A DNA stretch of 64,000 nt from Streptomyces halstedii (GTDB taxonomy: Bacteria > Actinomycetota > Actinomycetes > Streptomycetales > Streptomycetaceae): the NCBI GenBank assembly GCA_000720535.1, contig JOAZ01000006.1, positions 248,001 to 312,000 on the forward strand, in the 5' to 3' direction. Shown in pieces: positions 1 to 64,000 of the stretch. The first letter of the stretch is position 1. The number at the start of each line of letters is the position of its first letter. A program made the position numbers and the translations under genes. The notes beneath the pieces were generated by a model. It was not told where the DNA came from and made no database searches. It was given only the letters and a program-made list of their open reading frames with translations.

Positions 1-882
1 CAGCAGACCGAAGGCCGCGGCGACCCGCTGCCAGAGGCCGAGGACGGTCAGGACGCCCACGACGACCTGGAGGAAGGCGACGGAGAGCCCCGTGCCCACG
101 GGGTGGGTCAGAGCGAAGTCGCGGACGGGCTCGGCGACGGCCCAGGGGTGCAGCGAGGTCAGCCACTTCACCATGGAGCCGCGGTCGCCGTCGTCGAAGT
201 AGACGGGATCGCAGAGCTTGCCCATGCCGGCGTAGATGGAGATGAAACCGATGAGGACGCGCAACGGGAGCAGGACGACACCGAGGTTCATCCGGCGCCC
301 GGGGTAGTACGCGTGCCGGACGCTGTCACCGCTCTGCCTGCGCTCCCCGGCGGTGTCGTCGTCGGCCGGGGCGCCCTCGTCGTACAGGTCGCCGGAGGTG
401 GGCTCGGCGCCGTCATAGGCGCCGACGGCCCGACGCATCGGGGGCAGCAGCGGTCCGGTGCGGGCCCCACCGGGCCGCTGGGGCGCGATGAGTACGGGGT
501 TGGGCTGGGTCTCCTCCAGGAGCGGGATGACCTGGGTGCCGCCGCCCGTGGCGTCGCCGTAGTCGTCGGCGGGCGCGCGGTCGAGGCGGCCCGCGGTGGA
601 GTTCCGCACGGCTTGCAGGAGTCCGGTCGCCCCGGTGTCGCCCGGCGCGGACCTGCCGCTCCAGACCACGGGAGCCCGCCTGCGGCCGGGCGCGCCGCTC
701 ATGGCGGGGATCCTGACCGGTCCGGCGGGGGCCGCGGGGCGCAGACGTGTGCGCTGGCCCGGTGCGAGCTGCACCCGGAAGCTGGCGTGGCTGACGATGA
801 CCTGGGCGGGGTCGCTGTCCACCTTCGTCATGCTCAGGGCGGGTTGGTCGTCGAACCGAGGCGTTCTGGTGTCCACACTCAT
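1..882 (-). CDS. DoxX family membrane protein (3' end outside window)
   Basis: The reading frame opens at ATG 882 (MSVDTRTPRFDD) and runs off the left edge, so the C-terminus is missing. The first ~175 residues are polar and low complexity (Pro, Gly, Arg, Asp rich), as in many Streptomyces DoxX proteins with long cytosolic N-tails. From about residue 185 the chain becomes hydrophobic (NLGVVLLPLRVLIGFISIYAGMGK, then a second helix around HPVGTGLSVAFLQVVVGVLTVLG), which is the DoxX pattern of a four-helix inner-membrane protein. DoxX proteins are linked to thiosulfate/quinone redox or oxidative stress, but the exact role here is not shown. The upstream region carries a GGACACT...AGTGTCC inverted repeat (about 907-936). 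Confidence 0.75.
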   Translation of the reverse strand, partial: MSVDTRTPRFDDQPALSMTKVDSDPAQVIVSHASFRVQLAPGQRTRLRPAAPAGPVRIPAMSGAPGRRRAPVVWSGRSAPGDTGATGLLQAVRNSTAGRLDRAPADDYGDATGGGTQVIPLLEETQPNPVLIAPQRPGGARTGPLLPPMRRAVGAYDGAEPTSGDLYDEGAPADDDTAGERRQSGDSVRHAYYPGRRMNLGVVLLPLRVLIGFISIYAGMGKLCDPVYFDDGDRGSMVKWLTSLHPWAVAEPVRDFALTHPVGTGLSVAFLQVVVGVLTVLGLWQRVAAAFGLL

Positions 883-1424
883 CTAACCGAGTGACGTGAC
901 GTTAGGACACTGCCTTGACGCGTCGGAAGTGTCCGAGACCCGTCAACAGCCGGTGACCGTCCCGTACTTCACCGCGCCTTGGCCCCGGATCGTCCCGGAA
1001 CGCCCCGTATCGCCCCTGGACCGGCCCGCGTTCGCGCTCCGGAGCGGCGTGGCATCCGCTCCGGTCCGCCCCGGTGCGGTCACCGTTCGTGTCCGGGGTG
1101 CCCCGCATCCGGTGGACCGGCGCGTGGACGCGGTACGTAGACGGGCTACGCGGACGGGTACGTGGACGAGCATGTGGAGGGGGCGCGCAGGGGCGGCGCC
1201 GGGCGTGCACCGCGCGCGGACGCCTCCGGTCCGGGCGCCGAGGACCGCCGGTCCGGCCGCCGGACACGCCGGACACGCCGGTCCGGCCGCCGTGCGTCCC
1301 GGCGCGCGGGAGAAGCCGACCGGAGCGCCTACAGCGCCCCCGGCCGACCCATGCCTCGCCGAGCCCCGCCGCACGCGGGCGCGCTCCGGCACGCACAGGC
1401 GCCGCCCAGGCACCCGGCCCCCGC
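883..1424. other. Gene-free GC-rich gap between DoxX gene and rlmB
   Basis: No frame here has convincing coding character or a start with a ribosome site. The DoxX promoter should lie at the left end. The middle holds short degenerate tandem repeats: cggacacgc units near 1260-1290 and ggtacgtagacgg-like units near 1130-1165. Nothing else is recognised. Confidence 0.5.
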
Positions 1425-2381
1425 TCAGGCGCGGCGGCGCGCCACCTCGTACAGGACGATGCCCGCGGCGACCCCCGCGTTGAGCGATTCGGCGCCGCCC
1501 GGCATGGAGATCCGGACGCGGTAGTCGCACGTCTCGCCGACGAGGCGGCCGAGGCCCTTGCCCTCGCTGCCGATGACGATGACAACCGGGCCGGCCAGCG
1601 CCTCCAGGTCCTCGACCGTGTGTTCGCCGTCGGCGGCGAGGCCGACGACGGTGAGGCCCGCCTTCTGGTAGCCCTCCAGGGCGCGGGTCAGGTTGGTGAC
1701 CCGGGAGACCGGGGTGCGGGCGGCGGTACCGGCCGAGGACTTCCACGCCCCGGCGGTCATCCCGGCGGCGCGGCGCTCGGGCACGACCACGCCGTGGCCG
1801 CCGAACGCGGAGACCGAGCGGACGATCGCCCCCAGGTTGCGCGGGTCGGTGACACCGTCGAGGGCGACGATGAGCGGGTCCTCGTCGTTGTCGTACGCGG
1901 CGGCGGTGAGGTCCTCGGGGTGGGCGTACTCGTACGGCGGGACCTGGAGGACGAGGCCCTGGTGGTTCAGGCCCTTGGTCATCCGGTCCAGCTCGGGGCG
2001 CGGCGCCTCCATGAGGTTGATGTTGCCGCGCTCACCGGCGAGCTGGAGGCACTCGCGGACCCGCTCGTCGTTGTCGATGTACTGCTGGACGTAGAGCGTC
2101 GTCGCGGGGACGCCGTCACGCAGGGCCTCGTACACCGGGTTACGGCCGACGACCATCTCCGAGGTGCCCTTGGCACCGCCGCGCCGGGGGGCGGGGCGGC
2201 GGGCCGCGGCCTGCTTGGCCTGGGCGTTGGCGACCCGGTTCTTCTTGTGACCCTTGCGGGCGGAGGCGGGCGGCGTGGGTCCCTTGCCTTCGAGACCACG
2301 GCGTCGCTGGCCACCGCTGCCGACCTGCATGCCCTTCTTGTTGGACGTGCGGCGGTTCCTGCGCTGGCTGTTCCCGGCCAT
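1425..2381 (-). CDS. rlmB: 23S rRNA (guanosine-2'-O)-methyltransferase RlmB, SpoU/TrmH family
   Basis: 318 residues. A basic, disordered N-tail (1-70) precedes the small L30e-like substrate-binding domain (about 74-150) and the SpoU methyltransferase domain (about 165-318). All three SPOUT motifs are visible: NLGAIVRS at 182-189 (catalytic Arg/Asn), IGSEGKGL at 270-277 and ISMPGGAESLNAGVA at 291-305, which form the trefoil knot that binds S-adenosylmethionine. The family methylates the 2'-OH of a conserved 23S rRNA guanosine in domain V. It sits 107 bp downstream of cysS on the same strand, the usual actinobacterial arrangement. Confidence 0.95.
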   Translation of the reverse strand: MAGNSQRRNRRTSNKKGMQVGSGGQRRRGLEGKGPTPPASARKGHKKNRVANAQAKQAAARRPAPRRGGAKGTSEMVVGRNPVYEALRDGVPATTLYVQQYIDNDERVRECLQLAGERGNINLMEAPRPELDRMTKGLNHQGLVLQVPPYEYAHPEDLTAAAYDNDEDPLIVALDGVTDPRNLGAIVRSVSAFGGHGVVVPERRAAGMTAGAWKSSAGTAARTPVSRVTNLTRALEGYQKAGLTVVGLAADGEHTVEDLEALAGPVVIVIGSEGKGLGRLVGETCDYRVRISMPGGAESLNAGVAAGIVLYEVARRRA

Positions 2382-2488
2382 GACCTACCTGTTTCGTTGC
2401 TTCAGAGAAGATGTCGTCAAGTGAAAGTGTGCCGCCCGGACGGCCGGGCGGCACAGGTGCGCTGGTCGCGCGGGGTGCGGCGGTGCGC

Positions 2489-3886
2489 TCAGCGCGGTCC
2501 GAGGGTCCACCGGGGGCCGCCGGAGCTGTCCTCGATGACGAGGCCCGCCTGGCCCAGCTGATCGCGGATGGCGTCGGCGGTGGCCCAGTCCTTGCGCTCG
2601 CGCGCCGCCTGGCGCTGGTCCAGTACGAGGCGTACGAGCGTGTCCACGACTCCGTGCAGGTCCTCGCCCCTGCTCTCGCCCACCCAGTGCGGGTCGAGCG
2701 GGTCGAGCCCCAGGACACCGAGCATGGCACGCACCTCGGCGAGGCGGGCGACCGCGGCTTCCTTGTCGTCGGCCGCGAGGGCGGAGTTGCCCTGCCGGAC
2801 GGTGGTGTGGACGACCGCCAGCGCCTGCGGGACGCCCAGGTCGTCGTCCATCGCCTCGGCGAACGCGGGCGGCACCTCGGCCGCCGGGGCGACCTCGCCC
2901 CCGGCCAGCTCGATGACCCGCTGGACGAAGCCCTCGATCCGCGCGAAGGCCGACTCGGCCTCGCGCAGCGCCTCCTCGCTGTACTCGATCATGGACCGGT
3001 AGTGCGGGGTGCCGAGGTAGTAGCGCAGCACGACGGGGCGCCACCGCTTGACCATCTCGCTGACGAGGACGGAGTTGCCGAGGGACTTCGACATCTTCTC
3101 GCCGGCCATGGTGACCCAGCCGTTGTGCACCCAGTACGTCGCGAACGTGTCGCCGAAGGCCTTGGCCTGGGCGATCTCGTTCTCGTGGTGGGGGAAGATC
3201 AGGTCGATGCCGCCGCCGTGGATGTCGAAGGCGCTGCCCAGGTACTTGTGCGCCATCGCGGAGCACTCCAGGTGCCAGCCCGGCCGGCCGCGGCCCCACG
3301 GGGTCTCCCAGCTGGGCTCCCCCGGCTTGGCCGCCTTCCACATCGCGAAGTCGCGGGGGTCGCGCTTGCCGGTCTCGCCCTCGCCCGAGGGCTGGCGCAG
3401 GTCGTCCAGGTCCTGGTTGGAGAGCTCCAGGTATCCCTCGTACGAGCGCACGTCGAAGTAGACGTTGCCGTCCGCCTCGTAGGCGTGGCCGCGCGCGATG
3501 AGGCCGCGCATCATCTCGACCATCTCGGTGATGTGGCCGGTGGCACGCGGTTCGTAGGTGGGCGGGAGGCAGCCGAGGGCGTCGTAGCCGTCGTTGAAGG
3601 CGCGCTCGTTCTCGTAGCCGATGGACCACCACGGGCGGTTCTGCTCGGCCGACTTCTTGATGATCTTGTCGTCGATGTCGGTGACATTCCGGATGAACGT
3701 CACGTCGTAGCCGCGGTAGGCGAACCAGCGGCGCATGATGTCGAAGTTCAGCCCGGACCGGATGTGCCCGATGTGCGGGGCGGCCTGGACAGTCGCGCCA
3801 CAGAGGTAGATCGAGACACAGCCCGCGGTGAGCGGGACGAAGTCACGGATCTGCCGGGCGTCGGTGTCGTACAGGCGAAGAGTCAC
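2489..3886 (-). CDS. cysS: Cysteine-tRNA ligase CysS
   Basis: 465 residues, normal length for bacterial CysRS, charging tRNA-Cys with cysteine. The class I signature HIGH is at 38-41 (PHIGHIRSGL), the KMSKS loop at 264-268, and the zinc ligands that select cysteine are present (C29, C208, H233, E237 in FPHHENE). The C-terminal region is the usual DALR/anticodon-binding helical part. The GTG start at 3886 is preceded by TACCCT six bases upstream and has no useful Shine-Dalgarno, so a leaderless mRNA is likely. Upstream lies the end of the MFS gene; downstream is rlmB. Confidence 0.97.
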   Translation of the reverse strand: MTLRLYDTDARQIRDFVPLTAGCVSIYLCGATVQAAPHIGHIRSGLNFDIMRRWFAYRGYDVTFIRNVTDIDDKIIKKSAEQNRPWWSIGYENERAFNDGYDALGCLPPTYEPRATGHITEMVEMMRGLIARGHAYEADGNVYFDVRSYEGYLELSNQDLDDLRQPSGEGETGKRDPRDFAMWKAAKPGEPSWETPWGRGRPGWHLECSAMAHKYLGSAFDIHGGGIDLIFPHHENEIAQAKAFGDTFATYWVHNGWVTMAGEKMSKSLGNSVLVSEMVKRWRPVVLRYYLGTPHYRSMIEYSEEALREAESAFARIEGFVQRVIELAGGEVAPAAEVPPAFAEAMDDDLGVPQALAVVHTTVRQGNSALAADDKEAAVARLAEVRAMLGVLGLDPLDPHWVGESRGEDLHGVVDTLVRLVLDQRQAARERKDWATADAIRDQLGQAGLVIEDSSGGPRWTLGPR

Positions 3887-3946
3887 CCCTCAAGGGTAGT
3901 GGGCCCGCGCCAGTGCCCGAAGCCCCCCGGGGGATCGCGGTCGGTT

Positions 3947-5320
3947 TCAGTGCCCGGGTGCCCGCGAGCCCGCCCGGGGCAGGGTCAGCGCGACGCCGGC
4001 TCCGGCCAGCGGAACCGCGGCGAGCACGGTCCACAGGACGGGTCCCGGGGCACCGAGGAGCGTGCCGGAGGCGGCGCTGCCCAGCAGGACGGCCAGCCCG
4101 GAGACCGAGGACAGGGCGCCGGTGGCGAGGCCCAGCCGGTGGTCCTCGACCAGGTCCGGTACGAGGCCCCGGGCGGCCGGGACGAGGAGCATCTGGCCGA
4201 GGGTGAGCAGGACGACGAGCGTGGCCCCGGGGAACAGACCCGCCGGGCCGTCCGGGGCCAGCGGGACGGCCGCGAAGCCCGCCGCGACCGTGCCCAGGCC
4301 CGCGACCAGGGCGGTCCTGGGGGCGATACGGCGGGCGGACCAGCGGGTCAGGGGGAGCTGGGCGGTGACGACGAGCAGGGAGGAGAGCGCGAAGAGCGCG
4401 CCGAGCGCGCCCTGTGACCCGGTGGCGCGCTCCACCTCGGCGGGGAGCGCCAGATAGAGCTGGTTGTAGGAGACGAGGTAGGTGCTGTAGGCGAGGCAGA
4501 GCAGGAGGAAGGGCCGGTTGGCGAAGACCTCCCGGGAGAACACGGCGCGCGTGTGGGGCACGCGGAGGGCGCGCGGCCGGCGTGGCATGAGCCGTGCGTG
4601 CCCGGCCAGTACGCCGACGAACACGACGGCCCCGGCGAGGCAGGCGGCCCGGAACCCGCCGCCGAGGAAGAGCAGCAGGGTGCCGAGCAGCGGTCCGAGG
4701 AAGGCACCGGCCTGGCCCGCGGCGGAGAACACGGCGAGCACCTGGGCGCGCGGGGCGCCGGTGGCCCGCTCGTGGGCGACGGCGGCGCGAGCGGTCTCGG
4801 ACTCGACGGCGGGTGAGAACAGCGCGGCGGCGAAGCCGATGAGCAGGACGGCCCCGACGACGGTGGCGGTGGAGCCGGCCTGGGCCAGCCAGCAGAACCC
4901 GCCGATGCGCAGCACGCATCCGGCCAGGACGACCGGGCGGGGCCCGTAGCGGTCGGTGAGGGCGCCGCCGACGACGAAGAGCCCCTGCTGGCTGAAGGTG
5001 CGCAGGCCGAGGACGAGCCCGACGAGCCAGCCCGCCATGCCGAGGCCCTCCCCGAGATGGCCGGCGAGGTAGGGCAGGACGGCGTAGAAGCCGATGTTGA
5101 AGGCGAACTGGGTGCCGGTCAGCAGCCGGATGTACGCCTTGGGGTCCGGCGGCCGGGGCTCGGTCCCGGGGGCCGACGGGTGGGGCTCGGTCCCGGGGGC
5201 CGACGGGTGGGGCTCGGTCCCGGGGGCCTGAGGCACGGAGTCCTGAGGCACGGGCACCTCGGGCACGGAGCCCTGAGGCCCGGAGCCCGCCCGCCCTGTG
5301 TCCTCCCGCTGGGGAGTCAC
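3947..5320 (-). CDS. MFS transporter, last gene of Zur-box operon
   Basis: 457 residues from GTG 5320, which overlaps the stop of the permease gene by GTGA (5320-5317), indicating translational coupling. The frame is open far upstream but that part is antisense-type shadow over the permease. After a ~60-residue Pro/Glu/Ser-rich cytosolic tail with three APGTEPHPS-type repeats come about twelve hydrophobic helices, with the DRYGPRP loop-2/3 motif (TDRYGPRPVV) of major facilitator proteins. Substrate cannot be told from sequence. Its operon with a Dpp-type binding protein and permease recalls metallophore systems such as Cnt, where an MFS protein (CntE) exports the chelator; that role is inference. 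Confidence 0.88.
   Translation of the reverse strand: MTPQREDTGRAGSGPQGSVPEVPVPQDSVPQAPGTEPHPSAPGTEPHPSAPGTEPRPPDPKAYIRLLTGTQFAFNIGFYAVLPYLAGHLGEGLGMAGWLVGLVLGLRTFSQQGLFVVGGALTDRYGPRPVVLAGCVLRIGGFCWLAQAGSTATVVGAVLLIGFAAALFSPAVESETARAAVAHERATGAPRAQVLAVFSAAGQAGAFLGPLLGTLLLFLGGGFRAACLAGAVVFVGVLAGHARLMPRRPRALRVPHTRAVFSREVFANRPFLLLCLAYSTYLVSYNQLYLALPAEVERATGSQGALGALFALSSLLVVTAQLPLTRWSARRIAPRTALVAGLGTVAAGFAAVPLAPDGPAGLFPGATLVVLLTLGQMLLVPAARGLVPDLVEDHRLGLATGALSSVSGLAVLLGSAASGTLLGAPGPVLWTVLAAVPLAGAGVALTLPRAGSRAPGH
5155..5226 (-). repeat. 27-bp in-frame tandem repeat in MFS N-tail
   Basis: Nearly identical 27-bp units encode APGTEPHPS, APGTEPHPS and APGTEPRPP in the N-terminal tail of the MFS gene. 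The unit length is a multiple of three, so copy number could vary without breaking the frame. Confidence 0.85.
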
Positions 5321-7029
5321 GCCCGCCTCCTCCCGCGTACGGCCGCCGAGGTGAGCACCGCCAGCGCTCCCAGGGCGGCGAGCGCGACGGCGGGGGCCAG
5401 GACCGCCCAGGGCGCCCGCTCGGCGTACGGCATGTTCTCGGAGAGCATCCGGCCCCACTCCGGTGCCGGGGGCTGGGTGCCGAGCCCGAGGAAGCCGAGC
5501 GAGGCCAGCGCCAGGGCGACGGCGGGGGTCCGCAGGACGGCGTGGCGGACGACCGGCGGGACCACGCCCGGCAGCAGGTGGCGGCGCAGCAGGTGGACCC
5601 GTCCGGCGCCGAGCGCGCGGGAGACGGCGAGGTGCGGGGCGGCCTTCTCCTGGGCGTACAGCGCGGAGGTGTGGGCGGCGAGCGGCGCCCAGGCGACGGC
5701 GGCGACGGCCGCCGCGGCGCCCCAGGGGCCGGGACCCGCGATGCCCGCGACGACGAGTCCCGCCAGGACGGCGGGCAGGGCGTTGGCGGTCTCGGTCAGG
5801 GCTCCGGCCCGCAGGGCCCCGACGACCAGACCGAGGAGCAGGGTGACGGCGCCGACGGCGAGCGCGACGAGGACGGTCCGTGCGGCACCGTGGCCGAGCC
5901 GGGCCAGCACGTCGCGGCCGAGCGCGTCGGTGCCCAGCGGGTGGGCGGCGGAGGGGGAGGCGAGGCGCGCGGCGGCGTCGACGGTCAGGGGGTCGCGCAG
6001 CAGGCCCGCGACGGCGAGCGCGACCAGGAGCGCGGCGAGGCCCACGGCCCCGGCGGTGACCACGCGGCGTACGGGCAGTGGCGGCGCGGCGAGCGCGGGC
6101 AGCGCCCCGGCCGTACGGGCGGGGCCGAGCAGGACACGGGAGCCGAGCCGGGCCGCGAGCCCGGCGGCGAGCCCCAGCAGGAGCAGCAGGAGGACGCATG
6201 CCTGGAGGACGGGCAGGTCCTGGGCGAGGGCGGCGGCCAGCGCGGTCCCGCCGAGCCCCGGGATCGCGTACAGCGTCTCGACGGCGACCGCGCCGCCGGT
6301 GAGCCCGACGACCATCAGGCCGAGCTGCGGCAGCAGGGCGGGGGTGGTGCGGCGCAGGGCGTGGACCGCGATGCGGCGCGGGGGCAGTCCGCCCGCGGTG
6401 GCGGCGCGGGCCCAGGGTTCGGCGAACGCGGCGGGCAGGGCGTCGTCCAGCAGCCGTCCGAGCAGGGCACCGGCCGGGACGCCCATCGCGAGGGCGGGCA
6501 GGACGGCCTGCTCGGCGCTCCCCCACCCCAGCGCGGGGAACCAGCCGAGCTGTACGGCGACGACGGCGGCCAGGACAGCGGCGAGGAGGAACTCCGGCAG
6601 GGCGGCCAGGACGGCGGCGCCGACCCCGGCCCGGGTGGTGGCCAGCCCGCGGCGGGCGCCCCGCCGCAGGGTCGGGGCGGCGAGGGCGAGCGCGAGGAGC
6701 AGGGCGACCACGAGCGAGCAGCCCATGAGGGCGAGGGAGACGCCGAGGGCGGACACGGCGTCCGGACCGACCGGTTCGCCGGACACCCAGGACCGCCCCA
6801 GGTCGCCCCGGAGCAGGCCGCCCGCCCAGTCGGCCAGCACGTGCGCCGGGCCGCCGTCCAGCCCGGTCTCGGCGCGGATCGCGTCGAGGACGGCGGGGGT
6901 CGGCGGCCGGTCCGCGTAGCGGGCGTGCAGGATCGTGAGGGCCGGGTCGGTACGGGTCAGCCAGGGCAGCAGGCCGATGACCCCGAGGACGGCGGCGAGG
7001 ACGACCAGCCGCCGCCCCAGGTACCGCAT
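5317..7029 (-). CDS. ABC transporter permease, fused DppB-DppC type
   Basis: 570 residues carrying two permease units in one chain. Residues ~1-290 look like DppB/OppB (ADYRP-like N-region DPALTILHARYADRPP, then the EAA-type loop EPWARAATAGGLPPRRI). Residues ~320-570 look like DppC/OppC (HPLGTDALGRDVLARL, typical of the family, then the loop APHLAVSRALGAGRVHLLRRHLLPG). Dipeptide/nickel-type importers normally use two separate permease genes. The start is 4 bp downstream of the binding-protein stop, so the two are co-transcribed. No ATPase gene is found beside it, which is unusual: the energising subunit must be encoded elsewhere or the importer is incomplete. Confidence 0.9.
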   Translation of the reverse strand: MRYLGRRLVVLAAVLGVIGLLPWLTRTDPALTILHARYADRPPTPAVLDAIRAETGLDGGPAHVLADWAGGLLRGDLGRSWVSGEPVGPDAVSALGVSLALMGCSLVVALLLALALAAPTLRRGARRGLATTRAGVGAAVLAALPEFLLAAVLAAVVAVQLGWFPALGWGSAEQAVLPALAMGVPAGALLGRLLDDALPAAFAEPWARAATAGGLPPRRIAVHALRRTTPALLPQLGLMVVGLTGGAVAVETLYAIPGLGGTALAAALAQDLPVLQACVLLLLLLGLAAGLAARLGSRVLLGPARTAGALPALAAPPLPVRRVVTAGAVGLAALLVALAVAGLLRDPLTVDAAARLASPSAAHPLGTDALGRDVLARLGHGAARTVLVALAVGAVTLLLGLVVGALRAGALTETANALPAVLAGLVVAGIAGPGPWGAAAAVAAVAWAPLAAHTSALYAQEKAAPHLAVSRALGAGRVHLLRRHLLPGVVPPVVRHAVLRTPAVALALASLGFLGLGTQPPAPEWGRMLSENMPYAERAPWAVLAPAVALAALGALAVLTSAAVRGRRRA

Positions 7030-7033
7030 CCGG

Positions 7034-8545
7034 TCAGCCGATGTGCGTGTCGGCGGTGATGAGGGTGCGCTCCATGGGGTCGAGCACGACGCCTTGGACG
7101 CGGTCGCCGTCGTAGCCCTGGACGAACCGTTCGTGGACGAGCGGTACGAGCGCGTCGGCGCCGAGCACGGCCGCCTCGGCGGTCATTTCGGCGCGATGGC
7201 GCTCCTCGGTGCCCGCCAGGGAGGCCGCCTTGCCGACGGCGGCGTCGACGCGGGGGTCGCAGAGCTGGGAGATGTTGGCGCTGCCGTCGCAGGTGAAGTC
7301 GGAGGCGAGGTAGGAGACCGGGTCGGCGGTGTCCAGGAGGGTGTTGCGGGCCTGGATGAACGCGTCGTACTTCCCGGCCAGCGCGTCGGCCTCCAGCTGC
7401 GCGTACTCGCGTACGACCTGCTTGACGGTGAAGCCGCGCTTCGTCAGCTGCTGCTGGACGATCGTGGCGACCTCGGGGAGTTCGGGCCGGTTGGTGTAGG
7501 TGGCGAGGACGATCTCCTTCGTCTTCGCCACCTCGGCCCGTCCGGCCGCCTTCGCGCGGTCGGTGGGGGCGGTGCGGTCCTTCGCGGCCCACGGGACGCC
7601 GGGGCCGAGGAGGCCCTGGGCGGTGTCGGCGCGGCCTTCGTAGACCCCGTCGACGAGGGCCTGGGAGTCGATGGCCTCGCGGGCGGCGGCGCGCATGGCC
7701 GGGTCGGCGAAGACGCCCCGCTCGGTGTTGAGCGAGAGCCCGTTGGTCCGGGCGGAGGGGAACTCGTGGACGAAGCCGTCGCCCAGCAGGGAGGCCTGGG
7801 AGATCGGCACGTACTCGGCGACGTCCACCGCCTTGGTGCGCAGGGCGTTGGCGCGGGCGGTGCCGTCGGCGACGAACGTGACGTCGACGCCCGGCGCCTT
7901 CGCCTTGCCGCCCCAGTAGTCGGCGTTCCGCGTGAGGGTGGCGGCGACCGCGCCCTTGACGTCGGTCAGGGTGAAGGGTCCGGTGGCGTGCCCGGCGGGG
8001 TCCACCGTGCCGCCCTGGTAGGCGTCGGCCGACAGGATCGTGAGGGAGGGGTTGGCGAGGCGCTGCGGGAGGAGCGGGTCGGCCTCCTCGGTGGTGATCC
8101 GTACGGTGTCCGCGCCCTGGGCCTTCGCCGTCAGCCGGACGTCGGAGAGCACCCGGGGCAGCGGGGAGGCCTTGCCGGCGGCCGTCAGGGAGCGGACCAC
8201 GGCGTCGGCGTCGACCTTCGTACCGTCCTGGAACACGGCGTCCCGGAGCGTGAAGGTCCAGGTGGTGGCGTTGTCCCGCTTCCAGGACGTGGCGAGGGCG
8301 GGCTGCGGCGCTCCGTCGCGGTCGAGGGAGGTGAGGCCCTCGACGACGGCGAGCCGGCTGAGGGTCACCGCGTCGTCGCCGTACGGGGACATGGCCTGGG
8401 CGGGCGGGAAGGCCATGACGACCCGCAGCCGTCCGCCGCCGTCGGACGCCGTGTCGCCGCCGGAGGAGGAGCAGGCGGCGAGAGGAAGGAGCAGGGCGGC
8501 GGCTATCACCGGCAGGGGTGAGCGGCGGCTTCGGAGCGTAGGCAT
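7034..8545 (-). CDS. Dpp/nickel-type ABC substrate-binding lipoprotein
   Basis: 503 residues, family SBP_bac_5. The N-terminus is a lipoprotein signal: charged RSRRS, hydrophobic PVIAAALLLPLAAC with lipobox LAAC and lipidated C25. The remainder has the family layout (SRLAVVEGLTSLDRDG near the start, LATSWKRDNATTWTFTLRD, FVADGTARANAL, and late GKYDAFIQARN). Members bind peptides, nickel or metal-chelator complexes on the outer face of the membrane. The first gene of the operon, it starts at ATG 8545 directly behind a Zur-like palindrome (8561-8575), so zinc-repressed expression and metal or metallophore uptake are inferred. Confidence 0.9.
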   Translation of the reverse strand: MPTLRSRRSPLPVIAAALLLPLAACSSSGGDTASDGGGRLRVVMAFPPAQAMSPYGDDAVTLSRLAVVEGLTSLDRDGAPQPALATSWKRDNATTWTFTLRDAVFQDGTKVDADAVVRSLTAAGKASPLPRVLSDVRLTAKAQGADTVRITTEEADPLLPQRLANPSLTILSADAYQGGTVDPAGHATGPFTLTDVKGAVAATLTRNADYWGGKAKAPGVDVTFVADGTARANALRTKAVDVAEYVPISQASLLGDGFVHEFPSARTNGLSLNTERGVFADPAMRAAAREAIDSQALVDGVYEGRADTAQGLLGPGVPWAAKDRTAPTDRAKAAGRAEVAKTKEIVLATYTNRPELPEVATIVQQQLTKRGFTVKQVVREYAQLEADALAGKYDAFIQARNTLLDTADPVSYLASDFTCDGSANISQLCDPRVDAAVGKAASLAGTEERHRAEMTAEAAVLGADALVPLVHERFVQGYDGDRVQGVVLDPMERTLITADTHIG

Positions 8546-8560
8546 GAGGGTAACCCTATG

Positions 8561-8575
8561 TGAAAACGATTATCA
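8561..8575 (-). promoter_or_regulatory. Zur-like operator
   Basis: TGAAAACGATTATCA (plus strand) is a 7-1-7 imperfect palindrome, 5 of 7 arm positions paired, very close to the actinobacterial Zur box (TGAAAATnATTTTCA type). It lies 15 bp upstream of the binding-protein ATG, between that gene and the end of the GNAT gene, and the local AT content is far above the surroundings. An iron (DmdR/IdeR) box would look different (TTAGGTTAGGCTAACC type). Confidence 0.7.
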
Positions 8576-8614
8576 TCTGATAGTGGATCTGGTGGTGCCC
8601 TGGGACAGCGGGGA

Positions 8615-9232
8615 TCACGGCCCCGCCGGGGCGGGCAGCGGCAGTTCGAAGTGGATGATGCCCTGGCCGCCCCCGGGCAACCGCCGCTCGTCGCAGACCT
8701 CGTGCGCCATCGACCGCCAGAACGGCTCGGCGCCCGGCACGGCCGGATCGGTGTGCAGGTAGAGCGAGGTGTATCCCCCCGCGCTCGCGGCGAACGCCGC
8801 CAGCTCCCGTACCAGCAGCCGGGCCAGCCCGTGCCTGCGGTGCTCCGGGCGTACGTAGATCCGGCACAGCTGGGCGGTCGATCCGGACGGGAAGCGGTCG
8901 GCGATCCACCCGGGGTTGGGCGGCGCCTGGGGGCCGCGGTCCCGGACCGCGCCGGTCGCGACGACCTCGCCCCCGTGCCGTACGACCAGCAGGGTGCAGC
9001 GCTCGGGGAGCAGATAGGCGCCTTCGAGGTCGATGATGTCCGCGTGCCAGCGGGGCACGTAGCCGGACCGCAGGTCATGGTAGACGGTGTCCAGCATCAC
9101 GGCCCGCGCACCGCCGAGGTCCTCGGTGGTGGCGGTCCGCAGGGCGTACCCCGGGCGCCCGGTCGTCGGATCCGCCACGGGGGACGTGCCCCGCGCCTCG
9201 GTCACCGTCGCCCCGGCCGTCGCACCCACCAC
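8615..9232 (-). CDS. GNAT family N-acetyltransferase
   Basis: 205 residues from GTG 9232 with a GAGGG ribosome site. The GNAT fold is indicated by the acetyl-CoA pyrophosphate loop region IYVRPEHRRHGLARLL (Q/R-x-x-G-x-G/A type) around residue 130 and by the strand VVRHGGEVVATGAVRD before it. Substrate is unknown. It stands alone between the metal-type ABC operon and ispF, both on the same strand. The end of the protein lies only 40 bp from the Zur-like box, so it is probably not part of that regulon. Confidence 0.85.
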   Translation of the reverse strand: MVGATAGATVTEARGTSPVADPTTGRPGYALRTATTEDLGGARAVMLDTVYHDLRSGYVPRWHADIIDLEGAYLLPERCTLLVVRHGGEVVATGAVRDRGPQAPPNPGWIADRFPSGSTAQLCRIYVRPEHRRHGLARLLVRELAAFAASAGGYTSLYLHTDPAVPGAEPFWRSMAHEVCDERRLPGGGQGIIHFELPLPAPAGP

Positions 9233-9384
9233 TGACCCTCACCCTCGCTTCCCGGCCGCCGCGGGGCGCGTCACCTGCGCCACCTGCGGACATCTGCCCT
9301 GTCAGCGTACGTGCAACTGATGCGCAAGAAGGCGACGGGTGGGGCGGACCACGGCGGCGGGGCGGGCCGGAACGCGCTCCCGGG

Positions 9385-9894
9385 TCAGCCGGTGCGGTAC
9401 ACCAGCGCGGTGGCGATCCCCGCGACGCCCTCTGCCCGGCCGGTGAACCCGAGGCCGTCGGAGGTGGCGGCGGAGAGCGAGACGGGGGCGCCGACGGCCT
9501 CCGACAGCACCTTCTGGGCCTCCTCGCGCCGCTTGCCGATCTTCGGGCGGGCCCCGACGACCTGGACGGCGACGTTGCCGATGCCGAAGCCCTCGGCGCG
9601 GACGATCCGGGCCGCCTCGGTGAGCAACCTCACCCCGGAGGCCCCGGACCACTCCGGGCGGCCGGTACCGAAGTGCTGCCCCAGGTCACCGAGACCGGCG
9701 GCCGAGAACAGGGCGTTGCACGCGGCGTGCGCGACCACGTCGGCGTCCGAGTGGCCGGCCAGGCCGGGCCCCTCACCCTCCCAGAGCAGCCCGGCGCACC
9801 ACAGCTCCCGGCCCTCCTCGAAGGCGTGGATGTCGGTGCCGATACCGACCTGGGGGATCACGGGGGCCGGTCGGCGTACCGCTTCAGAATCCAT
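9385..9894 (-). CDS. ispF: 2-C-methyl-D-erythritol 2,4-cyclodiphosphate synthase IspF
   Basis: 169 residues, usual length. It converts CDP-ME 2-phosphate to the cyclic diphosphate and CMP in the MEP isoprenoid pathway. The metal-binding DIH (D21, H23 in GIGTDIHAF), the [11 protein letters not shown] segment (47-57) and the C-terminal [13 protein letters not shown] motif are present. Its start overlaps the end of ispD by 11 bp, a standard coupled ispD-ispF operon. Confidence 0.97.
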
Positions 9895-10648
9895 CGTTCG
9901 CCCTCCGGCGTGCGAGTACGGCCTCGGCCAGGACCAGGTCCAGCGGCCGGGTCACCTTGAATGCCTCTTCGTGCCCGGGTACGACGACGACGGGCGAGCC
10001 GAGCCGCTCCACCATGCCGGCGTCGTCCGTGGCCCCCTCGCCCTCGACGGCCACCTCGGCGTGGGCCCGGACGAGCGTGTCCCGGTCGAATCCCTGGGGT
10101 GTCTGCACGGCACGCAGCCGGGCGCGCTCCGGGGTGGACAGGACGGGCTCGGGTTCGCCCGGCCCTGCCTGTCCGACCTCCTTGACCGTGTCCGCGAGGG
10201 GCAGTGCGGGGACGACCGCCGGGGCCCCGCCCCGCACGGCCTCGACGACCGCGTCCACCGTGTCGACGGGGACCAGCGGCCGGGCGGCGTCGTGGACGAG
10301 GACGACGGAGACGTCCTCGGGCAGCGCGTCCAGGCCGAGTCCCACGGACTCCTGGCGGGTCCTGCCGCCCGGCACGACGAGGTAGTCGGTGTGCGCGGGC
10401 AGGACATGGGCGTCGATGAGGTTCTTGACCTCGGGCGCGCCGTCCGGGGGCGCGACCACGACGACCAGGCCGACGGCGCGCGAGGCGGCCATGGCCCGTA
10501 CGGCGTGGATCAGCATGGGGGTGCCGCCGAGCGCGCGCAGCGCCTTGGGCGTTCCGGGGCCGAGCCGTACGCCGCGGCCCGCCGCGGGGATCACCGCGGC
10601 GGTACGGGACGGGCGGGGCCGTTCGGGCGTCGGGGACATCGATGACAT
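9884..10648 (-). CDS. ispD: 2-C-methyl-D-erythritol 4-phosphate cytidylyltransferase IspD
   Basis: About 254 residues. It couples CTP and MEP in the MEP pathway. The nucleotide-binding signature [14 protein letters not shown] with the downstream Lys (PGTPKAL), the [11 protein letters not shown] motif and TPQGF are visible. The ATG at 10648 is chosen because it has GGAG nine bases upstream; a longer frame opens at ATG 10693, but that codon sits against a strong hairpin (10700-10722) that would hide any ribosome site. Operon with ispF, 11-bp overlap. Confidence 0.95.
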
Positions 10649-10699
10649 CGGGTCGCACTCCGAGACGTCGGCGGGTTTGCCCGCGGCCGACATGGGTAT

Positions 10700-10722
10700 G
10701 GCCTGGGGGTGCCCCCCAGGCC
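10700..10722. terminator. Strong GC hairpin upstream of ispD
   Basis: GGCCTGGGGG and CCCCCAGGCC form a perfect 10-bp stem with a 3-base loop, between carD and ispD (both on the minus strand). It could be a terminator or processing site of upstream transcription, or a member of the dispersed palindromic repeats common in Streptomyces intergenic regions. Confidence 0.5.
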
Positions 10723-10960
10723 GCAGGCCGGGGGAGAGCCGGGCTCGACGCCTCGGCCTGACCGGGACCCTTCCGTGACCCCCGGTCGGGCGGAGTCACG
10801 CGGGAGACCCGGCCGGGACGGCCGAGACGTGTGGCCGGCCGGCACCGCGGGGCGGATTCACAGGATCCGGACGGACCCACGAGAACCGAACATGCCGCAG
10901 CGCCCGACGACATACCGTGGAACACGGTCGGTCAGCGGGCACCGCGGCAGATTCGTACAG

Positions 10961-10975
10961 CCGGTGTGGCACCGG
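10961..10975 (-). terminator. Hairpin directly after carD
   Basis: CCGGTG-TGG-CACCGG stem-loop immediately downstream of the carD stop codon. Short and GC rich without a U tract, as is usual for Streptomyces terminators. Confidence 0.45.
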
Positions 10976-10976
10976 T

Positions 10977-11459
10977 TCAGGACGCGAGAACCTCGTCGAG
11001 CAGAGCCTCGGCCTTGTCCTCGTTGGTGTTCTCCGCGAGAGCCAGCTCACTCACCAGGATCTGGCGGGCCTTGGCGAGCATGCGCTTCTCACCTGCGGAG
11101 AGTCCGCGCTCGCGCTCGCGGCGCCACAGGTCGCGCACCACTTCGGCGACCTTGATGACATCGCCGGAGGCGAGCTTTTCGAGATTTGCCTTGTAGCGTC
11201 GGGACCAGTTCGTCGGCTCTTCGGCGTACGGCGCGCGCAGCACCTCGAAGACCCGGTCCAGTCCGTCCTGCCCGACCACGTCGCGCACACCCACGAACTC
11301 CGCGTTGTCCGCCGGCACGCGAACCGTCAGGTCACCCTGGGCGACCTTGAGCACCAAGTAGGTCTTGTCCACGCCTTTGATCTGGCGAGTTTCGATAGCC
11401 TCGATCAGCGCGGCCCCGTGATGGGGATAGACCACGGTGTCGCCAACCTTGAACGTCAT
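10977..11459 (-). CDS. carD: CarD family RNA polymerase-binding regulator
   Basis: 160 residues. The N-terminal RNAP-interaction (Tudor-like) domain begins [20 protein letters not shown] and the C-terminal helical DNA-binding domain includes [17 protein letters not shown] and [19 protein letters not shown] with the conserved region that wedges at the upstream edge of the transcription bubble. CarD binds the polymerase beta subunit and stabilises open complexes at rRNA and other housekeeping promoters. Its 3' hairpin and the 5' 630-bp gap suggest its own transcription unit ahead of ispD-ispF. Confidence 0.97.
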
Positions 11460-12095
11460 GTGACAGGTACCCCTTCCGTGGCTATCCAGAGTAACACGAG
11501 AATCGCTTCTCCTGAATGGCGTTTTCGCAGGTCAGGGCATATCTCGGGGCTTGACAACAACAACACGGACGTGCTGCGGAGGGTCGCGCGGAGGCGATAT
11601 TCGCAGGTCGGAGCGGGCGTACGGCTTCGGCGAATCACATGCGTCACACCGACCGGAACCCACTCAGAAGGTGCTGAACGTCCCGTTTTGCCGGATTCTG
11701 GATGGCGAACTTTCCGTACTCCGTTCGGAGATCGATCACTCGTACGGGCCATAGTCGCCGTGTCCATTGAATTTGATCAACGGCCGACCGCCGGGCCGAT
11801 TATGCGCAGGGAATGCGCCACTTCCGGATATCCGATCAGTCACTGATCACGCCACGATCACGCACGTTATGTGAACGCGCCGTGAATCCTCTCGGTTCCG
11901 ACAAGCTGTCGGCCGGGCCGCGGCCGCCCCGTCGCGACAGATGGCACGGAGGGGCGGGTCGGGTGCGGGCGCGGTACGGCGGCTCGGTAGCCTGAGCCCG
12001 CTGACACACACTTAGGGCGGCTTTACGCCGCTCGGCCTTCCTGTCCGCAGAGTCCGACGTCCGCTGTCCGAAACGTTCAAGGAGTTGCCGCCGCC
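11460..12095. other. Divergent intergenic region between carD and lipoprotein gene
   Basis: 636 bp without a credible gene; it is more AT rich than its surroundings (for example around 11460-11560 and 11755-11870), consistent with promoters in both directions. It contains a candidate PHO-type repeat at 11871-11887 and a TAGCCT -10-like element near 11988. Confidence 0.5.
11871..11887 (-). promoter_or_regulatory. Candidate PHO-box repeat
   Basis: On the minus strand ATTCAC and GTTCAC occur exactly 11 bp apart, the spacing of PhoP direct-repeat units in Streptomyces. Only the TTCAC cores fit well; flanking positions deviate, so this is weaker than the phoR-phoU site. Confidence 0.3.
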
Positions 12096-12728
12096 GTGAG
12101 CCGCAGCCTTCGACACGGCGCTCTCGCCGCCACTGCCATCGTGTTCTCGATCGCCTCGCTGTCCGCGTGCGCCGCGGGCAACGACGCGCCGACGCTCAAG
12201 GTCAGGCCCGACAACGCGGCGACCTCGGTCGACCACGTGAAGATCCAGAACGTGAACGTCATCACCCAGCCCGACCGCGACACCGAGGGCCCGGCCGTCG
12301 TCGCCGCCACGCTGTTCAACGACGGCACGAAGCCGGAGACCCTGGAATCGGTGACGCTGCCCGGTTCCGGCACCACGGTGAAGCTGACCCCCGCCGAGGG
12401 CGACGGCCCGCTGGTGATCCCGGCCGGCGGCCGGCTGATCCTGGGCGGCAAGGGCAACGCCTCCGCCGTGATCGAGAGCGGCCGCGAGGCCGCGCAGGAC
12501 GGCAGCGTCCAGACCGTCGCCTTCTCCCTGAGCGAGACGGGCGAGGTCTCCCTGGGCGCGACGGTCGTCCCGGCGAACAGCGTCTTCAAGGACTTCGGGC
12601 CCAGCTCCCTGCCGTCGCCGAAGGCGACGCCCACCTCGTCGGAGAGCGCTTCCGGGACGCCGTCCGGGGACGCGTCGGAACAGGGATCGCAGGACACGGC
12701 GAACGACGAGGACACGGCCTCCGAGTAA
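12096..12728 (+). CDS. Secreted lipoprotein, DUF461/PCu(A)C-like
   Basis: 210 residues from GTG 12096. The signal peptide RSLRHGALAATAIVFSIASLSAC ends in lipobox LSAC (Cys25). The mature domain (about 30-170) has a beta-rich pattern (AAVLFNDG-type strand AATLFNDGTKPETLESV, IPAGGRLILGG) similar to the DUF461/copper-chaperone-like lipoproteins found beside phoP in Streptomyces. The last ~40 residues are a Ser/Glu/Asp-rich low-complexity tail. It faces away from carD and converges with phoP across a strong terminator. Metal binding is not shown by any obvious Met/His cluster. Confidence 0.85.
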   Translation: MSRSLRHGALAATAIVFSIASLSACAAGNDAPTLKVRPDNAATSVDHVKIQNVNVITQPDRDTEGPAVVAATLFNDGTKPETLESVTLPGSGTTVKLTPAEGDGPLVIPAGGRLILGGKGNASAVIESGREAAQDGSVQTVAFSLSETGEVSLGATVVPANSVFKDFGPSSLPSPKATPTSSESASGTPSGDASEQGSQDTANDEDTASE

Positions 12729-12733
12729 CCCGT

Positions 12734-12805
12734 GCGACGCGGGTGACCCGGGTGACGCGAGTGACCTCTGCGACCCGGGTGACGCGAGTGACCTGTGCGA
12801 CGCAC
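12734..12805 (+). repeat. 9-bp tandem repeat after lipoprotein gene
   Basis: Eight consecutive 9-mers of the form g(t/c)gac(c/g)cg(g/a), some degenerate, start six bases after the lipoprotein stop codon and run up to the terminator. Confidence 0.85.
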
Positions 12806-12825
12806 ACCTGACGCGGCCCACGCGT

Positions 12826-12861
12826 GAAGGGGGCGCCCTCCGGACGGAGGGCGCCCCCTTC
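12826..12861. terminator. Bidirectional terminator between lipoprotein gene and phoP
   Basis: GAAGGGGGCGCCCTCC and its exact complement form a 16-bp perfect stem around a GGAC loop. It lies between two convergent genes and can serve both. Confidence 0.9.
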
Positions 12862-12896
12862 GGGCGACCGGCGCGCCACTGCGGCGCGCGGCCGGC

Positions 12897-13577
12897 CTAC
12901 GGCTCGAACTTGTAGCCCAGCCCCCGCACCGTCACCAGGTACCGAGGGGCCCCCGGGTCCGGCTCGATCTTGGCGCGCAGGCGCTTGACGTGCACGTCAA
13001 GGGTCTTGGTGTCGCCGACGTAGTCCGCGCCCCACACCCGGTCGATCAGCTGCATACGCGTGAGGACACGGCCCGCGTTGCGCAGCAGCATCTCCAGCAG
13101 GTCGAACTCCTTCAGCGGCAGGTCCACCTTGGCGCCCGAGACCGTGACGACGTGGCGGTCCACGTCCATCCGGACCGGCCCGGCCTCCAGAGCCGCCGGA
13201 GTGACCTCCTCCGGTTCGCCGCGGCGACGCAGGACGGCGCGGATACGGGCCACCAGCTCCCGCGAGGAGAAGGGCTTGGTCACATAGTCGTCGGCCCCTA
13301 TCTCCAGGCCGACCACCTTGTCGATCTCGCTGTCCTTCGCGGTGACCATGATCACCGGGACGTTCGACCGGACGCGCAGCTGGCGGCAGACCTCCGTACC
13401 GGGCAGGCCGGGCAGCATCAGGTCGAGCAGGACGAGGTCCGCGCCGTTGCGCTCGAACTCGTCGAGGCCGTCGGGACCGGTGGCCGCGACGGCCACCTCG
13501 AAGCCTTCCTTGCGCAGCATGTAGGACAGGGCGTCGCTGAAGGATTCCTCATCCTCGACGACAAGCACTCGGGTCAC
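12897..13577 (-). CDS. phoP: PhoP response regulator of phosphate starvation
   Basis: 226 residues from GTG 13577, with GGAGG seven bases upstream. OmpR/PhoB family: receiver domain 1-120 with phospho-acceptor D52 (VLLDLMLPG), acidic pair E8-D9, T80 (MVTAKD) and K102 (VTKPF); winged-helix DNA-binding domain about 130-226 ending LVTVRGLGYKFEP. PhoP activates phosphate scavenging genes and represses antibiotic production in Streptomyces. The start overlaps the phoR stop by GTGA, so the two are translationally coupled. Confidence 0.97.
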   Translation of the reverse strand: MTRVLVVEDEESFSDALSYMLRKEGFEVAVAATGPDGLDEFERNGADLVLLDLMLPGLPGTEVCRQLRVRSNVPVIMVTAKDSEIDKVVGLEIGADDYVTKPFSSRELVARIRAVLRRRGEPEEVTPAALEAGPVRMDVDRHVVTVSGAKVDLPLKEFDLLEMLLRNAGRVLTRMQLIDRVWGADYVGDTKTLDVHVKRLRAKIEPDPGAPRYLVTVRGLGYKFEP

Positions 13578-14842
13578 GGAAGAGCCTCCGGGGCAGGAAA
13601 CGGTTCGAAGGAGTCGGTCGCGTACGGACCGTCGTCGTCGACGGAACGGCCGCTGACAATGAGGGGCCCCCGACTGCGGCCCCGTACGACGCCCGACTCG
13701 GGCAGTCGCAGGGTGAAGGTGGAGCCCTGTCCCTCGGAGCTCCACACGGTGACCTCCCCGCCGTGCGAGGCGGCCACGTGCTTGACGATGGCGAGACCGA
13801 GGCCGGTACCGCCGGTGGCCCGTGAGCGGGCCGGGTCGACGCGGTAGAACCGCTCGAAGACCCGCTCGCGGTCCTTCTCGGGGATGCCGAAGCCCTGGTC
13901 GGTCACGGCTATCTCGACGAGGTCCCCGCCGGGCGCGGTCATCCGCTGGGCCGCGATGCCGACGCGCGTACGGGCGGGGCTGTAGTTGACGGCGTTCTCG
14001 ACGAGGTTGCCGAGCGCGCCCACGAGCTGGCCCCGGTTGCCCCAGACGCAGAGGTCCGAGGTGCCGCCCGAGGCCATGGTGATCTGCTTGGAGGCCGCCT
14101 GCTGACGGCACCGGTCGATGGCCTCGGCGACCAGCTCGTCCACCCGTACCGGCTCGGCGTCCTCCAGCGGGTCGTCGTTCTGCACCCGGGAGAGGTCGAT
14201 GAGCTCCTGGACGAGGTTGGTCAGCCGGGTCGCCTCGATCTCCATGCGGCCGGCGAACCGCTCCACCGCCTCCGGGTCGTCCGAGGCGTCCATGACGGCC
14301 TCGGACAGGAGCGACAGGGCGCCGACCGGCGTCTTCAGCTCATGGCTGACGTTGGCCACGAAGTCGCGGCGCACCGCCTCGATACGGCGGGCCTCCGTCA
14401 GGTCCTCGACCAGCAGGAGCACCAGCCGGGAGCCCAGTGGGGCGACGCGGGCCGAGACGGCGAGCGCCTCGCCGCGTCCCGTACCGCGCCGGGGCAGGTC
14501 CAGCTCGACCTGACGTATCTCCCCGTCCCGCCGGGTGTCCCTGGCCAGGTGGAGCATCGGCTCGACCGCCAGGCGGCCGCCCCTGACCAGACCCAGCGCG
14601 TACGCGGCGGAGCTGGCCTTGACCACGCTGTCGCTCTCGTCGAGCACCACGGCCGAGGAGCTGAGCACGGAGAGGACGGTGTCCACCCCCGGCGGCAGCG
14701 ACGCGCCTCGGTCGGGCCGCAGGGACGTACGCGTGGGGCGCCTCTGCTCGCGCTCGCTCCAGCGGAACGCCAGCATCGCGATGACACCGGTGCACAACCC
14801 GGCTATCGCGGCAGCTGCGGCGACCGCCGCGTTCACGTCCAT
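13574..14842 (-). CDS. phoR: PhoR sensor histidine kinase
   Basis: 422 residues. One N-terminal transmembrane helix (about 5-27, AAVAAAAAIAGLCTGVIAMLAF), a PAS-like region (about 50-165), HisKA with NVSHELKTPVG (phospho-His) and HATPase with N-box ENAVNYSP, G1 DQGFGIP and G2 GGTGLGLAIVK. Phosphorylates PhoP under phosphate limitation. TAACCT lies six bases before the ATG, giving the leaderless promoter pattern reported for this operon. It is divergent from phoU, with PHO boxes between. Confidence 0.97.
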   Translation of the reverse strand: MDVNAAVAAAAAIAGLCTGVIAMLAFRWSEREQRRPTRTSLRPDRGASLPPGVDTVLSVLSSSAVVLDESDSVVKASSAAYALGLVRGGRLAVEPMLHLARDTRRDGEIRQVELDLPRRGTGRGEALAVSARVAPLGSRLVLLLVEDLTEARRIEAVRRDFVANVSHELKTPVGALSLLSEAVMDASDDPEAVERFAGRMEIEATRLTNLVQELIDLSRVQNDDPLEDAEPVRVDELVAEAIDRCRQQAASKQITMASGGTSDLCVWGNRGQLVGALGNLVENAVNYSPARTRVGIAAQRMTAPGGDLVEIAVTDQGFGIPEKDRERVFERFYRVDPARSRATGGTGLGLAIVKHVAASHGGEVTVWSSEGQGSTFTLRLPESGVVRGRSRGPLIVSGRSVDDDGPYATDSFEPFPAPEALP

Positions 14843-14915
14843 GCCTCCAGGTTATGCGGGTGCGCCGACACTCTCCCAGCCATCCGGGTGCCATCTCGAA
14901 CACTCGTCGCCCAGA

Positions 14916-14948
14916 GTTCACCGAGGGGATGGGGCCGGTTCACTTACG
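14916..14948 (+). promoter_or_regulatory. PhoP-binding PHO boxes in phoR-phoU intergenic region
   Basis: Three consecutive 11-bp units: GTTCACCGAGG, GGATGGGGCCG and GTTCACTTACG. The first fits 10 of 11 and the third 11 of 11 positions of the Streptomyces direct-repeat consensus G(G/T)TCAYYYR(G/C)G; the middle unit is degenerate. The site is positioned to control phoR-phoP and phoU together. Confidence 0.85.
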
Positions 14949-15049
14949 CGGCCGGATCCCGACGCGTTAGGACCGCACCGTGGAACGCGGACGGCCGGTG
15001 CCAAGGTCCCGGCCTCAGCGGCCCGGCCGGCATATGCGGGACGGGCCAA

Positions 15050-15087
15050 GGATCTGGAGAGGGACTTCGGATCTGGAGAGGGACTTC
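15050..15087 (+). repeat. 19-bp exact tandem duplication carrying the phoU ribosome site
   Basis: ggatctggagagggacttc occurs twice head to tail immediately before phoU. Each copy has a GGAGAGG Shine-Dalgarno sequence; only the second is at a working distance (seven bases) from the ATG. Confidence 0.95.
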
Positions 15088-15088
15088 C

Positions 15089-15766
15089 ATGCGCGACGCT
15101 TACCACGAGGAACTCGATTCGATCGGCGAGGACCTGGTCGAGATGGCCCGGCTCGTCGGCTCGGCGATCGGACGGGCCACCACGTCCATGCTGGACGCCG
15201 ATCTCAAGCTCGCCGAGAGCGTGATCGCCGCGGACCAGAAGGTGGACGACCTCCAGCACGACCTGGAGGCGCGTGCCATCGCGCTGCTGGCCCGCCAGCA
15301 GCCGGTCGCCACCGATCTGCGGATCGTGGTCACCTCGCTGCGGATGAGCGCCGACCTGGAGCGCTCCGGCGACCTGGCCCAGCACGTGGCCAAGCTGGCC
15401 CGTCTGCGCTTCCCGCAGACGGCGGTGCCGCACGACCTGCACGCCACCATCCTGGAGATGGGGCAGCTCGCCCAGCGGCTGATGGCCAAGGCCGCCGAGG
15501 TGATCATCACCAAGGACGTCGAACTGGCGCTCCAGCTGGAGCAGGACGACGACGAGATGGACCTGCTGCACCGCACGCTGTTCCAGCACCTGATGGACGA
15601 CCGCTGGAAGCACGGCATCGAGACGGCCGTCGACGTGACCCTGCTCGGCCGCTACTACGAGCGCTTCGCCGACCACGCGGTGTCGGTCGCCAAGCGGGTC
15701 GTCTACCTCGTCACGGGCGAGCACGCCGACGAGATCCAGACACCGGCCGCGGTGGAGGGAGCGTAG
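15089..15766 (+). CDS. phoU: PhoU phosphate signalling regulator
   Basis: 225 residues from ATG 15089 with a GGAGAGG site. Two PhoU helical repeats are visible; the conserved metal-binding signatures are D-x-E-R-S-G-D (SADLERSGDLAQHVAKLA, about residue 90) and Y-E-R-F-A-D-H (GRYYERFADHAVSVAKRV, about residue 195). PhoU links Pst transport status to PhoR and inhibits it when phosphate is ample. It is transcribed away from phoR-phoP, sharing their PHO-box region. Confidence 0.96.
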   Translation: MRDAYHEELDSIGEDLVEMARLVGSAIGRATTSMLDADLKLAESVIAADQKVDDLQHDLEARAIALLARQQPVATDLRIVVTSLRMSADLERSGDLAQHVAKLARLRFPQTAVPHDLHATILEMGQLAQRLMAKAAEVIITKDVELALQLEQDDDEMDLLHRTLFQHLMDDRWKHGIETAVDVTLLGRYYERFADHAVSVAKRVVYLVTGEHADEIQTPAAVEGA

Positions 15767-17438
15767 GGGCGCACACGCTCCCAGGGGTCGCACACGCGTC
15801 CAAGCACGCGTGCGCCGTTGATGCGCCCAGGGGCGTGGGCATCCAATGGGGGCGGGTACGGCGGCGGGCCCCGCCGCGCCACCCGGCGGGTACGGCTGTG
15901 CCGTACACCGCCGAGTCGTACCCGTGAGGACCCGTGAGGACCCCTTGAGGAGGGACCATGGCCGATTCGCCCATGACCGAACCCCAGCAGGAGATCCCGA
16001 CCGAAGTGGTGCGACTGCCCGTGCTCGGCGCCTGCGGCTGCGGCTCGGGCTGCGGGTGCGGCTGCCAGTCCGGCTCCCCGTGCCAGTGCGGCGGCGGCTG
16101 CTGACGGGACACCCGTGAGGCGGGGCCCCGCCACGGGCTCACCCTCCCCCGCGGGGCCCCCCCCCCCCCGCGGGCCGGCCGCAACCGCCGCCGCCCCGGC
16201 ACCGGGGGGCGGCCGGTCGCGGGCTGCACCGGCCGGGGCAGCTTCCGCATCAGCAGCCAGTAACCGGCCGCGGCCACCGTGCCCAGGACCGCGCAGGTCC
16301 CCCAGAGCCAGTCCGCGCCGTAGTGGTCGATCACGAAGCCGGACATCAGCGGGGCGACGAGGGCCGCCGCCGACCAGGACATCGTGTACATGCCCTGGTA
16401 ACGGCCCCGGCCGTGGGCCGGCGACAACTGGACGACGATGCCCGTCTGTGTCGGGGCGTTGACGATCTCGGCCAGCGTCCAGACGCACACCGTCAGCGCG
16501 TACACCCCGACCGACCCGGCGAAAGCGGTCAGCCCGAAGCCGTACCCCGCGATCACCGACGAGAGGATCAGCAGGCGGCGGGGGTCGCGGTGCTGGATGA
16601 AGCGCGTCACCGGGATCTGCATGACCACGATCAGCACGCCGTTCACGGCGATGGCCGTACCGAAGTCGGAGCTGGACAGCCCGTCCGCGCCCATGGCGAC
16701 CGGCAGGCCCACGTACCCCTGCTGGAAGATCAGCGCGACGAGGAACGACAGCCCCACGACACCCATGAAGCGCCCGTCCCGCAGGACGGTGGTCAGCCGC
16801 ACGTCGTCGGGGGCACGGGTACCGGCCGGGGTCTCCACCCGCTCGGGCCGGGACTCCGGCACCTTCAGGAAGACGAGGACGGCGCAGACCAGCGTGAGCG
16901 CGGCCTCGCCCAGGAACCCGGCCAGATAGCTGTACTCGGCGACGAACCCGGCCCCGGCCGCCGAGACGGCGAACCCCAGGTTGATCGCCCAGTAGTTCAG
17001 CGAGAAGGCCCGCACCCGGTCGGCGGGCGGCACGATGTCGGCCATCATCGCCTGCACGGCCGGCCGGGACGCGTTGGAGGCCATACCGACCAGGAAGGCC
17101 ACCCCCGCGATGGCGAGCGGATGGACCATGAAGCCGAGCACCGCCACGGACACGGCGGTGGACAGCTGGGCGATCAGCATCGTGGGCCGCCGCCCCAGCC
17201 GGTCCGTCATCACCCCGGCCCCCAGCGCGGAGACGACTCCGCCCAGCCCGTGGAGAGCGACGACGAGACCGGCGTAGGAGGCGGAGTAGCCCCGGCCCAT
17301 GGTCAGGTAGAGCGCCATGAAGGTGGCGACGAACCCTCCGAGGCGGTTGACCAGCGTGCTGATCCACAGCCACCAGAACTCCCTGGGGAGACCGGCGACC
17401 GTCTCGCGTGCCGCCTTTCTGAGACCGGCGACGGACAT
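15711..17438 (-). CDS. MFS transporter with 3' read-through past a poly-G tract
   Basis: ATG 17438 (MSVAGLRKAARETV) is preceded by GGGGGGAAG. About 410 residues form a 12-helix major facilitator with the loop motif MTDRLGRRPTML. After KLPRPVQPATG the gene meets a run of 13 G (plus-strand C 16157-16169). With 13 bases the frame stays open for ~140 more low-complexity residues, antisense to the Cys-rich peptide and the phoU end; with 12 it would stop at TGA 16141-16139 just after the tract. The short form is the more plausible protein, so either slippage or a base-count error alters the C-terminus. Substrate unknown. Confidence 0.8.
   Translation of the reverse strand: MSVAGLRKAARETVAGLPREFWWLWISTLVNRLGGFVATFMALYLTMGRGYSASYAGLVVALHGLGGVVSALGAGVMTDRLGRRPTMLIAQLSTAVSVAVLGFMVHPLAIAGVAFLVGMASNASRPAVQAMMADIVPPADRVRAFSLNYWAINLGFAVSAAGAGFVAEYSYLAGFLGEAALTLVCAVLVFLKVPESRPERVETPAGTRAPDDVRLTTVLRDGRFMGVVGLSFLVALIFQQGYVGLPVAMGADGLSSSDFGTAIAVNGVLIVVMQIPVTRFIQHRDPRRLLILSSVIAGYGFGLTAFAGSVGVYALTVCVWTLAEIVNAPTQTGIVVQLSPAHGRGRYQGMYTMSWSAAALVAPLMSGFVIDHYGADWLWGTCAVLGTVAAAGYWLLMRKLPRPVQPATGRPPVPGRRRLRPARGGGGAPRGRVSPWRGPASRVSRQQPPPHWHGEPDWQPHPQPEPQPQAPSTGSRTTSVGISCWGSVMGESAMVPPQGVLTGPHGYDSAVYGTAVPAGWRGGARRRTRPHWMPTPLGASTAHACLDACATPGSVCAPTLPPPRPVSGSRRRARP
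15958..16104 (+). CDS. 48-residue cysteine-rich, metallothionein-like peptide
   Basis: ATG 15958 follows an excellent GAGGAGG site. The N-half is acidic/polar (MADSPMTEPQQEIPTEV) and the C-half has eight cysteines in Cys-Gly-Cys and Cys-x3-Cys arrays alternating with Gly and Ser. This layout suggests metal (Zn/Cu) binding or a very small metallothionein; no aromatic residues occur in the Cys part. It lies between phoU and the convergent MFS gene and is opposite the read-through tail of that gene. Function is inferred from composition only. Confidence 0.7.
   Translation: MADSPMTEPQQEIPTEVVRLPVLGACGCGSGCGCGCQSGSPCQCGGGC
16157..16169. repeat. 13-base homopolymer (C on plus strand)
   Basis: Thirteen consecutive C residues inside the 3' end of the MFS gene. 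Its length decides whether the gene stops within 30 bases or reads on for another 430. Confidence 0.9.
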
Positions 17439-17669
17439 AGGGCTTCCCCCCGGGGACGTACGGAACGGTTGGGTGCCGCGGGTGGGCGCCGCGGCTGCGC
17501 GCGGTAAGTGGCCCGGCAGCTGTCCGAACATTACGAAGCCGGAATCCCGGACCGCCACTCAATTGACGCCGACCGTCAAACGTCACACCGCGGCAGCCGT
17601 ACGCGACGCCCGTGTCCGTCCTGTGGCCGGGCGCGCGGGGGCCGATCCGCTTCGATTACGCTCGGACAC

Positions 17670-18431
17670 ATGGCCGACGCACCGTACAAGCTGATCCTCC
17701 TCCGCCACGGCGAGAGCGACTGGAACGCGAAGAACCTGTTCACCGGATGGGTGGACGTCAACCTCACCGACAAGGGAGAGAAGGAGGCGGTCCGCGGCGG
17801 TGAGCTGCTCAAGGACGCCGGCCTGCTCCCGGACGTCGTGCACACCTCCCTCCAGAAGCGCGCGATCCGCACCGCCCAGCTCGCGCTGGAGGCGGCCGAC
17901 CGCCACTGGATCCCCGTACACCGCTCCTGGCGTCTGAACGAGCGCCACTACGGCGCCCTCCAGGGCAAGGACAAGGCGCAGACGCTCGCCGAGTTCGGCG
18001 AGGAGCAGTTCATGCTCTGGCGCCGCTCGTACGACACCCCGCCGCCGGCTCTTGAGGACGGCACCGAGTTCTCGCAGAGCAACGACGCCCGCTACGCGAC
18101 GATCCCGCCGGAGCTGCGCCCGCGCACGGAGTGCCTCAAGGACGTCGTCATCCGCATGATGCCGTACTGGTACGACGACATCGTCCCGGACCTCCTCACC
18201 GGCCGCACGGTCCTGGTCGCCGCCCACGGCAACAGCCTGCGCGCCCTGGTCAAGCACCTGGACGGCATCTCCGACGCGGACATCGCGGGCCTCAACATCC
18301 CGACCGGCATCCCGCTCTCCTACGAACTGGACGCCGACTTCCGCCCGCTGAACCCGGGCGGCACGTACCTCGACCCGGACGCGGCGAAGGCCGCGATCGA
18401 GGCCGTGAAGAACCAGGGCAAGAAGAAGTAG
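17670..18431 (+). CDS. gpmA: 2,3-bisphosphoglycerate-dependent phosphoglycerate mutase GpmA
   Basis: 253 residues. Interconverts 3- and 2-phosphoglycerate in glycolysis. The phospho-histidine motif [10 protein letters not shown] (His11) is at the start, the second catalytic His is in [11 protein letters not shown], and substrate-binding [13 protein letters not shown] is present. Length and motifs match the dPGM family. TACGCT sits seven bases before ATG 17670 and there is no ribosome site, so the mRNA is probably leaderless; an in-frame start further upstream (17508) is unlikely. Confidence 0.97.
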
Positions 18432-18453
18432 CCCTCCGCTCTTCCCACTTCGG

Positions 18454-18489
18454 ACCCCCTGCGTGCCGGCTCCCGGCGCGACAGGGGGT
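18454..18489 (+). terminator. Terminator after gpmA
   Basis: ACCCCCTG and CAGGGGGT form the outer stem, with an inner GCCGG-CTC-CCGGC stem, about 25 bases after the gpmA stop. Confidence 0.8.
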
Positions 18490-18527
18490 TCCGTGTCGTG
18501 GGGGCGGTGCACCGCCCGGGGCGTGGG

Positions 18528-18938
18528 CTACCTCGCGTCGGGAGTGTTGAAGTTGACGCCGGAGAAGTCACGTCCCTGGAGGACCGGGGCGTGCTGGGTG
18601 CCTCCGCTGATCTCGTTACTCGTCTCGCCGTCCCCGGTGCGCAGCTCCCGGGCCTGCTGGTGCCACTGCGCCAGGCCCGCCCCGAAGGAGGGGTCGTGCT
18701 GGGCGCGGCGGCTCAGGGCCTCGCTCAGGGCGCGCGCCCGTTCCTCGTCACGGGGTGCCTCGTCGAGCGCGGTCAGCTCCTCTTCGCCGGTCGTCACGGC
18801 CCGCCGGTCGACGACGCCTCCCTGCGATCCGGGAGCTCTGCGCACCAGGCCGCTCAGAGTCAGCCAGAGGTGCCGCCCGGCCTCCCCCGCCGTCCCGGTC
18901 GCCATCGCCACAAGGAGTCCTGCTGAGATCGGGTCCAT
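18528..18938 (-). CDS. Small protein with STAND-associated C-terminal motif
   Basis: 136 residues from ATG 18938. No enzyme signature is seen. Residues 1-30 are mildly hydrophobic (ISAGLLVAMATGTAGEAG), 50-100 predicted helical and charged. The C-terminus (N108 to F130) reads N-x-I-x-GG-x5-P-x-L-Q-x-RD-x2-G-x2-F. A near copy of this glycine-rich segment occurs between the N-terminal helical domain and the NB-ARC domain of the ATPase at 22.8 kb. In actinobacteria such segments join effector-associated domains to STAND NTPases, so this protein may be a partner or adaptor of the island's ATPases. That is inference. Confidence 0.7.
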   Translation of the reverse strand: MDPISAGLLVAMATGTAGEAGRHLWLTLSGLVRRAPGSQGGVVDRRAVTTGEEELTALDEAPRDEERARALSEALSRRAQHDPSFGAGLAQWHQQARELRTGDGETSNEISGGTQHAPVLQGRDFSGVNFNTPDAR

Positions 18939-19230
18939 ACCGTGCGTCCCCCGCCCGTGAACAGATCGGAGCACCAGGGTCTCAGGAAGCGTCTTCGGGA
19001 GGAAGGGGACAATCAAGCCGTAGCCCGTGGGTGCGGGGGACGGTGGCCTGTCGTGACCGGGACGTGTTTCTCCGAACGCCCCGACAGCGGCCCTCCGCTC
19101 GGCTAGCCTGGGATCGGACCGCCATCCGCCCGTTGCCGATCTCATCCCTCCTGGACACCCCTCCGCCATGGAGTGTCCGGTACCGAGTGGGCTATGCGCA
19201 TTTCGGTACCGGATTTACACGCGCCGTCGG
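18939..19230. other. Intergenic region in STAND island
   Basis: About 290 bp with no supported gene. It should hold the promoter of the 136-residue protein gene. No repeat or palindrome stands out. Confidence 0.4.
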
Positions 19231-19332
19231 TCAGCTGTACATCGACGACACCCATCCGTGCACGTTCACCGCATATGCGATGCAGGTGAGGCAGGAAAGC
19301 GCTGCTACGGCCGGGAGGATGCGCTTGAGCAT
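19231..19332 (-). CDS. 33-residue hydrophobic leader-like peptide
   Basis: ATG 19332 has AGGA six bases upstream. The peptide is MLKRILPAVAALSCLTCIAY plus a short polar end (13 residues): a basic start, a 17-residue hydrophobic helix and a polar tail, resembling a signal peptide or single-span membrane peptide. It lies downstream of the SARP/NB-ARC regulator on the same strand, the position that afsS has beside afsR, but the sequence is not AfsS-like. Very short, hence moderate confidence. Confidence 0.45.
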   Translation of the reverse strand: MLKRILPAVAALSCLTCIAYAVNVHGWVSSMYS

Positions 19333-19434
19333 GTGGTTCCTATCCGTTCTGCTTTTCAAGGATCGAAGGCACCGCGAAATGGGCGGACTGCACCCCCAGG
19401 GCCGTTGCAGCCGCCGCCAACCGCGATGATCCGT

Positions 19435-19463
19435 AGCGTAATGGCCGTACAGGAATTCGTACA
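19435..19463 (-). promoter_or_regulatory. Candidate promoter of the 33-residue peptide gene
   Basis: On the minus strand TGTACG occurs twice, 12 bp apart, followed five bases later by TACGCT, a good -10 element. The spacing of repeat to -10 resembles promoters activated by SARP proteins, though the period is 12 rather than 11 or 22. The mRNA leader would be about 95 bases. Confidence 0.35.
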
Positions 19464-19569
19464 AATCAAATGTGTGTCCGGCCGGCGAGGCATTTCCCTT
19501 TGTCATATGCGCGAGCCGTGGGCACCGTCGCCATGGATCCGGGGGCAGCGACCTCCGGCCGATCCGTCC

Positions 19570-22500
19570 CTACCGGTTCTCCCGCGTTCCCCGCAGTTCG
19601 GTCAGCGCCCGTGCGGCGCGGGCCTCTTCCGCCGGGGCGCCGATCCGCCGGCTGATCGTCAGGCTCTCCTCCAGGTGGGCCACGGCCGACTCCGTCCGGC
19701 CCAGAGCCTGTTCAGCCCGCGCCAGGTCGTAGAGCACCTCGGCCTCCTCACCTGCGGCACGGATACGGCGGGCCACCACGAGGGCGGCGGTGTGCCAGTC
19801 CAGCGCCTCCTCACCCCGACCGGCGGCGCGGTGCGCGCGGCCGGCCCCGTTCAAGGCGATCGCTTCCCCTCGCCGGTCCCCCACCTCACGCAGCACCGGA
19901 AGCACCACCCCGTACAGAGAAAGGGCTTCGTCCGTTTTCCCGAGGACATCCAGAACACTGGCCAGGTTCATGTGCATGGTCGCCTGGTCCCTCCGGCTCC
20001 CCATTCCCTTCGCCACATCTATCGCTTCCCGGTACGCCCGTTCCGCCGCCTCCGGATTCCCCATTCTCTGATGCAGTTGCGCCAGGTTGTTCAATGTGCT
20101 GTATCTGCCGCGGGAATCGCCTATGCCGGAGAATTCACGTAAGGCGGTCATGAAGCACGCCAATGCTTCCCGATTTTCCGCCAGATGGAGATGGGTGATA
20201 CCGAGCATATTGCGACTGCGTGCCGTGTGTAACGCACTCCCGGATCTCGTCAGCAAATCCAGGGAACGCTTCTGGAGGGACTGGGCCAATGCGTACTGAC
20301 CTGTTTGCCACAGGGGTACCGACAACTGGTGGACACAGTGGACCTCAAGCTCAAGATTCCCCAGCGCGCGCGCCGCTTCCAGGGCTTCGCGGGCTTCCGC
20401 GATGCCGTCCTCGTAGCGGGAGCCGTGGGTGTGTACGGCGCTGAGGTCGAGCAGGGCCCGCGCCCGCGCTGTGCTGTCGCCCACGGATCTCCAGTACGCG
20501 ACGGCCCGTCGCAGCAAGGGCTCGGCCGTCGCGAGGTGTCCTTCCATGTCCAGGAAGCCCGCGAGCACATGGACCGCACGAGCCAGTGGGCGCTCCGGAC
20601 CGTGATCCGCGAGCCCGTTCAGTACGTCCAGGAGATTGGCGCCCTCGGTGATCAGCCATTGTTCGGCCGCGTGCGCGTCGGCCATCTCTGGAGGCTGCGG
20701 AGTGGTCGGGCCGAGGCTGCCGGAAGAGGCCCGGGAACGGAACGGGTACGCCAGCCGATCGGCGCGGTCCGCGGCGCCGAGGTAATGGTCCATGAGGATT
20801 ACAGCGGCCTGCCGCACGTCCTCCGCCGAGTCTGCGTCACCGGAGTCGGTCAACGACCGGGCGTATCCACGCAGCAGGTCATGCATGGTGAACCGGTGCG
20901 GGGAGGGCTCGGACACGAGGTGATGAGCCATGAGTTCTTCCAGCACACGTTCGGCGGTGTCGGGGGAAAGGCCGGTCAGAGCCGCCACCGCGAAAGGCCC
21001 GAATTCCACTCCGCGATGCAGGCCTATACGCCGGAAGACCAGTTGCTGACGGGAGTCGAGCGCCTGGTAGGACAGTTCGAAGACACGCGTCATCGTCCTT
21101 TCGCCGTCCCGCAGTTCGGCGAGGTGGCCACCGTCACGGCCCAGCTGCCGCACGAGGTCGGACGTGGTCCAGGACGGGTGGGCGAGCAGCCGGCTGGCGG
21201 CGATCTCGACGGCCAGGGGCAGGTGGTCGCATATGCGAACGATCTCGGCCACATCGGTCTCGCTGGTCCCGGCTCGCGTCCCGAGGCGTTGCACGAAGAG
21301 GGCGACCGCGTCCTGGGGCGGCAGTACGTCGAGCGAGAGCGCCCGGACGCCCGGGAGCCCTGGGAGGCGCCGTCGGCTGGTCACGATGACCGCCGTCGGC
21401 GAAGCCCCGGGAAGCAGCGGCCGGACCTGCTCCGAGTCGGCGGCGTCGTCCAGGATCACCAGCATGCGGCGGTCACGGGCCGACGAACGCCACAGGGCGA
21501 CCAACTCCTCCGTGGAGCGCGGCAGGTCCTTCACCTCCATGCCGAGCAGACGGAGCAGTTCGGTGAGCACCTGACCGGCGGACCGTGCCGGGCGGTCGGG
21601 TGCGCGCCCTCCCAGATGGACGAAGAGGCGCCCGTCGGGGAACCGCTCCCGCAGCTGATGGGCGACGTGTACGGACAAGGACGTCTTTCCGACACCTCCC
21701 ATCCCGTGGATCGCCTCGACCGTGACCACGACAGCCGCCCCGCCGTCGCCTTCACTCAGAACCGTGCCGAGCCGGTGCAGTTCGTCGGTCCGGCCGACCC
21801 AGGGCACGTCACGCGGCAGGTTGTCCGGAGCCCTGTTCGCCCGCCGTGCGGACTCCTCCTGGCCGCCTGCCGCGTACCGCAAGAGGTTCCTCGCGGGGGC
21901 CCCCGACAGGATTCCCTGGTGTACGCGCTGCAATCGGCGGCCGGCGTCGAGGCCGATGTCGCGGACGACGCGTTGCCTGGTCCGCTGGAGCAGCTTGGTC
22001 GCCTCGGCGGTACGGCTGCTGCCGTACAGGGCGACGGCCAGCCGCTCGGCCAGTGCCTCGTCGACGGGGTGTTCTTCCACCAGCGGCAGCAGGACGGGAA
22101 CCGCGTCGGCGCACCTCCCGGTGTCGATGAGGATGTCGGCCCGGGTCATCGCCGCCGCCAAGGCCGTCTCACCGACGGCGGCGCGCAGGTGCTCGGGCCA
22201 GGAGCCGGCGATCCCGGCCAGCGGCTCTCCGTGCCAGAGGCGGTCCGCGCGGTCCAGCAGCCGCAACGCCGCTCCCGCGTCGCTCTCCCGCAGGGCGCGC
22301 CCCTGGCGGACCGAGTCCGTGTAGCACCGCAGATCCACGCGGTCCGGGTGGACCCGCATCAGGTACGAGTTGGACCGGCTGACGATCACGGGGGCGTCGT
22401 CCCCGGCGATCCGCAGGGCACGGCGGATCCTCGACACGTGCGTGTGCAGCGCCTCCCTCGCCTTCGCCGGGGGATGGTCGTCCCACACACGGTGGATCAG

Positions 22501-22638
22501 GGCATCCATGCTCACGCTGCGGTCGGCGTCCCAGGCGAGCGCTGCCAGGGTGAGTCGTGTCTTGGTCGACCCGAGGTCACTGCGGCGGCCGGCTGCCCGT
22601 ACTTCAACCGATCCCGAGAGTCGGATCTCGAACTCCAC
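19570..22638 (-). CDS. SARP/AfsR-type regulator with NB-ARC and TPR domains
   Basis: 1022 residues from GTG 22638, chosen for its GGAGG six bases upstream (an ATG exists at 22692). Order: OmpR-type winged helix (1-90), BTAD (about 95-240), NB-ARC ATPase (about 275-600) with P-loop GMGGVGKTS (312-320) and Walker B MLVILDDAAD, then TPR repeats (about 690-1010). SARPs activate secondary metabolism or local genes by binding direct heptamer repeats. A TTA codon (20142-20140) makes translation dependent on bldA tRNA. The TPR part, about 19.9-20.4 kb, has visibly lower GC than its surroundings. Divergent from the STAND ATPase gene. Confidence 0.92.
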   Translation of the reverse strand: MEFEIRLSGSVEVRAAGRRSDLGSTKTRLTLAALAWDADRSVSMDALIHRVWDDHPPAKAREALHTHVSRIRRALRIAGDDAPVIVSRSNSYLMRVHPDRVDLRCYTDSVRQGRALRESDAGAALRLLDRADRLWHGEPLAGIAGSWPEHLRAAVGETALAAAMTRADILIDTGRCADAVPVLLPLVEEHPVDEALAERLAVALYGSSRTAEATKLLQRTRQRVVRDIGLDAGRRLQRVHQGILSGAPARNLLRYAAGGQEESARRANRAPDNLPRDVPWVGRTDELHRLGTVLSEGDGGAAVVVTVEAIHGMGGVGKTSLSVHVAHQLRERFPDGRLFVHLGGRAPDRPARSAGQVLTELLRLLGMEVKDLPRSTEELVALWRSSARDRRMLVILDDAADSEQVRPLLPGASPTAVIVTSRRRLPGLPGVRALSLDVLPPQDAVALFVQRLGTRAGTSETDVAEIVRICDHLPLAVEIAASRLLAHPSWTTSDLVRQLGRDGGHLAELRDGERTMTRVFELSYQALDSRQQLVFRRIGLHRGVEFGPFAVAALTGLSPDTAERVLEELMAHHLVSEPSPHRFTMHDLLRGYARSLTDSGDADSAEDVRQAAVILMDHYLGAADRADRLAYPFRSRASSGSLGPTTPQPPEMADAHAAEQWLITEGANLLDVLNGLADHGPERPLARAVHVLAGFLDMEGHLATAEPLLRRAVAYWRSVGDSTARARALLDLSAVHTHGSRYEDGIAEAREALEAARALGNLELEVHCVHQLSVPLWQTGQYALAQSLQKRSLDLLTRSGSALHTARSRNMLGITHLHLAENREALACFMTALREFSGIGDSRGRYSTLNNLAQLHQRMGNPEAAERAYREAIDVAKGMGSRRDQATMHMNLASVLDVLGKTDEALSLYGVVLPVLREVGDRRGEAIALNGAGRAHRAAGRGEEALDWHTAALVVARRIRAAGEEAEVLYDLARAEQALGRTESAVAHLEESLTISRRIGAPAEEARAARALTELRGTRENR

Positions 22639-22830
22639 CAGCGTCCTCCCGCCGGTAGGGCCTTCTGCTGGCCGGGCGTACGAGGCTGCCATGAACCTGC
22701 CACCGTGACCATACGAGGACGAATTACGTCCAAAATTAAGCGATTAGAGAGATGTTCCGTTCGTTTCTCGGATGGATTGGGGAGGACGTTCCGAGGTACC
22801 GATCGGGCGACACCGAAAGGAGCCCCGTAC
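22639..22830. promoter_or_regulatory. Divergent promoter region between SARP and STAND genes
   Basis: About 190 bp, clearly AT rich in the middle (22721-22752). It contains an inverted repeat GGACG-AATTA-CGTCC (22717-22731) that may be an operator serving both genes. No SARP-type 11-bp repeat is seen here. Confidence 0.5.
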
Positions 22831-25239
22831 GTGGAAGCTTCCCGGCTGGAGGCGCTGTACTCGGCCCTGGTGGCCTACGGGACGGACCGGAACTCCCCCG
22901 CCTGGGACGCGCTGACCCGTGTCCTGAAGACGACGTCCGGCACCGACGAGGCGGTGGCCCGGCTCCTGCCCCCTGACGAGGCGGCCCCGGAAGACACCCG
23001 CACGGCGTGGCGGCGGCTGGCCCGGGAACTGGACCGGCTCGCCTCGCACGACGCCGGGACGGACCACGCCCTCACCCACTGGTTACGGCGTCACACCCCG
23101 CCACCGCCGTCGGCGACCGGCAACGTCATCGGCGGCAACTCGGTCCTGCACGGCCCCAGCGTGCAGGCGCGCGACATCCACGGAGGAATCCACTTCCACG
23201 CCGGCACCGAGCGCCCGCGCTCCCCCGCCCCCCGCCAGCTCCCTCCCGTCACCGCCCGGTTCGTCGACCGTGAGGCCGACCGCCGTGTCCTGGACGAGGT
23301 CCGCACCGGAACCGCTGCCCACGCGTCCAGGATCGTGGTGGTCACCGGGCTCGCCGGTGCCGGCAAGACCGCCCTCGTCACCCACTGGCTGTCCGAGCAC
23401 GCGAGCGGCTTCCCCGACGGCCACCTCTACGCGGACCTGGGAGGACACGCCGACGACGAGGACAGTGGGCCGGTTCCTCCCGGCACGGTCCTCGAAGCGT
23501 TCCTCGTGGCACTCGGCGTGCAGTCGGTACCGGCCGGCACCGCCCCACGCAGCGCGCTGTGGCGCTCCGTCACGTCGGAGCTGCGGCTCGCCGTACTCCT
23601 GGACAACGCCTTCACAGCGGCCCAGGTACGTCCGCTACTGCTCGGTACGCCCACCGGACTCACCGTGGTGACCAGCAGGAACTCGCTCACCGGGCTGCGC
23701 GCCGACGGAGCCCGCGTGCACCGGCTGGACGGACTCCCGGCGGAATCGGCCGTCGAACTGCTGGCCACCGGCGGTGGAGCACGCGTATCCCAGGAGCCCG
23801 CCGCCGCGCGGGAAGTGGTCCGGCTGTGCGGGCGTCTGCCCCTGGCCGTCGGGCTGGCCTCCGCCCAACTCGCCGTCCGGCCCCACCGTTCCGTCTCCGC
23901 TCTCGCCGACAGCCTGGCCCACGGGGACGGGGCCGTCGGCACCCTGCGCGTGGACGGAGAGGCGGTGATGAGGACGGCACTGGACCTGTCGTACGGACTG
24001 CTGCCGGACGCGAGCGCCATGCTTTACCGCCTGATGGGCCTGCTCCCCACGGACCGCCACGACCTGTTCATGCTGGCCGCCGTGCTCGACGGCGGGCGGA
24101 CGCCGGACAGCGCGCACCAGATCGACATGACCGTGCAGACCCTCCTGGAGGCGAACCTCCTTGAGGAGACGGGCCCGGGAATCCACCGACTGCACGACGT
24201 CGTCCGGCCGCACGCACGCCGGATGGGAGAGGAGCGGGAGGAACGCGCGTCCCGCGACCGCAGCCTGCGCCGTTTCGTCGACTGGTGCCTGGCCACCTCG
24301 GCCGCCGCCGAGAGCATCCTGACACCGAGCCACCGCATGCGAGAAGAGGCCACACCCGGGGACACGGCCATCGCCACCCCGCTCGCCGGTCCCGAAGAGG
24401 CACTGCTCTGGCTGGACACGCACCGCAACGGGATCATGGGGGCCATCCGGCACTGCGCCCACGCCGGCTGGCACACGTCCTGCTGGCGGCTGACCGATCT
24501 GGCCTGGCCCCTCTTCCTGCGGCTCCGCCCCACGGACCTGTGGATCGAGGCACACCGCCTCGGCCTCGAAGCGGCGCGCCGCAGCGGGTCCAGGCCGGGC
24601 GAGGGCCGCATGCTCACCTCGGGCGCGATCGGTCTGCGCAACGCCGGCCGGTACGAGGAGGCGTGTGACTGGTACCGGCAGGCCCTGGACATGGCCGTCG
24701 CGGACGGGGACGTACGGCAACAGGCACAGTCCCTCAGCGGCCTCGGGCACGTCAGCCTCCTGGCCCTCCGCCTCGACGAAGCCCGCGAGTACTTCGAACA
24801 CACCCTCCGGCTACGGGAGTCGATCGGCTACCGGCGAGGTGTCGCGCTCACTCGGCGCCGCCTCGGGGAGACCGCGCTGGCGGCGGGCGACCTCGCCTCG
24901 GCCGCCCGGTACCTGCGCGACGCCGGGGCCGAGTTGGCGGCGCTGGAGGAGACGTACGAGCAGACCCGGGTGGAGGCGCTTCTCGGCCATGTACTGGACC
25001 TCGGCGGGGAGCATGACGAAGGCGTCCGCCGGTTGCGCGGGGCGTTGCGGGGGTTCCGCGAGGGCGGGTCCAGGTCGGAGCACTGGGAGGGCCGCTGCCT
25101 GGAATGGCTGGGTACGGCCGCCGAGTCCCGGGGCGACCCGACGGACGCGGCGGCCCACTACGAAGCGGCCCGGACCCTCTTCGGACGGCTGGACCCGGCC
25201 GCCGTGGAGCGTCTGGACGACCGGCTGCGGCGCCTGTGA
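22831..25239 (+). CDS. NB-ARC/TPR STAND ATPase
   Basis: 802 residues from GTG 22831 with AAAGGAG eight bases upstream. A helical N-domain (1-90) is followed by the motif N98-x-I-GG...VQARDIHGG (98-120), then NB-ARC with Walker A GLAGAGKT (163-170) and Walker B VLLDNAF, a winged-helix region with the LHDVVRPHAR motif, and C-terminal TPR-like repeats (about 560-790). There is no DNA-binding SARP head, unlike its divergent neighbour, so the N-domain may be the effector or effector-recruiting part. L85 is encoded by TTA, the bldA codon. STAND proteins of this build are switches in regulation and in antiphage or conflict systems; which applies is open. Confidence 0.88.
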   Translation: MEASRLEALYSALVAYGTDRNSPAWDALTRVLKTTSGTDEAVARLLPPDEAAPEDTRTAWRRLARELDRLASHDAGTDHALTHWLRRHTPPPPSATGNVIGGNSVLHGPSVQARDIHGGIHFHAGTERPRSPAPRQLPPVTARFVDREADRRVLDEVRTGTAAHASRIVVVTGLAGAGKTALVTHWLSEHASGFPDGHLYADLGGHADDEDSGPVPPGTVLEAFLVALGVQSVPAGTAPRSALWRSVTSELRLAVLLDNAFTAAQVRPLLLGTPTGLTVVTSRNSLTGLRADGARVHRLDGLPAESAVELLATGGGARVSQEPAAAREVVRLCGRLPLAVGLASAQLAVRPHRSVSALADSLAHGDGAVGTLRVDGEAVMRTALDLSYGLLPDASAMLYRLMGLLPTDRHDLFMLAAVLDGGRTPDSAHQIDMTVQTLLEANLLEETGPGIHRLHDVVRPHARRMGEEREERASRDRSLRRFVDWCLATSAAAESILTPSHRMREEATPGDTAIATPLAGPEEALLWLDTHRNGIMGAIRHCAHAGWHTSCWRLTDLAWPLFLRLRPTDLWIEAHRLGLEAARRSGSRPGEGRMLTSGAIGLRNAGRYEEACDWYRQALDMAVADGDVRQQAQSLSGLGHVSLLALRLDEAREYFEHTLRLRESIGYRRGVALTRRRLGETALAAGDLASAARYLRDAGAELAALEETYEQTRVEALLGHVLDLGGEHDEGVRRLRGALRGFREGGSRSEHWEGRCLEWLGTAAESRGDPTDAAAHYEAARTLFGRLDPAAVERLDDRLRRL

Positions 25240-25280
25240 TCCGCCGCGGCCGGCCGCCGCCACCGCCCCCGCCGTCCCGG

Positions 25281-25973
25281 CTACGCGCTCATGTCGCCGT
25301 ACCACCGGCCCCTGGTGAGCCCTCGCGACGCGAGGGTGACGGAGCGCAGCGCCCCTGGACGTCCGCCGACCGCCGTCCACGCGTGCGCCACCGAGGCGAT
25401 CAGGGCGACGGGAGCCCCGAAGCGGAGATCAGCCTGTCCCTCCCCCACGAACCACAGCCCCTCCGGCCCGCCCCGCACGCCCACGGCAGCCCGCCCGGCA
25501 CCGATGGCGGGCACCGCGGCGACCTGGCAGCCGGGGTGGCGGAGGAGCAGCTCACGCACCCGCAGGTACGCCACCGGCAGGGGCGTCGGCACGCGGCTCA
25601 CCAGGACGTCGGCGTGCTCGACCAGGCTGCCCTCCCGCCGCCGGTCGTCCGGATCCAGGCACAGGTGCACATCGCACGGGAGCCCACCGGGCGGGTGCGC
25701 GCACAGGGGCGGAGGACGGCCCGAGCCGTCCCGTCCGCCTCCGGTCGGCACACCGGTACGGACGGACGCGGAGCCGGAGCCGGTGTCCGAGTACCAGGCG
25801 ACCGAGACCGTCGCGCCGGCGGACCCCTCGACCCGGCGTGCGGCGCGGGCGTCCCGAACCCGCAGGCACACGGCGACCCACCTGGCACCCGGGCCGGACG
25901 CCGGTGCCGGGCCCTGCGCGAAGAATCCGGACGCGGACGCTCCGCCCAGGCCGGACGCCCACCCGCCAGTCAT
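25281..25973 (-). CDS. Unknown protein coupled to the GT-B-like gene
   Basis: 230 residues from ATG 25973, overlapping the stop of the upstream gene by ATGA, so the two are translated together. Not recognised. No signal peptide or membrane helix; the chain is Gly/Arg/Val rich with a run VAVCLRVRDARAARRV near 45-60 and a well-ordered C-terminal half (LFVGEGQ-like GLWFVGEGQADLRFGAPVALIASVAHAW). It ends 41 bp from the convergent STAND ATPase gene. Its constant pairing with the transferase suggests an accessory or co-substrate role. Confidence 0.7.
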   Translation of the reverse strand: MTGGWASGLGGASASGFFAQGPAPASGPGARWVAVCLRVRDARAARRVEGSAGATVSVAWYSDTGSGSASVRTGVPTGGGRDGSGRPPPLCAHPPGGLPCDVHLCLDPDDRRREGSLVEHADVLVSRVPTPLPVAYLRVRELLLRHPGCQVAAVPAIGAGRAAVGVRGGPEGLWFVGEGQADLRFGAPVALIASVAHAWTAVGGRPGALRSVTLASRGLTRGRWYGDMSA

Positions 25974-27208
25974 CCCGCCATCCCTCGCTCGGCGCGGATC
26001 TCCCACTCCTCCAGCGGAGAAGGCGGCGGAGGCGGCGCGACGACCGGCGGACGCGCGGGTTCCCCCAGGCCGAGCAGGCCGTAGACGACCGAACGCATCC
26101 GCCGGTGGAACTCCCCGAGCGCGGAGGACATCGACGCGGCCACTTCGTCGTACTGGCCCGGCCGACGCGACCTCGCCGCGTACTCCAACTGCTCCGCCAC
26201 CGGGTGCAGAGGAGAGACCACCGGTGCGACGGATTCCAGCAACGCGGCCGGAGAGTACGCCGACACCTCGCGCCGCGGGCCGGCCGTGAGCAGCATCGTG
26301 GCGTCGGTCAGCGTGCCGTACGCGCTGAGCGAGCCGTGGTCACCGATGATCCAGTCGGCCGCGATCAGAACCGCCTGCCAGTCGGCCTCCGGAGGCACGA
26401 CCGCGACCCCTCGGCACCCCGCCAGCCAGCCCCGCACCTGCCAGGTGCCGTGGCCCGCGAACACGTTGGGATGAGCCAGCAGCGCGATCCGGTAGCCGCC
26501 GCCCGACAACTCGCCGAGCAGCTGGGGCAACAGGGCGTGCAACTGCCCGAACGTCGAAGTGGGCCCCCAGGTGGAGCTGACGACCACGAGCCGCTGCCCG
26601 TCCTCGATGCCCAGAGCGCGCCGGTAGTACTCCCGCCGGGGCATCTCCGCCGTGATCCGGTCGACGCAGGGGTCGCCCACGACATGAGCCATCGGCAGCG
26701 CCTCCGGGCACGAGCGGGCCAGCTCCACCAGGTCGCGTTCGTGGGCGTAGACGATCGCCGCGGGCACCACCCTTCCCTCGTGCGTCAGGTGACCCCGGCT
26801 CAGCATGCCCGGCGCCCTGGGTTCTCCCGGTGCCAGAGCCGAGACGTCGGTGAGCAGTTTGATCTGCCCCGCCCCGTGGGAGATCCGCACGAGAGGAGCC
26901 CGCAGCTCGTGCAGCCCACGGGACCCCGCGGCCAGCGCGAGGTCGAACTCCGCGCGAAGGGCCTCCTCCCAGGGCACGGGGCTGATGCCGAGGCTTCGCA
27001 GGTAGCCGGTGACTCCGCTGCCGAAGGCGTGTGGCGCCGCGGTGAAGATGACCTGGATGCGCAGGTCCGCCTCCAACAGACCGAAGACCTCCCGCAGTCG
27101 TTGGGCGAAGGTCACGGTGTGGACGATCACCAGAACCCTCTTGCAGTCCCGCACGGTCAGCCAGTGGCCCTGTTCGATCAGTGCCGTCTTCGTGGTTCTC
27201 AAGGACAT
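25970..27208 (-). CDS. GT-B-fold transferase, CDP-glycerol glycerophosphotransferase-like
   Basis: 412 residues from ATG 27208 (MSLRTTKTALIEQG). Two Rossmann-like halves: N-half starting RVLVIVHTVTFAQRL, C-half starting RLVVVSSTWGPTSTFGQ. The late segment AADWIIGDHGSLSAYGTLTDATMLL corresponds to the donor-binding D-x-S-S region of poly(glycerophosphate) transferases and the related 2-epimerase-like fold. The substrate could be a teichoic-acid-type or glycosyl donor; this is by fold only. The C-terminus is Pro rich. Three 11-bp-spaced heptamers upstream (27273-27301) suggest SARP control. First gene of a two-gene operon. Confidence 0.7.
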   Translation of the reverse strand: MSLRTTKTALIEQGHWLTVRDCKRVLVIVHTVTFAQRLREVFGLLEADLRIQVIFTAAPHAFGSGVTGYLRSLGISPVPWEEALRAEFDLALAAGSRGLHELRAPLVRISHGAGQIKLLTDVSALAPGEPRAPGMLSRGHLTHEGRVVPAAIVYAHERDLVELARSCPEALPMAHVVGDPCVDRITAEMPRREYYRRALGIEDGQRLVVVSSTWGPTSTFGQLHALLPQLLGELSGGGYRIALLAHPNVFAGHGTWQVRGWLAGCRGVAVVPPEADWQAVLIAADWIIGDHGSLSAYGTLTDATMLLTAGPRREVSAYSPAALLESVAPVVSPLHPVAEQLEYAARSRRPGQYDEVAASMSSALGEFHRRMRSVVYGLLGLGEPARPPVVAPPPPPSPLEEWEIRAERGMAG

Positions 27209-27434
27209 GCGATCCCCCGTCGCTCGTCTTCGGGTGTGCCGAGCGAAGGGTTCCCCGGCGGTCACGGCACTTTCCTTGCACGGTCCTTGCAATGCCCTTG
27301 CCGTGCCGCATGACCAGGAGCCGCTCCCCGTGCCGGAGCGCTTGCGGTGCGCCCCCGGCCCGGAAGGGGCGACGAGCACCACCGGACACGACGCGTGGAG
27401 CCGGGCGCGCTGTCCCTGCCGCCCAGCCCCGTCA
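27209..27434. other. Intergenic region with SARP-type repeats
   Basis: 226 bp between the transferase start and the MOSC stop, both on the minus strand. Besides the heptamer repeats (27273-27301) nothing is recognised. Confidence 0.5.
27273..27301 (-). promoter_or_regulatory. Candidate SARP operator: three heptamers at 11-bp period
   Basis: On the plus strand TCCTTGC (27273-27279), TCCTTGC (27284-27290) and CCCTTGC (27295-27301) are separated by exactly four bases each. Direct heptamers with 4-bp spacers are the binding pattern of SARP regulators. They lie 65-93 bp upstream of the transferase ATG, within reach of its promoter. Confidence 0.6.
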
Positions 27435-28304
27435 CTACGCGCCCTGTCGGCCCCCCGGCACGCGTTCCGGCGCCTCCACCTCCGGCTCGCCCCATGCCGT
27501 GACCGTCACGTCGTCTCCCACCGCCAGGCGACCCGGCCGGAGCACGGCGTACTTGGTGCCGAAGGCGACTCCGCCGCCGGGCGCCCGGCGGTAGCGGGCG
27601 AGGGTGCGCAGGGGCTCGGGGCCCGGCCGGTGGCCCGTCCGCTGGTCGACCAGGACCACCGCGCAGCGGATCGCCACCTTCGCGTAGGCCAGTTCCGTCG
27701 TGCCGATCGTGAGCCGGTGGGCCCGGTCCTCGGTGTGCGGCTCGGGCCAGCCGTCGATCACCACGTTCGGGCGGAAGCGGCTCATGGGGAGCGGGGGTGC
27801 GCCGGTCTCGGCCAGTTTCCGGTCGAGGTGGGCGAGCGTGGAGCGGGAGATGACGTGTACGGCGCTGCTGTCGGCGTACCCGGATGTGCCCGGGACGCGG
27901 CCGTCGGTCACCCGGTCGTGCTCCGGCGGTACCCGGACCAGCCGGCTGGGGGCGCCGAGCACCTCCGAGAGCCACTCCGCCACCGCGTCCCCCTGGTCGA
28001 TGCCCCGGAACGCGGTGCCGAACAGTTCGACCCGGCGGCGGGCCCCCGAAGTGTCCACGGGCAGGGTGAGGGGCTCCGTGTCCGGGGCGCCGAGGGTGAG
28101 CCGCGTGCCGTCTTCACCGACGGCGGGCCGGATGACCGCCAGCCGGGGGTCGCGGCGCTGGGTGCGGAAGACGCCCTCGTCGTCGACCACCATGAAGCTG
28201 CGGTCGTGCGCCAGGCCCGCGGGTGTCATCCATGCCTCGGCGGGCGTCGCCCCGGCGCATCCCTTGACGGGGTAGTACGTCAACTCCGCGACGTGGGCGG
28301 CCAT
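27435..28304 (-). CDS. MOSC domain protein (mARC/YcbX-like)
   Basis: 289 residues. The N-terminal MOSC beta-barrel (about 1-120, starting VAELTYYPVKGCAG) is followed by the MOSC domain (about 130-270). The Moco-binding cysteine region AIRCAVVLVDQRTG (Cys at about 217, with D and TG downstream) matches the conserved R-C-x5-D-x2-TG pattern. Such proteins reduce N-hydroxylated compounds or carry molybdenum cofactor; partner redox proteins are not seen here. Stands alone, 9-bp repeats upstream. Confidence 0.9.
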   Translation of the reverse strand: MAAHVAELTYYPVKGCAGATPAEAWMTPAGLAHDRSFMVVDDEGVFRTQRRDPRLAVIRPAVGEDGTRLTLGAPDTEPLTLPVDTSGARRRVELFGTAFRGIDQGDAVAEWLSEVLGAPSRLVRVPPEHDRVTDGRVPGTSGYADSSAVHVISRSTLAHLDRKLAETGAPPLPMSRFRPNVVIDGWPEPHTEDRAHRLTIGTTELAYAKVAIRCAVVLVDQRTGHRPGPEPLRTLARYRRAPGGGVAFGTKYAVLRPGRLAVGDDVTVTAWGEPEVEAPERVPGGRQGA

Positions 28305-28325
28305 GGCGTGCTCTCAGTCCGTCTC

Positions 28326-28383
28326 ATCGGTTCCATCGGTTCCATCGGTTCCATCGGTTCCATCGGTTCATCTGTTCCATCGG
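28326..28383. repeat. 9-bp tandem repeat upstream of MOSC gene
   Basis: Units of atcggttcc occur four times exactly, followed by an eight-base variant, atctgttcc and a partial unit; a more diverged ggcggt/gtcggtcc stretch continues to 28440. Lies between the MOSC start and the methyltransferase stop. Confidence 0.9.
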
Positions 28384-28445
28384 CCTCGGCGGTTACTTCG
28401 ACCTCGGCGGTCCCGGCGGTCCTGTCGGTCCCGTCCGTCCCGAAA

Positions 28446-29114
28446 CTAGTCGGTGACCAGCGCCAGGGTGAAGCCGTTGTACCCCTTGGAGCCGACCGTC
28501 TGGATCGTCGTGGCGGTGAGCCTGGGGTGCGCCGCGATCAGCTCCGTGAAGCGGCGCACGCCCTGGACCCGGGGGTCGGTGCTCGCCGGGTCGATGACCG
28601 CGCCGTCGCGGACGACGTTGTCGCCGACGATGACGCTGCCGGGGCGGGTCAGACGCAGGGCCCACTCCAGATAGGCCGGGTTGGACGGCTTGTCGGCGTC
28701 GATGAAGACCAGGTCGAACGGGCCCGCCCCCTCGTCCGCCAGCGCGGGCAGGGAGTCCAGGGCCGGGCCCACCCGGAGGTCCACCGTGCCGTCCAGACCG
28801 GCGCCCGCGATGTTGGCGGCGGCCACGGCCGCGTACCCCTCGTCGGCCTCCAGGGTGACCAGGCGGCCGTCCGCCGGGAGGGCTCGGGCGAGCCAGACGG
28901 TGCTGTAGCCGCCGAGGGTGCCGATCTCCAGAATCGTGCGCGCGCCCTGGATCCGGGCCAGCAGGTGCAGCAACTTGCCCTGGTTCGGGGCTACCTGATG
29001 CTCCGGGAGATGTGAGCTGCCGCTGTGCGCGGCGACCGCGCGCAGGGCGTCGTCCTCCTCCACCAGCAGGCCGTTGAAGTAGTCGTCGACGGATGTCCAG
29101 AGCTGCTGCGGCAT
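28446..29114 (-). CDS. O-methyltransferase, class I SAM-dependent (COMT-like)
   Basis: 222 residues, full length for the AdoMet_MTase_3 family. SAM motif I ILEIGTLGGYSTVWLA (about 62-77), acidic residue E90 (TLEADEG), the metal-binding DLVFIDADKPSN (D about 134 and 136) and VGDNVV are present; these are the Mg-dependent catechol/caffeoyl-CoA methyltransferase signatures. Acceptor unknown. AAGGGGAA precedes ATG 29114. Confidence 0.93.
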   Translation of the reverse strand: MPQQLWTSVDDYFNGLLVEEDDALRAVAAHSGSSHLPEHQVAPNQGKLLHLLARIQGARTILEIGTLGGYSTVWLARALPADGRLVTLEADEGYAAVAAANIAGAGLDGTVDLRVGPALDSLPALADEGAGPFDLVFIDADKPSNPAYLEWALRLTRPGSVIVGDNVVRDGAVIDPASTDPRVQGVRRFTELIAAHPRLTATTIQTVGSKGYNGFTLALVTD

Positions 29115-29352
29115 ATGAGTTCCCCTTAGATACCGACTCGGTCCCGAACCTACTGCGGTCGCACGACGGCCTGTCGGTGATTCCGGTGATCGCCGTGGGT
29201 CCGGGCCGGGTGGCCGGAGTCAAGGTCCCGTGACGGCCCCTCAGCGAGGGCCACCGGATAACGTGGCCTGTACGCCGTCCCGTTCGGCAGGTGCGTACAC
29301 GGTGCGGAACGGGTACAGAGCGCAGAGGGCAAGGAGATCGGGGAGAGCGATC

Positions 29353-29601
29353 ATGGGCGAGTCTCTGAAGACCTTCGTCGGGGGGACCGAGGTCGACGTC
29401 CCCAACAGCATCCCGGCGATCCGCGCCGCGCTGCCCGAGGAGAGACGCGAGGAGTTCGACCGGGCGATCAACGAGGCGGGGGTGCACGAAATCCAGGCCG
29501 TCATGCGGCACTGGATGCTGGAGTCCGTACCCGACCCCGAGGCCGAACAGATCCTGGACAGACTGGCCCAGGACGAGGCCGAGAGGCGGAGCGTGGCTTG
29601 A
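29353..29601 (+). CDS. Antitoxin-like protein (DUF6247 type)
   Basis: 82 residues from ATG 29353. Acidic and helical, beginning MGESLKTFVGGTEVDVPNSI; matches the small proteins that precede RelE/ParE-like toxins in Streptomyces. Its stop overlaps the start of the next gene by TTGA, the compact layout of type II toxin-antitoxin operons. DNA-binding residues are not obvious. Confidence 0.75.
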   Translation: MGESLKTFVGGTEVDVPNSIPAIRAALPEERREEFDRAINEAGVHEIQAVMRHWMLESVPDPEAEQILDRLAQDEAERRSVA

Positions 29602-29840
29602 GCTTCCGTATCTCCTTCGCACCGCCCGCCGACGACACCCTGGCCAAGATGCGGAACGGCGACTCGTTCCGGCGCGAGATGGCGCGCACCCTGGGCCTCG
29701 ATCCGTACGGATACGCCTCGACCGCCGTGAAACGCGAACGCGACCGGCGCGAGGCCACCGTGGCCGGCGCCATCGTCCTCTACTACGTCTCCGGGACGGT
29801 GCTCACCGTCACCGTCGTCCGGCTCGTCCCCCTGCCGTGA
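29598..29840 (+). CDS. RelE/ParE-like toxin
   Basis: 80 residues from TTG 29598, which overlaps the antitoxin stop. The pattern is that of the RelE/ParE fold: N-terminal helical part (PPADDTLAKM, FRREMARTLGLDPYGYAST) then VKRERDRREATVAGAIVLYYVSGTVLTVTVVR strands, with DPYG and the basic RERDRR typical of the family. RelE members cleave ribosome-bound mRNA; ParE members poison gyrase; which one applies is not determined. Slightly short at the C-terminus. Confidence 0.75.
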   Translation: MSFRISFAPPADDTLAKMRNGDSFRREMARTLGLDPYGYASTAVKRERDRREATVAGAIVLYYVSGTVLTVTVVRLVPLP

Positions 29841-29876
29841 ACCGGGAGGGGCACCGCCCCGCCCCACACCGGCCCC

Positions 29877-30389
29877 TCAACTCCTCCTGGCGTGCCGGTC
29901 CGTGTCGCCCAGGGACTCCAACAGGCCCCGCAGGTCGTCCGCGACCCGCTCGCGCTGCTCGTGAGTCAGGCCGGAGAGCAGTCGGTTCTGGTTGTCCACA
30001 TGGTCCACCAGCGCCCGGTCGATCAGCTCCCGGCCCGCCTCGGTGAGGGACACGTACACGCTGCGGCCGTCGCCCTCCCTGCGCGTACGGACGACGAGTT
30101 CGCGCGCCTCAAGCCGGTCCAGCCGCTGGGTGATCGCCCCGGACGTGACCATCGCGGACCGCATCAGGTCGGCCGGGGTCAGCCGGTGCGGTGCCGGGCT
30201 GCGGCGGAGCGTCGCCAGCACGTCGAACGCGGCCGCGTCCAGGTCATGGGCGCCGAAGGCGGCACGCTGCTCCGCCTCGATGATCCGCGCCAGCCGCTTG
30301 ACCCGCCCGAACACCCCCATCGACGAGGTGTCGAGCCCGGGGACCTGCTCGGCCCACTGCGCCAGTACACGGTCCACATGGTCGCTCAT
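29877..30389 (-). CDS. MarR family regulator
   Basis: 170 residues. Winged-helix domain about 40-120 with LTPADLMRSAMVTSGAITQRLDRLEARELVVR and the wing RRREGDGRSVYVSLTEAGREL; N- and C-terminal helices form the dimer interface. Divergent from the DMT exporter gene, with two palindromes between them (30409-30444), the common MarR arrangement in which the repressor controls itself and an efflux gene and responds to a small ligand. Confidence 0.92.
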   Translation of the reverse strand: MSDHVDRVLAQWAEQVPGLDTSSMGVFGRVKRLARIIEAEQRAAFGAHDLDAAAFDVLATLRRSPAPHRLTPADLMRSAMVTSGAITQRLDRLEARELVVRTRREGDGRSVYVSLTEAGRELIDRALVDHVDNQNRLLSGLTHEQRERVADDLRGLLESLGDTDRHARRS

Positions 30390-30408
30390 GAGCCCATGCT
30401 AGCAATGA

Positions 30409-30444
30409 CTTAGCACTGAGATAGCTGGTTGCTTAGCGCTAAGC
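30409..30444. promoter_or_regulatory. Two MarR operators
   Basis: GCTTAGCGCTAAGC at 30431-30444 is a perfect 14-bp palindrome; CTTAGCACTGAG at 30409-30420 is a near copy. They flank both divergent starts, and the perfect one falls between the -35 and -10 of the exporter promoter, where binding would block polymerase. Confidence 0.8.
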
Positions 30445-30458
30445 GAACGCTGTACGGT
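30429..30458 (+). promoter_or_regulatory. Promoter of the DMT exporter unit
   Basis: TTGCTT (30429-30434), 18-bp spacer, TACGGT (30453-30458). The next ATG is seven bases further, giving a leaderless transcript. Confidence 0.6.
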
Positions 30459-30465
30459 CTTGGCC

Positions 30466-30699
30466 ATGACCCAGGACTCAGGTGCCCTGCCGCTGCCGCA
30501 GGCGATCCGTACGCGCCGCGGCATCCGCCCCTGCCTGCCCGGCCCTGCCCCCGACCGGCTACGGGCCGAGATCATCGGCCTCACGCCGGCCGCGGCTTCC
30601 CACCGGACCGCACAGGCGCGCCCCGGCAGTCCGGTCGACGGCGCTGTCGGCGGTGCCCTCGCGGGTGTCCCCCACGGTGCCGTCGGCGGTGCCCGGTGA
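30466..30699 (+). CDS. Small leader ORF ahead of DMT exporter
   Basis: 77 residues beginning MTQDSGALPLPQAIRTRRG, with no recognised domain and an Ala/Pro/Gly-rich end. Its start follows the -10 by seven bases (leaderless) and its stop overlaps the exporter GTG by GTGA, which favours real translation and coupling. It could alternatively be an untranslated leader with an accidental frame. Confidence 0.45.
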   Translation: MTQDSGALPLPQAIRTRRGIRPCLPGPAPDRLRAEIIGLTPAAASHRTAQARPGSPVDGAVGGALAGVPHGAVGGAR

Positions 30700-31748
30700 A
30701 GCCCGACCGGATCGCGGCCGACTCCGCGCTCACCGCGCTGGCCCCGCTGGTCTGGGGCTCCACCTACCTCGTCACCACCGAGATGCTGCCTCCCGACAGG
30801 CCCCTGCTGGCCGCCACGGTGCGGGCCCTGCCCGCGGGGCTGATCCTTCTCGCCATCGGCCGGACGCTGCCCCGCGGCTCCTGGTGGTGGCGGGCCGCCG
30901 TCCTCGGGGCGCTGAACATAGGGGCGTTCCTCTATCTGCTCTTCGTCGCCGCCTACCATCTCCCCGGCGGGGTCGCCGCGTTGGTGATGGCCGTACAGCC
31001 CACGGTCGTACTCGTCCTGTCGGCACTGCTGCTGAAAGAGCGGATCACCGTCCTCCACGCCACCGCCTGCGCCCTGGGCATCGCCGGGGTCGGTCTCCTC
31101 GCCCTGGCACCCCGCGCGGGCCTGGACCCGGTGGGGGTGGGTGCGGGGCTGCTGGGCGCGCTGAGCATGGCGAGCGGCATCGTGCTCACCAAGCGCTGGG
31201 GGCGGCCCCAGGGGGTGGGCCTGCTGACGTTCACGGGGTGGCAGTTGGGCTTCGGCGGTCTGCTCCTGCTGCCGGTCACCCTGATCGGCGAGGGGCTGCC
31301 CGGAGCGGTCAGCGGGCGCAACCTCGCCGGTTTCGCCTACCTGGGCATCATCGGGGCGCTGTTCGCCTACGCGATCTGGTTCCGTGGCGTGGAACGGCTG
31401 CCCGCGCTGACCGTCTCCATGCTCGGCTTCGCCTCGCCGCTCGCCGCGACGGCCCTCGGCTACCTCGTCCTGCACGAGACCCTGTCCCCGGCCCAGCTCG
31501 CCGGGGCGCTGACGGTGGTCGCGGCCGTGGTGCTCGCCCGGCCCCGGCCGGCGGGGAACGCACGGCGGCGGAAGCCGCCCGGCGCGTCCCCGGCGCCCGC
31601 GCCCGTACCGTCCCCGGCCCGTGCCTCGTCTCCGGCCCGGGCCCAGGCCTGTACCTCATCTCCGGCCCAGACCCCGGCCCCCGCCCCGGCTCCCGCTCCA
31701 GCCCCGGCCCCGGCCGCTGGACGTCATGACAGCTGCCCGGACACGTAA
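30696..31748 (+). CDS. EamA/DMT family exporter
   Basis: 350 residues from GTG 30696. Ten transmembrane helices in two EamA halves (about 8-135 and 145-285; PLVWGSTYLVTTEMLPPDRP and GIIGALFAYAIWFRGVERL). The family exports metabolites or toxic compounds with proton exchange. The last ~60 residues are a Pro/Ala/Ser-repeat tail (PAPAPAPAPA) that is unusual for the family and encoded by imperfect repeats. MarR-type operators control it from upstream. Substrate unknown. Confidence 0.9.
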   Translation: MKPDRIAADSALTALAPLVWGSTYLVTTEMLPPDRPLLAATVRALPAGLILLAIGRTLPRGSWWWRAAVLGALNIGAFLYLLFVAAYHLPGGVAALVMAVQPTVVLVLSALLLKERITVLHATACALGIAGVGLLALAPRAGLDPVGVGAGLLGALSMASGIVLTKRWGRPQGVGLLTFTGWQLGFGGLLLLPVTLIGEGLPGAVSGRNLAGFAYLGIIGALFAYAIWFRGVERLPALTVSMLGFASPLAATALGYLVLHETLSPAQLAGALTVVAAVVLARPRPAGNARRRKPPGASPAPAPVPSPARASSPARAQACTSSPAQTPAPAPAPAPAPAPAAGRHDSCPDT

Positions 31749-31915
31749 CCCTGCGCATTGCACGGGCCGTTGCGGGACGGGGCCCCTACGATCGGACACC
31801 CGCCCGGTAGTCGCCCCGCCGGTCGCCGGACGCGATCGCCACGGCAACGGGTCTGTCCGGAGAGCCGTCTCCGGGGCGGTCGCGGGGCCGCAGCCGAGCC
31901 CGAGGAGTGCCCGCC

Positions 31916-32965
31916 GTGCCCGTCCTGCCCGTCGATCCCGTCGATCCCGTCGCAGCCGCGCTCGCCGCGGTCCAAGAGCTCGGAGCCGCCGCCGCGCCGG
32001 GCGGCGCGCCCCCGACCTGCGAGACCCTCACCGGCGGCACGTACAACACGGTCATCCGGATGACCTTCGAGGACGGCCGGGCCTGGGTGGTGAAGATCCC
32101 GCCGCTTCACAGCTCCGGTCTTCGCTACGAACAGCGCCTTTTGGTGGGCGAGTTGGCGTTCTACGAGGCCGCCGCGGCCGTGGTCGGCGGCGGTGTGGTC
32201 CCGGCGGTCGTGCACGCCGAACCGGACCCCGCGGCGCCCACGGGCGCGTATGTGGTGATGACCGCCTGCCCCGGGCGGCCCTGGAGCGATCTCGCCGACG
32301 AGCTGACGGACAGTGAAAGGCGCGTTTTGCGGGCTGAGTTCGGAGCGCTCGTCGGTCGGCTCCACACCGTGACCGGCACGGACGGCTTCGGGTATCCGGG
32401 CGAGCCCCTGGGACCGCTCGCCCCCACCTGGCGCGAGGCGTTCACCCGTATGACCGGGGCCGTGCTCGACGACGCCGAGTCCTACGCGGCACGGCTGCCG
32501 CGGCCGGTCACCGAGATCCGCGCGCTGCTGGACTCCGCCGCGTACGTACTGGACGAGGTGGTCCGGCCCGTCCTCGTCCACTTCGACCTCTGGGAGGGCA
32601 ACGTCCTGCTGGCCGGCGGGCCCGGGTCCCGGTCGATCGGCGGGATCATCGACGGCGAGCGGATGTTCTGGGGCGATCCGGCCGCGGACTTCGTCTCGGC
32701 GGCGCTGCTCGGAGACATCGAGGAGGACGAGGACTTCCTCGCCGGGTACGCGTCCGCGACCGGTACCCCCGTCGTCTTCACCGCGTCCCTGCGGCTCCGT
32801 CTCGCGCTGTACCGCGGCTATCTGTACCTGATCATGCTGGTCGAGACCGTGCCCCGGAAGGCGCCCCAGGACGCCGTGGACTGGGTGTGGACGCGGGTGG
32901 CGCCACGGCTCGACGCCGCGCTGGACGAGGTGGGCCGGGCCGTCAGCCGTCGGAGCGCCGGGTGA
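31916..32965 (+). CDS. APH/fructosamine-kinase-like phosphotransferase
   Basis: 349 residues from GTG 31916 with GAGGAG eight bases upstream (another GTG at 31907 sits on top of the ribosome site). Protein-kinase-like fold: lysine in WVVKIPP, catalytic loop VHFDLWEGNVLL (H-x-D-x4-N) at about 220-230 and metal-binding IIDGERMFWGDPAAD (D-x-D type). The substrate may be an aminoglycoside, macrolide, sugar or other small hydroxyl/amine compound. The 3' end overlaps that of the YbjN gene by 23 bp, tail to tail. Confidence 0.85.
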   Translation: MPVLPVDPVDPVAAALAAVQELGAAAAPGGAPPTCETLTGGTYNTVIRMTFEDGRAWVVKIPPLHSSGLRYEQRLLVGELAFYEAAAAVVGGGVVPAVVHAEPDPAAPTGAYVVMTACPGRPWSDLADELTDSERRVLRAEFGALVGRLHTVTGTDGFGYPGEPLGPLAPTWREAFTRMTGAVLDDAESYAARLPRPVTEIRALLDSAAYVLDEVVRPVLVHFDLWEGNVLLAGGPGSRSIGGIIDGERMFWGDPAADFVSAALLGDIEEDEDFLAGYASATGTPVVFTASLRLRLALYRGYLYLIMLVETVPRKAPQDAVDWVWTRVAPRLDAALDEVGRAVSRRSAG

Positions 32966-33452
32966 GGTGGCTGAAGGCGTCCAGATTCCGGGTGGACTCG
33001 CCGCGCTCGACGCGCCAGGCGTACTCCTTGCGGATCGCGCTCGCGAAACCCAGCTCCAGCAGGGTGTTGAAGGCGCCGTCCGCCGCCTCCAGCACCACAC
33101 CCAGCAGCCGGTCCAGCTCCTCGGGCGTGACGACACGGAGTGGCAGCCGTCCGACGAGATAGATGTCTCCGAGCGGATCGACGGCGTAACTCACCCCGAA
33201 CAGCCGCAGGTTGCGCTCCAGCAGCCAGCGGTGCACGGCGGCGTCGTTCTCGTCGGGGTGGCGGATGACGAACGCGTTGAGGGAGAGGGAGTGCCGGCCG
33301 ACGATCAGGGAGCACGTCGTGGACAGCTTCCGCGTGCCGGGCAGCGTCACGACGTAGGTGCCGGACTCGGGGCTCTCCCATGCCAGCTCCGCGTCGTTCA
33401 GCGTCGCCTCGATGACCTGGGCCGCTGCTGCTTCGTCGGGTACGTCAGCCAT
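32943..33452 (-). CDS. YbjN domain protein
   Basis: 169 residues from ATG 33452, matching the YbjN/type III secretion chaperone-like fold seen next to mshA in actinobacteria (VTLPGTRKLSTTCSLIVGRHSLSLNAFVIR, then NLRLFGVSYAVDPLGDIYLVGRLPL). Role unknown. TACGCT lies six bases before the ATG (leaderless pattern). Confidence 0.9.
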   Translation of the reverse strand: MADVPDEAAAAQVIEATLNDAELAWESPESGTYVVTLPGTRKLSTTCSLIVGRHSLSLNAFVIRHPDENDAAVHRWLLERNLRLFGVSYAVDPLGDIYLVGRLPLRVVTPEELDRLLGVVLEAADGAFNTLLELGFASAIRKEYAWRVERGESTRNLDAFSHLTRRSDG

Positions 33453-33535
33453 GGTGCGAGCGTACGGCAGCGGGCCGCGGGAGGCCTGTGCGTCCCTGCG
33501 TGACCGCGTCCCTGGGTCCGGTGGGGCGGGGCGGA

Positions 33536-34921
33536 TCACCCGAGGGACAGCCGGGCGCGGCGCCGGTGGTCGTACAGCGCGGCCGTGTACACGTCGGCCG
33601 TGGCCGAGGCCGCCGTGTCCCAGCCGAAGGACTGCGCGTGCGCGGCGGCCGCTTCGCCCATCCGGTCGGCCAGCTCCGGGTTGTCCGCGAAGCGGCCCAG
33701 CGCCTCCGCGTAGGCCTCGGGGTCGTGCCCCGGGATCAGGAAACCGCTCACCCCGTCGCGCACCGCCACCGGCAGGCCGCCCACCGAGGCCGCGACCACC
33801 GGTGTGCCGGAGGCCTGGGCCTCGATGGCGACCAGCCCGAAGGACTCGCTGTACGACGGCATGACCAGCACGGACGCGGCCCGGAACCAGTCGGCGAGCT
33901 GTTCCTGCCCGACCGGCGGGTGGAACCGTACGACGTCCGCGATGCCCAGCCGGGCCGCGAGCTTCTGCAGCCCCTCCGGCTTGGCGAGCCCGCTGCCGCT
34001 CGGGCCGCCGACCACCGGGACGAGGATGCGGGAGCGGAGCGAGGGGGTGCGGTCCAGGAGGGCGGCGACGGCGCGCAGCAGGACGTCCGGTGCCTTCAAC
34101 GGCTGGATGCGTCCGGCGAAGAGCGGGATCAGGGCCTCCTGCGGCAGCCCGAGCCGGGCACGGGCCGCGGCACGCGCGGCCCCGCGGGCGGGCAGCGCGT
34201 CGGAGCCCTGCGGGACGGGGCGGAAGCGTTCGAGGTTGACCCCGGGGTGGACGACGGCCACGGACTCGGGGTCGGCGTCGTAGAAGCGGACCAGCTCGTC
34301 GGCCTCCTCGGCGGTGTTCGCGATGAGGCGGTCGGAGGCGCGGACGATCTGCGTCTCGCCGATGACCCGCGCGGCGGGCTCGGGGGTGTCACCCTCGGCG
34401 AGGGAGGCGTTCTTGACCTTCGCCATGGTGTGCATGGCGTGGACCAGGGGGACACCCCACCGCTGGGCGGCGAGCCAGCCGACCTGGCCGGAGAGCCAGT
34501 AGTGGGAGTGGACGAGGTCGTAGTAGCCGGGTCGCTGGCCGGCCCAGGCCTGCATCACCCCGTGGGTGAAGGCGCAGAGCTGGGCGGGCAACTCCTCCTT
34601 GGCCAGACCCTCGTACGGTCCCGCGTCGACATGGCGGACGAGGACGCCGGGCGCCAGTTCCACCGAGGGGGGCAGCCCTCCGGTGGTGGCCCGGGTGAAT
34701 ATCTCCACCTCGATGCCGATCGCGGCGAGGCGGCGGGCCAGCTCGACGATGTAGACGTTCATGCCGCCGGCGTCCCCGGTACCCGGCTGGTGCAGGGGGG
34801 AGGTGTGCACGGACAGCATCGCGATACGGCGCGGCTTGCGGTGCCCGCCGGCGAAACCGCCGGGAAAGCGGATACGCGGCGCCACCCGGGTGCCGCCGAG
34901 CCGGGAGATGTACTGGCTCAC
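33536..34921 (-). CDS. mshA: D-inositol-3-phosphate glycosyltransferase MshA
   Basis: 461 residues from GTG 34921 ([10 protein letters not shown]) with GGAGGAG upstream. First step of mycothiol synthesis: transfers GlcNAc from UDP-GlcNAc to 1-D-myo-inositol 3-phosphate. GT4 signatures: N-terminal [28 protein letters not shown], donor site [15 protein letters not shown] and E-x7-E motif [22 protein letters not shown]. Length and motifs match Streptomyces MshA. Upstream region (34980-35030) is AT rich. Confidence 0.97.
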
Positions 34922-35090
34922 CTGGTCCGCTCCTCCTCGCTCGGGGCATGACGATCGGGGGCACACGTCCCCACGGAAACGCAGAACAGCGGAACGAAAG
35001 CTTTCATTTCCGCTTTACCAAATCATTACGCTCCACCCCGCGCGCGCCGGGGCCTCTCACGCTCCCGCCGGGCGCCGGGCGCACGACTGC

Positions 35091-35160
35091 GCGCACCACG
35101 AGATCAGGCATGCACCACGGATCAGGCGCGCACCAGGCATCGGGCGCGCCCCACGGATCA
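35091..35160. repeat. Degenerate ~20-bp repeats between mshA and LuxR-type gene
   Basis: Units of the kind gcaccacggatcaggc occur about four times with changes; the last one covers the stop codon of the LuxR-type gene. Confidence 0.6.
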
Positions 35161-35823
35161 GCGGGGCAGCCCCAGCTCACCCGCGCGCAGACCGGCCTGG
35201 AAGCGGGATCCGGCGTCGAGCGAGGCCATCAGTTCGGCCACCCGCCGCCGGTAGGTACGCAGCGAGACGCCGAGCCGTCTGGCCGCCGACGCGTCGGTGA
35301 GCCCGGAACCGAGGGCCTTGAGGATCCGGCGGCCGTCGGCGTCGAGGTGGGGGACGTCCCTGCGCAGGTACGCGTCGAGGTCGAGAGAGGTCTCCCAGAC
35401 CGCCGAGAACAGCGACAGGACGCCCTCGACCAGGGTCCGGGAGGTCGTCACCGTGTACTCACGCCCGGCGGGGGCCTCCTGACCGGCGAGGATCATCACG
35501 CGCCGGTCGATGACGATCGTCTCGTGCGGCAGCGGGGAGACGCTGATCCGGACGAGCGCCCCCTGGCTCCGCAGCAGCCGCAGATGTGCCCGGGACTCCT
35601 CCTCGACGAGCGCCGCCGGGCTGAGCAGCTTGCGGGTGGAGAGGTCCGCAGGGCCCACGGCCCGCATCCGGTTCACGACCGCCGCCCTGGCCTCCGGCTG
35701 GGACCAGGTCCGCAGGTCACGGGCGGCACACAGGAACTCGGAGGTCAGCGACTCGAAGAGATGGCCCGCACGCGCCAGCAGCTCCGCGTCCCCCTGGACC
35801 GAGAACACCTGTTCATTCCGCAC
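35158..35823 (-). CDS. LuxR/TrmB-type helix-turn-helix regulator
   Basis: 221 residues from GTG 35823. The C-terminal ~65 residues are a LuxR-type HTH (DGRRILKALGSGLTDASAARRLGVSLRTYRRRVAELM). The N-terminal 150 residues contain a phospholipase-D/TrmB-sensor-like region (HLFESLTSEFLCAARDL, VRISVSPLPHETIVIDRRVMIL) often fused to LuxR HTH in Streptomyces. It is divergent from the aldo/keto reductase, its probable target. The last codons overlap a degenerate repeat. Confidence 0.85.
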   Translation of the reverse strand: MRNEQVFSVQGDAELLARAGHLFESLTSEFLCAARDLRTWSQPEARAAVVNRMRAVGPADLSTRKLLSPAALVEEESRAHLRLLRSQGALVRISVSPLPHETIVIDRRVMILAGQEAPAGREYTVTTSRTLVEGVLSLFSAVWETSLDLDAYLRRDVPHLDADGRRILKALGSGLTDASAARRLGVSLRTYRRRVAELMASLDAGSRFQAGLRAGELGLPR

Positions 35824-35889
35824 CCCGCCAGTCTGGCAGCAAGGTGCCGCGCGCTCGCCGCTCACGGTGGCGGCGCCCACGATGGGCTC

Positions 35890-36732
35890 ATGACGAACCA
35901 CACCTTCTCCCTCGGCGGAGACCTGACCATCAACCGGCTCGGCTTCGGCGCGATGCGCCTGGCGACCGGCACCTTCGACGGTCCGACGCGAGCCCCGGAA
36001 ACCGGCGTCGCGGTCCTGCGCCGCGCCGTGGAACTCGGCGTGAACCACATCGACACGGCCGGTTTCTACGGCAGGGGCGGCGTCTGGGCCAACGAGCAGA
36101 TCCGGACGGCTCTGGCCCCCTACCCGGAGGATCTGGTGATCGCCACGAAGGTGGGCCCGCTGCTCGGGGCGGACGGCATGCCGAGCGAGCAGGCGGCCCC
36201 TGACCGACTGCGCGAACTGGTCGAGGCGGATCTGCGCACGCTCGGGCTGGACCGGCTCGACCTGGTCTATCTGCGGGTGGGCGGGATGACCGGGCCGGGG
36301 GGCGAGTCGATCGCCGAGCGGTTCGAGGTCCTGGCCGGGCTGCGGGAGGAGGGGCTGATCCGGCACCTCGGCGTCAGCAACGTCGATGCGGGCCAGTTCG
36401 CCGAGGCGCGTTCGATCGCGCCCGTCGCGGCGGTGCAGAACCAGCACGCCGACGACATGACGATGCTTGCGGAGTGCGAGGAGGCGGGCATCGCGTACGT
36501 GCCGTACTTCCCGCTCGGCGGAGGCGGCAACCCGCTCGACGCGGAACGCCTCGGCAAGGTCGCGGCCCGCCTGGGCGCGACCACCACCCAGGTGCAGCTC
36601 GCCTCGCTGCTGGCCTTCTCACCGTCACTGCTGGCGATCCCCGGCACCGGGTCCCTCGACCACCTGGAGGAGAACATGGCGGCGGGCGGCCTCGCCCTCA
36701 CCGCCGAGGACCTGGCGGTGCTGCGCGGCTGA
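35890..36732 (+). CDS. Aldo/keto reductase
   Basis: 280 residues from ATG 35890. TIM-barrel AKR family with catalytic Asp and Tyr in HIDTAGFYGRGG and Lys in IATKVGP, and the NADPH-binding SPSLLAIPGTGSLDHLEENM near the C-terminus. The usual catalytic His position (D-x-x-x-x-H-W/x) reads LDLVYLRVGG, so that residue is not His, as in a subgroup of Streptomyces AKRs. Substrate unknown; possibly controlled by the divergent LuxR-type regulator. Confidence 0.92.
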   Translation: MTNHTFSLGGDLTINRLGFGAMRLATGTFDGPTRAPETGVAVLRRAVELGVNHIDTAGFYGRGGVWANEQIRTALAPYPEDLVIATKVGPLLGADGMPSEQAAPDRLRELVEADLRTLGLDRLDLVYLRVGGMTGPGGESIAERFEVLAGLREEGLIRHLGVSNVDAGQFAEARSIAPVAAVQNQHADDMTMLAECEEAGIAYVPYFPLGGGGNPLDAERLGKVAARLGATTTQVQLASLLAFSPSLLAIPGTGSLDHLEENMAAGGLALTAEDLAVLRG

Positions 36733-36911
36733 CCAGGCCGGCAACCGTCGGGGGGCGCGCCGGGCGGCGGGGCCCCAGGCCACCCCGCCGCGAAGCCCCA
36801 GGCAACCCCGCCGCGAAGCCCCGGGCCGCCGCCCGAGCCCGGCGCCCCCACCGCGCCGGCCCGGCCGAACCCCGGTCACCGCCCGCCCCGCGCCCCCTTA
36901 GGCTCGCTGTC
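36733..36911. other. Gap with short Pro-rich-type DNA repeats
   Basis: A 26-bp near-duplicate (accccgccgcgaagccccag type, 36780-36830) is the only structure seen. TAGGCT near 36899 is the -10 of the downstream methyltransferase. Confidence 0.4.
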
Positions 36912-37703
36912 ATGCGCCAGCGCCCCATCGGCACCGCGACCCGCGGGACCACCAACCCCAACCGGCTGCGCCGTATGGACCGCTGGATCACCGCCGTCCA
37001 CGGCCCCGCCCTGCGCCGCAGCGATGACCCCGTCGCGGTCGATCTCGGCTACGGCGCGGCCCCCTGGACCGCCGTCGAACTGCTGCGACGGCTGCGTACC
37101 GCCGAACCGCGCACCACGGTCGTCGGCATCGAGATCGACCCGGACCGCGTCGCCGCCGCCAAGCCGTACGAGCGGGAGGGTCTCGCCTTCGTCCACGGGG
37201 GCTTCGAGATCCCGCTGGACGCGCGCCCCACCCTCATCCGGGCGGCGAACGTGCTCCGCCAGTACGACGAGGACGAGGTAGCGGCGGTCTGGGCGCGGTT
37301 GTGCGCCCGGCTCGCGCCGGGCGGGCTGCTCGTCGAGGGCACCTGCGACGAGATCGGCCGGCGGCACGTCTGGGTCGCGCTCGGACCGGAGGGCCCCCGC
37401 ACGGTGACCTTCGCGACCCGGCTGGCTTCGCTGGAACGCCCCTCGGACCTGGCGGAGCGCCTGCCGAAGGCGCTGATCCACCGCAATGTGCCCGGTGAGC
37501 CGGTGCACGCCTTCCTGCGCGACCTCGACCGGGCCTGGGCCACGGCCGCCCCCTACGCGTCGCTCGGCGCGCGCCAGCGCTGGATCGCGGCGGTACGGGC
37601 GGTGTCCGCCGACTGGCCCCTGACGGACGACGTACGCAGGTGGCGGCAGGGCGAGGTGACCGTGCGGTGGTCCGCGCTGCGGCCCGGCACGGACGTGAGC
37701 TGA
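36912..37703 (+). CDS. Class I SAM-dependent methyltransferase
   Basis: 263 residues. SAM motif I is VAVDLGYGAAPWTAVELL and the acidic strand-2 residue is in VVGIEIDPDRV; LAPGGLLVEGTCDE is the post-III motif. N-terminal part is basic (RQRPIGTATRGTTNPNRLRRMD). Acceptor unknown. TAGGCT lies seven bases before ATG 36912 with no ribosome site, a leaderless pattern. The 3' end merges into the repeats that follow. Confidence 0.85.
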   Translation: MRQRPIGTATRGTTNPNRLRRMDRWITAVHGPALRRSDDPVAVDLGYGAAPWTAVELLRRLRTAEPRTTVVGIEIDPDRVAAAKPYEREGLAFVHGGFEIPLDARPTLIRAANVLRQYDEDEVAAVWARLCARLAPGGLLVEGTCDEIGRRHVWVALGPEGPRTVTFATRLASLERPSDLAERLPKALIHRNVPGEPVHAFLRDLDRAWATAAPYASLGARQRWIAAVRAVSADWPLTDDVRRWRQGEVTVRWSALRPGTDVS

Positions 37704-37905
37704 GGGGCGGACCCCCGAGGCACGGACACGAGTCGAGGACGGACCTCCCGGTCACGGACGTGAACCGAGGGCGGTCCGGCGGTTGATCCGGCGGCGCCGG
37801 AACGTGAACCGAGGGCGGACCCCACCATTACGTTCGTGAACCGAGGCCGGACCCCACGGTTACGTTCGCGCACTCACGTGCCGGACCCCGCGGTCCGGGA
37901 ACGCG
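37680..37905. repeat. Degenerate ~32-bp tandem repeats after methyltransferase gene
   Basis: About six imperfect copies of a unit like cacggacgtgaaccgagggcggacccc. The first overlaps the last codons of the methyltransferase and the last ends near 37900. No protein or RNA is recognised in it. Confidence 0.65.
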
Positions 37906-38082
37906 CGGGTGCCGCCGTTCGTCCCCCTGTGTGACGCGTCCTGTGTGACGCGTCAAGCGGCGCGGGCCCCTGTTGCTTTACGGGACGACATGGCACGATC
38001 ACGTCGTCACCGAAAAGTTACTGACGGTAAGTCAGATGGCCGCGATATGGCATATGTTGCCTCACTCCCGGAGGGGGAGCCA
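37906..38082. promoter_or_regulatory. Upstream region of NlpC/P60 gene
   Basis: AT-richer stretch with the inverted repeat CTGAC-GGTAA-GTCAG (38021-38035) and a TTGCTTTACGG element. It probably holds the promoter and an operator; it does not resemble the ydaO riboswitch found before some Streptomyces cell-wall hydrolase genes. Confidence 0.4.
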
Positions 38083-39144
38083 GTGAACCGACGCCACTGT
38101 GCCTCTGCTGCGATCACCCTGGTCTGCGCACTGGCCCTGCTGACCGCGCCGGTCCAGGCCCTGGCGGCCCCGGTGCCCGAGCCCGCCCCCTCCTCCACGT
38201 CCTCGGCCGGGAAGACCCTCGAAGAGGTGCGCGACGAGATCGACACCCTCTACCGCAAGGCGGGCGCCTCGACCGACGCGTACAACCTCGCCAAGGAAGA
38301 GGCGAAGCGGCAGTCCAAGGAGATCGCCCAGCTCACCGAGGAGATCACCGACGGCCAGGAGCGGATCGCCGAGCTGAAGAACAGGGCGGGCGCCCAGGCC
38401 CGCGAGCAGTACCGCAACGGCGGCCTGCCGATGGGCGCGCAGCTGATGCTCAGCGGCGACCCCAACCTCTTCCTCGACGGGATGAACCAGGTCCGTCAGG
38501 GCCAGCAGGCCACCAAGGGGATGCTCGGCGAACTGGAGCAGGCCCAGGAGGACTTGGAGACCTACACCCAGGACGCCAACCTCAACTGGAAGAAGCTGGA
38601 GGCCAACCGCCTCAAGCAGGCGAAGGCCAAGAAGAGCATCAACGCCCGGATCGAGGCGGCCAAGAAGCTCGAAGCGGAGCTGGAGGAAGAGGAGCGGGTC
38701 CGCCTCCGGACGCTGGAGCGCGAGGCGGCGTCCACGGCACAGAAGGCCTGGCTCTCCTCCGGCGCCCTCAAGGACATCGACCGCGAGGCCAGCGCGAGCG
38801 GCAAGGCGGCCGTGGCGTTCGCGACCGCCCAGATCGGCAAACCGTACGTGTGGGGCGCCGCGGGCCCCTCCTCGTACGACTGCTCCGGGCTGACCTCCCA
38901 GGCCTGGGCGGCGGCGAAGCGGCCGATACCCCGGACCTCCCAGGAGCAGTGGCGGCAGCTGCCCCGCGTCGCCGTCCAGGACATGCGCCCCGGCGACCTG
39001 ATCATCTACTACGGCGACGCCAGCCACGTCGGCATGTACGTCGGCGGCGGCTCGATCGTGCACGCGCCCCGGCCCGGCCGCGACATCACACTGGCGGGCG
39101 CCGGTTCGATGGAGATCCTCGGCGTGGTCCGCCCCGACAAGTAG
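38083..39144 (+). CDS. Secreted NlpC/P60 peptidoglycan endopeptidase
   Basis: 353 residues from GTG 38083 with GGAGGGGGAG. Sec signal peptide (RRHCASAAITLVCALALLTAPVQALAA, cleaved about residue 31), long coiled coil (about 45-225), then NlpC/P60 domain (about 235-353) with catalytic Cys in SSYDCSGLT, His in DASHVGMYVGGG and third residue His in IVHAPRPG. Cleaves D-Glu to diaminopimelate bonds in cell wall stem peptides, as RipA-type enzymes do. Coiled coil likely autoinhibits or binds partners. Confidence 0.94.
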   Translation: MNRRHCASAAITLVCALALLTAPVQALAAPVPEPAPSSTSSAGKTLEEVRDEIDTLYRKAGASTDAYNLAKEEAKRQSKEIAQLTEEITDGQERIAELKNRAGAQAREQYRNGGLPMGAQLMLSGDPNLFLDGMNQVRQGQQATKGMLGELEQAQEDLETYTQDANLNWKKLEANRLKQAKAKKSINARIEAAKKLEAELEEEERVRLRTLEREAASTAQKAWLSSGALKDIDREASASGKAAVAFATAQIGKPYVWGAAGPSSYDCSGLTSQAWAAAKRPIPRTSQEQWRQLPRVAVQDMRPGDLIIYYGDASHVGMYVGGGSIVHAPRPGRDITLAGAGSMEILGVVRPDK

Positions 39145-39425
39145 CCCCGACCGCCCCGTGGCCGCCGGACGGGGGCGCGGGGCGTGAGCAATCCCTCTCC
39201 CGGGTGGGCCCGTACGTGATGTTCGTCATGGCGCCCGTGTCCGTTTCCTCCGCTCACGTCCCGTCGGATCCGTGGCGGGAAGCGGCTTATGGCCGCGCCC
39301 ACACGGGGCGCCGGGCTCCAGGCGCCATTCCGTTCCCCCGCCGCGGACCGCTATGGTCCCCGTCTGGCAGGTCGTCGATCGTCGGCCCGCCGCGCCCTCG
39401 GGGGGAGGGAAGGAAGCCCGAACCC

Positions 39426-40772
39426 ATGCCCGTACCCGTACCGCGGCAACGTGCCGTTTCCGCTGCGGAGACCACCCACGGCCCCGACCTCACCCTGCTG
39501 GTGATCTCGGACGACGCTGCGGGCACCTTCACCGTCCCCGAGCTGTCGTCCGAGGGCGGCACCCGGGTCCGCGTCCGTACCGCCCGCAACCTCACCGAGG
39601 CGGACCGGCTGCTCACGGACCACGTCGACTGCGTCCTGCTCGACCTCGACCTGGCGCCGCCCACCGGGGCCCGCGCCGACAGCCGTCCGGACGGCGACAC
39701 CCAGGCCCGCGACGAGCTGGCCACCCTCCAGCACGTCCTGCGCATCGCACCGCACCACGCCGTCCTCGCGCTCACCGCCGAGGACGACGCCGAGCGCGCC
39801 GCCGAAGCCGTACGCGTGGGGGCGCAGGACTACCTCTTCCGGGGGGAGCTCGACGGACGCCTCCTCAGCCGCGCGATCCGGTACGCCGTGGAACGCAAAC
39901 GCGCCGACATCGCCCAGCACCAGCTGACCGAGTCCCGGCTGCGGGCGCAGGAGAACGCCCGGCTGGAACGCGGACTGCTGCCCACACCGCTCCTGGAGGG
40001 CTCCGACCTGGGCTTCGCCACCCGCTACCGGCCCGGCCGCAGCCGCGCCCTGCTCGGCGGTGACTTCTACGACACGGTCCGCACCCCCGACGGCACCGTG
40101 CACGCCATGATCGGCGACGTCTGCGGCCACGGCCCGGACGAGGCGGCGCTCGGCGTCGAGCTGCGGATCGCCTGGCGGGCGCTGACCCTGGCCGGGCTCT
40201 GCGGCGACCAGTTGCTCGCCACGCTCCAGGAGGTCCTGGAGCACGAACGGCAGAGCGAGGAGATCTTCGCCACCCTGTGCACGGTGGACATCGCCCCCGA
40301 CGGCCGTAACGCCGGACTCTGTCTCGCGGGCCACCCCGCGCCGCTGATCGCCCGCTCGGGCCGGGCGGCGCACCTGCTCCCGTACCAGGACGGCGGCCCC
40401 GCGCTGGGGCTGCTCCCGCGCGCCCGCTGGCCGCGCCGGCAGGTGCAGCTGGGCGGCTCGTGGAGCCTGGTGATGTACACCGACGGGCTGATCGAGGGGC
40501 GCGTCTCGGCGGAGGGGTCCCAGCGGCTCGGCCAGGACGGCATGGTGGCGATGGTCAACGGCCAGCTGGAGCGGGGACTGGGCGGCGAGGAACTGCTGGA
40601 GGCGGCGGTCACCCGGGTACGGGAGCTGAACGGCGGCGAGCTGACGGACGACGTCGCCGTGCTGCTGCTGGAACGCGACGAGGCCCGGATACGGCGACGG
40701 GGCCGGAGCGCCCCGCGCTCCCGCCCCGGTGGTCCTGACCCGGTCTCGGGCGGTCAGCGCCCGCCGTTGTAG
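39426..40772 (+). CDS. Response-regulator-like SpoIIE/PP2C phosphatase
   Basis: 448 residues. N-terminal receiver-like domain (about 20-150, DCVLLDLDLAPPTG with Asp and VGAQDYLFRGEL) then linker coiled coil and a SpoIIE-type PP2C domain (about 185-420) with GGDFYDT, GDVCGHG, MYTDGLIEGR and LTDDVAVLLLE metal-binding motifs. In actinobacteria such proteins dephosphorylate anti-sigma-factor antagonists in sigma-B-like stress cascades. AGGAAG lies nine bases before ATG 39426. The 3' end overlaps the convergent DUF2516 gene by 19 bp. Confidence 0.92.
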   Translation: MPVPVPRQRAVSAAETTHGPDLTLLVISDDAAGTFTVPELSSEGGTRVRVRTARNLTEADRLLTDHVDCVLLDLDLAPPTGARADSRPDGDTQARDELATLQHVLRIAPHHAVLALTAEDDAERAAEAVRVGAQDYLFRGELDGRLLSRAIRYAVERKRADIAQHQLTESRLRAQENARLERGLLPTPLLEGSDLGFATRYRPGRSRALLGGDFYDTVRTPDGTVHAMIGDVCGHGPDEAALGVELRIAWRALTLAGLCGDQLLATLQEVLEHERQSEEIFATLCTVDIAPDGRNAGLCLAGHPAPLIARSGRAAHLLPYQDGGPALGLLPRARWPRRQVQLGGSWSLVMYTDGLIEGRVSAEGSQRLGQDGMVAMVNGQLERGLGGEELLEAAVTRVRELNGGELTDDVAVLLLERDEARIRRRGRSAPRSRPGGPDPVSGGQRPPL

Positions 40773-41098
40773 GGGCCGTACGGCCCGTCGCTGGAGGAGC
40801 CGCCGCGCCGGCCGCTGCCGCCCGACACCGCCTTGATCGCCGGTCGCACGTCCACCATGAAGACGATGGAGGCGATCACCCCCGCGATCTGGAGGAACAG
40901 GATCGGGATGAAGAGGTTCACGGCCACGGCGATGCCGAGGATGATCAGCCAGAAGGACTTCTTCTGCTTGTCCGCGGCCCGGTAGGCGTCCTCGCGCGCC
41001 GTGGCGGCGAAGACCAGCGCGACCACGGCCAGGACGAGCATGGCCAGGAAGATCAGCTGGAGAAACGAGCCGAATGCTTCGAGCAACACGGTGAGCAC
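40754..41098 (-). CDS. DUF2516 family membrane protein
   Basis: 114 residues. Two or three transmembrane helices (about 10-33, 48-70, 66-86: FLQLIFLAMLVLAVVALVF, FWLIILGIAVAVNLFIPILFL) followed by a Gly/Ser/Tyr-rich tail (GGSSSDGPYGPYNGGR). Matches the conserved actinobacterial DUF2516 protein beside the HBHA-like gene; function unknown. Confidence 0.9.
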   Translation of the reverse strand: MLTVLLEAFGSFLQLIFLAMLVLAVVALVFAATAREDAYRAADKQKKSFWLIILGIAVAVNLFIPILFLQIAGVIASIVFMVDVRPAIKAVSGGSGRRGGSSSDGPYGPYNGGR

Positions 41099-41342
41099 CG
41101 CCTAATCAGGGGAAAGAGCGCCTCGCGGCCAAGGTACCCGGGACAACGACCGGAACACCCCGAAAAGTGCCCGCCCGTCCTTCGGCCCGCCCGCCGTCCT
41201 CCCGGTCCGGCCGCTTTCCCGGGGGCCGGCCGCGGTTCCAGGTCCGTCAACGTCCCGGTGCGACCTGCTGTTCCAGCCAGCTGTTCCAGGTGTGCACAAC
41301 CTCCCGGAGCGGCCGCCGTTCCGGGGGCGTCCGCTTCCCGGG

Positions 41343-42056
41343 TTACTTGGCGGACGGCGGCGGGGTGGCCTTCTTGGCCGCCGGCTTGCGGGCGGGGGCC
41401 TTCCGCGCGGGCGCGGCGGGGGCCGTCTTCGCCTCGACGGTCTTCGGCGCGGCCTTCGGAGCCGGCTTCACCTCGGGCTTCTCCGCCGGGGCCGGGGCCG
41501 CGGCCACTGTCCGGGGCTCCGGCGCCGGGGCCACCGTCTCGGACTGCGGGGTCGGCGCCGCGGCCACCACGGTCTCGGGCTTCGGGGTCGCGGCCGGCCT
41601 GGGCTCCGCCTCGACGACGGTGGTGATCTCGACGATCTCCTCGGCCGTCTCGCCGCGCCAGGTCCGCACGCTCCGCTCGCCGCGCTCGGCGACCTTCTCG
41701 TACGTCTCGCGGGCCCGGACGGCGTATTCGGCGGCCACGCCCACGCTCCGCAGGGCAAGGTCCTGCGCGGTCTCGCCCAGCTTCTTCAGGTCGGTGTCCA
41801 GCGACCCCAGGACCTCGGTCACCTTCGCCTGCACGGTGGCCTGCGCCTCCCGGGCCTGCGTGCTGACCCGCTCCTGCACGGCCTTCGGGTCGGTGTTGCG
41901 TACGGCCTCGATCCGCTCGGGCGCCTCGGCCCGCAGCTGCTCGATCAGCGCCGGGACCTTGCGCGCCTGCTCCACGGCGATGTCGGCCGTGCCGGCGGCG
42001 AAGTAGAGGGGAGTGGGGTCGGTGAGGGTCTTGCGCAGGTCATCGGTGATGGCCAT
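41343..42056 (-). CDS. Heparin-binding haemagglutinin-like protein
   Basis: 237 residues. N-terminal 150 residues are a long amphipathic coiled coil (EQLRAEAPERIEAVRNTDPKAVQERVSTQAREAQATVQ) and the C-terminus is a Lys/Pro/Ala-repeat tail ending KAPARKPAAKKATPPPSAK, the layout of mycobacterial HBHA. In Streptomyces this protein may stabilise membrane or lipid bodies; adhesion is not expected. Follows the XRE gene, with a 30-bp gap, on the same strand, so probably one transcript. Confidence 0.85.
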   Translation of the reverse strand: MAITDDLRKTLTDPTPLYFAAGTADIAVEQARKVPALIEQLRAEAPERIEAVRNTDPKAVQERVSTQAREAQATVQAKVTEVLGSLDTDLKKLGETAQDLALRSVGVAAEYAVRARETYEKVAERGERSVRTWRGETAEEIVEITTVVEAEPRPAATPKPETVVAAAPTPQSETVAPAPEPRTVAAAPAPAEKPEVKPAPKAAPKTVEAKTAPAAPARKAPARKPAAKKATPPPSAK

Positions 42057-42086
42057 GACTGTGGTCCTCCCGGATCATCAGACGTG

Positions 42087-42539
42087 TCAGTTCAGGGGCG
42101 GTGTCTCTGCGTCACTGCCGTCGGCCGTGTGCGGGCCGCGGGTCTTCGTACCGGCGCCGTCCGGGGCACCGGCGGCGCTCTCCGTCCCGGCGTCGAAGCC
42201 GTTCTCCTTGCGGAAGGAGTCGTAGATCTGGAGCAGCACGTTCTTCTGCCGCTCGTTGATGGACGGGTCGGCCAGGATGACCGCCCGCGTCTCCAGCTCC
42301 TCGCGCTCCCGCTCGTCGAGGATCCCGGCCCGCACGTACAGCGTCTCGGCGGAGATCCGCAGGGCCTTGGCGACCTGCTGCAACACCTCGGCGCTGGGCT
42401 TGCGCAGGCCGCGCTCGATCTGGCTGAGATACGGATTGGACACCCCGGCGGCGTCGGCGAGCTGCCGCAACGAGAGCTGCGCGGTACGCCGCTGCTCACG
42501 CAGGTACTCGCCGAGGTTGCCGACGTTCAGTGATGCCAT
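42087..42539 (-). CDS. XRE-family transcriptional regulator
   Basis: 150 residues from ATG 42539 (MASLNVGNLGEYLREQ). HTH-Xre domain 8-65 (LSLRQLADAAGVSNPYLSQIERGLRKPSAEVLQQVAKAL), followed by a small C-terminal helical region (ILADPSINERQKNVLLQIYDSF) and a polar tail. The family is the ubiquitous regulator next to HBHA-like genes. A perfect 12-bp inverted repeat upstream is the probable operator. Confidence 0.92.
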   Translation of the reverse strand: MASLNVGNLGEYLREQRRTAQLSLRQLADAAGVSNPYLSQIERGLRKPSAEVLQQVAKALRISAETLYVRAGILDEREREELETRAVILADPSINERQKNVLLQIYDSFRKENGFDAGTESAAGAPDGAGTKTRGPHTADGSDAETPPLN

Positions 42540-42565
42540 ACGCCGATGGTGCCCCACCCTTGCTA

Positions 42566-42593
42566 ACTTTTGCAAGCACCCGCTTGCAAAAGT
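42566..42593. promoter_or_regulatory. Operator of XRE regulator
   Basis: ACTTTTGCAAGC and GCTTGCAAAAGT form a perfect 12-bp inverted repeat around ACCC, 27 bp upstream of the regulator ATG. Confidence 0.8.
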
Positions 42594-42747
42594 GTTCGCG
42601 CGGCGGCGGGGCTGAGGCCGTAGCCGTATCCGATGTGACCCGCCTCCGTGCGGTTGAGGGAGTCCCGGTCCTGGTGAGGCATTCAGTCACACGTCTCGCT
42701 CAACCTCGGGCATTCGGCGCACTGCCGACTCCGAGCAGGAGGCGCTG

Positions 42748-43038
42748 GTGGCAACGACGATGGCCGCGCTCCACACAGCCGACACCCTCGCCGCCGCGAA
42801 CCGGACCGGGTTCCGGCACCGTGCGCGACCCGCGTCCCGCCACCCGAGACCTTCACCGTCGGCCACCGGCCCGCCGGCGATCTCTGCGCCTGGCGCTCCG
42901 GCGGCAACGGCCAACCCATCCACGTCCGCGTCCGCGTCCGCGTCCGAGGGTTCCATGACCATGTCCGCATCCGCCATCAGCGCCGGCCGAGCTACCGGAC
43001 ACCCGCCCCCCGAGGCATCACACTTCCGTGGCTCGTAA
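42748..43038 (+). CDS. Possible small hypothetical protein
   Basis: 96 residues from GTG 42748, which has a good AGGAGG five bases upstream. The chain is low complexity (Ala/Ser/Pro/Arg) and includes a (cgtccg)4 microsatellite (42923-42946) translated as SASASA. No homology is recognised. A frame shifted by one base gives a more protein-like stretch around GDLCAWRSGGNGQPIHVRVR, so the gene may be frameshifted or not coding. Confidence 0.3.
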   Translation: MATTMAALHTADTLAAANRTGFRHRARPASRHPRPSPSATGPPAISAPGAPAATANPSTSASASASEGSMTMSASAISAGRATGHPPPEASHFRGS

Positions 43039-43118
43039 CAGTCGTGTCGGCTTGGTGGAAGCCGTCGCGGACCTGACTCACGACCGTGGACCCGAAGACG
43101 CCTCGTCCTGACTGGTCA

Positions 43119-43619
43119 TCACGGAGCATCCCCATCGTGATCGATGAGGGACACGCCCGACGCCAGAGCGCGGGCAACGTCGGCGAAGTACTGCTCGTCG
43201 GCGCCAGGGGCGAGACCGAGGGGGACGCCCTGGCTGAGGCCGACGAACACCGCCCTGAGCGCGGTGGTCAGGCGATGCGCCTGTTGCGACGTCACGACGC
43301 CTCCGTGGTGCGACCTTCCGGTGAACAGCGCGATCAGATGGTTCTCCTGCGACCGGACGGACGTGGCGAGCTGGGACCCCGGCTCGGGGTCATGCAGGGC
43401 CATGTCCAGCAAGGTGATCTGGAGTGACAGGCGAGACAACGCGTCCGGCGCGTCACAACTGCGCCGGTAGTACCGGGCAAAGGCGTCGACCGCTTCCAGC
43501 AGATCAAGTCCAGCGGGGACCGCCCGCTCGACCTCCTCGTAGTACGGCCGCAGGCAGTCGGCGACCAGGAGGTGTTGCTCGCCGCCGTCTACATCGCCTG
43601 CGCTGCCCCGCTCGGCCGG
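43119..43619 (-). pseudogene. TetR-type regulator, 5'-truncated
   Basis: The frame from 43619 down to 43119 encodes ~165 residues resembling the C-terminal ligand domain of a TetR protein (LVADCLRPYYEEVERAVPAG, DLLEAVDAFARYYRRSCDA, ending VARALASGVSLIDHDGD). No start codon and no N-terminal HTH exist; an in-frame stop lies just upstream. The break point coincides with the start of the oppositely oriented membrane-protein gene, suggesting a deletion between two divergent genes. Confidence 0.75.
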
Positions 43620-43925
43620 TTACTCAGCACGCCTGCCTGGCTGATGGCCGTCTCAGGCGTGGCCCTGCTGATCGGCGGCGGCATCGAGATCCGGTACACG
43701 CGCAACCGGTCCGTGCGCACCTACACGCGGCTCATGATCGCCTACGACAGTGGCTGGGTGCCGGCAGCCCTGACCGGCCTCCTGATGGCCCGGCAGGGCA
43801 GCAGCGCCGGGGGTGAAGTCTGGATGGGGTACCAGACAGCGGGCCCCATCGTGTTCGCCGCACTGCTGATCGCCTCTCCCCCCGTGCAGATGGCCTCGGG
43901 CACTCAGCGCGACGCCTCGGATTGA
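43572..43925 (+). CDS. Small membrane protein, probably N-terminally shortened
   Basis: 117 residues from GTG 43572; the upstream frame stays open. Four hydrophobic helices (VLLAAVYIACAAPLGRLL, LMAVSGVALLIGGGIEI, SGWVPAALTGLLMA, AGPIVFAALLIASPPV). The beginning is already inside the first helix, and the N-terminus overlaps the TetR remnant, so the gene has probably lost its natural start. Function unknown. Confidence 0.55.
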   Translation: MLLAAVYIACAAPLGRLLSTPAWLMAVSGVALLIGGGIEIRYTRNRSVRTYTRLMIAYDSGWVPAALTGLLMARQGSSAGGEVWMGYQTAGPIVFAALLIASPPVQMASGTQRDASD

Positions 43926-44077
43926 GCGAGACAGGACACGATGTCCACTGCCCTGCCTCTGCGATGTGTGGACAGTCCCACTCTTCTGTAGGCGTGTGCG
44001 ACTGGCTCCCGGTCGTGGGCACGTTCTGGAGAAGATCCGGGCCGGAGGCGGAGCGACGCGCGACCTGGGTGCTCAGG

Positions 44078-44677
44078 TCACGAATGGGGTGGTCGCAATG
44101 CGCCGGCGACGACGGTGGTCACCATCTTGCGGACGGCGGCGGGCTGCGGTGGGGCGCTTGCCCGGTCGGCGAACAGCAGGTGCCCGGCCCCGACGAGGGT
44201 GGGGGCGAGTGTGTCGATGTCGGCGTCACCGGCCAGGCGCCCCGACTCCCGCTCGGCCGTGAGGTACGCGGCGATCATCGCGGTGCCTTCCACGGCCAGT
44301 GGGATGCCGGCCAGCCCGGCCTCGCGCAGTCGGGCGCGGAGGCCGTCGCGGAAGGTGATGAGCGCGACGATCGCCACCGTGACCGGCCCGAACAGGTCCC
44401 GCAGGGCGTCGGCGAGGTTGTCCACCACGCTCCCGGTGCCGGCGGCCGCCCGCAGAGTCGTGGTTCGGTCCTCGATGCCGCGGACACGGTCGAGGACCAG
44501 TTCCGCCAGGAAGGCGTCGAAGTCGGTGAAGTGCCGGTGCAGCACGCCCTTGGCACAGTTTGCCTCCTCCGTGACCGCCCGGCTGGTCAACGCGTCGGGC
44601 CCGTCCCGCAGCAGGACGCGCTCGGCGGCTTCGAACAACTGGCCGCGCACGTTGTGGATGTGTACCCCTGACGGCAT
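44078..44677 (-). CDS. TetR family regulator
   Basis: 199 residues from ATG 44677 (MPSGVHIHNVRGQ). N-terminal HTH (FEAAERVLLRDGPDALTSRAVTEEANCAKGVLHRHFTDFDAFLAELV), then ligand domain. Divergent from the methyltransferase gene across two tandem GTGGGC-N4-GCCCAY inverted repeats. The methyltransferase start codon lies inside one of these, so repression of it is likely. Confidence 0.92.
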   Translation of the reverse strand: MPSGVHIHNVRGQLFEAAERVLLRDGPDALTSRAVTEEANCAKGVLHRHFTDFDAFLAELVLDRVRGIEDRTTTLRAAAGTGSVVDNLADALRDLFGPVTVAIVALITFRDGLRARLREAGLAGIPLAVEGTAMIAAYLTAERESGRLAGDADIDTLAPTLVGAGHLLFADRASAPPQPAAVRKMVTTVVAGALRPPHS

Positions 44678-44710
44678 GGTCTCCCTTTCCGCGCCGCCCC
44701 GCCTCAACAA

Positions 44711-44746
44711 GTGGGCAATCGCCCATTAGTGTGGGCGCATGCCCAC
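44711..44746. promoter_or_regulatory. Twin TetR operators
   Basis: GTGGGCAATCGCCCAT (44711-44726) and GTGGGCGCATGCCCAC (44731-44746) are inverted repeats of one consensus, 20 bp centre to centre. The second covers ATG 44739 of the methyltransferase gene. Confidence 0.85.
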
Positions 44747-45569
44747 TCTATCGCAGGGACAGCCGGACAAACCCGGACCCGAGCCCCACCGTCACCGGCA
44801 GACGGCCGAGTCGTTCGGTGTGGACGCCGAACGCTACGACCGCGCCCGACCGCCGTATCCTGAGGCCTTGGTGGACAGGGTCGTCGCGGCAAGCCCCGGT
44901 CGGCACGTCCTCGACGTCGGAGCCGGAACCGGCATCGAGGCCCGGCAATTCCAGGCGGCCGGGTGCACGGTGCTCGCCGTCGAGCCCGACGAACGGATGG
45001 CCGCCTTCGCGCGACGCAGCCGTGTCGAGGTCGAGGTCGCCAGGTTCGAGGACTGGCAGCCGGCCGGGCGGCAGTTCGACGCGGTCATCGCCGGCACCGC
45101 CTGGCACTGGGTGGATCCCGTCGCCGGCGCGGCCAAGGCGGCCCAGGTCCTCCGGCCCGGCGGCCTGCTCGCCCCCTTCCACCACGTCCCACAGCTCCCC
45201 GCCGAGGTGATCGACGCCCTCGCCGAAGCACTCCAACGGGTCGCCCCCGACTCCCCGTTCAACCCCGGCCTGCTGAGAGGGTCGGCCGTGGACGCGTACC
45301 AGCCACTGTTCGCGAGGATCGCCGACGGGATCCGGCAGACGGGCGGGTTCAGCGAGCCGGAACAGTGGCGCTTCGCCTGGGAGCGCACCTACTCCCGAGC
45401 GGAGTGGCTCGACCACCTCCCCACCTTCGGCGGCCTCACCCAACTCCCCGCGGACAAGCTGGCGGAGATCCTGGACAGCGCCGGGGCCGCGATCGACGTG
45501 CTCGGCGGCCACGCCACCATGCCCTACACATCCGTCGTGATCACCTCGACCCGCTCGCGTACGGCCTGA
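44739..45569 (+). CDS. Class I SAM-dependent methyltransferase
   Basis: 276 residues, Methyltransf_11 type. SAM motif I VLDVGAGTGIEARQF, motif II TVLAVEPDERM, and VLRPGGLLAPF (post-motif III); DERYDRARPPYPEAL-like start (DAERYDRARPPYPEAL) is typical of a ubiquitous actinobacterial family. Acceptor unknown. TAGTGT six bases before the ATG and no ribosome site suggest leaderless mRNA; the start codon sits inside a TetR operator. Confidence 0.92.
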   Translation: MPTLSQGQPDKPGPEPHRHRQTAESFGVDAERYDRARPPYPEALVDRVVAASPGRHVLDVGAGTGIEARQFQAAGCTVLAVEPDERMAAFARRSRVEVEVARFEDWQPAGRQFDAVIAGTAWHWVDPVAGAAKAAQVLRPGGLLAPFHHVPQLPAEVIDALAEALQRVAPDSPFNPGLLRGSAVDAYQPLFARIADGIRQTGGFSEPEQWRFAWERTYSRAEWLDHLPTFGGLTQLPADKLAEILDSAGAAIDVLGGHATMPYTSVVITSTRSRTA

Positions 45570-45791
45570 CCGCCGCACACGTCGGGCGTCGCCGGGCACG
45601 AGCAGACCGGTGAACTCGGCGACGCCCCCGGGGAGGCGGGGACGAGGACGTGCGCGCGGGGAAGGCTCCCCCGACCTCTTACGCGCCGGGCATCGGCGGG
45701 CCTGGCGTCCTGCGGTTGAGCGGTACATCGGGCGCCGGCCCGTCCCACCGTGCCCGTTCCCACCGCGTACACCGCGCTAGCCTGGGGCGCC
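45570..45791. other. Intergenic region before TmrB-like gene
   Basis: No gene recognised. TAGCCT lies eight bases before ATG 45792 and is the probable -10 element. Confidence 0.4.
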
Positions 45792-46313
45792 ATGATCGTA
45801 TGGCTCAACGGCACCCACGGCGCGGGCAAGACGACGACCAGCCCGCTCGTGCAGCGACTGCTCCCGGATTCCCGGGTGTTCGACGCCGAGAAGGTCGGCG
45901 AGACGCTCATGGACATCTCGCCGGGGCTGCCCGGGACGGACAACTTCCAGCACTGGCCTCCGTGGCGGCGGCTCGTGGTCGAGACCGCCCGTCATGTGCT
46001 CGACTACACCGGCGGCACCCTGGTGGTGCCCATGACCGTCCTGGTCGAGCAGTACTGGCGGGAGATCAGCGCGGGCCTCGCCCACCACGCCATTCCCGTA
46101 CGGCACTTCGTCCTCCACGCCGACCAGGAGACCCTCCGGGGACGCATCGAGGGGGACACCCTCCTCGGGCCGTCCCCCTTCCGTCTCCGGTACCTGGAGC
46201 CCTACGCCGAGGCGGCCCGCACATGGCTGCACGACGAGGCCGAGGTCATCGACACCACGCGCCTCACGCCCGCCGAGGCCGCCCTGCGGATCGCGGAGGC
46301 GGTCAAGAGCTGA
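45792..46313 (+). CDS. AAA/P-loop ATPase similar to tunicamycin resistance protein TmrB
   Basis: 173 residues. Walker A WLNGTHGAGKTTT at the start, then VFDAEKVGETL, NFQHWPPWRRLVVE and VVPMTVLVEQYWREI, which line up with the family of TmrB (IxWINGxxGxGKTxT, YDPEKxG, LVVPMTIV). TmrB binds tunicamycin and ATP at the membrane. Streptomyces homologues are widespread and their substrate is not established; tunicamycin binding here is inference. Leaderless start (TAGCCT eight bases upstream). Confidence 0.8.
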   Translation: MIVWLNGTHGAGKTTTSPLVQRLLPDSRVFDAEKVGETLMDISPGLPGTDNFQHWPPWRRLVVETARHVLDYTGGTLVVPMTVLVEQYWREISAGLAHHAIPVRHFVLHADQETLRGRIEGDTLLGPSPFRLRYLEPYAEAARTWLHDEAEVIDTTRLTPAEAALRIAEAVKS

Positions 46314-46477
46314 GGTCCCGTCCCTTCGGCCAGGGCGGCTCGCGGGGCCGGGGCGCTCCCGGGACGTCACGCGGGGCCGCCGCGCACTCCCGTACCGCCG
46401 CCGGTTGACCTTCACCCTGGGGGAAGCCACAGCATCGGTGGGGCCGGGCGATGTGCCCGGCACGAGGAGGAGCGGAC

Positions 46478-47557
46478 ATGGGGCTGCTGACCATCGGGGC
46501 GTTCGCGAGGGCGTCCCGGCTGTCGCCGAAGGCGCTGCGTCTCTACGACGAACTCGGTCTGCTGGCCCCCGCCCGCGTCGACCCCACGACCGGCTACCGC
46601 TTCTACGCCCCGGAACAACTGGAGCGGGCCCGGCTCGTCGCCTGGCTCCGGCGCCTGGGCATGCCGCTGGCGCGCATCCAGGGCGTCTGCGCGCTGGAAG
46701 GCCCCGAGGCCGCCCGGGAGGTCCGCGCGTTCTGGGCTCAGGTCGAGGCCGACACCGCCGCACGGCGGGATCTCGCTTCCTTCCTCGTCGACCATCTGTC
46801 CTGGAAGGACCCCGCCATGCCCGTGACCGCCGAACCCCTGGGACTCCGCTACGCCGCCCTCTCCGACCAGGGCCTGGTCCGCGAGAGCAACCAGGACACC
46901 GCCTACGCCGACTCCCGCCTGCTCGCCGTCGCCGACGGATACGGATCCCGGGGCGGCCCCGCCGGAGCGGCCGCCGTCGACACGCTCAAGCGTCTCGAAA
47001 CGGACGGCATCCCGGCGGGCGACCTCCTCAACGTCCTCGAAGACGCGGTCGGCCGGGCCGAGCGGGCCGTACACGACGTCGCCGGGGCCGGCCCGTCCTC
47101 CGAAGACTTCGGTACGACCCTCACCGCCCTGCTCTGGACCGGATCGCGGCTGGCCCTCGTCCACATCGGCGACTCCCGCGTCCACCTCCTGCGCGACGGC
47201 GAGCTGTTCCAGATCACACAGGACCACACGCTGGTGCGGTCGATGGTCGAGGACGGACGCCTCACCCCGGAAGAGGCCGCCACCCATCCCCAGCGGTCGC
47301 TGCTGGTACGCGCCCTGGGCCGGGGAGCCGACGGCACCCCCGACACGCGCCTCCACGACGCCCGGCGGGGAGACCGCTACCTGCTCTGCTCCGACGGCCT
47401 GTCCGCCGTCGTACCGACGGAGGAGATCCACCGGGTACTCACCGGCACCGCCGAGCCCGAACAGGCCGCCCGCGCACTCATCACCCTGGCCAACGCGTCC
47501 GGCGGTCCCGACAACACCAGTTGCGTGGTCGCCGATGTCGTAGAGCTCCAGCCGTAG
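46478..47557 (+). CDS. MerR-PP2C fusion protein
   Basis: 359 residues from ATG 46478 with GAGGAGGAG upstream. N-terminal MerR winged helix (1-75: LLTIGAFARASRLSPKALRLYDELGLLAPARVDPTTGYRFYAPEQLERARLV) followed by a linker and a PP2C Ser/Thr phosphatase (about 120-355) with D-Q-G (LSDQGLVRESNQDTAY), ADGYGSRG, IGDSRVHL, LLCSDGLSAVV and GGPDNTSCVV metal-binding motifs. This puts a DNA-binding domain and a phosphatase in one chain, a regulatory arrangement of unknown signal. Not stated to be active; metal residues are intact. Confidence 0.92.
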   Translation: MGLLTIGAFARASRLSPKALRLYDELGLLAPARVDPTTGYRFYAPEQLERARLVAWLRRLGMPLARIQGVCALEGPEAAREVRAFWAQVEADTAARRDLASFLVDHLSWKDPAMPVTAEPLGLRYAALSDQGLVRESNQDTAYADSRLLAVADGYGSRGGPAGAAAVDTLKRLETDGIPAGDLLNVLEDAVGRAERAVHDVAGAGPSSEDFGTTLTALLWTGSRLALVHIGDSRVHLLRDGELFQITQDHTLVRSMVEDGRLTPEEAATHPQRSLLVRALGRGADGTPDTRLHDARRGDRYLLCSDGLSAVVPTEEIHRVLTGTAEPEQAARALITLANASGGPDNTSCVVADVVELQP

Positions 47558-47568
47558 GGGCGGACGGC

Positions 47569-47736
47569 ATGCACCTGGAGTTGCACCGGATCCGCTCCCG
47601 GGAGCTCATCCGCGAAGCCGACGCCTACCGGCTCGCCCGGCAAGCCGCGAGACCCGGACCGGACCCCGGAGCCACGGCCCCCGCCGGCCCCTCACGGCCC
47701 GCCCCGCGCCGTCCGCCGGCCCGGCTCCCTCGATGA
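47569..47736 (+). CDS. Short conserved Streptomyces protein
   Basis: 55 residues, beginning MHLELHRIRSRELIREADAYRL, a pattern repeatedly seen in very small Streptomyces proteins; the rest is Ala/Pro/Arg rich. Starts 11 bp after the MerR-PP2C stop with AGGGG upstream, so probably co-transcribed. Function unknown. Confidence 0.55.
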   Translation: MHLELHRIRSRELIREADAYRLARQAARPGPDPGATAPAGPSRPAPRRPPARLPR

Positions 47737-47902
47737 GCCCCGCCCCACCGCGGCCTCACCCGCCCCCGCCCCGCCACGTCTCCGGGGCCGGGGCCAGGGC
47801 CGGGGTCCGGCGGGGCACCGCGCCCGCGCGTCGGTGAGGACCGTCGAAGAGCGGCCGAAAACCGTTCGGCCGCCCCCGGCCCCTCCCTCTACGCTGGCCG
47901 GC

Positions 47903-48235
47903 ATGCCCCATGGGAAGACCGCGTTCGTCTGCCTGCCCTGCCGCGCCTCGTACAAGCAGCCCTACGACCGGGACCGGCCGGATCGCGTCTGCCCCCGCTG
48001 TGCCGGGGCGCTGATCCACGTCGGGTCCGCCTTCGCACCGCCCCGGCGGCGGGACGCGGCCGGGTGGCGGGCCCTGTCGGTGCTGTTGCACGCGGGCGTA
48101 CGCTTCCACAAAAGCTGCTGCGGCGGGCCCGGTTACCGGCCCCGTTCCCCGCGCGAGGTGAAGGAGCGGATGGCGTACGCCGAGGCCACCGGGGAGCCGT
48201 ACGCGCGTGCGCTCGTCCGGGCCGAGGTGGCATGA
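47903..48235 (+). CDS. Zinc-ribbon protein
   Basis: 110 residues from ATG 47903. Two CxxC pairs (FVCLPCRAS about residue 10-13 and RVCPRCAGAL about 31-34) form a zinc ribbon. The remainder has the basic segment RRRDAAGWRALSVL and a CC pair in FHKSCCGGPG. Role unknown; TACGCT seven bases upstream gives a leaderless start. Its stop overlaps the next ATG by ATGA, so it is coupled to the HAD gene. Confidence 0.75.
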   Translation: MPHGKTAFVCLPCRASYKQPYDRDRPDRVCPRCAGALIHVGSAFAPPRRRDAAGWRALSVLLHAGVRFHKSCCGGPGYRPRSPREVKERMAYAEATGEPYARALVRAEVA

Positions 48236-48954
48236 GGCCCGCCGACGCACCGGCCTCGGGAGCGTCCGGGGTCCCGGGCGCCGGGGCCGTACGCCACCGC
48301 CCCGGCCCGGCCGTGGACGCGGCGATGGCGGTGGCGGGCACCTCGCCGTACGACGCCGTGCTGTGCGACCTGGACAACGTCATCCGGTACTACGACCTGT
48401 CCCGTCTCGCCGCGCTCGAACGGGACTTCGGCCTCCCCGAGGGGACGACCGCCGACCTCGCGTACGCCCCCGAGGTCGACCTGCCCGTCCTGCTGGGCCG
48501 CATCACCCCCGACGAATGGGCGGAGGCCATCGCCCGGCGACTGGCCGCCCGCGTGGGCGTGGAGCGGGCCCGGACGCTGGGACGCGCGATGGCCGAGGCG
48601 CCGTTCCGGGTGGACGGGACGGTGGTCGCCCTGCTGCGGCGGGTACGCCGACGGGTGCCGCTCGTCCTGGTCACCAACGCCACTCTTCGACTCCACGACG
48701 ACCTGGCCGCGTCGGGCCTCACGGACCTGGCCGACCACGTGGTCTCCAGCGCCCTGGAAGGGATCGCCAAACCCGACCCGGCCCTCTACCGGATCGCGGC
48801 CGGACGCGCCGGCGTACGCCCCGAACGCTGTCTGTTCGTCGACGACCGGCGGGAGAACGTCGACGCAGCCGAGGCACTCGGCATGACCGGCGTACTCTTC
48901 CGCGAACCGGCCGACCTGTACACCCCGTTCGGCTTCGCCCGGGAGGACGGATGA
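48232..48954 (+). CDS. HAD-superfamily hydrolase
   Basis: 240 residues from ATG 48232. After a ~40-residue Ala/Gly-rich lead-in, HAD motif I is VLCDLDNVI (nucleophile Asp and second Asp), motif II VTNAT, motif III Lys in IAKPDPALYRI and motif IV CLFVDDRREN. The family includes phosphatases and phosphoglycolate-type hydrolases; substrate unknown. Overlaps the zinc-ribbon stop and is followed by a truncated kinase gene. Confidence 0.88.
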   Translation: MRPADAPASGASGVPGAGAVRHRPGPAVDAAMAVAGTSPYDAVLCDLDNVIRYYDLSRLAALERDFGLPEGTTADLAYAPEVDLPVLLGRITPDEWAEAIARRLAARVGVERARTLGRAMAEAPFRVDGTVVALLRRVRRRVPLVLVTNATLRLHDDLAASGLTDLADHVVSSALEGIAKPDPALYRIAAGRAGVRPERCLFVDDRRENVDAAEALGMTGVLFREPADLYTPFGFAREDG

Positions 48955-49061
48955 GCGGCGGACCGGACGTGGCGGTGCTGCACGGCGGTATGGACAACGC
49001 GGGCTCCGTCGTACGCCGGGGAGACACCGTCGAACGCCCGGACGGCCTCCTCGACGGCTGA
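48951..49061 (+). pseudogene. Remnant of aminoglycoside-phosphotransferase-family gene
   Basis: 36 residues, MSGGPDVAVLHGGMDNAG then VVRRGDTVERP, match only the N-terminal beta strands of APH-family kinases that usually follow a HAD gene with an ATGA overlap, as here. A stop follows at once and no kinase motif (H-x-D) is found in the next kilobase. Confidence 0.65.
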
Positions 49062-49228
49062 CGACCGACAGGTGGCCCCTGAACGGCTGACGACTGACGG
49101 CTCGTCGGCCATCACGGGCCCGCGTCCGGATCCTGCCGCCGACCGGCACGTCGGCTCGCGCCCGGCCCTTCGCCACCGACCAGCCACGAAGTCCCGCACC
49201 CGGCCGCCACGAAGTCCCTCGCCCCGCC
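49062..49228. other. Degenerate DNA following the kinase remnant
   Basis: Contains a repeat of cggctgacgac(c/t)gac (about 49057 and 49084). No gene seen; probably leftover of the deleted kinase gene. Confidence 0.35.
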
Positions 49229-50020
49229 CTACTCCGCCCCCCGCGTCTCCTTCCGGACGAGCACCTCGACGCCGTCGAGCACCCGCTCCAGCCCGAACAC
49301 GAACTCGTGGTCCGGGTGGTCCGGTTCGGCCAGGTCCTCGGTCTCCAGCAGACTGACCAGCGCCGGGTGCCGTACGGGATCGACGAGCCGCTTCAGCGTG
49401 CGCTCCCAGCGCGTCATGACCTCCTCGGCCGGGACGCCCTTCTCCTCGACGGCCGCGGCGATGTCGCTCATCAACAGCGCCTCGTTCCGTACGAAGCCGG
49501 AGACCAGCATGATGACCGAGATCTTGGCGCCCTCGGGAAGTCCGCTGCCCGACAGCGCCTGGAGCCCCTGTTCCCACCAGGCCACCGAATGGGGGCTGGC
49601 GGGCGGGCCCCCGATCGGAATGCGCAGCGCCCACAGATTGCGGTGGAACATGCGCCGCTGGGCCCACGCCCACTCGCCCAGGGCCGCGCGCCAGTCGGCC
49701 CCCGACTCCAGCGCGGGCAGCGGCTCCGGGGTGCCCATGGCCGCCTCCTGCATCAGGAGGTACAGCTCCTCCTTCGCGGAGACGTACCGGTAGAGCGCCA
49801 TCGTCGAGGCGCCCAGCTCCTTGGCGACGCGCCCCATCGAGACGGCCCCGAGCCCTTCGGCCGCGGCCACGTCCACGGCCGCGGCGACGATGCGGTCCAG
49901 CGAGAGGCCGGGCTTGGGCCCCTTGACCGGACGGTCCCGCAGCCCCCAGGCGGCCTCGACGCTCGCCGGAAGTCCGGTGCCGTCCGCGTCGTTGTTCCCC
50001 GCCACCCGAAGCCGCCTCAT
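49229..50020 (-). CDS. TetR family regulator (TetR_C-type)
   Basis: About 263 residues from ATG 50020 (GTG 50005 is possible). HTH region LDRIVAAAVDVAAAEGLGAVSMGRVAKELGASTMALYRYVSAKEEL lies unusually far in (about 45-90) after a polar lead. The C-terminal domain is the TetR_C_1 type. Divergent from the DrrAB-like exporter operon over two TGCGTA-N5-TACGCA palindromes, the layout of a repressor controlling drug efflux. Confidence 0.92.
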   Translation of the reverse strand: MRRLRVAGNNDADGTGLPASVEAAWGLRDRPVKGPKPGLSLDRIVAAAVDVAAAEGLGAVSMGRVAKELGASTMALYRYVSAKEELYLLMQEAAMGTPEPLPALESGADWRAALGEWAWAQRRMFHRNLWALRIPIGGPPASPHSVAWWEQGLQALSGSGLPEGAKISVIMLVSGFVRNEALLMSDIAAAVEEKGVPAEEVMTRWERTLKRLVDPVRHPALVSLLETEDLAEPDHPDHEFVFGLERVLDGVEVLVRKETRGAE

Positions 50021-50050
50021 CCCGTGTCGTCTTGACCACCATCCTAGATG

Positions 50051-50088
50051 TGCGTAATGCTTACGCAGTAGAGCGTACGGCATACGCA
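50051..50088. promoter_or_regulatory. Twin TetR operators for exporter operon
   Basis: TGCGTA-N5-TACGCA at 50051-50067 (perfect) and AGCGTA-N5-TACGCA at 50072-50088, 21 bp centre to centre, between TetR and the ABC exporter operon. Confidence 0.85.
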
Positions 50089-50111
50089 GAAGTCGAAGGG
50101 GGGTCTCCGCC

Positions 50112-51113
50112 GTGCCGGAGACGATGATCGAGGCACACGGCCTCACCAAGTCCTACGGAAAACCGTCCGACCCGGTCCGCGTCCTGGACGGCCTCGGCCT
50201 CCAGGTCCCACGCGGCGAGGTCTTCGCCCTGCTCGGACCCAACGGCGCGGGCAAGACCACCACCGTCCGGATCCTCGCCACCCTGACCACCGCCGACTCC
50301 GGCACCGCGCGCGTCGCCGGGTTCGACGTCGTCGCCGACCGGCACCGGGTGCGCCGCGCGATCAGCCTGACCGGCCAGTTCGCCGCCGTCGACGCGACCC
50401 AGACCGGCGAGGAGAACCTGCGGATGACCGCGCGGCTCACCGGTCTGTCCCGCAGCCACGCGAAGCACCGGGCCGCCGAACTCCTGGAACGCTTCGGCCT
50501 CACCGAGGCGGCCCGCCGCCAGGTGCGCACGTACTCCGGGGGCATGCGCCGCCGTCTGGACCTGGCGGCCGGGCTGGTCGGCTCCCCCGAGCCCGGCGTC
50601 TTCTTCCTGGACGAGCCCACCACCGGCCTCGACCCGCGCAGCCGCCGTGAGCTCTGGCAGGTCGTCCGGGACCTCGCCGACGGGGGCGCGACCGTCCTGC
50701 TCACCACCCAGTACCTGGAGGAGGCCGACCGGCTGGCCGACCACATCGCCGTCCTGAACGGCGGCCGGGCCGTCGCCGAGGGCAGCCCCGAGACCCTGAA
50801 GGCCCGGTTCCCCGGCCACCGGCTCGATCTGGTGCTCACCGGCCGCGAGGCCTATCTGCGCCTCGCCGCCCGCGCGGTCCACCACTCCCCCGGCACCCTC
50901 ACCCTGGGCCTGCCCACCGACGGCACGGCGGCCCACGCCCGCGCCCTGCTCGACGAGATCGACCCGCACCGCACCGACGTCGAGCGCTTCTCGGTGCACA
51001 GCGCGAGCCTCGACGACGTGTTCCTGGCCCTGACCGGCGAGACCGCCGAAGAGGCCGCCGGAGAGACCACCGGAGAGACAACCGAGCCGACGGAGGAACC
51101 CACCCATGTCTGA
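50112..51113 (+). CDS. ABC exporter ATP-binding subunit, DrrA-like
   Basis: 333 residues from GTG 50112 (ATG 50124 is an alternative). Walker A GPNGAGKTTT, Q-loop, signature YSGGMRRRLDLA, Walker B VFFLDEPTTGLD and switch His HxxL are intact. The C-terminal ~100 residues are the DrrA-type accessory domain that binds the permease. Family members export anthracyclines and other drugs, giving self-resistance. Overlaps the permease start by 8 bp. Confidence 0.95.
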   Translation: MPETMIEAHGLTKSYGKPSDPVRVLDGLGLQVPRGEVFALLGPNGAGKTTTVRILATLTTADSGTARVAGFDVVADRHRVRRAISLTGQFAAVDATQTGEENLRMTARLTGLSRSHAKHRAAELLERFGLTEAARRQVRTYSGGMRRRLDLAAGLVGSPEPGVFFLDEPTTGLDPRSRRELWQVVRDLADGGATVLLTTQYLEEADRLADHIAVLNGGRAVAEGSPETLKARFPGHRLDLVLTGREAYLRLAARAVHHSPGTLTLGLPTDGTAAHARALLDEIDPHRTDVERFSVHSASLDDVFLALTGETAEEAAGETTGETTEPTEEPTHV

Positions 51114-51879
51114 CGCCCCCGGGGTCCTCACCCACGCCGCCGTCATGACCGGCCGCAGCCTGCGCATCAGCCGCCGCAACCTCGACGCCATGATCACCGC
51201 GATGATGCTGCCGATCATGCTGATGCTGATCTTCGTCTACTTCTTCGGCGGCGCGATCGAGACGGGCACCGCCTACGACTCGTACGTCATGTACGTCGTC
51301 CCCGGCGTCCTGCTCCTGTGCGCCGGCTTCGGCTCGGCCACCACCGCGGTGGCGGTGAGCGAGGACATGAAGGGCGGCATCATCGACCGCCTCCGGTCCC
51401 TGGACGTCGGCGGCGCACCTGTCCTGGCCGGGCATGTCGTGGCGAGCACCGTACGCAACCTGGTCTCCACCACGCTGGTGTTCGGTGTCGCCCTGCTCAT
51501 CGGCTTCCGCCCCGCCGCCTCCCTCGGGGGCTGGCTCGCCGTCGCGGGCGTCCTCCTCGCCTACATCGTCGCGCTGTCCTGGATCTCCGCGGCCATCGGG
51601 CTGCTGGCCCGCACCCCGGAGGCGGCCGGCGGCTTCACCTTCTTCATGTCGTTCCTGCCGTACCCGAGCAGCGCGTTCGTCCCGGTCGACTCGATGCCCG
51701 GATGGCTCCACGGGTTCGCCGACCACCAGCCCATCACCCCGGCCATCGAGGCGCTGCGCGGCCTGCTGCTCGCCCAGCCGGTGGGCAACGCCCCCTGGAT
51801 CGCGCTGGCCTGGGCGGCGGGGATCCTCGCGGTGGCCATCGGCCTGTCCGGGGTGCTGTTCCGGATACGGACCGCGTGA
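51106..51879 (+). CDS. ABC-2 type permease, DrrB-like
   Basis: 257 residues with six transmembrane segments in ABC-2 layout (LDAMITAMMLPIMLMLIFVYFF, ... LSWISAAIGLLA, ... WIALAWAAGILAVAIGLSGVLF). Typical LPYPSSAFVPVDSMPGWL extracellular loop of DrrB proteins. Forms an exporter with the upstream ATPase. Confidence 0.93.
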   Translation: MSDAPGVLTHAAVMTGRSLRISRRNLDAMITAMMLPIMLMLIFVYFFGGAIETGTAYDSYVMYVVPGVLLLCAGFGSATTAVAVSEDMKGGIIDRLRSLDVGGAPVLAGHVVASTVRNLVSTTLVFGVALLIGFRPAASLGGWLAVAGVLLAYIVALSWISAAIGLLARTPEAAGGFTFFMSFLPYPSSAFVPVDSMPGWLHGFADHQPITPAIEALRGLLLAQPVGNAPWIALAWAAGILAVAIGLSGVLFRIRTA

Positions 51880-51967
51880 ACCGGTGCGGCATCCCCCGGC
51901 ATCCCCCGGCGGCCTCGTACGCCACCGGACTTCGGCGGCCGGGCGGCCGGACACGCCGCTGACGCCA

Positions 51968-52042
51968 CGTCAGGACAGGCGGCGTCAGAACAGGCCGCAT
52001 CAGGACTCGCCGCGTCAGGACAGGCCGCGTCAGAACATGTCC
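51968..52042. repeat. 15-bp tandem repeat near the Eis-like gene end
   Basis: Five units of cgtcaggacaggccg type (51968, 51983, 51998, 52013, 52028); the last covers the Eis-like stop codon. Between the permease and the acetyltransferase. Confidence 0.9.
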
Positions 52043-53280
52043 GGGCACCACGCCCGCCGGGGTGCCCGGAACGACGCGTCCGCCGCCGTCACCGCGCCCG
52101 GCCGCAGCTCGTCCACCCGGCCCAGCGCGGCCAGGCGCGCCACCGACTCGTCGCCCAGGTAGAGCGCCGCCAACTCCCCCGCCCCCAGGGCCAGATCGGC
52201 GCTCCGGGTCGTCGGCGCGCAGGTCGCCCCGGCCGGGGAGGCGTCCAGCAGGAAGCGGCCCGCCGTCAGTCCCGTCGCGTCGTGGACCTCCAGGACCAGG
52301 GCGGCCTCGGTGTCCCAGGTGCGGGCCGTGAGGGCCCTCGATACGTCCAGGAGGCGCAGCCAGAGCCAGTCCGCCTGGGTCACGACGCGGGCGGCCCGGG
52401 GGTCCGGGAGGAAGAAGGGGAGCAGGTCGTCCGGGGCGCGGCGGCCGGTGCGGACGGTGGTGATCCAGTCGACCGAGCAGACGAACCGCCACAGGACCCG
52501 CTCCGCCGCCGGGGTGGCGGCGATCAGATCGCTCACCGTCGCCGTGTTCAGCGGCTGCTTCCCGTCGCCCCAGCGGGCGTCGGCGCGGTAGGTGACCAGC
52601 CCGTCCACCGTGCCGTCGGCCGCGCGGTAGACCGCGTAGAAGGGCTCCGTCCACGTCTCGTGCGCCGGCACATGGACACCGGTGGTCCGCAGCCACCACT
52701 GCTCGCCCCGGCTCACGACACCGTGCTGCCGGGCCGCCAGCCGGTCGTGCAGCTCCGGCCCCAGAGCGCGTACGGCGTCCCCGTCCACCAGGTCGATCCG
52801 GCCGCCGTCCGCCTCGTCGGGCACCGGGCGGCGCGGGTCCAGACCGGCCCGGGGCACGTCGATCTCCCACTCGGTGGTCCAGGCGGCGGGGCCGAAGCCG
52901 TACCGCCCGTAGATCGGGTACTCGGCCGCGATCAGCGAGGCGACCACGTCACCGCGCTCCTTCGCCGCCGCCAGGTCCACCGCCATCATCCGGCCGAGCA
53001 GTCCGCGCCGGCGGTGCGTCGGCGAGACGGTCACCGTGGTGATCGCGTCGGCCGGCACCGTGGCGCCGCCGACGACGGTCAGCTCCTGTGCGAACGAACG
53101 GAAGGTGGCGACGCACCGGCCGGCGTCGAACACGCCCTGGACCCGGGCCAGATCGGTGTGGGTCAACCGCAACGCGATCTCCTCCTGCGTCGCCGCGTGC
53201 GGCCGCAGGAAGCCGGTGTCCACGGCGCGCAGCCAGTCGGGGAAGTCGGAGACGGTGACGGTACGCGGGGCGAGGCTCAT
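52030..53280 (-). CDS. Eis-like GNAT N-acetyltransferase
   Basis: 416 residues from ATG 53280. Two GNAT-like halves with acetyl-CoA loop [18 protein letters not shown] and [17 protein letters not shown], followed by a C-terminal SCP2-like domain ending WCPDMF, the free carboxylate end that is catalytic in Eis. Eis-type enzymes acetylate multiple aminoglycosides or lysine residues; substrate not shown. TAGCGT seven bases upstream gives a leaderless start. Confidence 0.93.
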
Positions 53281-53401
53281 ACGCCCCACGCTATGCACCA
53301 GCCTGCCGACTGTCGCTCCGTTTACGCCCCCGGCGCCCCGGCAACGGCAACAGCCCGCCATCGCCCGCACCGCCCGGCCCCGCCGCGCTTCCGGGGCCGC
53401 C

Positions 53402-54370
53402 TCAGAACGCCGCGCGGATCGCGCCGACCTCCGCGGCCCCGCCGAGCAGCGGCGCCCGGCCGATGCGGGAGACCACCGGGGCGTCCACGCCCAGCAGTTC
53501 GAGCGCGCGCGCCAGCACCGGACCCAGGGCGCGCGTCGATCCGTCGTCGATCTTGAAGGCCAGCGCCCGGCCGTCCGGCAGCGCCACCGCCTGGACCGCC
53601 TCGGCGCCCATCTTGGACAGCGTCCCCGGCACCTCGCGCATCAGCCAGGTGTCCGGACGCCGGGTACCCGCCACGTATTCGGGGTGCGCCCGCATCGCGT
53701 CCGCGACCCGGCGCTCCGCCGACCCCGGCTCGGCGGTGACGAAGGCGCGGAAGGCGCGGGCCAGGCCCACCAGCCCGATCGCCATCAGCGGCGCCCCGCA
53801 GCCGTCCGTGCCGACCGCCGCGACGGGCTCGCCCGCCGCCTCCGCGACCACTTGCCCGACCAGGATGTGCAACGGATGGGCCGGGTCCAGATAGGTCGCG
53901 GTGTCCCAGCCGTTGCGTACGCAGACCGCGAGCATCGCCGCGTGCTTGCCGGAGCAGTTCATGGTGATCGGTTCCCGCACCCGCCCGGCCGCGAGGTACG
54001 CCTCCGCCTCCACCGGGTCCAGCGGCAGGTCCGGCGGGGTCCGCAGGTCGTCCGGGGTCAGCCCGTGCTCCGCGAGCATCGTGCGGACCAGTTCGAGGTG
54101 GAAGCCCTCGCCGGAGTGGCTCGCGGCGGCCAGCGCCAGCCGCTCCCCGGACAGTTCGAGACCGGCCCGCAGGATCGCGGCGGCCTGCATCGGCTTGTTG
54201 GACGAGCGCGGGAAGACCGGGGCGGCCGGGTCACCAAGGGCGAGATCGACGCTCCCGTCGGCCGCCAGCAGGACCAGCGAACCCCGGTGGTGGCCCTCCG
54301 TGAAACCGGACCGTACGACCTCGGCCAGAACCGGGTGCGGGGCGGACGCGGACGAGTACGGCGAGGTCAT
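53402..54370 (-). CDS. Asparaginase II-family (R. etli type) hydrolase
   Basis: 322 residues. The family (PF06089 type) is unrelated to E. coli AnsB. SSNKP at about 56-60, [20 protein letters not shown] with [18 protein letters not shown] and [10 protein letters not shown] are characteristic. Hydrolyses L-asparagine to aspartate and ammonia. No signal peptide, so cytosolic. Sits before rsiG on the same strand. Confidence 0.92.
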
Positions 54371-54424
54371 GGTGGCGGCTGGCCTTCCGGGCGGCGGGCG
54401 GAACCCGCCCCCCGGGGGATCGCC

Positions 54425-55111
54425 TCAGGCGAGCAGGTCGTCTACTTGTGCTTCCCCGTCACGGTACCTGCGGGCGATCTCCGCGCTGCAATCGTCCACG
54501 GTCCGCTGGAGCCGGTGACGGCGCCGGGACACCTGCTGCTCGTAGCCCACGAGCCGCCCCATCGCGGCCAGCAGCTCGTCGTCCGTACGCGCTCCCAGGT
54601 CGGAGAGCTCCACCTCGGCGAGGGTGTCGGCGGCCAGCCGGCGGTACTCGTCGCTGCGCGGCGTGGTCAGGGTGACGTGCCGCACCGAGGACCGGTGCAC
54701 GGACGGGGCGTCGGCGAGGATCTCCGAGAGCCGGTCCACCACCGGCGACCGGTGCCCGGCCCGCCGGGCGAGTTCCGCACGCAGGATGTCGATCCGGCCC
54801 TGCACCAGTCGGCGTACGTAACTCAGGTCCGCCTCGTCGCGCTGGGCGTCCCGGCGCCGGATCCGCAGATCCGGCATCCGCAGCCCGCCGAACTCCGCGT
54901 GCCCCCGGCCCGCCCCCTCGCCGCCGCAGCTTCCCGCCGCCTGCCCCGGCACGTGCAACGGCCCGGCCGCCTGCACGGCCTGCGGCACGGGCTCCGGCAG
55001 CTGGTCCGGTCCGGGTGAAGCGCCTGTCCGCTGCACTGGTGGCCGCGAGGTACCGGCAGTACGTGTCACCGGTACGGCGCCGGGAGATGACCCGGTTCCC
55101 TGTGTACTCAT
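54425..55111 (-). CDS. rsiG: RsiG, c-di-GMP-binding anti-sigma-WhiG factor
   Basis: 228 residues from ATG 55111. After a ~80-residue disordered lead, the protein is a two-helix antiparallel coiled coil. Each helix has the c-di-GMP-binding motif E-x3-S-x2-R-x3-Q-x3-D: helix 1 E93, S97, R100, Q104, D108; helix 2 E191, S195, R198, Q202, D206, all intact. RsiG with a c-di-GMP dimer sequesters WhiG and delays sporulation. Divergent from dtd. The two conserved copies make the call firm. Confidence 0.93.
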
Positions 55112-55226
55112 GCTGTTCCGTCCCCTCGGCCGGTGCGTCGGCACACCGACACCGTGCATGGTGCCACTACGGAGGGTGTTCACGCAGGTGCTCTGTACCC
55201 GTTCGGCCCAAGATAGGTTGGTCTGT

Positions 55227-55676
55227 ATGCGTGCAGTGATACAGAGGGTGGACGGTGCGAGCGTCACCGTGGACGGCGGTACGGACGGTCCTCCGGGTAC
55301 CGCGACGGTCGGCGAGATCGTCGGTGAGGGGCTGTGTGTGCTGGTGGGGGTCACCCACGGGGACACCCCGGAGAAGGCGGCCCAGCTCGCCCGCAAGCTG
55401 TGGACCCTGCGGATCCTGGAGGGCGAGAAGTCCTGCTCCGACGTGAACGCGCCGCTCCTCGTGATCTCGCAATTTACCCTCTACGGGGACGCCCGGAAGG
55501 GCCGCAGGCCCACCTGGAACGCCGCCGCCCCCGGTGAGGTCGCGGAACCGCTGGTGGACGAGGTGGTGACGGCGCTGCGCGCGCTCGGCGCCCAGGTGGC
55601 CACGGGCCGCTTCGGGGCGGAGATGCGGGTCTCGCTCACCAACCACGGCCCGTTCACCGTGTTCCTGGAGGTGTAG
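55227..55676 (+). CDS. dtd: D-aminoacyl-tRNA deacylase Dtd
   Basis: 149 residues, normal length. Removes D-amino acids from tRNAs. The [15 protein letters not shown] motif (active site Ser-Gln-Thr) and the C-terminal [10 protein letters not shown] loop (cross-subunit Gly-Pro motif, here N-H-G-P) are present. MRAVIQRV is the usual start. TAGGTT seven bases before ATG 55227 and no ribosome site indicate leaderless mRNA. Confidence 0.96.
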
Positions 55677-55703
55677 GCACACGCCGCACGTCAGCCACCC
55701 GCC

Positions 55704-56669
55704 TCACGGCTCGACGACGGTCTCCTGGGCGGCGGCCGTGTCACCGGCGATCAGCTCCGCGTCCACGGGCACGTTCCGCTTCACCAGGGCCAGGGCGATG
55801 GGGCCCAGCTCGTGGTGGCGGGCGGACGTGGTGACGAAGCCGAGCTGGCGGCCTTCCTGGCCGTCGGCCGCCAGCCGCACCGGCGTCCCGTGGCCGGGCA
55901 GGTGCACCTCGCTGCCGTCCAGGTGCAGGAAGACCAGCCGGCGGGGCGGCTTCCCCAGGTTGTGGACGCGGGCGACGGTCTCCTGCCCCCGGTAGCACCC
56001 CTTCTGGAGGTGGACGGCGGTGCCGATCCAGCCCAGCTCGTGCGGGATGGTGCGGTGGTCGGTCTCGTACCCGACGCGCGGGCGGTGCGTCTCGACGCGC
56101 AGCGCCTCGTACGCCAGGATCCCGGCGGCCGGGCCGTGCCCGGCCGCGTACGCCTCCAGGCCGTCCCGGGACAGGAACAGGTCACGGCCGTGCGGGGTCT
56201 CCCGTACGGTGACGCCTTCCGGCACCTCGGCGATGGAACCGGCGGGCAGGTGCACGACGGCGATGTCCTCGGTGCGGTCGGCGACCTCGACCCGGTAGAA
56301 GAACTTCATCGACTCCAGGTACGCGATCAGCTCGCCCTGGGTGCCGGGTTCGACGTGCGCCCACACCGTCGTCCCGTCGTCCACCAGGTAGAGGGCGTGC
56401 TCGATGTGCCCGTTGGCGGTGAGGACCAACGCCTCGGTCGCCTGGTGGGGCGCGAGGTCGCTGACGTGCTGGGTGAGCAGCAGATGCAGCCACGCCAGCC
56501 GGTCGTCGCCGGTGACCGTGACGACGCCCCGGTGGGACAGGTCCACGAACCCGCTGCCGTCGGCGAGTGCGCGTTGCTCACGGAACAGGTCGCCGTAGTG
56601 CGCGGCGACACCTTCGTCGCGGCCCTCGGCGGGGACGGCGCCGGGCAGGGACAGCAGGGGGCTCTTCAT
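55704..56669 (-). CDS. ygfZ: YgfZ/GcvT-like folate-binding protein
   Basis: 321 residues from ATG 56669. The YgfZ signature K-G-C-Y-x-G-Q-E is seen (QKGCYRGQETVARV, about residue 228), plus LVLTANGHIEHALYLVDDG. Supports iron-sulfur cluster assembly with tetrahydrofolate. TACGCT six bases before the ATG gives a leaderless start. Next to nur, transcribed in the same direction. Confidence 0.94.
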   Translation of the reverse strand: MKSPLLSLPGAVPAEGRDEGVAAHYGDLFREQRALADGSGFVDLSHRGVVTVTGDDRLAWLHLLLTQHVSDLAPHQATEALVLTANGHIEHALYLVDDGTTVWAHVEPGTQGELIAYLESMKFFYRVEVADRTEDIAVVHLPAGSIAEVPEGVTVRETPHGRDLFLSRDGLEAYAAGHGPAAGILAYEALRVETHRPRVGYETDHRTIPHELGWIGTAVHLQKGCYRGQETVARVHNLGKPPRRLVFLHLDGSEVHLPGHGTPVRLAADGQEGRQLGFVTTSARHHELGPIALALVKRNVPVDAELIAGDTAAAQETVVEP

Positions 56670-56700
56670 GCCACCAGCGTACGACTCGCGCCGACGCGCC

Positions 56701-57150
56701 TTACGAGGCGGCCGACGGACCCTCCCCGGCCGCCTTGGCCGAGCAGTCGGCACACCGGCCGAAGATCGCGAAGTGCTTCATGTCCGTCTCGAAGCCGAAG
56801 GCGCCCCGCAGCTTCTCCGTGAAGTCCGCGACCACCTCGACGTCCGCCTCGATGACCTCGGAGCAGTCGCGGCAGACGAGGTGGATGTGGTGGTGGCGGT
56901 CGGCCAGGTGGTACGTCGGGGCGCCGTGCCCCAGATGCGCGTGGCTGACCAGGCCGAGCTCCTCCAGGAGCTCCAGCGTCCGGTAGACGGTCGAGATGTT
57001 CACACCCGACGCGGTCTTGCGCACCTCGCCGAGGATGTCGTCGGGAGTCGCGTGTTCCAGGGTGTCGACGGCCTCCAGAACGAGCTGGCGCTGGGGCGTC
57101 AGCCGATAGCCGCGCTGCCGGAGATCGGTCTTCCAGTCGGTGCTCACCAC
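56701..57150 (-). CDS. nur: Nickel-responsive Fur-family regulator Nur
   Basis: 149 residues from GTG 57150, nearly identical in plan to S. coelicolor Nur. HTH about 10-80 (TPQRQLVLEAVDTLEHATPDDIL), metal-binding HHHIHLVC and C-terminal Cys pairs C-x2-C (CRDC, CADC). With nickel it represses the iron superoxide dismutase and nickel uptake. TACACT six bases upstream gives a leaderless start. Separated 31 bp from ygfZ. Confidence 0.95.
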   Translation of the reverse strand: MVSTDWKTDLRQRGYRLTPQRQLVLEAVDTLEHATPDDILGEVRKTASGVNISTVYRTLELLEELGLVSHAHLGHGAPTYHLADRHHHIHLVCRDCSEVIEADVEVVADFTEKLRGAFGFETDMKHFAIFGRCADCSAKAAGEGPSAAS

Positions 57151-57279
57151 GCGCCCAGTGTAGGGCGGGACACGCGGTGGCCGTCGAGCCCCGCCCCGGG
57201 AGGGCCCGCCGGAGACCGAAGGGCCCGCCTGAACACCGAAGAACCCGCTCGGCGCCGGAGGGGTCTGCTCGGGGTGGGC

Positions 57280-57852
57280 CTACTTGAAGAAGGCGATGCC
57301 GTCGTCGGGCATGTCACCGAGGCTCTTCGCCATCTCCGCGACCTCCTCGGGGGTGACGACCTTCTTCAGGTGCGCCGACATGTACGGCCGCAGCTCCACG
57401 TCGGGGGTGGCCTTCTCGCCGACCCACATCAGGTCGCTGTGCACATAGCCGTAGAGCCGCTTGCCGCCGCTGTACGGGCCGGAGGCCGCGGTACGGGCGA
57501 CCGCGTCGGTGGCGATGTCGATCTGCGGCTTCTGCTTGGCCAGCTCGCCGTACCAGACCTCGACGACGCCCTGGTCCCGGACCATGACGATCTCGACCTT
57601 GCGGTCCTTGTCCACGCGCCAGTAGCCGGACTCGCTCTCCAGGGGCTCGACCTTGTTGCCCTCGGCGTCCAGCACCCAGGAGTGCGAGACGTATTCGAGG
57701 AAGTCACGGCCGTCGTGGCTGAAGGTGACTTCCTGGCCGAAGTTGCACTTCTCGTCGCCGGGGAAGTCGAAGACGCCGGCGCCCGCCCAGTTCCCGAGGA
57801 GGAAGGACAGCGGTACGAGGTCCGGGTGGAGGTCGGACGGAATCTCGATCAT
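57280..57852 (-). CDS. Nitrobindin-type haem protein (FABP-like)
   Basis: 190 residues. Ten-stranded beta-barrel with the GxWxGxG start motif (LGNWAGAG) and a C-terminal His in PYMSAHLKKV that may ligate haem. The family binds haem b and can scavenge or isomerise nitrite/peroxynitrite. Conserved in this Streptomyces position. No Shine-Dalgarno is strong. Confidence 0.88.
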   Translation of the reverse strand: MIEIPSDLHPDLVPLSFLLGNWAGAGVFDFPGDEKCNFGQEVTFSHDGRDFLEYVSHSWVLDAEGNKVEPLESESGYWRVDKDRKVEIVMVRDQGVVEVWYGELAKQKPQIDIATDAVARTAASGPYSGGKRLYGYVHSDLMWVGEKATPDVELRPYMSAHLKKVVTPEEVAEMAKSLGDMPDDGIAFFK

Positions 57853-57909
57853 GAGCGGCTCAGACGATCTGTGAGGGTGTACGGGAGCACGGGAGGCGTT
57901 CGGCGAGGG

Positions 57910-58011
57910 TCAGCGCTGGCCCTGGTACAGCTTCTTCACGGTCAGACCGGCGAAGGCGAGGACGCCGACGCAGACCAGGACCAGCAGAGCGGAGAAGAAA
58001 GCCTCAAGCAC
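57910..58011 (-). CDS. 33-residue single-span membrane protein
   Basis: GTG 58011 has GAGGAG five bases upstream. The peptide (first residues VLEAFFSALLVLVCVG) is one hydrophobic helix followed by KKLYQGQR. Likely a conserved small membrane protein; function unknown. An ATG at 58032 would add seven residues. Confidence 0.7.
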   Translation of the reverse strand: MLEAFFSALLVLVCVGVLAFAGLTVKKLYQGQR

Positions 58012-58280
58012 GGGAGCTCCTCGGGACGACATGACGGCGGAAACAGGGCCGGTCCCCAGCGTAATGGGTGGGGCCCGGCCGTGGCGGTCCGGGGTTTGCC
58101 CCGGGCCCGGTCGGCACGCGGATCCCGGCCCGGTCGGCACGCGCCCCCGGGCCCGGTCGGGCACACGACCCCGGGCCCGGTCGCCGCACGGGCACCGGCC
58201 CCTGTCCGGGGCGTTACCGGCCGTCCCCGGCGTACGCCGTCGCGAGGGAGACCGCGCACCGGAGGATTACAGTTCGGTCC

Positions 58281-58643
58281 ATGTCCAAGAAGCTCGTGAT
58301 CAAGGTGACCGCCGGGGCCGATTCCGCCGAGCGCTGCTCGCAGGCCTTCACCGTGGCGGCCGTGGCCGTCGCCAGCGGGGTCGAGGTCTCGCTCTGGCTG
58401 ACCGGCGAGTCCGCCTGGTTCGCCCTGCCGGATCGGGCGGCCGCGTTCGAACTGCCGCACTCGGCGCCGCTGCCCGATCTGATCGACGCGATCCGGGCGG
58501 GCGGCCGGATCACCCTCTGCACCCAGTGCGCGGCCCGGCGCGACATCACGGAGAAGGACGTCCTGGAGGGCGTACGCATCGCCGGCGCCCAGGTGTTCGT
58601 CCAGGAGGCCATGGCCGACGGCACGCAGGCCCTCGTCTACTGA
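58281..58643 (+). CDS. DsrE family protein
   Basis: 120 residues. DsrE/F-like fold (KKLVIKVTAGADSAERCSQAF, VEVSLWLTGESAWF, ITLCTQCAARRDI) with the Cys pair L-C-T-Q-C that may carry sulfur. Role in sulfur relay is inference. TACAGT lies seven bases before ATG 58281, leaderless. Converges with DUF3099. Confidence 0.88.
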   Translation: MSKKLVIKVTAGADSAERCSQAFTVAAVAVASGVEVSLWLTGESAWFALPDRAAAFELPHSAPLPDLIDAIRAGGRITLCTQCAARRDITEKDVLEGVRIAGAQVFVQEAMADGTQALVY

Positions 58644-58690
58644 CGGAAGCGGCGGAGATCCGCCAAAGCCCGTCCGGCGCCGGACGGGGC

Positions 58691-58777
58691 GTACGAGGAC
58701 CGGCGCCGGACGGGCCGAGGACGGCCGTACGGGACCGGCGCCGGAGCGCCCCTCAGCGCGGGCGCCGGTCCTCGTAC
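58691..58777. terminator. Inverted repeat between DsrE and DUF3099 genes
   Basis: GTACGAGGACCGGCGCC (58691-58707) and its exact complement (58761-58777) can form a 17-bp stem. Convergent genes flank it. A 20-bp segment around the DUF3099 stop (cgcccctcagcgcgggcgc) is duplicated at 58746. Confidence 0.7.
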
Positions 58778-58798
58778 GGCCCGGCGCCGGTGCGCCCC

Positions 58799-59308
58799 TC
58801 AGCGCGGGCGCTTCCTGCCGTCGAGCTCGTCCCACCACGCGTCGGACTGGGGGTCGCCGGTGCGCTGGGACCTCCCGTCGCGCGACCCGGCCTTCCCGTG
58901 GGGCGGTCCCGTCTTCCCCTCAGGCGGTCCCGTCTTCCCCTCGGGCGGTCCTGCCGCCCCCTGGGGTGGCTCCGCCTCTCCCCGGGTGCCTTCCCCGCTC
59001 CCGCCAGGCCGCCGCGCGTCCCCGCCGGGGCGGTCCGCGTCCTCGTCGGGGCGCGGTCTCTCGCCCGGACGGGGCCGGAAGCCGCCTGGCCGGGGCCGGG
59101 AGACCGGGGACGGATCGTCCCACCACCGGTCGTCCGGGCCACGCCGGTTGGCGACCACCGCGGCCACGGGTGGGATGACCATGGCCACCACGCACATCGC
59201 CACCGCCGCCGGAATCGACCAGAGCCGCACGAAGGCCCAGGCGGAGACGAAGAGTGCGAGGCAACCGCCCATCATCAGGAAGTAGGCGCGCCTTCGTCGG
59301 GCGTACAT
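58799..59308 (-). CDS. DUF3099 membrane protein
   Basis: 169 residues. Two transmembrane helices (about 8-27 and 32-55) with the basic start MYARRRRAYF typical of DUF3099, then a long Pro/Gly/Arg-rich tail. Four 7-residue repeats (PPQGAAG, PPEGKTG, PPEGKTG, PPHGKAG, 21-bp DNA units) occur near residue 115-142. Function unknown. TACGCT seven bases before ATG 59308, leaderless. Confidence 0.9.
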   Translation of the reverse strand: MYARRRRAYFLMMGGCLALFVSAWAFVRLWSIPAAVAMCVVAMVIPPVAAVVANRRGPDDRWWDDPSPVSRPRPGGFRPRPGERPRPDEDADRPGGDARRPGGSGEGTRGEAEPPQGAAGPPEGKTGPPEGKTGPPHGKAGSRDGRSQRTGDPQSDAWWDELDGRKRPR

Positions 59309-59372
59309 GTCTTCCAGCGTAGGACCGGATCCGCTCCCCGGCAGCCCGCCGAGGACGGGCCGGGCAACACGA

Positions 59373-59420
59373 AGGGCCGCACCCGCTCAGGTGGCGTCCA
59401 ACCCCCTGGGGTGCGGCCCT
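59373..59420 (-). terminator. Terminator after DUF1416 gene
   Basis: AGGGCCGCACCC and GGGTGCGGCCCT form a 12-bp perfect stem with a 24-base loop, just downstream of the DUF1416 stop. Confidence 0.75.
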
Positions 59421-59457
59421 CCGGGCCGGGTCCGCGCGCACACGCCGCGCGGACGCG

Positions 59458-59745
59458 CTACACGGCGATGGCGACCTCGGAGAGACCACCGGTCTGGGCC
59501 ACGACCGTGCGGTCGGCGGTGCCGCCCGGAACCAGGGCGCGGACCGTCCAGGTCCCCTCGGCCGCGTAGAAGCGGAACTGCCCGGTCGCCGAGGTCGGGA
59601 CCTCGGCGGTGAACTCACCGGTCGAGTCCAGCAGCCGGACGTAGCCGGTGACGGGCTCGCCGTCGCGGGTCACGCTGCCCTGGATGGTCGTCTCGCCGGG
59701 CTTGATCGTCGAAGCGTCGGGGCCGCCGGCCTGTGCTCCACACAT
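59458..59745 (-). CDS. sseC: DUF1416/SseC-like protein
   Basis: 95 residues, full length. Starts MCGAQAGGPDA, then a beta-sandwich (TTIQGSVTRDGEPVTGYVRLLD, GQFRFYAAEGTWTVRALV). Always follows the rhodanese gene, as here (48 bp), and is thought to belong to the sulfur transfer unit. Function not established. Confidence 0.92.
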   Translation of the reverse strand: MCGAQAGGPDASTIKPGETTIQGSVTRDGEPVTGYVRLLDSTGEFTAEVPTSATGQFRFYAAEGTWTVRALVPGGTADRTVVAQTGGLSEVAIAV

Positions 59746-59793
59746 GGTGTTCTGTCCTTCTGGTCGGGGTCCTGCTGAACCGGTCGTGCGGAC

Positions 59794-60633
59794 TTACTTG
59801 TTGGAGCCGAGCTCGATCGGCACACCCACGAGGGAGCCGTACTCGGTCCACGAGCCGTCGTAGTTCTTGACGTTCTCGACACCGAGCAGCTCGTGCAGCA
59901 CGAACCAGGTCAGGGCCGAGCGCTCACCGATGCGGCACAGCGCGATGGTGTCCTTCGAGAGGTCCACCTGCTCGTCCTCGTAGAGGGCCTTGAGCGCCTC
60001 GTCCGACTTGAAGGTGCCGTCGTCGTTGGCGTTCTTCGACCACGGGATGTTGCGGGAGCTCGGCACGTGGCCGGGGCGCTGCGACTGCTCCTGCGGGAGG
60101 TGCGCCGGGGCGAGCAGCTTGCCGCTGAACTCGTCGGGCGAGCGCACGTCGACGATGTTCTGGTTGCCGATCGCGGCGACGACGTCGTCACGGAAGGCGC
60201 GGATCGAGGCGTCCTGCGGCTTGGCCACGTACGCGGTGGCCGGGCGCGTCGGGACGACGTCGGTCAGGTCGCGGGAGTCCAGCTCCCACTTCTTGCGGCC
60301 GCCGTCGAGCAGCTTGACGTTCTCGTGGCCGTACAGCTTGAAGTACCAGTACGCGTAGGAGGCGAACCAGTTGTTGTTGCCGCCGTAGAGGACGACCAGC
60401 GTGTCGTTGGCGATGCCCTTCTCGGACAGGAGCTTCTCGAAGCCGGCCTGGTCCACGAAGTCACGCCGGACCGGGTCCTGGAGGTCCTTGGTCCAGTCGA
60501 TCCGGATCGCGTTCTTGATGTGGTTCTTCTCGTACGCCGAGGTGTCCTCGTCGACCTCGACGATGGCCACCTGCGGGTCGTCGATGTGGGCCTCGACCCA
60601 GTCGGCGTCGACCAGAACGTCTGCGCGGCTCAT
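59794..60633 (-). CDS. Thiosulfate/3-mercaptopyruvate sulfurtransferase (rhodanese)
   Basis: 279 residues from ATG 60633 with GGAGGAG six bases upstream. Two rhodanese domains (about 8-130 and 155-275); the active loop C-R-I-G-E-R-S holds the catalytic Cys (about 233), the thiosulfate sulfurtransferase type. The second domain has NIVDVRSPDEFSG. CysA/SseA-type enzyme. Preceded by a short Cys-rich leader peptide that may attenuate it. Confidence 0.95.
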   Translation of the reverse strand: MSRADVLVDADWVEAHIDDPQVAIVEVDEDTSAYEKNHIKNAIRIDWTKDLQDPVRRDFVDQAGFEKLLSEKGIANDTLVVLYGGNNNWFASYAYWYFKLYGHENVKLLDGGRKKWELDSRDLTDVVPTRPATAYVAKPQDASIRAFRDDVVAAIGNQNIVDVRSPDEFSGKLLAPAHLPQEQSQRPGHVPSSRNIPWSKNANDDGTFKSDEALKALYEDEQVDLSKDTIALCRIGERSALTWFVLHELLGVENVKNYDGSWTEYGSLVGVPIELGSNK

Positions 60634-60787
60634 GTGTTTCTCCTCCGGGGCAGTCTGCGGCGGGGTGGTACGGCGTGCGTGGTACGAGGTGTACGCGCGG
60701 GCGCTCGGCACCGGGATGCGTACGGGAGGCACGGGTTCGGCCCTGACGTGGTCGAAGGGCCGGGGGGGAAACGGGAGAAGGTCCCGC

Positions 60788-60868
60788 TCAGAAGGTGCGA
60801 CAGAGCATGGCGGCGACGCGGCACAGGTCTACTGCCCGCCGCTTCGTGAGGTCCGCCTGTCGCTTCAT
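60788..60868 (-). CDS. Leader peptide with cysteine codons
   Basis: 26 residues, MKRQADLTKRRAVDLCRVAA plus MLCRTF, with two Cys codons near the end. It lies 154 bp upstream of the rhodanese gene on the same strand. Basic leaders of this type precede sulfur-metabolism genes in actinobacteria and are read as attenuators sensing cysteine supply. TACGAT seven bases before ATG 60868 gives a leaderless start. No clear attenuator hairpin was identified. Confidence 0.75.
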   Translation of the reverse strand: MKRQADLTKRRAVDLCRVAAMLCRTF

Positions 60869-61179
60869 GGGTCCGATCGTAGGGAGGTACGGGTGGAGAT
60901 GTCACCGCCGTGTCGCATCCTGAGACGCGATCGTCCACCATGCGATACGCGAGCGGAGCCGCCCGGGGCGCGACCCCGGTGGACGGGCATCGGGGCCGAG
61001 GCGGCTTCTACGCCTCGGACGGGAGCGTCTCAGCATCCGGATCGTCGGCCGCCGATGCTGGCAAGCCGGCTGCCCGGCGGCGCCCGGCGGCCGGTATCCG
61101 GGTCATCGGGCGGGCATGAGCGGGGCGTCGGGCGGGCACCGACGGGTCCGCGACGGGTCACCGGTGGGTCACCGGTGGG
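60869..61179. other. Gene-free gap
   Basis: 311 bp; the left end is the leader peptide promoter. Short direct repeats (accggtgggtc, about 61158-61180) adjoin the stop of the LmeA-like gene. No gene supported. Confidence 0.45.
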
Positions 61180-61890
61180 TCATCGGGCGAGTGCGATGTC
61201 CGAGCCGCTGACCGAGATCTCCAGGCCGTCCGGCGTCACCGCGATCTTCTCCAGCTCCAGGCCCTCAGGCAGCCCGTCGATCTTCCGTTCGAAGTCGGTC
61301 TTCTTGCGGACCAGGCCCTCCAGCCCGGGGATGCCCTCGCCGGGTACCTCGTCGGCGTGCACCTTGACGGTGTCGTCACCGGCCAGGGTGACGGTGGAGA
61401 GCACACTGCGCGAGAGCTGCTTGTCCAGCAGCGGGACCCGGATCGTGCCGGTGACCTTGACCTTGCCGTCGCCGCCGTAGGCGACGGTGACACCGTCCTC
61501 GGCGGCCGCGGTGAGGTCCGCGTACGAGACGACGGCCGTCCCGGTCGCCCGGGAGGCCGTCGCACTGGTGTATCCGGCGCCCAGTGCCACCTGATGGAGC
61601 CGGGCCCGGATCTCGCTGATCCGGAGCGACCGGCCGGCCGCGTCGTCCTTGACGTCCTTGACCATGACGTCCTTGACCGTGACGTCGACCCGGTCGAGCC
61701 GGGACCCGGCCAGTTGGGTCAGGAAGGGGAAGCCCTTGATCGAGACCTCGGCGGATCCGGTCTCGACCCCGGTGAACCGGACGCTGTCCTCGGCCTGCGA
61801 CTCCACGACGTACACGGCGACGCGGTCGACCACGACGAAGATCCCGCCCAGCACCACGGCCAGGACCAGCAGTATTCGCAGTGCGCGCAT
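61180..61890 (-). CDS. LmeA/DUF2993 lipid-binding membrane-anchored protein
   Basis: 236 residues from ATG 61890. One N-terminal anchor helix (ALRILLVLAVVLGGIFVVV) followed by a beta-rich domain (DUF2993) with a long amphipathic strand pattern (VEVSIKGFPFLTQLAG). The family includes LmeA of mycobacteria, a phospholipid-binding protein of the cell envelope. Specific role here unknown. GGGGAG upstream. Confidence 0.88.
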   Translation of the reverse strand: MRALRILLVLAVVLGGIFVVVDRVAVYVVESQAEDSVRFTGVETGSAEVSIKGFPFLTQLAGSRLDRVDVTVKDVMVKDVKDDAAGRSLRISEIRARLHQVALGAGYTSATASRATGTAVVSYADLTAAAEDGVTVAYGGDGKVKVTGTIRVPLLDKQLSRSVLSTVTLAGDDTVKVHADEVPGEGIPGLEGLVRKKTDFERKIDGLPEGLELEKIAVTPDGLEISVSGSDIALAR

Positions 61891-62126
61891 CCTCGTTGCT
61901 CCCCACTCAGACCGGCCGGACCCACTTCGCCCGTGACCCGTGCCGCCGACCGGCACACCCTTCAGTGATCGACGGGTGCCGGCCACGGCCGGTTCCCTCA
62001 GCGCTCCTACCCGGCTTCGTCCCCTCCGCACGCGAGCCGGCGCCCCCTCCGCACGGGAGCCTTCGTCCCCTCCGCACGCGAACGACGAACGGAGGGGCGG
62101 GGCAGCCGGGTCGAGCGGGCGTCACC
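61891..62126. other. Gap between LmeA-like and membrane protein genes
   Basis: A repeated gcacgcgagccggcgccc-type segment occurs (62025-62090). No gene seen. Confidence 0.4.
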
Positions 62127-63857
62127 TCAGGCGAGGACCTGCCCGAGCAGGTAGACGGCGGGCGCCGCCGCGGTCAGCGGCAGCGCCACCCCGGCCGTCA
62201 TGTGCACGAACCGGGACGGGTAGTCGTAGCTCGCCACCCGCAGGCCGATCAGCGCGCAGCCTCCGGCGGCGAGGCCGAGCAGCGCGGCCCGGCTCCCGAA
62301 GTCGGTGAGGGTCCCCGCCCCGGCACCGGCGGCGGTCGCCGCGGCCAGGGCCAGGACGACGGAGGCGGGACCGGTCAGCGGAAGCGCCCGGACCAGCACG
62401 GCCACCGCGACGGCGAGCGCGCCCACGGTCACCGCGTCGCCGGTGGCGGCCAGATGACCGCCCGCCAGGACGGCGAGCGCCGCCGAGGTGACGGTGGCGG
62501 TCAGCCCGTACATCCGCTCGTCGGCCCCGGCGTGGCTGCGGAGCTGGAGCACCAGGGTGAGCAGCACCCAGACGCCGAGCGTGCCGAGGAGGGCGGCCGG
62601 TCCGTTGTCCCGGCCGGCCGCGAGCAGGACGACGTCCGCGACGAGCCCGCCCGCGAACGCGAGCGCGATGCCCTGCCGGGCGGGCCACATCCCGTTCAGC
62701 CGGAACCAGCCCGCGGCGGTGACCGCCTGGAGCAGGACCAGCGGTACGAGCAGGGCGTACTGCCCGAGCGCCGCCCCGCCCGCGAGGAGCAGGCCGAGCG
62801 CGGCGGTGATCGCGGCGGGCCGCGTGCCCGGCGCGATGATCGGCGACCGGCCCTCGGCCCTGGCCCGCTGGGCATCGGTGATCCGGCTGTTGCCCACAGT
62901 GGTGGCGGGCCCGTACCCGTCGTTCCCGGCGGCCGGAGCGGGGGCCGCGCCGTCCACCGGCCCGGCGGGAGGCACGGACGGGGCCGCCGCCTCCGGCTGT
63001 GCGGAGGCGACGGGGCGCACGGGCGCCTCGGGGGGCAGCGGATACGCCCCGGAGCCCGCTCCGGCTCCCGCCGGCGCGGCGGGAGGCTGAGCCGCGCCGA
63101 ACTGCTGCGGGTCGCCGTAGCCCTGGCCCGTGTGCGGACCGGGCTGCGCCTGCCGCGCGCCGGTGTGCGGGGGCGTGTGGAAGGGCTGCCGCGGTCCGTC
63201 CGCCTGCGGGGACCAGACCTGCTGCGCACCGGACTGCTGCTGGGCCGCGTACCCGGCCTGCCGCGGGTCCGTGTACGAGCCCTGCCCGGCACCGGACCGG
63301 TGCGGGTCCACGTGTCCAGGCTGCCGCGGGGGCGTGGCCGGCCCGCCCCCCGTGTACGGCGGGCCGCTGTCCGGCCGCGCGCCGTACCGCGACGCCTCCT
63401 GCGAGGAGCCCCCGTACGGAGCGCCGGCCCCGGACCCGGACCCCTGGGAGCCGTCGTGCCGGGAGGCCGGGGGCGGGGTCGTGAGGGGCCGGATCGGGGG
63501 CTGGTACTGGGTGTCCCAGGTCTGGCCCTCCCACGTCTGCGCCACCCCGGGACCCGCCTGGCCCTGCGGCTGGACCGGCTCCGCGTAGGGCCCGTTCTGC
63601 GCGTACGGCTGCGGATTCTGCTGCGGATACGGCTGCGCGTCCGGTTCCGGGTAGCCGTACGCGGCCGGCTGCTGCCCCTGGCCGCCCTGGCTCCCCGCCG
63701 GGTCCTGCCCGTGGGCCTGGGGCCATTCCGCCCCGGCCGGCGCGCCCGGAGCCGGGTCCGCGCCGTACGGGCGGCCCTGGGCGTCGTACCCCTGCCCCCG
63801 CGCCTGCCCGTACCCCTGGCCGTACTGCTGCCCGTACTGCTGGTCGTCGTTGCTCAT
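62127..63857 (-). CDS. Gln/Pro/Gly-rich protein with C-terminal membrane domain
   Basis: 576 residues from ATG 63857. The first ~340 residues are a Q/P/G/Y-rich disordered region with repeats (YGQQYGQGYGQ); residues ~350-576 have about seven hydrophobic helices (PAAITAALGLLLAGGAALGQYALLVPL, ... LLGLAAGGCALIGLRV, ... AGVALPLTAAAPAVYLLG). The helical part resembles an actinobacterial integral membrane protein of unknown function. Located downstream of the MoaD-type gene, 10 bp from it. Confidence 0.8.
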   Translation of the reverse strand: MSNDDQQYGQQYGQGYGQARGQGYDAQGRPYGADPAPGAPAGAEWPQAHGQDPAGSQGGQGQQPAAYGYPEPDAQPYPQQNPQPYAQNGPYAEPVQPQGQAGPGVAQTWEGQTWDTQYQPPIRPLTTPPPASRHDGSQGSGSGAGAPYGGSSQEASRYGARPDSGPPYTGGGPATPPRQPGHVDPHRSGAGQGSYTDPRQAGYAAQQQSGAQQVWSPQADGPRQPFHTPPHTGARQAQPGPHTGQGYGDPQQFGAAQPPAAPAGAGAGSGAYPLPPEAPVRPVASAQPEAAAPSVPPAGPVDGAAPAPAAGNDGYGPATTVGNSRITDAQRARAEGRSPIIAPGTRPAAITAALGLLLAGGAALGQYALLVPLVLLQAVTAAGWFRLNGMWPARQGIALAFAGGLVADVVLLAAGRDNGPAALLGTLGVWVLLTLVLQLRSHAGADERMYGLTATVTSAALAVLAGGHLAATGDAVTVGALAVAVAVLVRALPLTGPASVVLALAAATAAGAGAGTLTDFGSRAALLGLAAGGCALIGLRVASYDYPSRFVHMTAGVALPLTAAAPAVYLLGQVLA

Positions 63858-63867
63858 GGTCTCCGGT

Positions 63868-64000
63868 TCACCCTCCTGCGAACGGCGGGAGCACCTCGAC
63901 CGTGCCGCCCTCGGCAAGCCGTACGGTCTCATGGTCCCGGGTCCCCACGGGATCCCCGTCGATCAGGAACGAGCATCTGCGCAGGACGCGCGTCAGCTCA
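63868..64000 (-). CDS. MoaD/ThiS-family sulfur carrier (5' end outside window)
   Basis: Only the last ~43 codons are in the window. They read LRRCSFLIDGDPVGTRD and end EVLPPFAGG, with the C-terminal Gly-Gly required for thiocarboxylate formation. A small ubiquitin-like sulfur carrier for molybdopterin or thiazole synthesis. Overlaps no other gene; the membrane protein gene follows 10 bp later. Confidence 0.82.
   Translation of the reverse strand, partial: ELTRVLRRCSFLIDGDPVGTRDHETVRLAEGGTVEVLPPFAGG

Follow-up and report, generated by a model that had tools for sequence, protein, structure and literature searches.

NLR-type switches are common in filamentous actinobacteria, and their targets are rarely known. 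In the BASS NLR-BELL pairs of actinobacteria, an NLR carries a short motif at its N-terminus and a partner protein bears a copy of it at its C-terminus (Dyrka et al. 2020, as related in PMC7889193, PMC8086366 and PMC9815663), and an ARD pattern is reported for BASS2 (PMC9815663). GT4 domains fused to STAND NTPases are predicted as effectors in the account of Kaur et al. 2021 (PMC8195603). Large SARPs are described as best known for the activation of gene clusters (PMC10972967); direct repeats with an 11-bp period before the target are given as the rule for them (PMC10936776), and PimR binds three CGGCAAG heptamers separated by 4-bp spacers (PMC5930380).

The locus described here lies in a 64,000-nucleotide stretch of Streptomyces halstedii DNA, hereafter the window. 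No description of this SARP/GTB-UNK/NLR/BELL cassette was found in the literature searched. The set of six genes proposed by a first-pass annotation at 18528-27208 was recovered in full, with the following features.

18528..18938, minus strand: BELL-like small protein, 136 aa, with hydrophobic N-terminus MDPISAGLLVAMATG... and the shared motif C-terminal
18546..18620, minus strand: amyloid-like motif of the BELL C-terminus, SNEISGGTQHAPVLQGRDFSGVNFN, with a related motif in the NLR N-terminus
19231..19332, minus strand: hydrophobic peptide, 33 aa, TCIAY core, kept after the SARP gene in relatives
19570..22692, minus strand: SARP-NB-ARC-TPR protein (large SARP), 1040 aa, start approximate, TTA at codons 821 and 851
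22693..22830, no strand: SARP-NLR intergenic region (GC 54.3%), containing a conserved AT-rich block and probably divergent promoters
22831..25239, plus strand: NLR, a divergent NB-ARC/TPR STAND protein, 802 aa, TTA at codon 85 (23083-23085)
23119..23199, plus strand: amyloid-like motif of the NLR N-terminus, GNVIGGNSVLHGPSVQARDIHGGIHFH, matched by the BELL profile
25281..25973, minus strand: UNK, 230 aa, its start overlapping the GTB stop (ATGA)
25970..27208, minus strand: GTB, a GT-B-like transferase family protein, 412 aa
27270..27302, minus strand: SARP-type operator preceding GTB, three GCAAG repeats with an 11-bp period

The regulator has the large-SARP architecture of a DNA-binding region with BTAD, NB-ARC and TPR (Pfam: BTAD E 1e-23, NB-ARC 4e-10, TPR_12 4e-33), the same SARP-NB-ARC-TPR order as is described for AfsR (PMC10936776). 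Its score against the AfsR equivalog NF053617 was 478.8 bits, where 1430 are required. The SARP operator suspected before the transferase was borne out: direct repeats at the 11-bp period stand before GTB, like the three GCAAG-type heptamers given for the SARP-LAL PimR (PMC5930380), and they are conserved in relatives although the flanks do not align. The triple matched once genome-wide, without mismatch; a reversed-pattern control also gave 1 match.

When two repeats and at most one mismatch were considered, the operator was located upstream of GTB in 79 of the 85 genes with a local SARP, at 6/26 intact SARP-less loci, and before 6/1791 other genes (Fisher p 7e-12 and 2e-124; significance values are inflated by relatedness among the loci and by overlap between the sets). 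The exact two-repeat form was present in 0/1791 other genes, and the operator was missing from all 19 intact SARP-less loci with a long, C-terminally extended form of GTB. Four of the six genomes with a SARP-less operator locus encode a SARP homologue (62-70%) elsewhere, the exceptions being L141, with no SARP match at the cut-off, and L122, with a best match of 43%. A sequence-free repeat test gave a less clean result, with p ≤0.02 at 45/85 SARP loci and at 11/37 others, of which seven (L033, L056, L060, L129, L139, L147, L171) are truncated at contig ends and the remaining four are L040, L144 and L163, with a SARP in trans, and L141. By comparative genomics the link between operator and SARP holds, and the SARP would be the protein that binds there; that the system exists and that its SARP controls GTB is very probable. 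Unlike the AfsR-type large SARPs and the SARP-LAL PimR as portrayed in the papers cited above, the window SARP apparently targets an NLR-linked transferase operon and not a metabolite cluster.

As the gene caller missed some genes of the set, six-frame scans were added. Of the 76 named loci that could be evaluated, 74 had an NB-ARC/TPR gene adjoining GTB or at most three genes away, and so did 39/39 such loci in another set that overlaps the first; as background, NB-ARC genes made up 1/518 and 1/234 of the genes more than four positions from GTB. GTB, UNK and NLR, often with SARP, occur together in Streptomyces, Kitasatospora, Actinacidiphila, Streptosporangium, Sphaerisporangium, Actinomadura and Nonomuraea, and distance correlations across 67 loci were 0.92 for GTB-SARP, 0.94 for GTB-NLR and 0.90 for SARP-NLR. 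The view of one regulated system gained support from this joint travel and from the operator tracking the SARP. Independent occurrence of the six genes, named at the outset as an argument against a system, applied in part: GTB and NLR stay together, the SARP-NB-ARC-TPR gene is often present at GTB loci and missing from some, and the small protein and the peptide are accessory. The small protein was matched in 43/150 Streptomyces genomes, nine of which had no GTB match, and many of its loci carry no GTB. GTB itself is patchy (71/150 Streptomyces genomes), is also found on seven plasmid records, and has at least 560 relatives in named genomes. Since many GTB loci have no BELL, killing via BELL cannot be the constant function. 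The organisation is well supported: GTB and UNK represent an unnamed family with an NB-ARC/TPR protein beside it in nearly all loci.

The best start of UNK is ATG 25973, within the ATGA overlap with the GTB stop, and a longer reading (25281-26006) was replaced by it; the four-base overlap is likewise seen in gene calls of at least 10 relatives, and in a distant form UNK is fused to the GTB C-terminus. Among 41 UNK members, no Pfam family matched more than one, and no fold was recognised. The window GTB had no Pfam match. The profile of its family resembles Glyphos_transf (PF04464) and Epimerase_2 (PF02350), mostly in the C-terminal part. Glyphos_transf, a teichoic-acid polymerase family, gave weak matches in 5/28 GTB members (best E 0.0074), and a family match in one other genome exceeded the Pfam cut-off (24.5 vs 22.1); the window GTB did not pass it as a CDP-glycerol glycerophosphotransferase would. 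These distant profile similarities and weak matches suggest a likeness to GT-B enzymes that act on wall polymers and sugar nucleotides, and the conserved stretches HG, HPN and GDHGS are taken as putative counterparts of those in GT-B enzymes. In contrast to Glyphos_transf and Epimerase_2 enzymes, the window GTB is ~400 aa long, has no Pfam match and belongs to a family with an NLR next to it at almost every locus examined. A sequence search for PDB relatives of GTB gave none that were credible. Between the profiles of GTB and of GT4 N-terminal domains no similarity was seen, and Pfam found no GT4 glycosyltransferase domain in the window GTB. The cassette shares with the GT4-STAND proteins, as presented in PMC8195603, the link of a GT-B-type enzyme to STAND NTPases, and differs in its enzyme family, its separate genes, its amyloid-like motif and its SARP operator.

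The NLR gene has a GTG start with AAAGGAG upstream. Its product matched TPR_12 (E 1e-16) and stayed below the cut-offs of AAA_16 (28.7 bits vs 32.6) and NB-ARC (19.6 vs 23.5); the NCBIfam AfsR model aligned to residues 131-783 with E 1e-79, far under the cut-off of that model. BELL matched nothing in Pfam, NCBIfam or PADLOC. Its N-terminus is hydrophobic as judged by eye, and full-length matches were obtained in the six-frame scan with a profile seeded with the window protein. A motif common to genes of the window had been claimed, and it was confirmed in that the BELL profile matches NLR N-termini. Motif likeness was 0.467 in cognate BELL/NLR pairs vs 0.422 in non-cognate ones (permutation p 0.0007, n=18), and at locus L091 one NLR bears a nearly whole BELL-like domain. 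Beyond the motif, similarity of the BELL domain to the NLR N-terminus is weak (probability 58 over 32 columns; reversed control 0.3). The NLR motif contains QARD.

Like the BASS signalosomes as outlined in the sources above, the window has, in an actinobacterial host, an NLR with an N-terminal motif and a small protein with the same short motif at its C-terminus. Unlike in them, the two genes neither adjoin nor overlap, since the SARP gene and the peptide lie between them, and the window cassette is not counted as a strict BASS member because BELL and NLR are not adjacent there; it further adds the GTB-UNK operon and the SARP switch, and its BELL is optional. In SARP-less relatives, e.g. L040, L144, L163 and L041, BELL adjoins NLR. 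BASS-like signalling by the NLR-BELL pair appears rather likely, and by analogy with BASS systems it would involve polymerisation and killing.

TTA codons were found in 50/77 SARP genes and 60/122 NLR genes, and in 44/1376 other genes (5/136 of those of at least 500 codons). Their presence in both switch genes suggests that SARP and NLR are translated late in growth and in a bldA-dependent manner.

We lean, with some reserve, towards reading the cassette as a two-tier STAND system conserved among hyphal actinobacteria. In the first tier, the SARP-NB-ARC-TPR protein would be a signal-gated activator that binds the triple GCAAG repeat and turns on the GTB-UNK operon. In the second, the NB-ARC/TPR protein would be an NLR-like sensor whose N-terminal motif templates the related motif at the BELL C-terminus, and the templated BELL-like protein may act on the membrane, the cell being stopped or killed. 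GTB-UNK, which constantly accompanies the NLR, would most likely be a transferase of GT-B fold with a glycan, lipid or small molecule as its target, and would serve either as the effector or as the producer of what the NLR senses. The cassette resembles a two-stage alarm system, not yet named, in filamentous bacteria, and its small protein may kill the cell; defence or self-limiting death as the outcome is a tentative proposal, to which we give slightly less than an even chance. The first-pass suggestion of self-recognition or phage defence by way of an altered cell surface is conjectural. A bolder version is doubtful: an immune or self-limiting death system that works on two signals and has no described counterpart, in which a transcription-factor STAND switch would prime a GT-B enzyme and the NLR would read its product or target and fire an amyloid-templated membrane killer. 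The 33-residue membrane peptide would be an additional component of it, and the TTA codons would tie the whole to development. The evolutionary record yields a wiring that can be tested, namely one operator, one target operon and one likely activator, and the NLR-enzyme pair is kept in nearly all of more than 100 loci examined; what an orphan large SARP does, and what a bacterial amyloid-type NLR brings about, can thereby be tested directly in a tractable host.

A reading closer to the GT4-STAND proteins would have the NLR sense an invader and activate GTB-UNK on host or invader molecules, the SARP tuning only the dose. GTB-UNK adjoins the NLR even without SARP and BELL, and GT4 domains fused to STAND NTPases are predicted effectors in the account of PMC8195603; yet the GTB profile is unlike that of the GT4 N-terminal domain, and among the gene calls no protein was seen to join GTB with NLR. 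We regard this reading as rather improbable. Unlikely, too, is a developmental or wall-modification module, in which a surface polymer would be remodelled late in growth by a transferase that the SARP induces and the NLR controls, with BELL as an incidental partner in some strains. The TTA codons of both switch genes agree with such a module, as do a constant core of GTB and NLR with BELL optional and the distant likeness of GTB to Glyphos_transf, whereas the patchy distribution of GTB, its presence on plasmids and the differing placement of the locus (see below) argue against it, and a BELL-like motif on the NLR would be odd for housekeeping wall synthesis.

That the locus is an orphan fragment of secondary metabolism, with a pathway-specific large SARP, a glycosyltransferase and no immune role, would suit what large SARPs are chiefly known for in PMC10972967, namely cluster activation. 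At 77 named loci, however, the 617 other genes lying up to six positions from GTB include no widely recurring extra family (the commonest similarity cluster was present in 11 loci, the next in 7), and this origin is very improbable.

System-specific models of PADLOC matched neither the peptide nor any of the five larger proteins, UNK being searched with its revised start as well; the sole PADLOC match was a generic TPR model on the two STAND proteins. No tRNA was found in the window, and Rfam gave zero matches in window positions 16000-30000. A fixed insertion site between gpmA and the MOSC gene was considered and gained no support: gpmA was matched in 61/61 genomes and MOSC in 16/61, and in the six further genomes where the two share a contig, at least 375 kb lie between them. 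No gpmA, MOSC or PhoU-like gene exceeded 60 bits in 40 regions around small-protein matches, and the genomic place of the cassette elsewhere therefore differs from that in the window. The lower GC content ascribed to the locus is weak as a distinguishing mark, at 71.1% vs 73.0%, with 42/277 equal-sized stretches of the window equally low or lower; only three parts of the locus are low, with 69.5% in the SARP gene, 67.4% in the BELL-peptide stretch and 54.3% in the gap between SARP and NLR.

The hydrophobic peptide matched neither Pfam nor NCBIfam. An ORF of 28-58 residues with the core TC[I/M/L]A is located 3′ of the SARP gene at 14 distinct close loci including the window, starting 91-211 bases past the SARP stop in the 15 fetched loci that were measured, and its recurrence makes a chance ORF appear unlikely.

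The six genes that the first-pass annotation had grouped as one unit were all present in the window, with gene borders corrected, and together with a repeat array they comprise:

18528..18938 (-), small motif protein of 136 aa (BELL)
19231..19332 (-), hydrophobic peptide ORF of 33 residues
19570..22692 (-), SARP-NB-ARC-TPR regulator (SARP gene)
22831..25239 (+), divergent NB-ARC/TPR STAND protein (NLR)
25281..25973 (-), partner protein (UNK)
25970..27208 (-), GT-B-like transferase family protein (GTB)
27270..27302 (-), operator of three GCAAG repeats with an 11-bp period, upstream of GTB

GTB and UNK share an ATGA overlap at 25970-25973, and the same overlap was present in at least 10 relatives according to gene-call coordinates. 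Among 150 Streptomyces genomes, the small protein was matched in 43 and GTB in 71; by genome tally both were found in 34, the small protein alone in 9, GTB alone in 37 and none in 70 (p 6e-7). Three sets of relative loci (L numbers) were compared with the window: set A, 40 regions around the best-scoring small-protein matches among those listed; set B, another 40 regions, each holding a GTB match, chosen by score from a longer list with neighbours disregarded, after set A loci and some additional ones had been excluded; and set C, the best 80 of at least 560 named GTB matches. The sets are not independent, as set C again contains at least L058, L059, L060, L066 and L067 from set B, along with several set A loci. 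Genes were called with a custom GC-frame script, complemented by six-frame scans using profiles derived from the window together with sets A and B.

The pairing of NLR and GTB was well supported. In set C, 71 of the 78 loci with a called GTB had an NB-ARC protein no more than three genes away from it, and the six-frame scan added L108, L119 and L130, giving 74 of 76 evaluable loci, since a contig edge cuts L115, L121, L136 and L171 just past GTB. At one exception, L159, the NLR lay ca. 8 kb and the SARP ca. 4.7 kb from GTB; near the GTB of the other, L127, neither NLR, SARP nor operator was found, and this GTB is possibly a decayed or orphan copy. In set B the NB-ARC neighbour was present in 39/39 evaluable loci (38 from gene calls, L079 from the six-frame scan; L060 cut). 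Genes more than four places from GTB encoded NB-ARC in 1/518 (set C) and 1/234 (set B) cases. A SARP-NB-ARC gene was within three genes of GTB in at least 53/78 (set C) and 16/39 (set B) loci, and UNK was a separate gene in at least 52/78 and 14/39, respectively. A distant GTB form, in most of L080-L095, has UNK joined to its C-terminus and an NLR present, without SARP. The most frequent similarity cluster among the other neighbours (617 genes within six positions of GTB, 77 set C loci) reached 11 loci. Pairwise distances across 67 loci correlated at 0.92 for GTB-SARP, 0.94 for GTB-NLR and 0.90 for SARP-NLR. With GTB at E 1e-15 in 4 of 296 genomes of an evenly drawn phylum sample, the family is therefore narrow. 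Seven plasmid records carried GTB, annotated in one of them as a hypothetical protein, with the adjoining NLR as an ATP-binding protein. Tandem UNK-type gene pairs follow GTB in L161, L165 and L173 (Streptosporangium, Sphaerisporangium and Actinomadura).

The apparent SARP operator proposed earlier before the transferase held up in relatives, where it was commoner with a local SARP. GCAAG-type repeats with the 11-bp period were kept upstream of GTB in 16 close relatives with non-alignable flanks; the first repeat reads ACAAG in L103 and L104, and L113 deviates in one repeat and in spacing. Scanning 122 distinct loci for GCAAG-N6-GCAAG (at most one mismatch, up to 200 bp upstream) located the two-repeat operator before GTB in 68/72 loci with a local SARP, plus 11/13 where the SARP was within 600 bp of GTB, in 6/26 intact loci without one, and in 7/11 cut loci. 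The pattern preceded 0/82 SARP genes, 1/134 NLR genes, 0/56 BELL genes and 6/1791 other called genes. With up to one mismatch allowed, the triple repeat occurred at one site in the window's genome, with zero mismatches, and the reversed-pattern control likewise gave one match. Five of the six operator-bearing loci without a local SARP had a SARP homologue elsewhere in the genome, of 62% for L040 (genome G003), L144 and L163, 70% for L070 (G022), and only 43% for L122; no SARP homologue was found at the cut-off in the genomes of L141, which has the operator, and L127, which lacks it. The SARP-LAL protein PimR binds CGGCAAG heptamers, three in all and separated by 4-bp spacers (PMC5930380), and the SARP domain of AfsR is inhibited by its NOD and TPR domains, ATP relieving the inhibition (PMC10936776). 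With these observations, the predicted control of GTB-UNK by the SARP is the best-supported step. A wiring in which the SARP would act through the operator, as candidate binding site, on GTB-UNK is well supported.

GTB itself is likely a GT-B-fold transferase, judging from profile comparisons and conserved residues. By sequence it gave no Pfam, NCBIfam or credible PDB match; Glyphos_transf matched weakly in 5 of 28 diverse members, and it exceeded its cut-off within a GTB gene of genome G031 (24.5 vs 22.1). The diverse alignment yielded probabilities of 87.5 for Epimerase_2 and 55 for Glyphos_transf, the narrow alignment 67 and 1.4, and the GTB profile had no similarity to the GT4 N-domain profile. 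Columns invariant across the 28 sequences include H111, G112, H246, W277 and D290, and HPN (246-248) and GDHGS (289-293) were without variation in 47 closer sequences.

The shared motifs noted in the first-pass annotation were recovered as a short motif common to the C-terminus of the small protein (SNEISGGTQHAPVLQGRDFSGVNFN) and the N-terminal part of the NLR, ahead of its NB-ARC domain (GNVIGGNSVLHGPSVQARDIHGGIHFH). Such a motif-sharing pair is reminiscent of the BASS/BELL systems that Dyrka et al. (2020) described. In that layout, as outlined in PMC7889193, PMC12261475, PMC8086366 and PMC9815663, the motif is at NLR N-termini and at the C-termini of BELLs encoded by adjacent genes. The BELL profile matched NLR N-termini via the motif, often plus some preceding sequence; beyond the motif, similarity was weak. 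In 18 distinct loci with both, motif likeness was 0.467 for cognate vs 0.422 for non-cognate pairs (p 0.0007), a difference confounded by relatedness, and the window's own pair was among the less similar (0.38). In L091 (6251-8878) almost an entire BELL-like domain with the motif is fused N-terminally to the NLR. An amyloid-type link between BELL and NLR is likely. BELL-like proteins for which no such neighbour, GTB or NB-ARC, was detected were seen in L023, L027-L029, L032, L034, L036-L039, L042-L052 and L054; a similar motif is on another ORF nearby in L027, and therefore other BELL partners probably exist.

The hydrophobic peptide was searched for in fetched loci L016-L175 and the window by a loose pattern followed by a hydrophobicity filter, which left 16 matches, three of them repeating a locus. 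With the window and one further peptide spotted by eye in L104 counted, the peptide was present in 14 distinct loci; in the 15 fetched-locus matches it starts 91-211 bases past a SARP stop.

Of the 61 genes called in the window, just 3 contain a TTA codon, including both STAND genes; the third is at 43572-43925. In sets B and C, TTA was found in 50/77 SARP, 60/122 NLR, 27/117 GTB and 44/1376 other genes (1.19, 0.97, 0.54 and 0.12 per 1000 codons, respectively), and in 5/136 long other genes. The sole UUA tRNA of S. coelicolor is encoded by bldA, according to PMC2000904.

The gene set is a real, conserved and unnamed system. No published description of it was found among titles and abstract beginnings, a coverage mostly outside subscription papers. 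Defence, self-recognition and developmental death are candidate outcomes. Beside the system, at 28325-28383 between the MOSC and PhoU-like genes, the window has a tandem repeat of 6.7 copies of a 9-bp unit.
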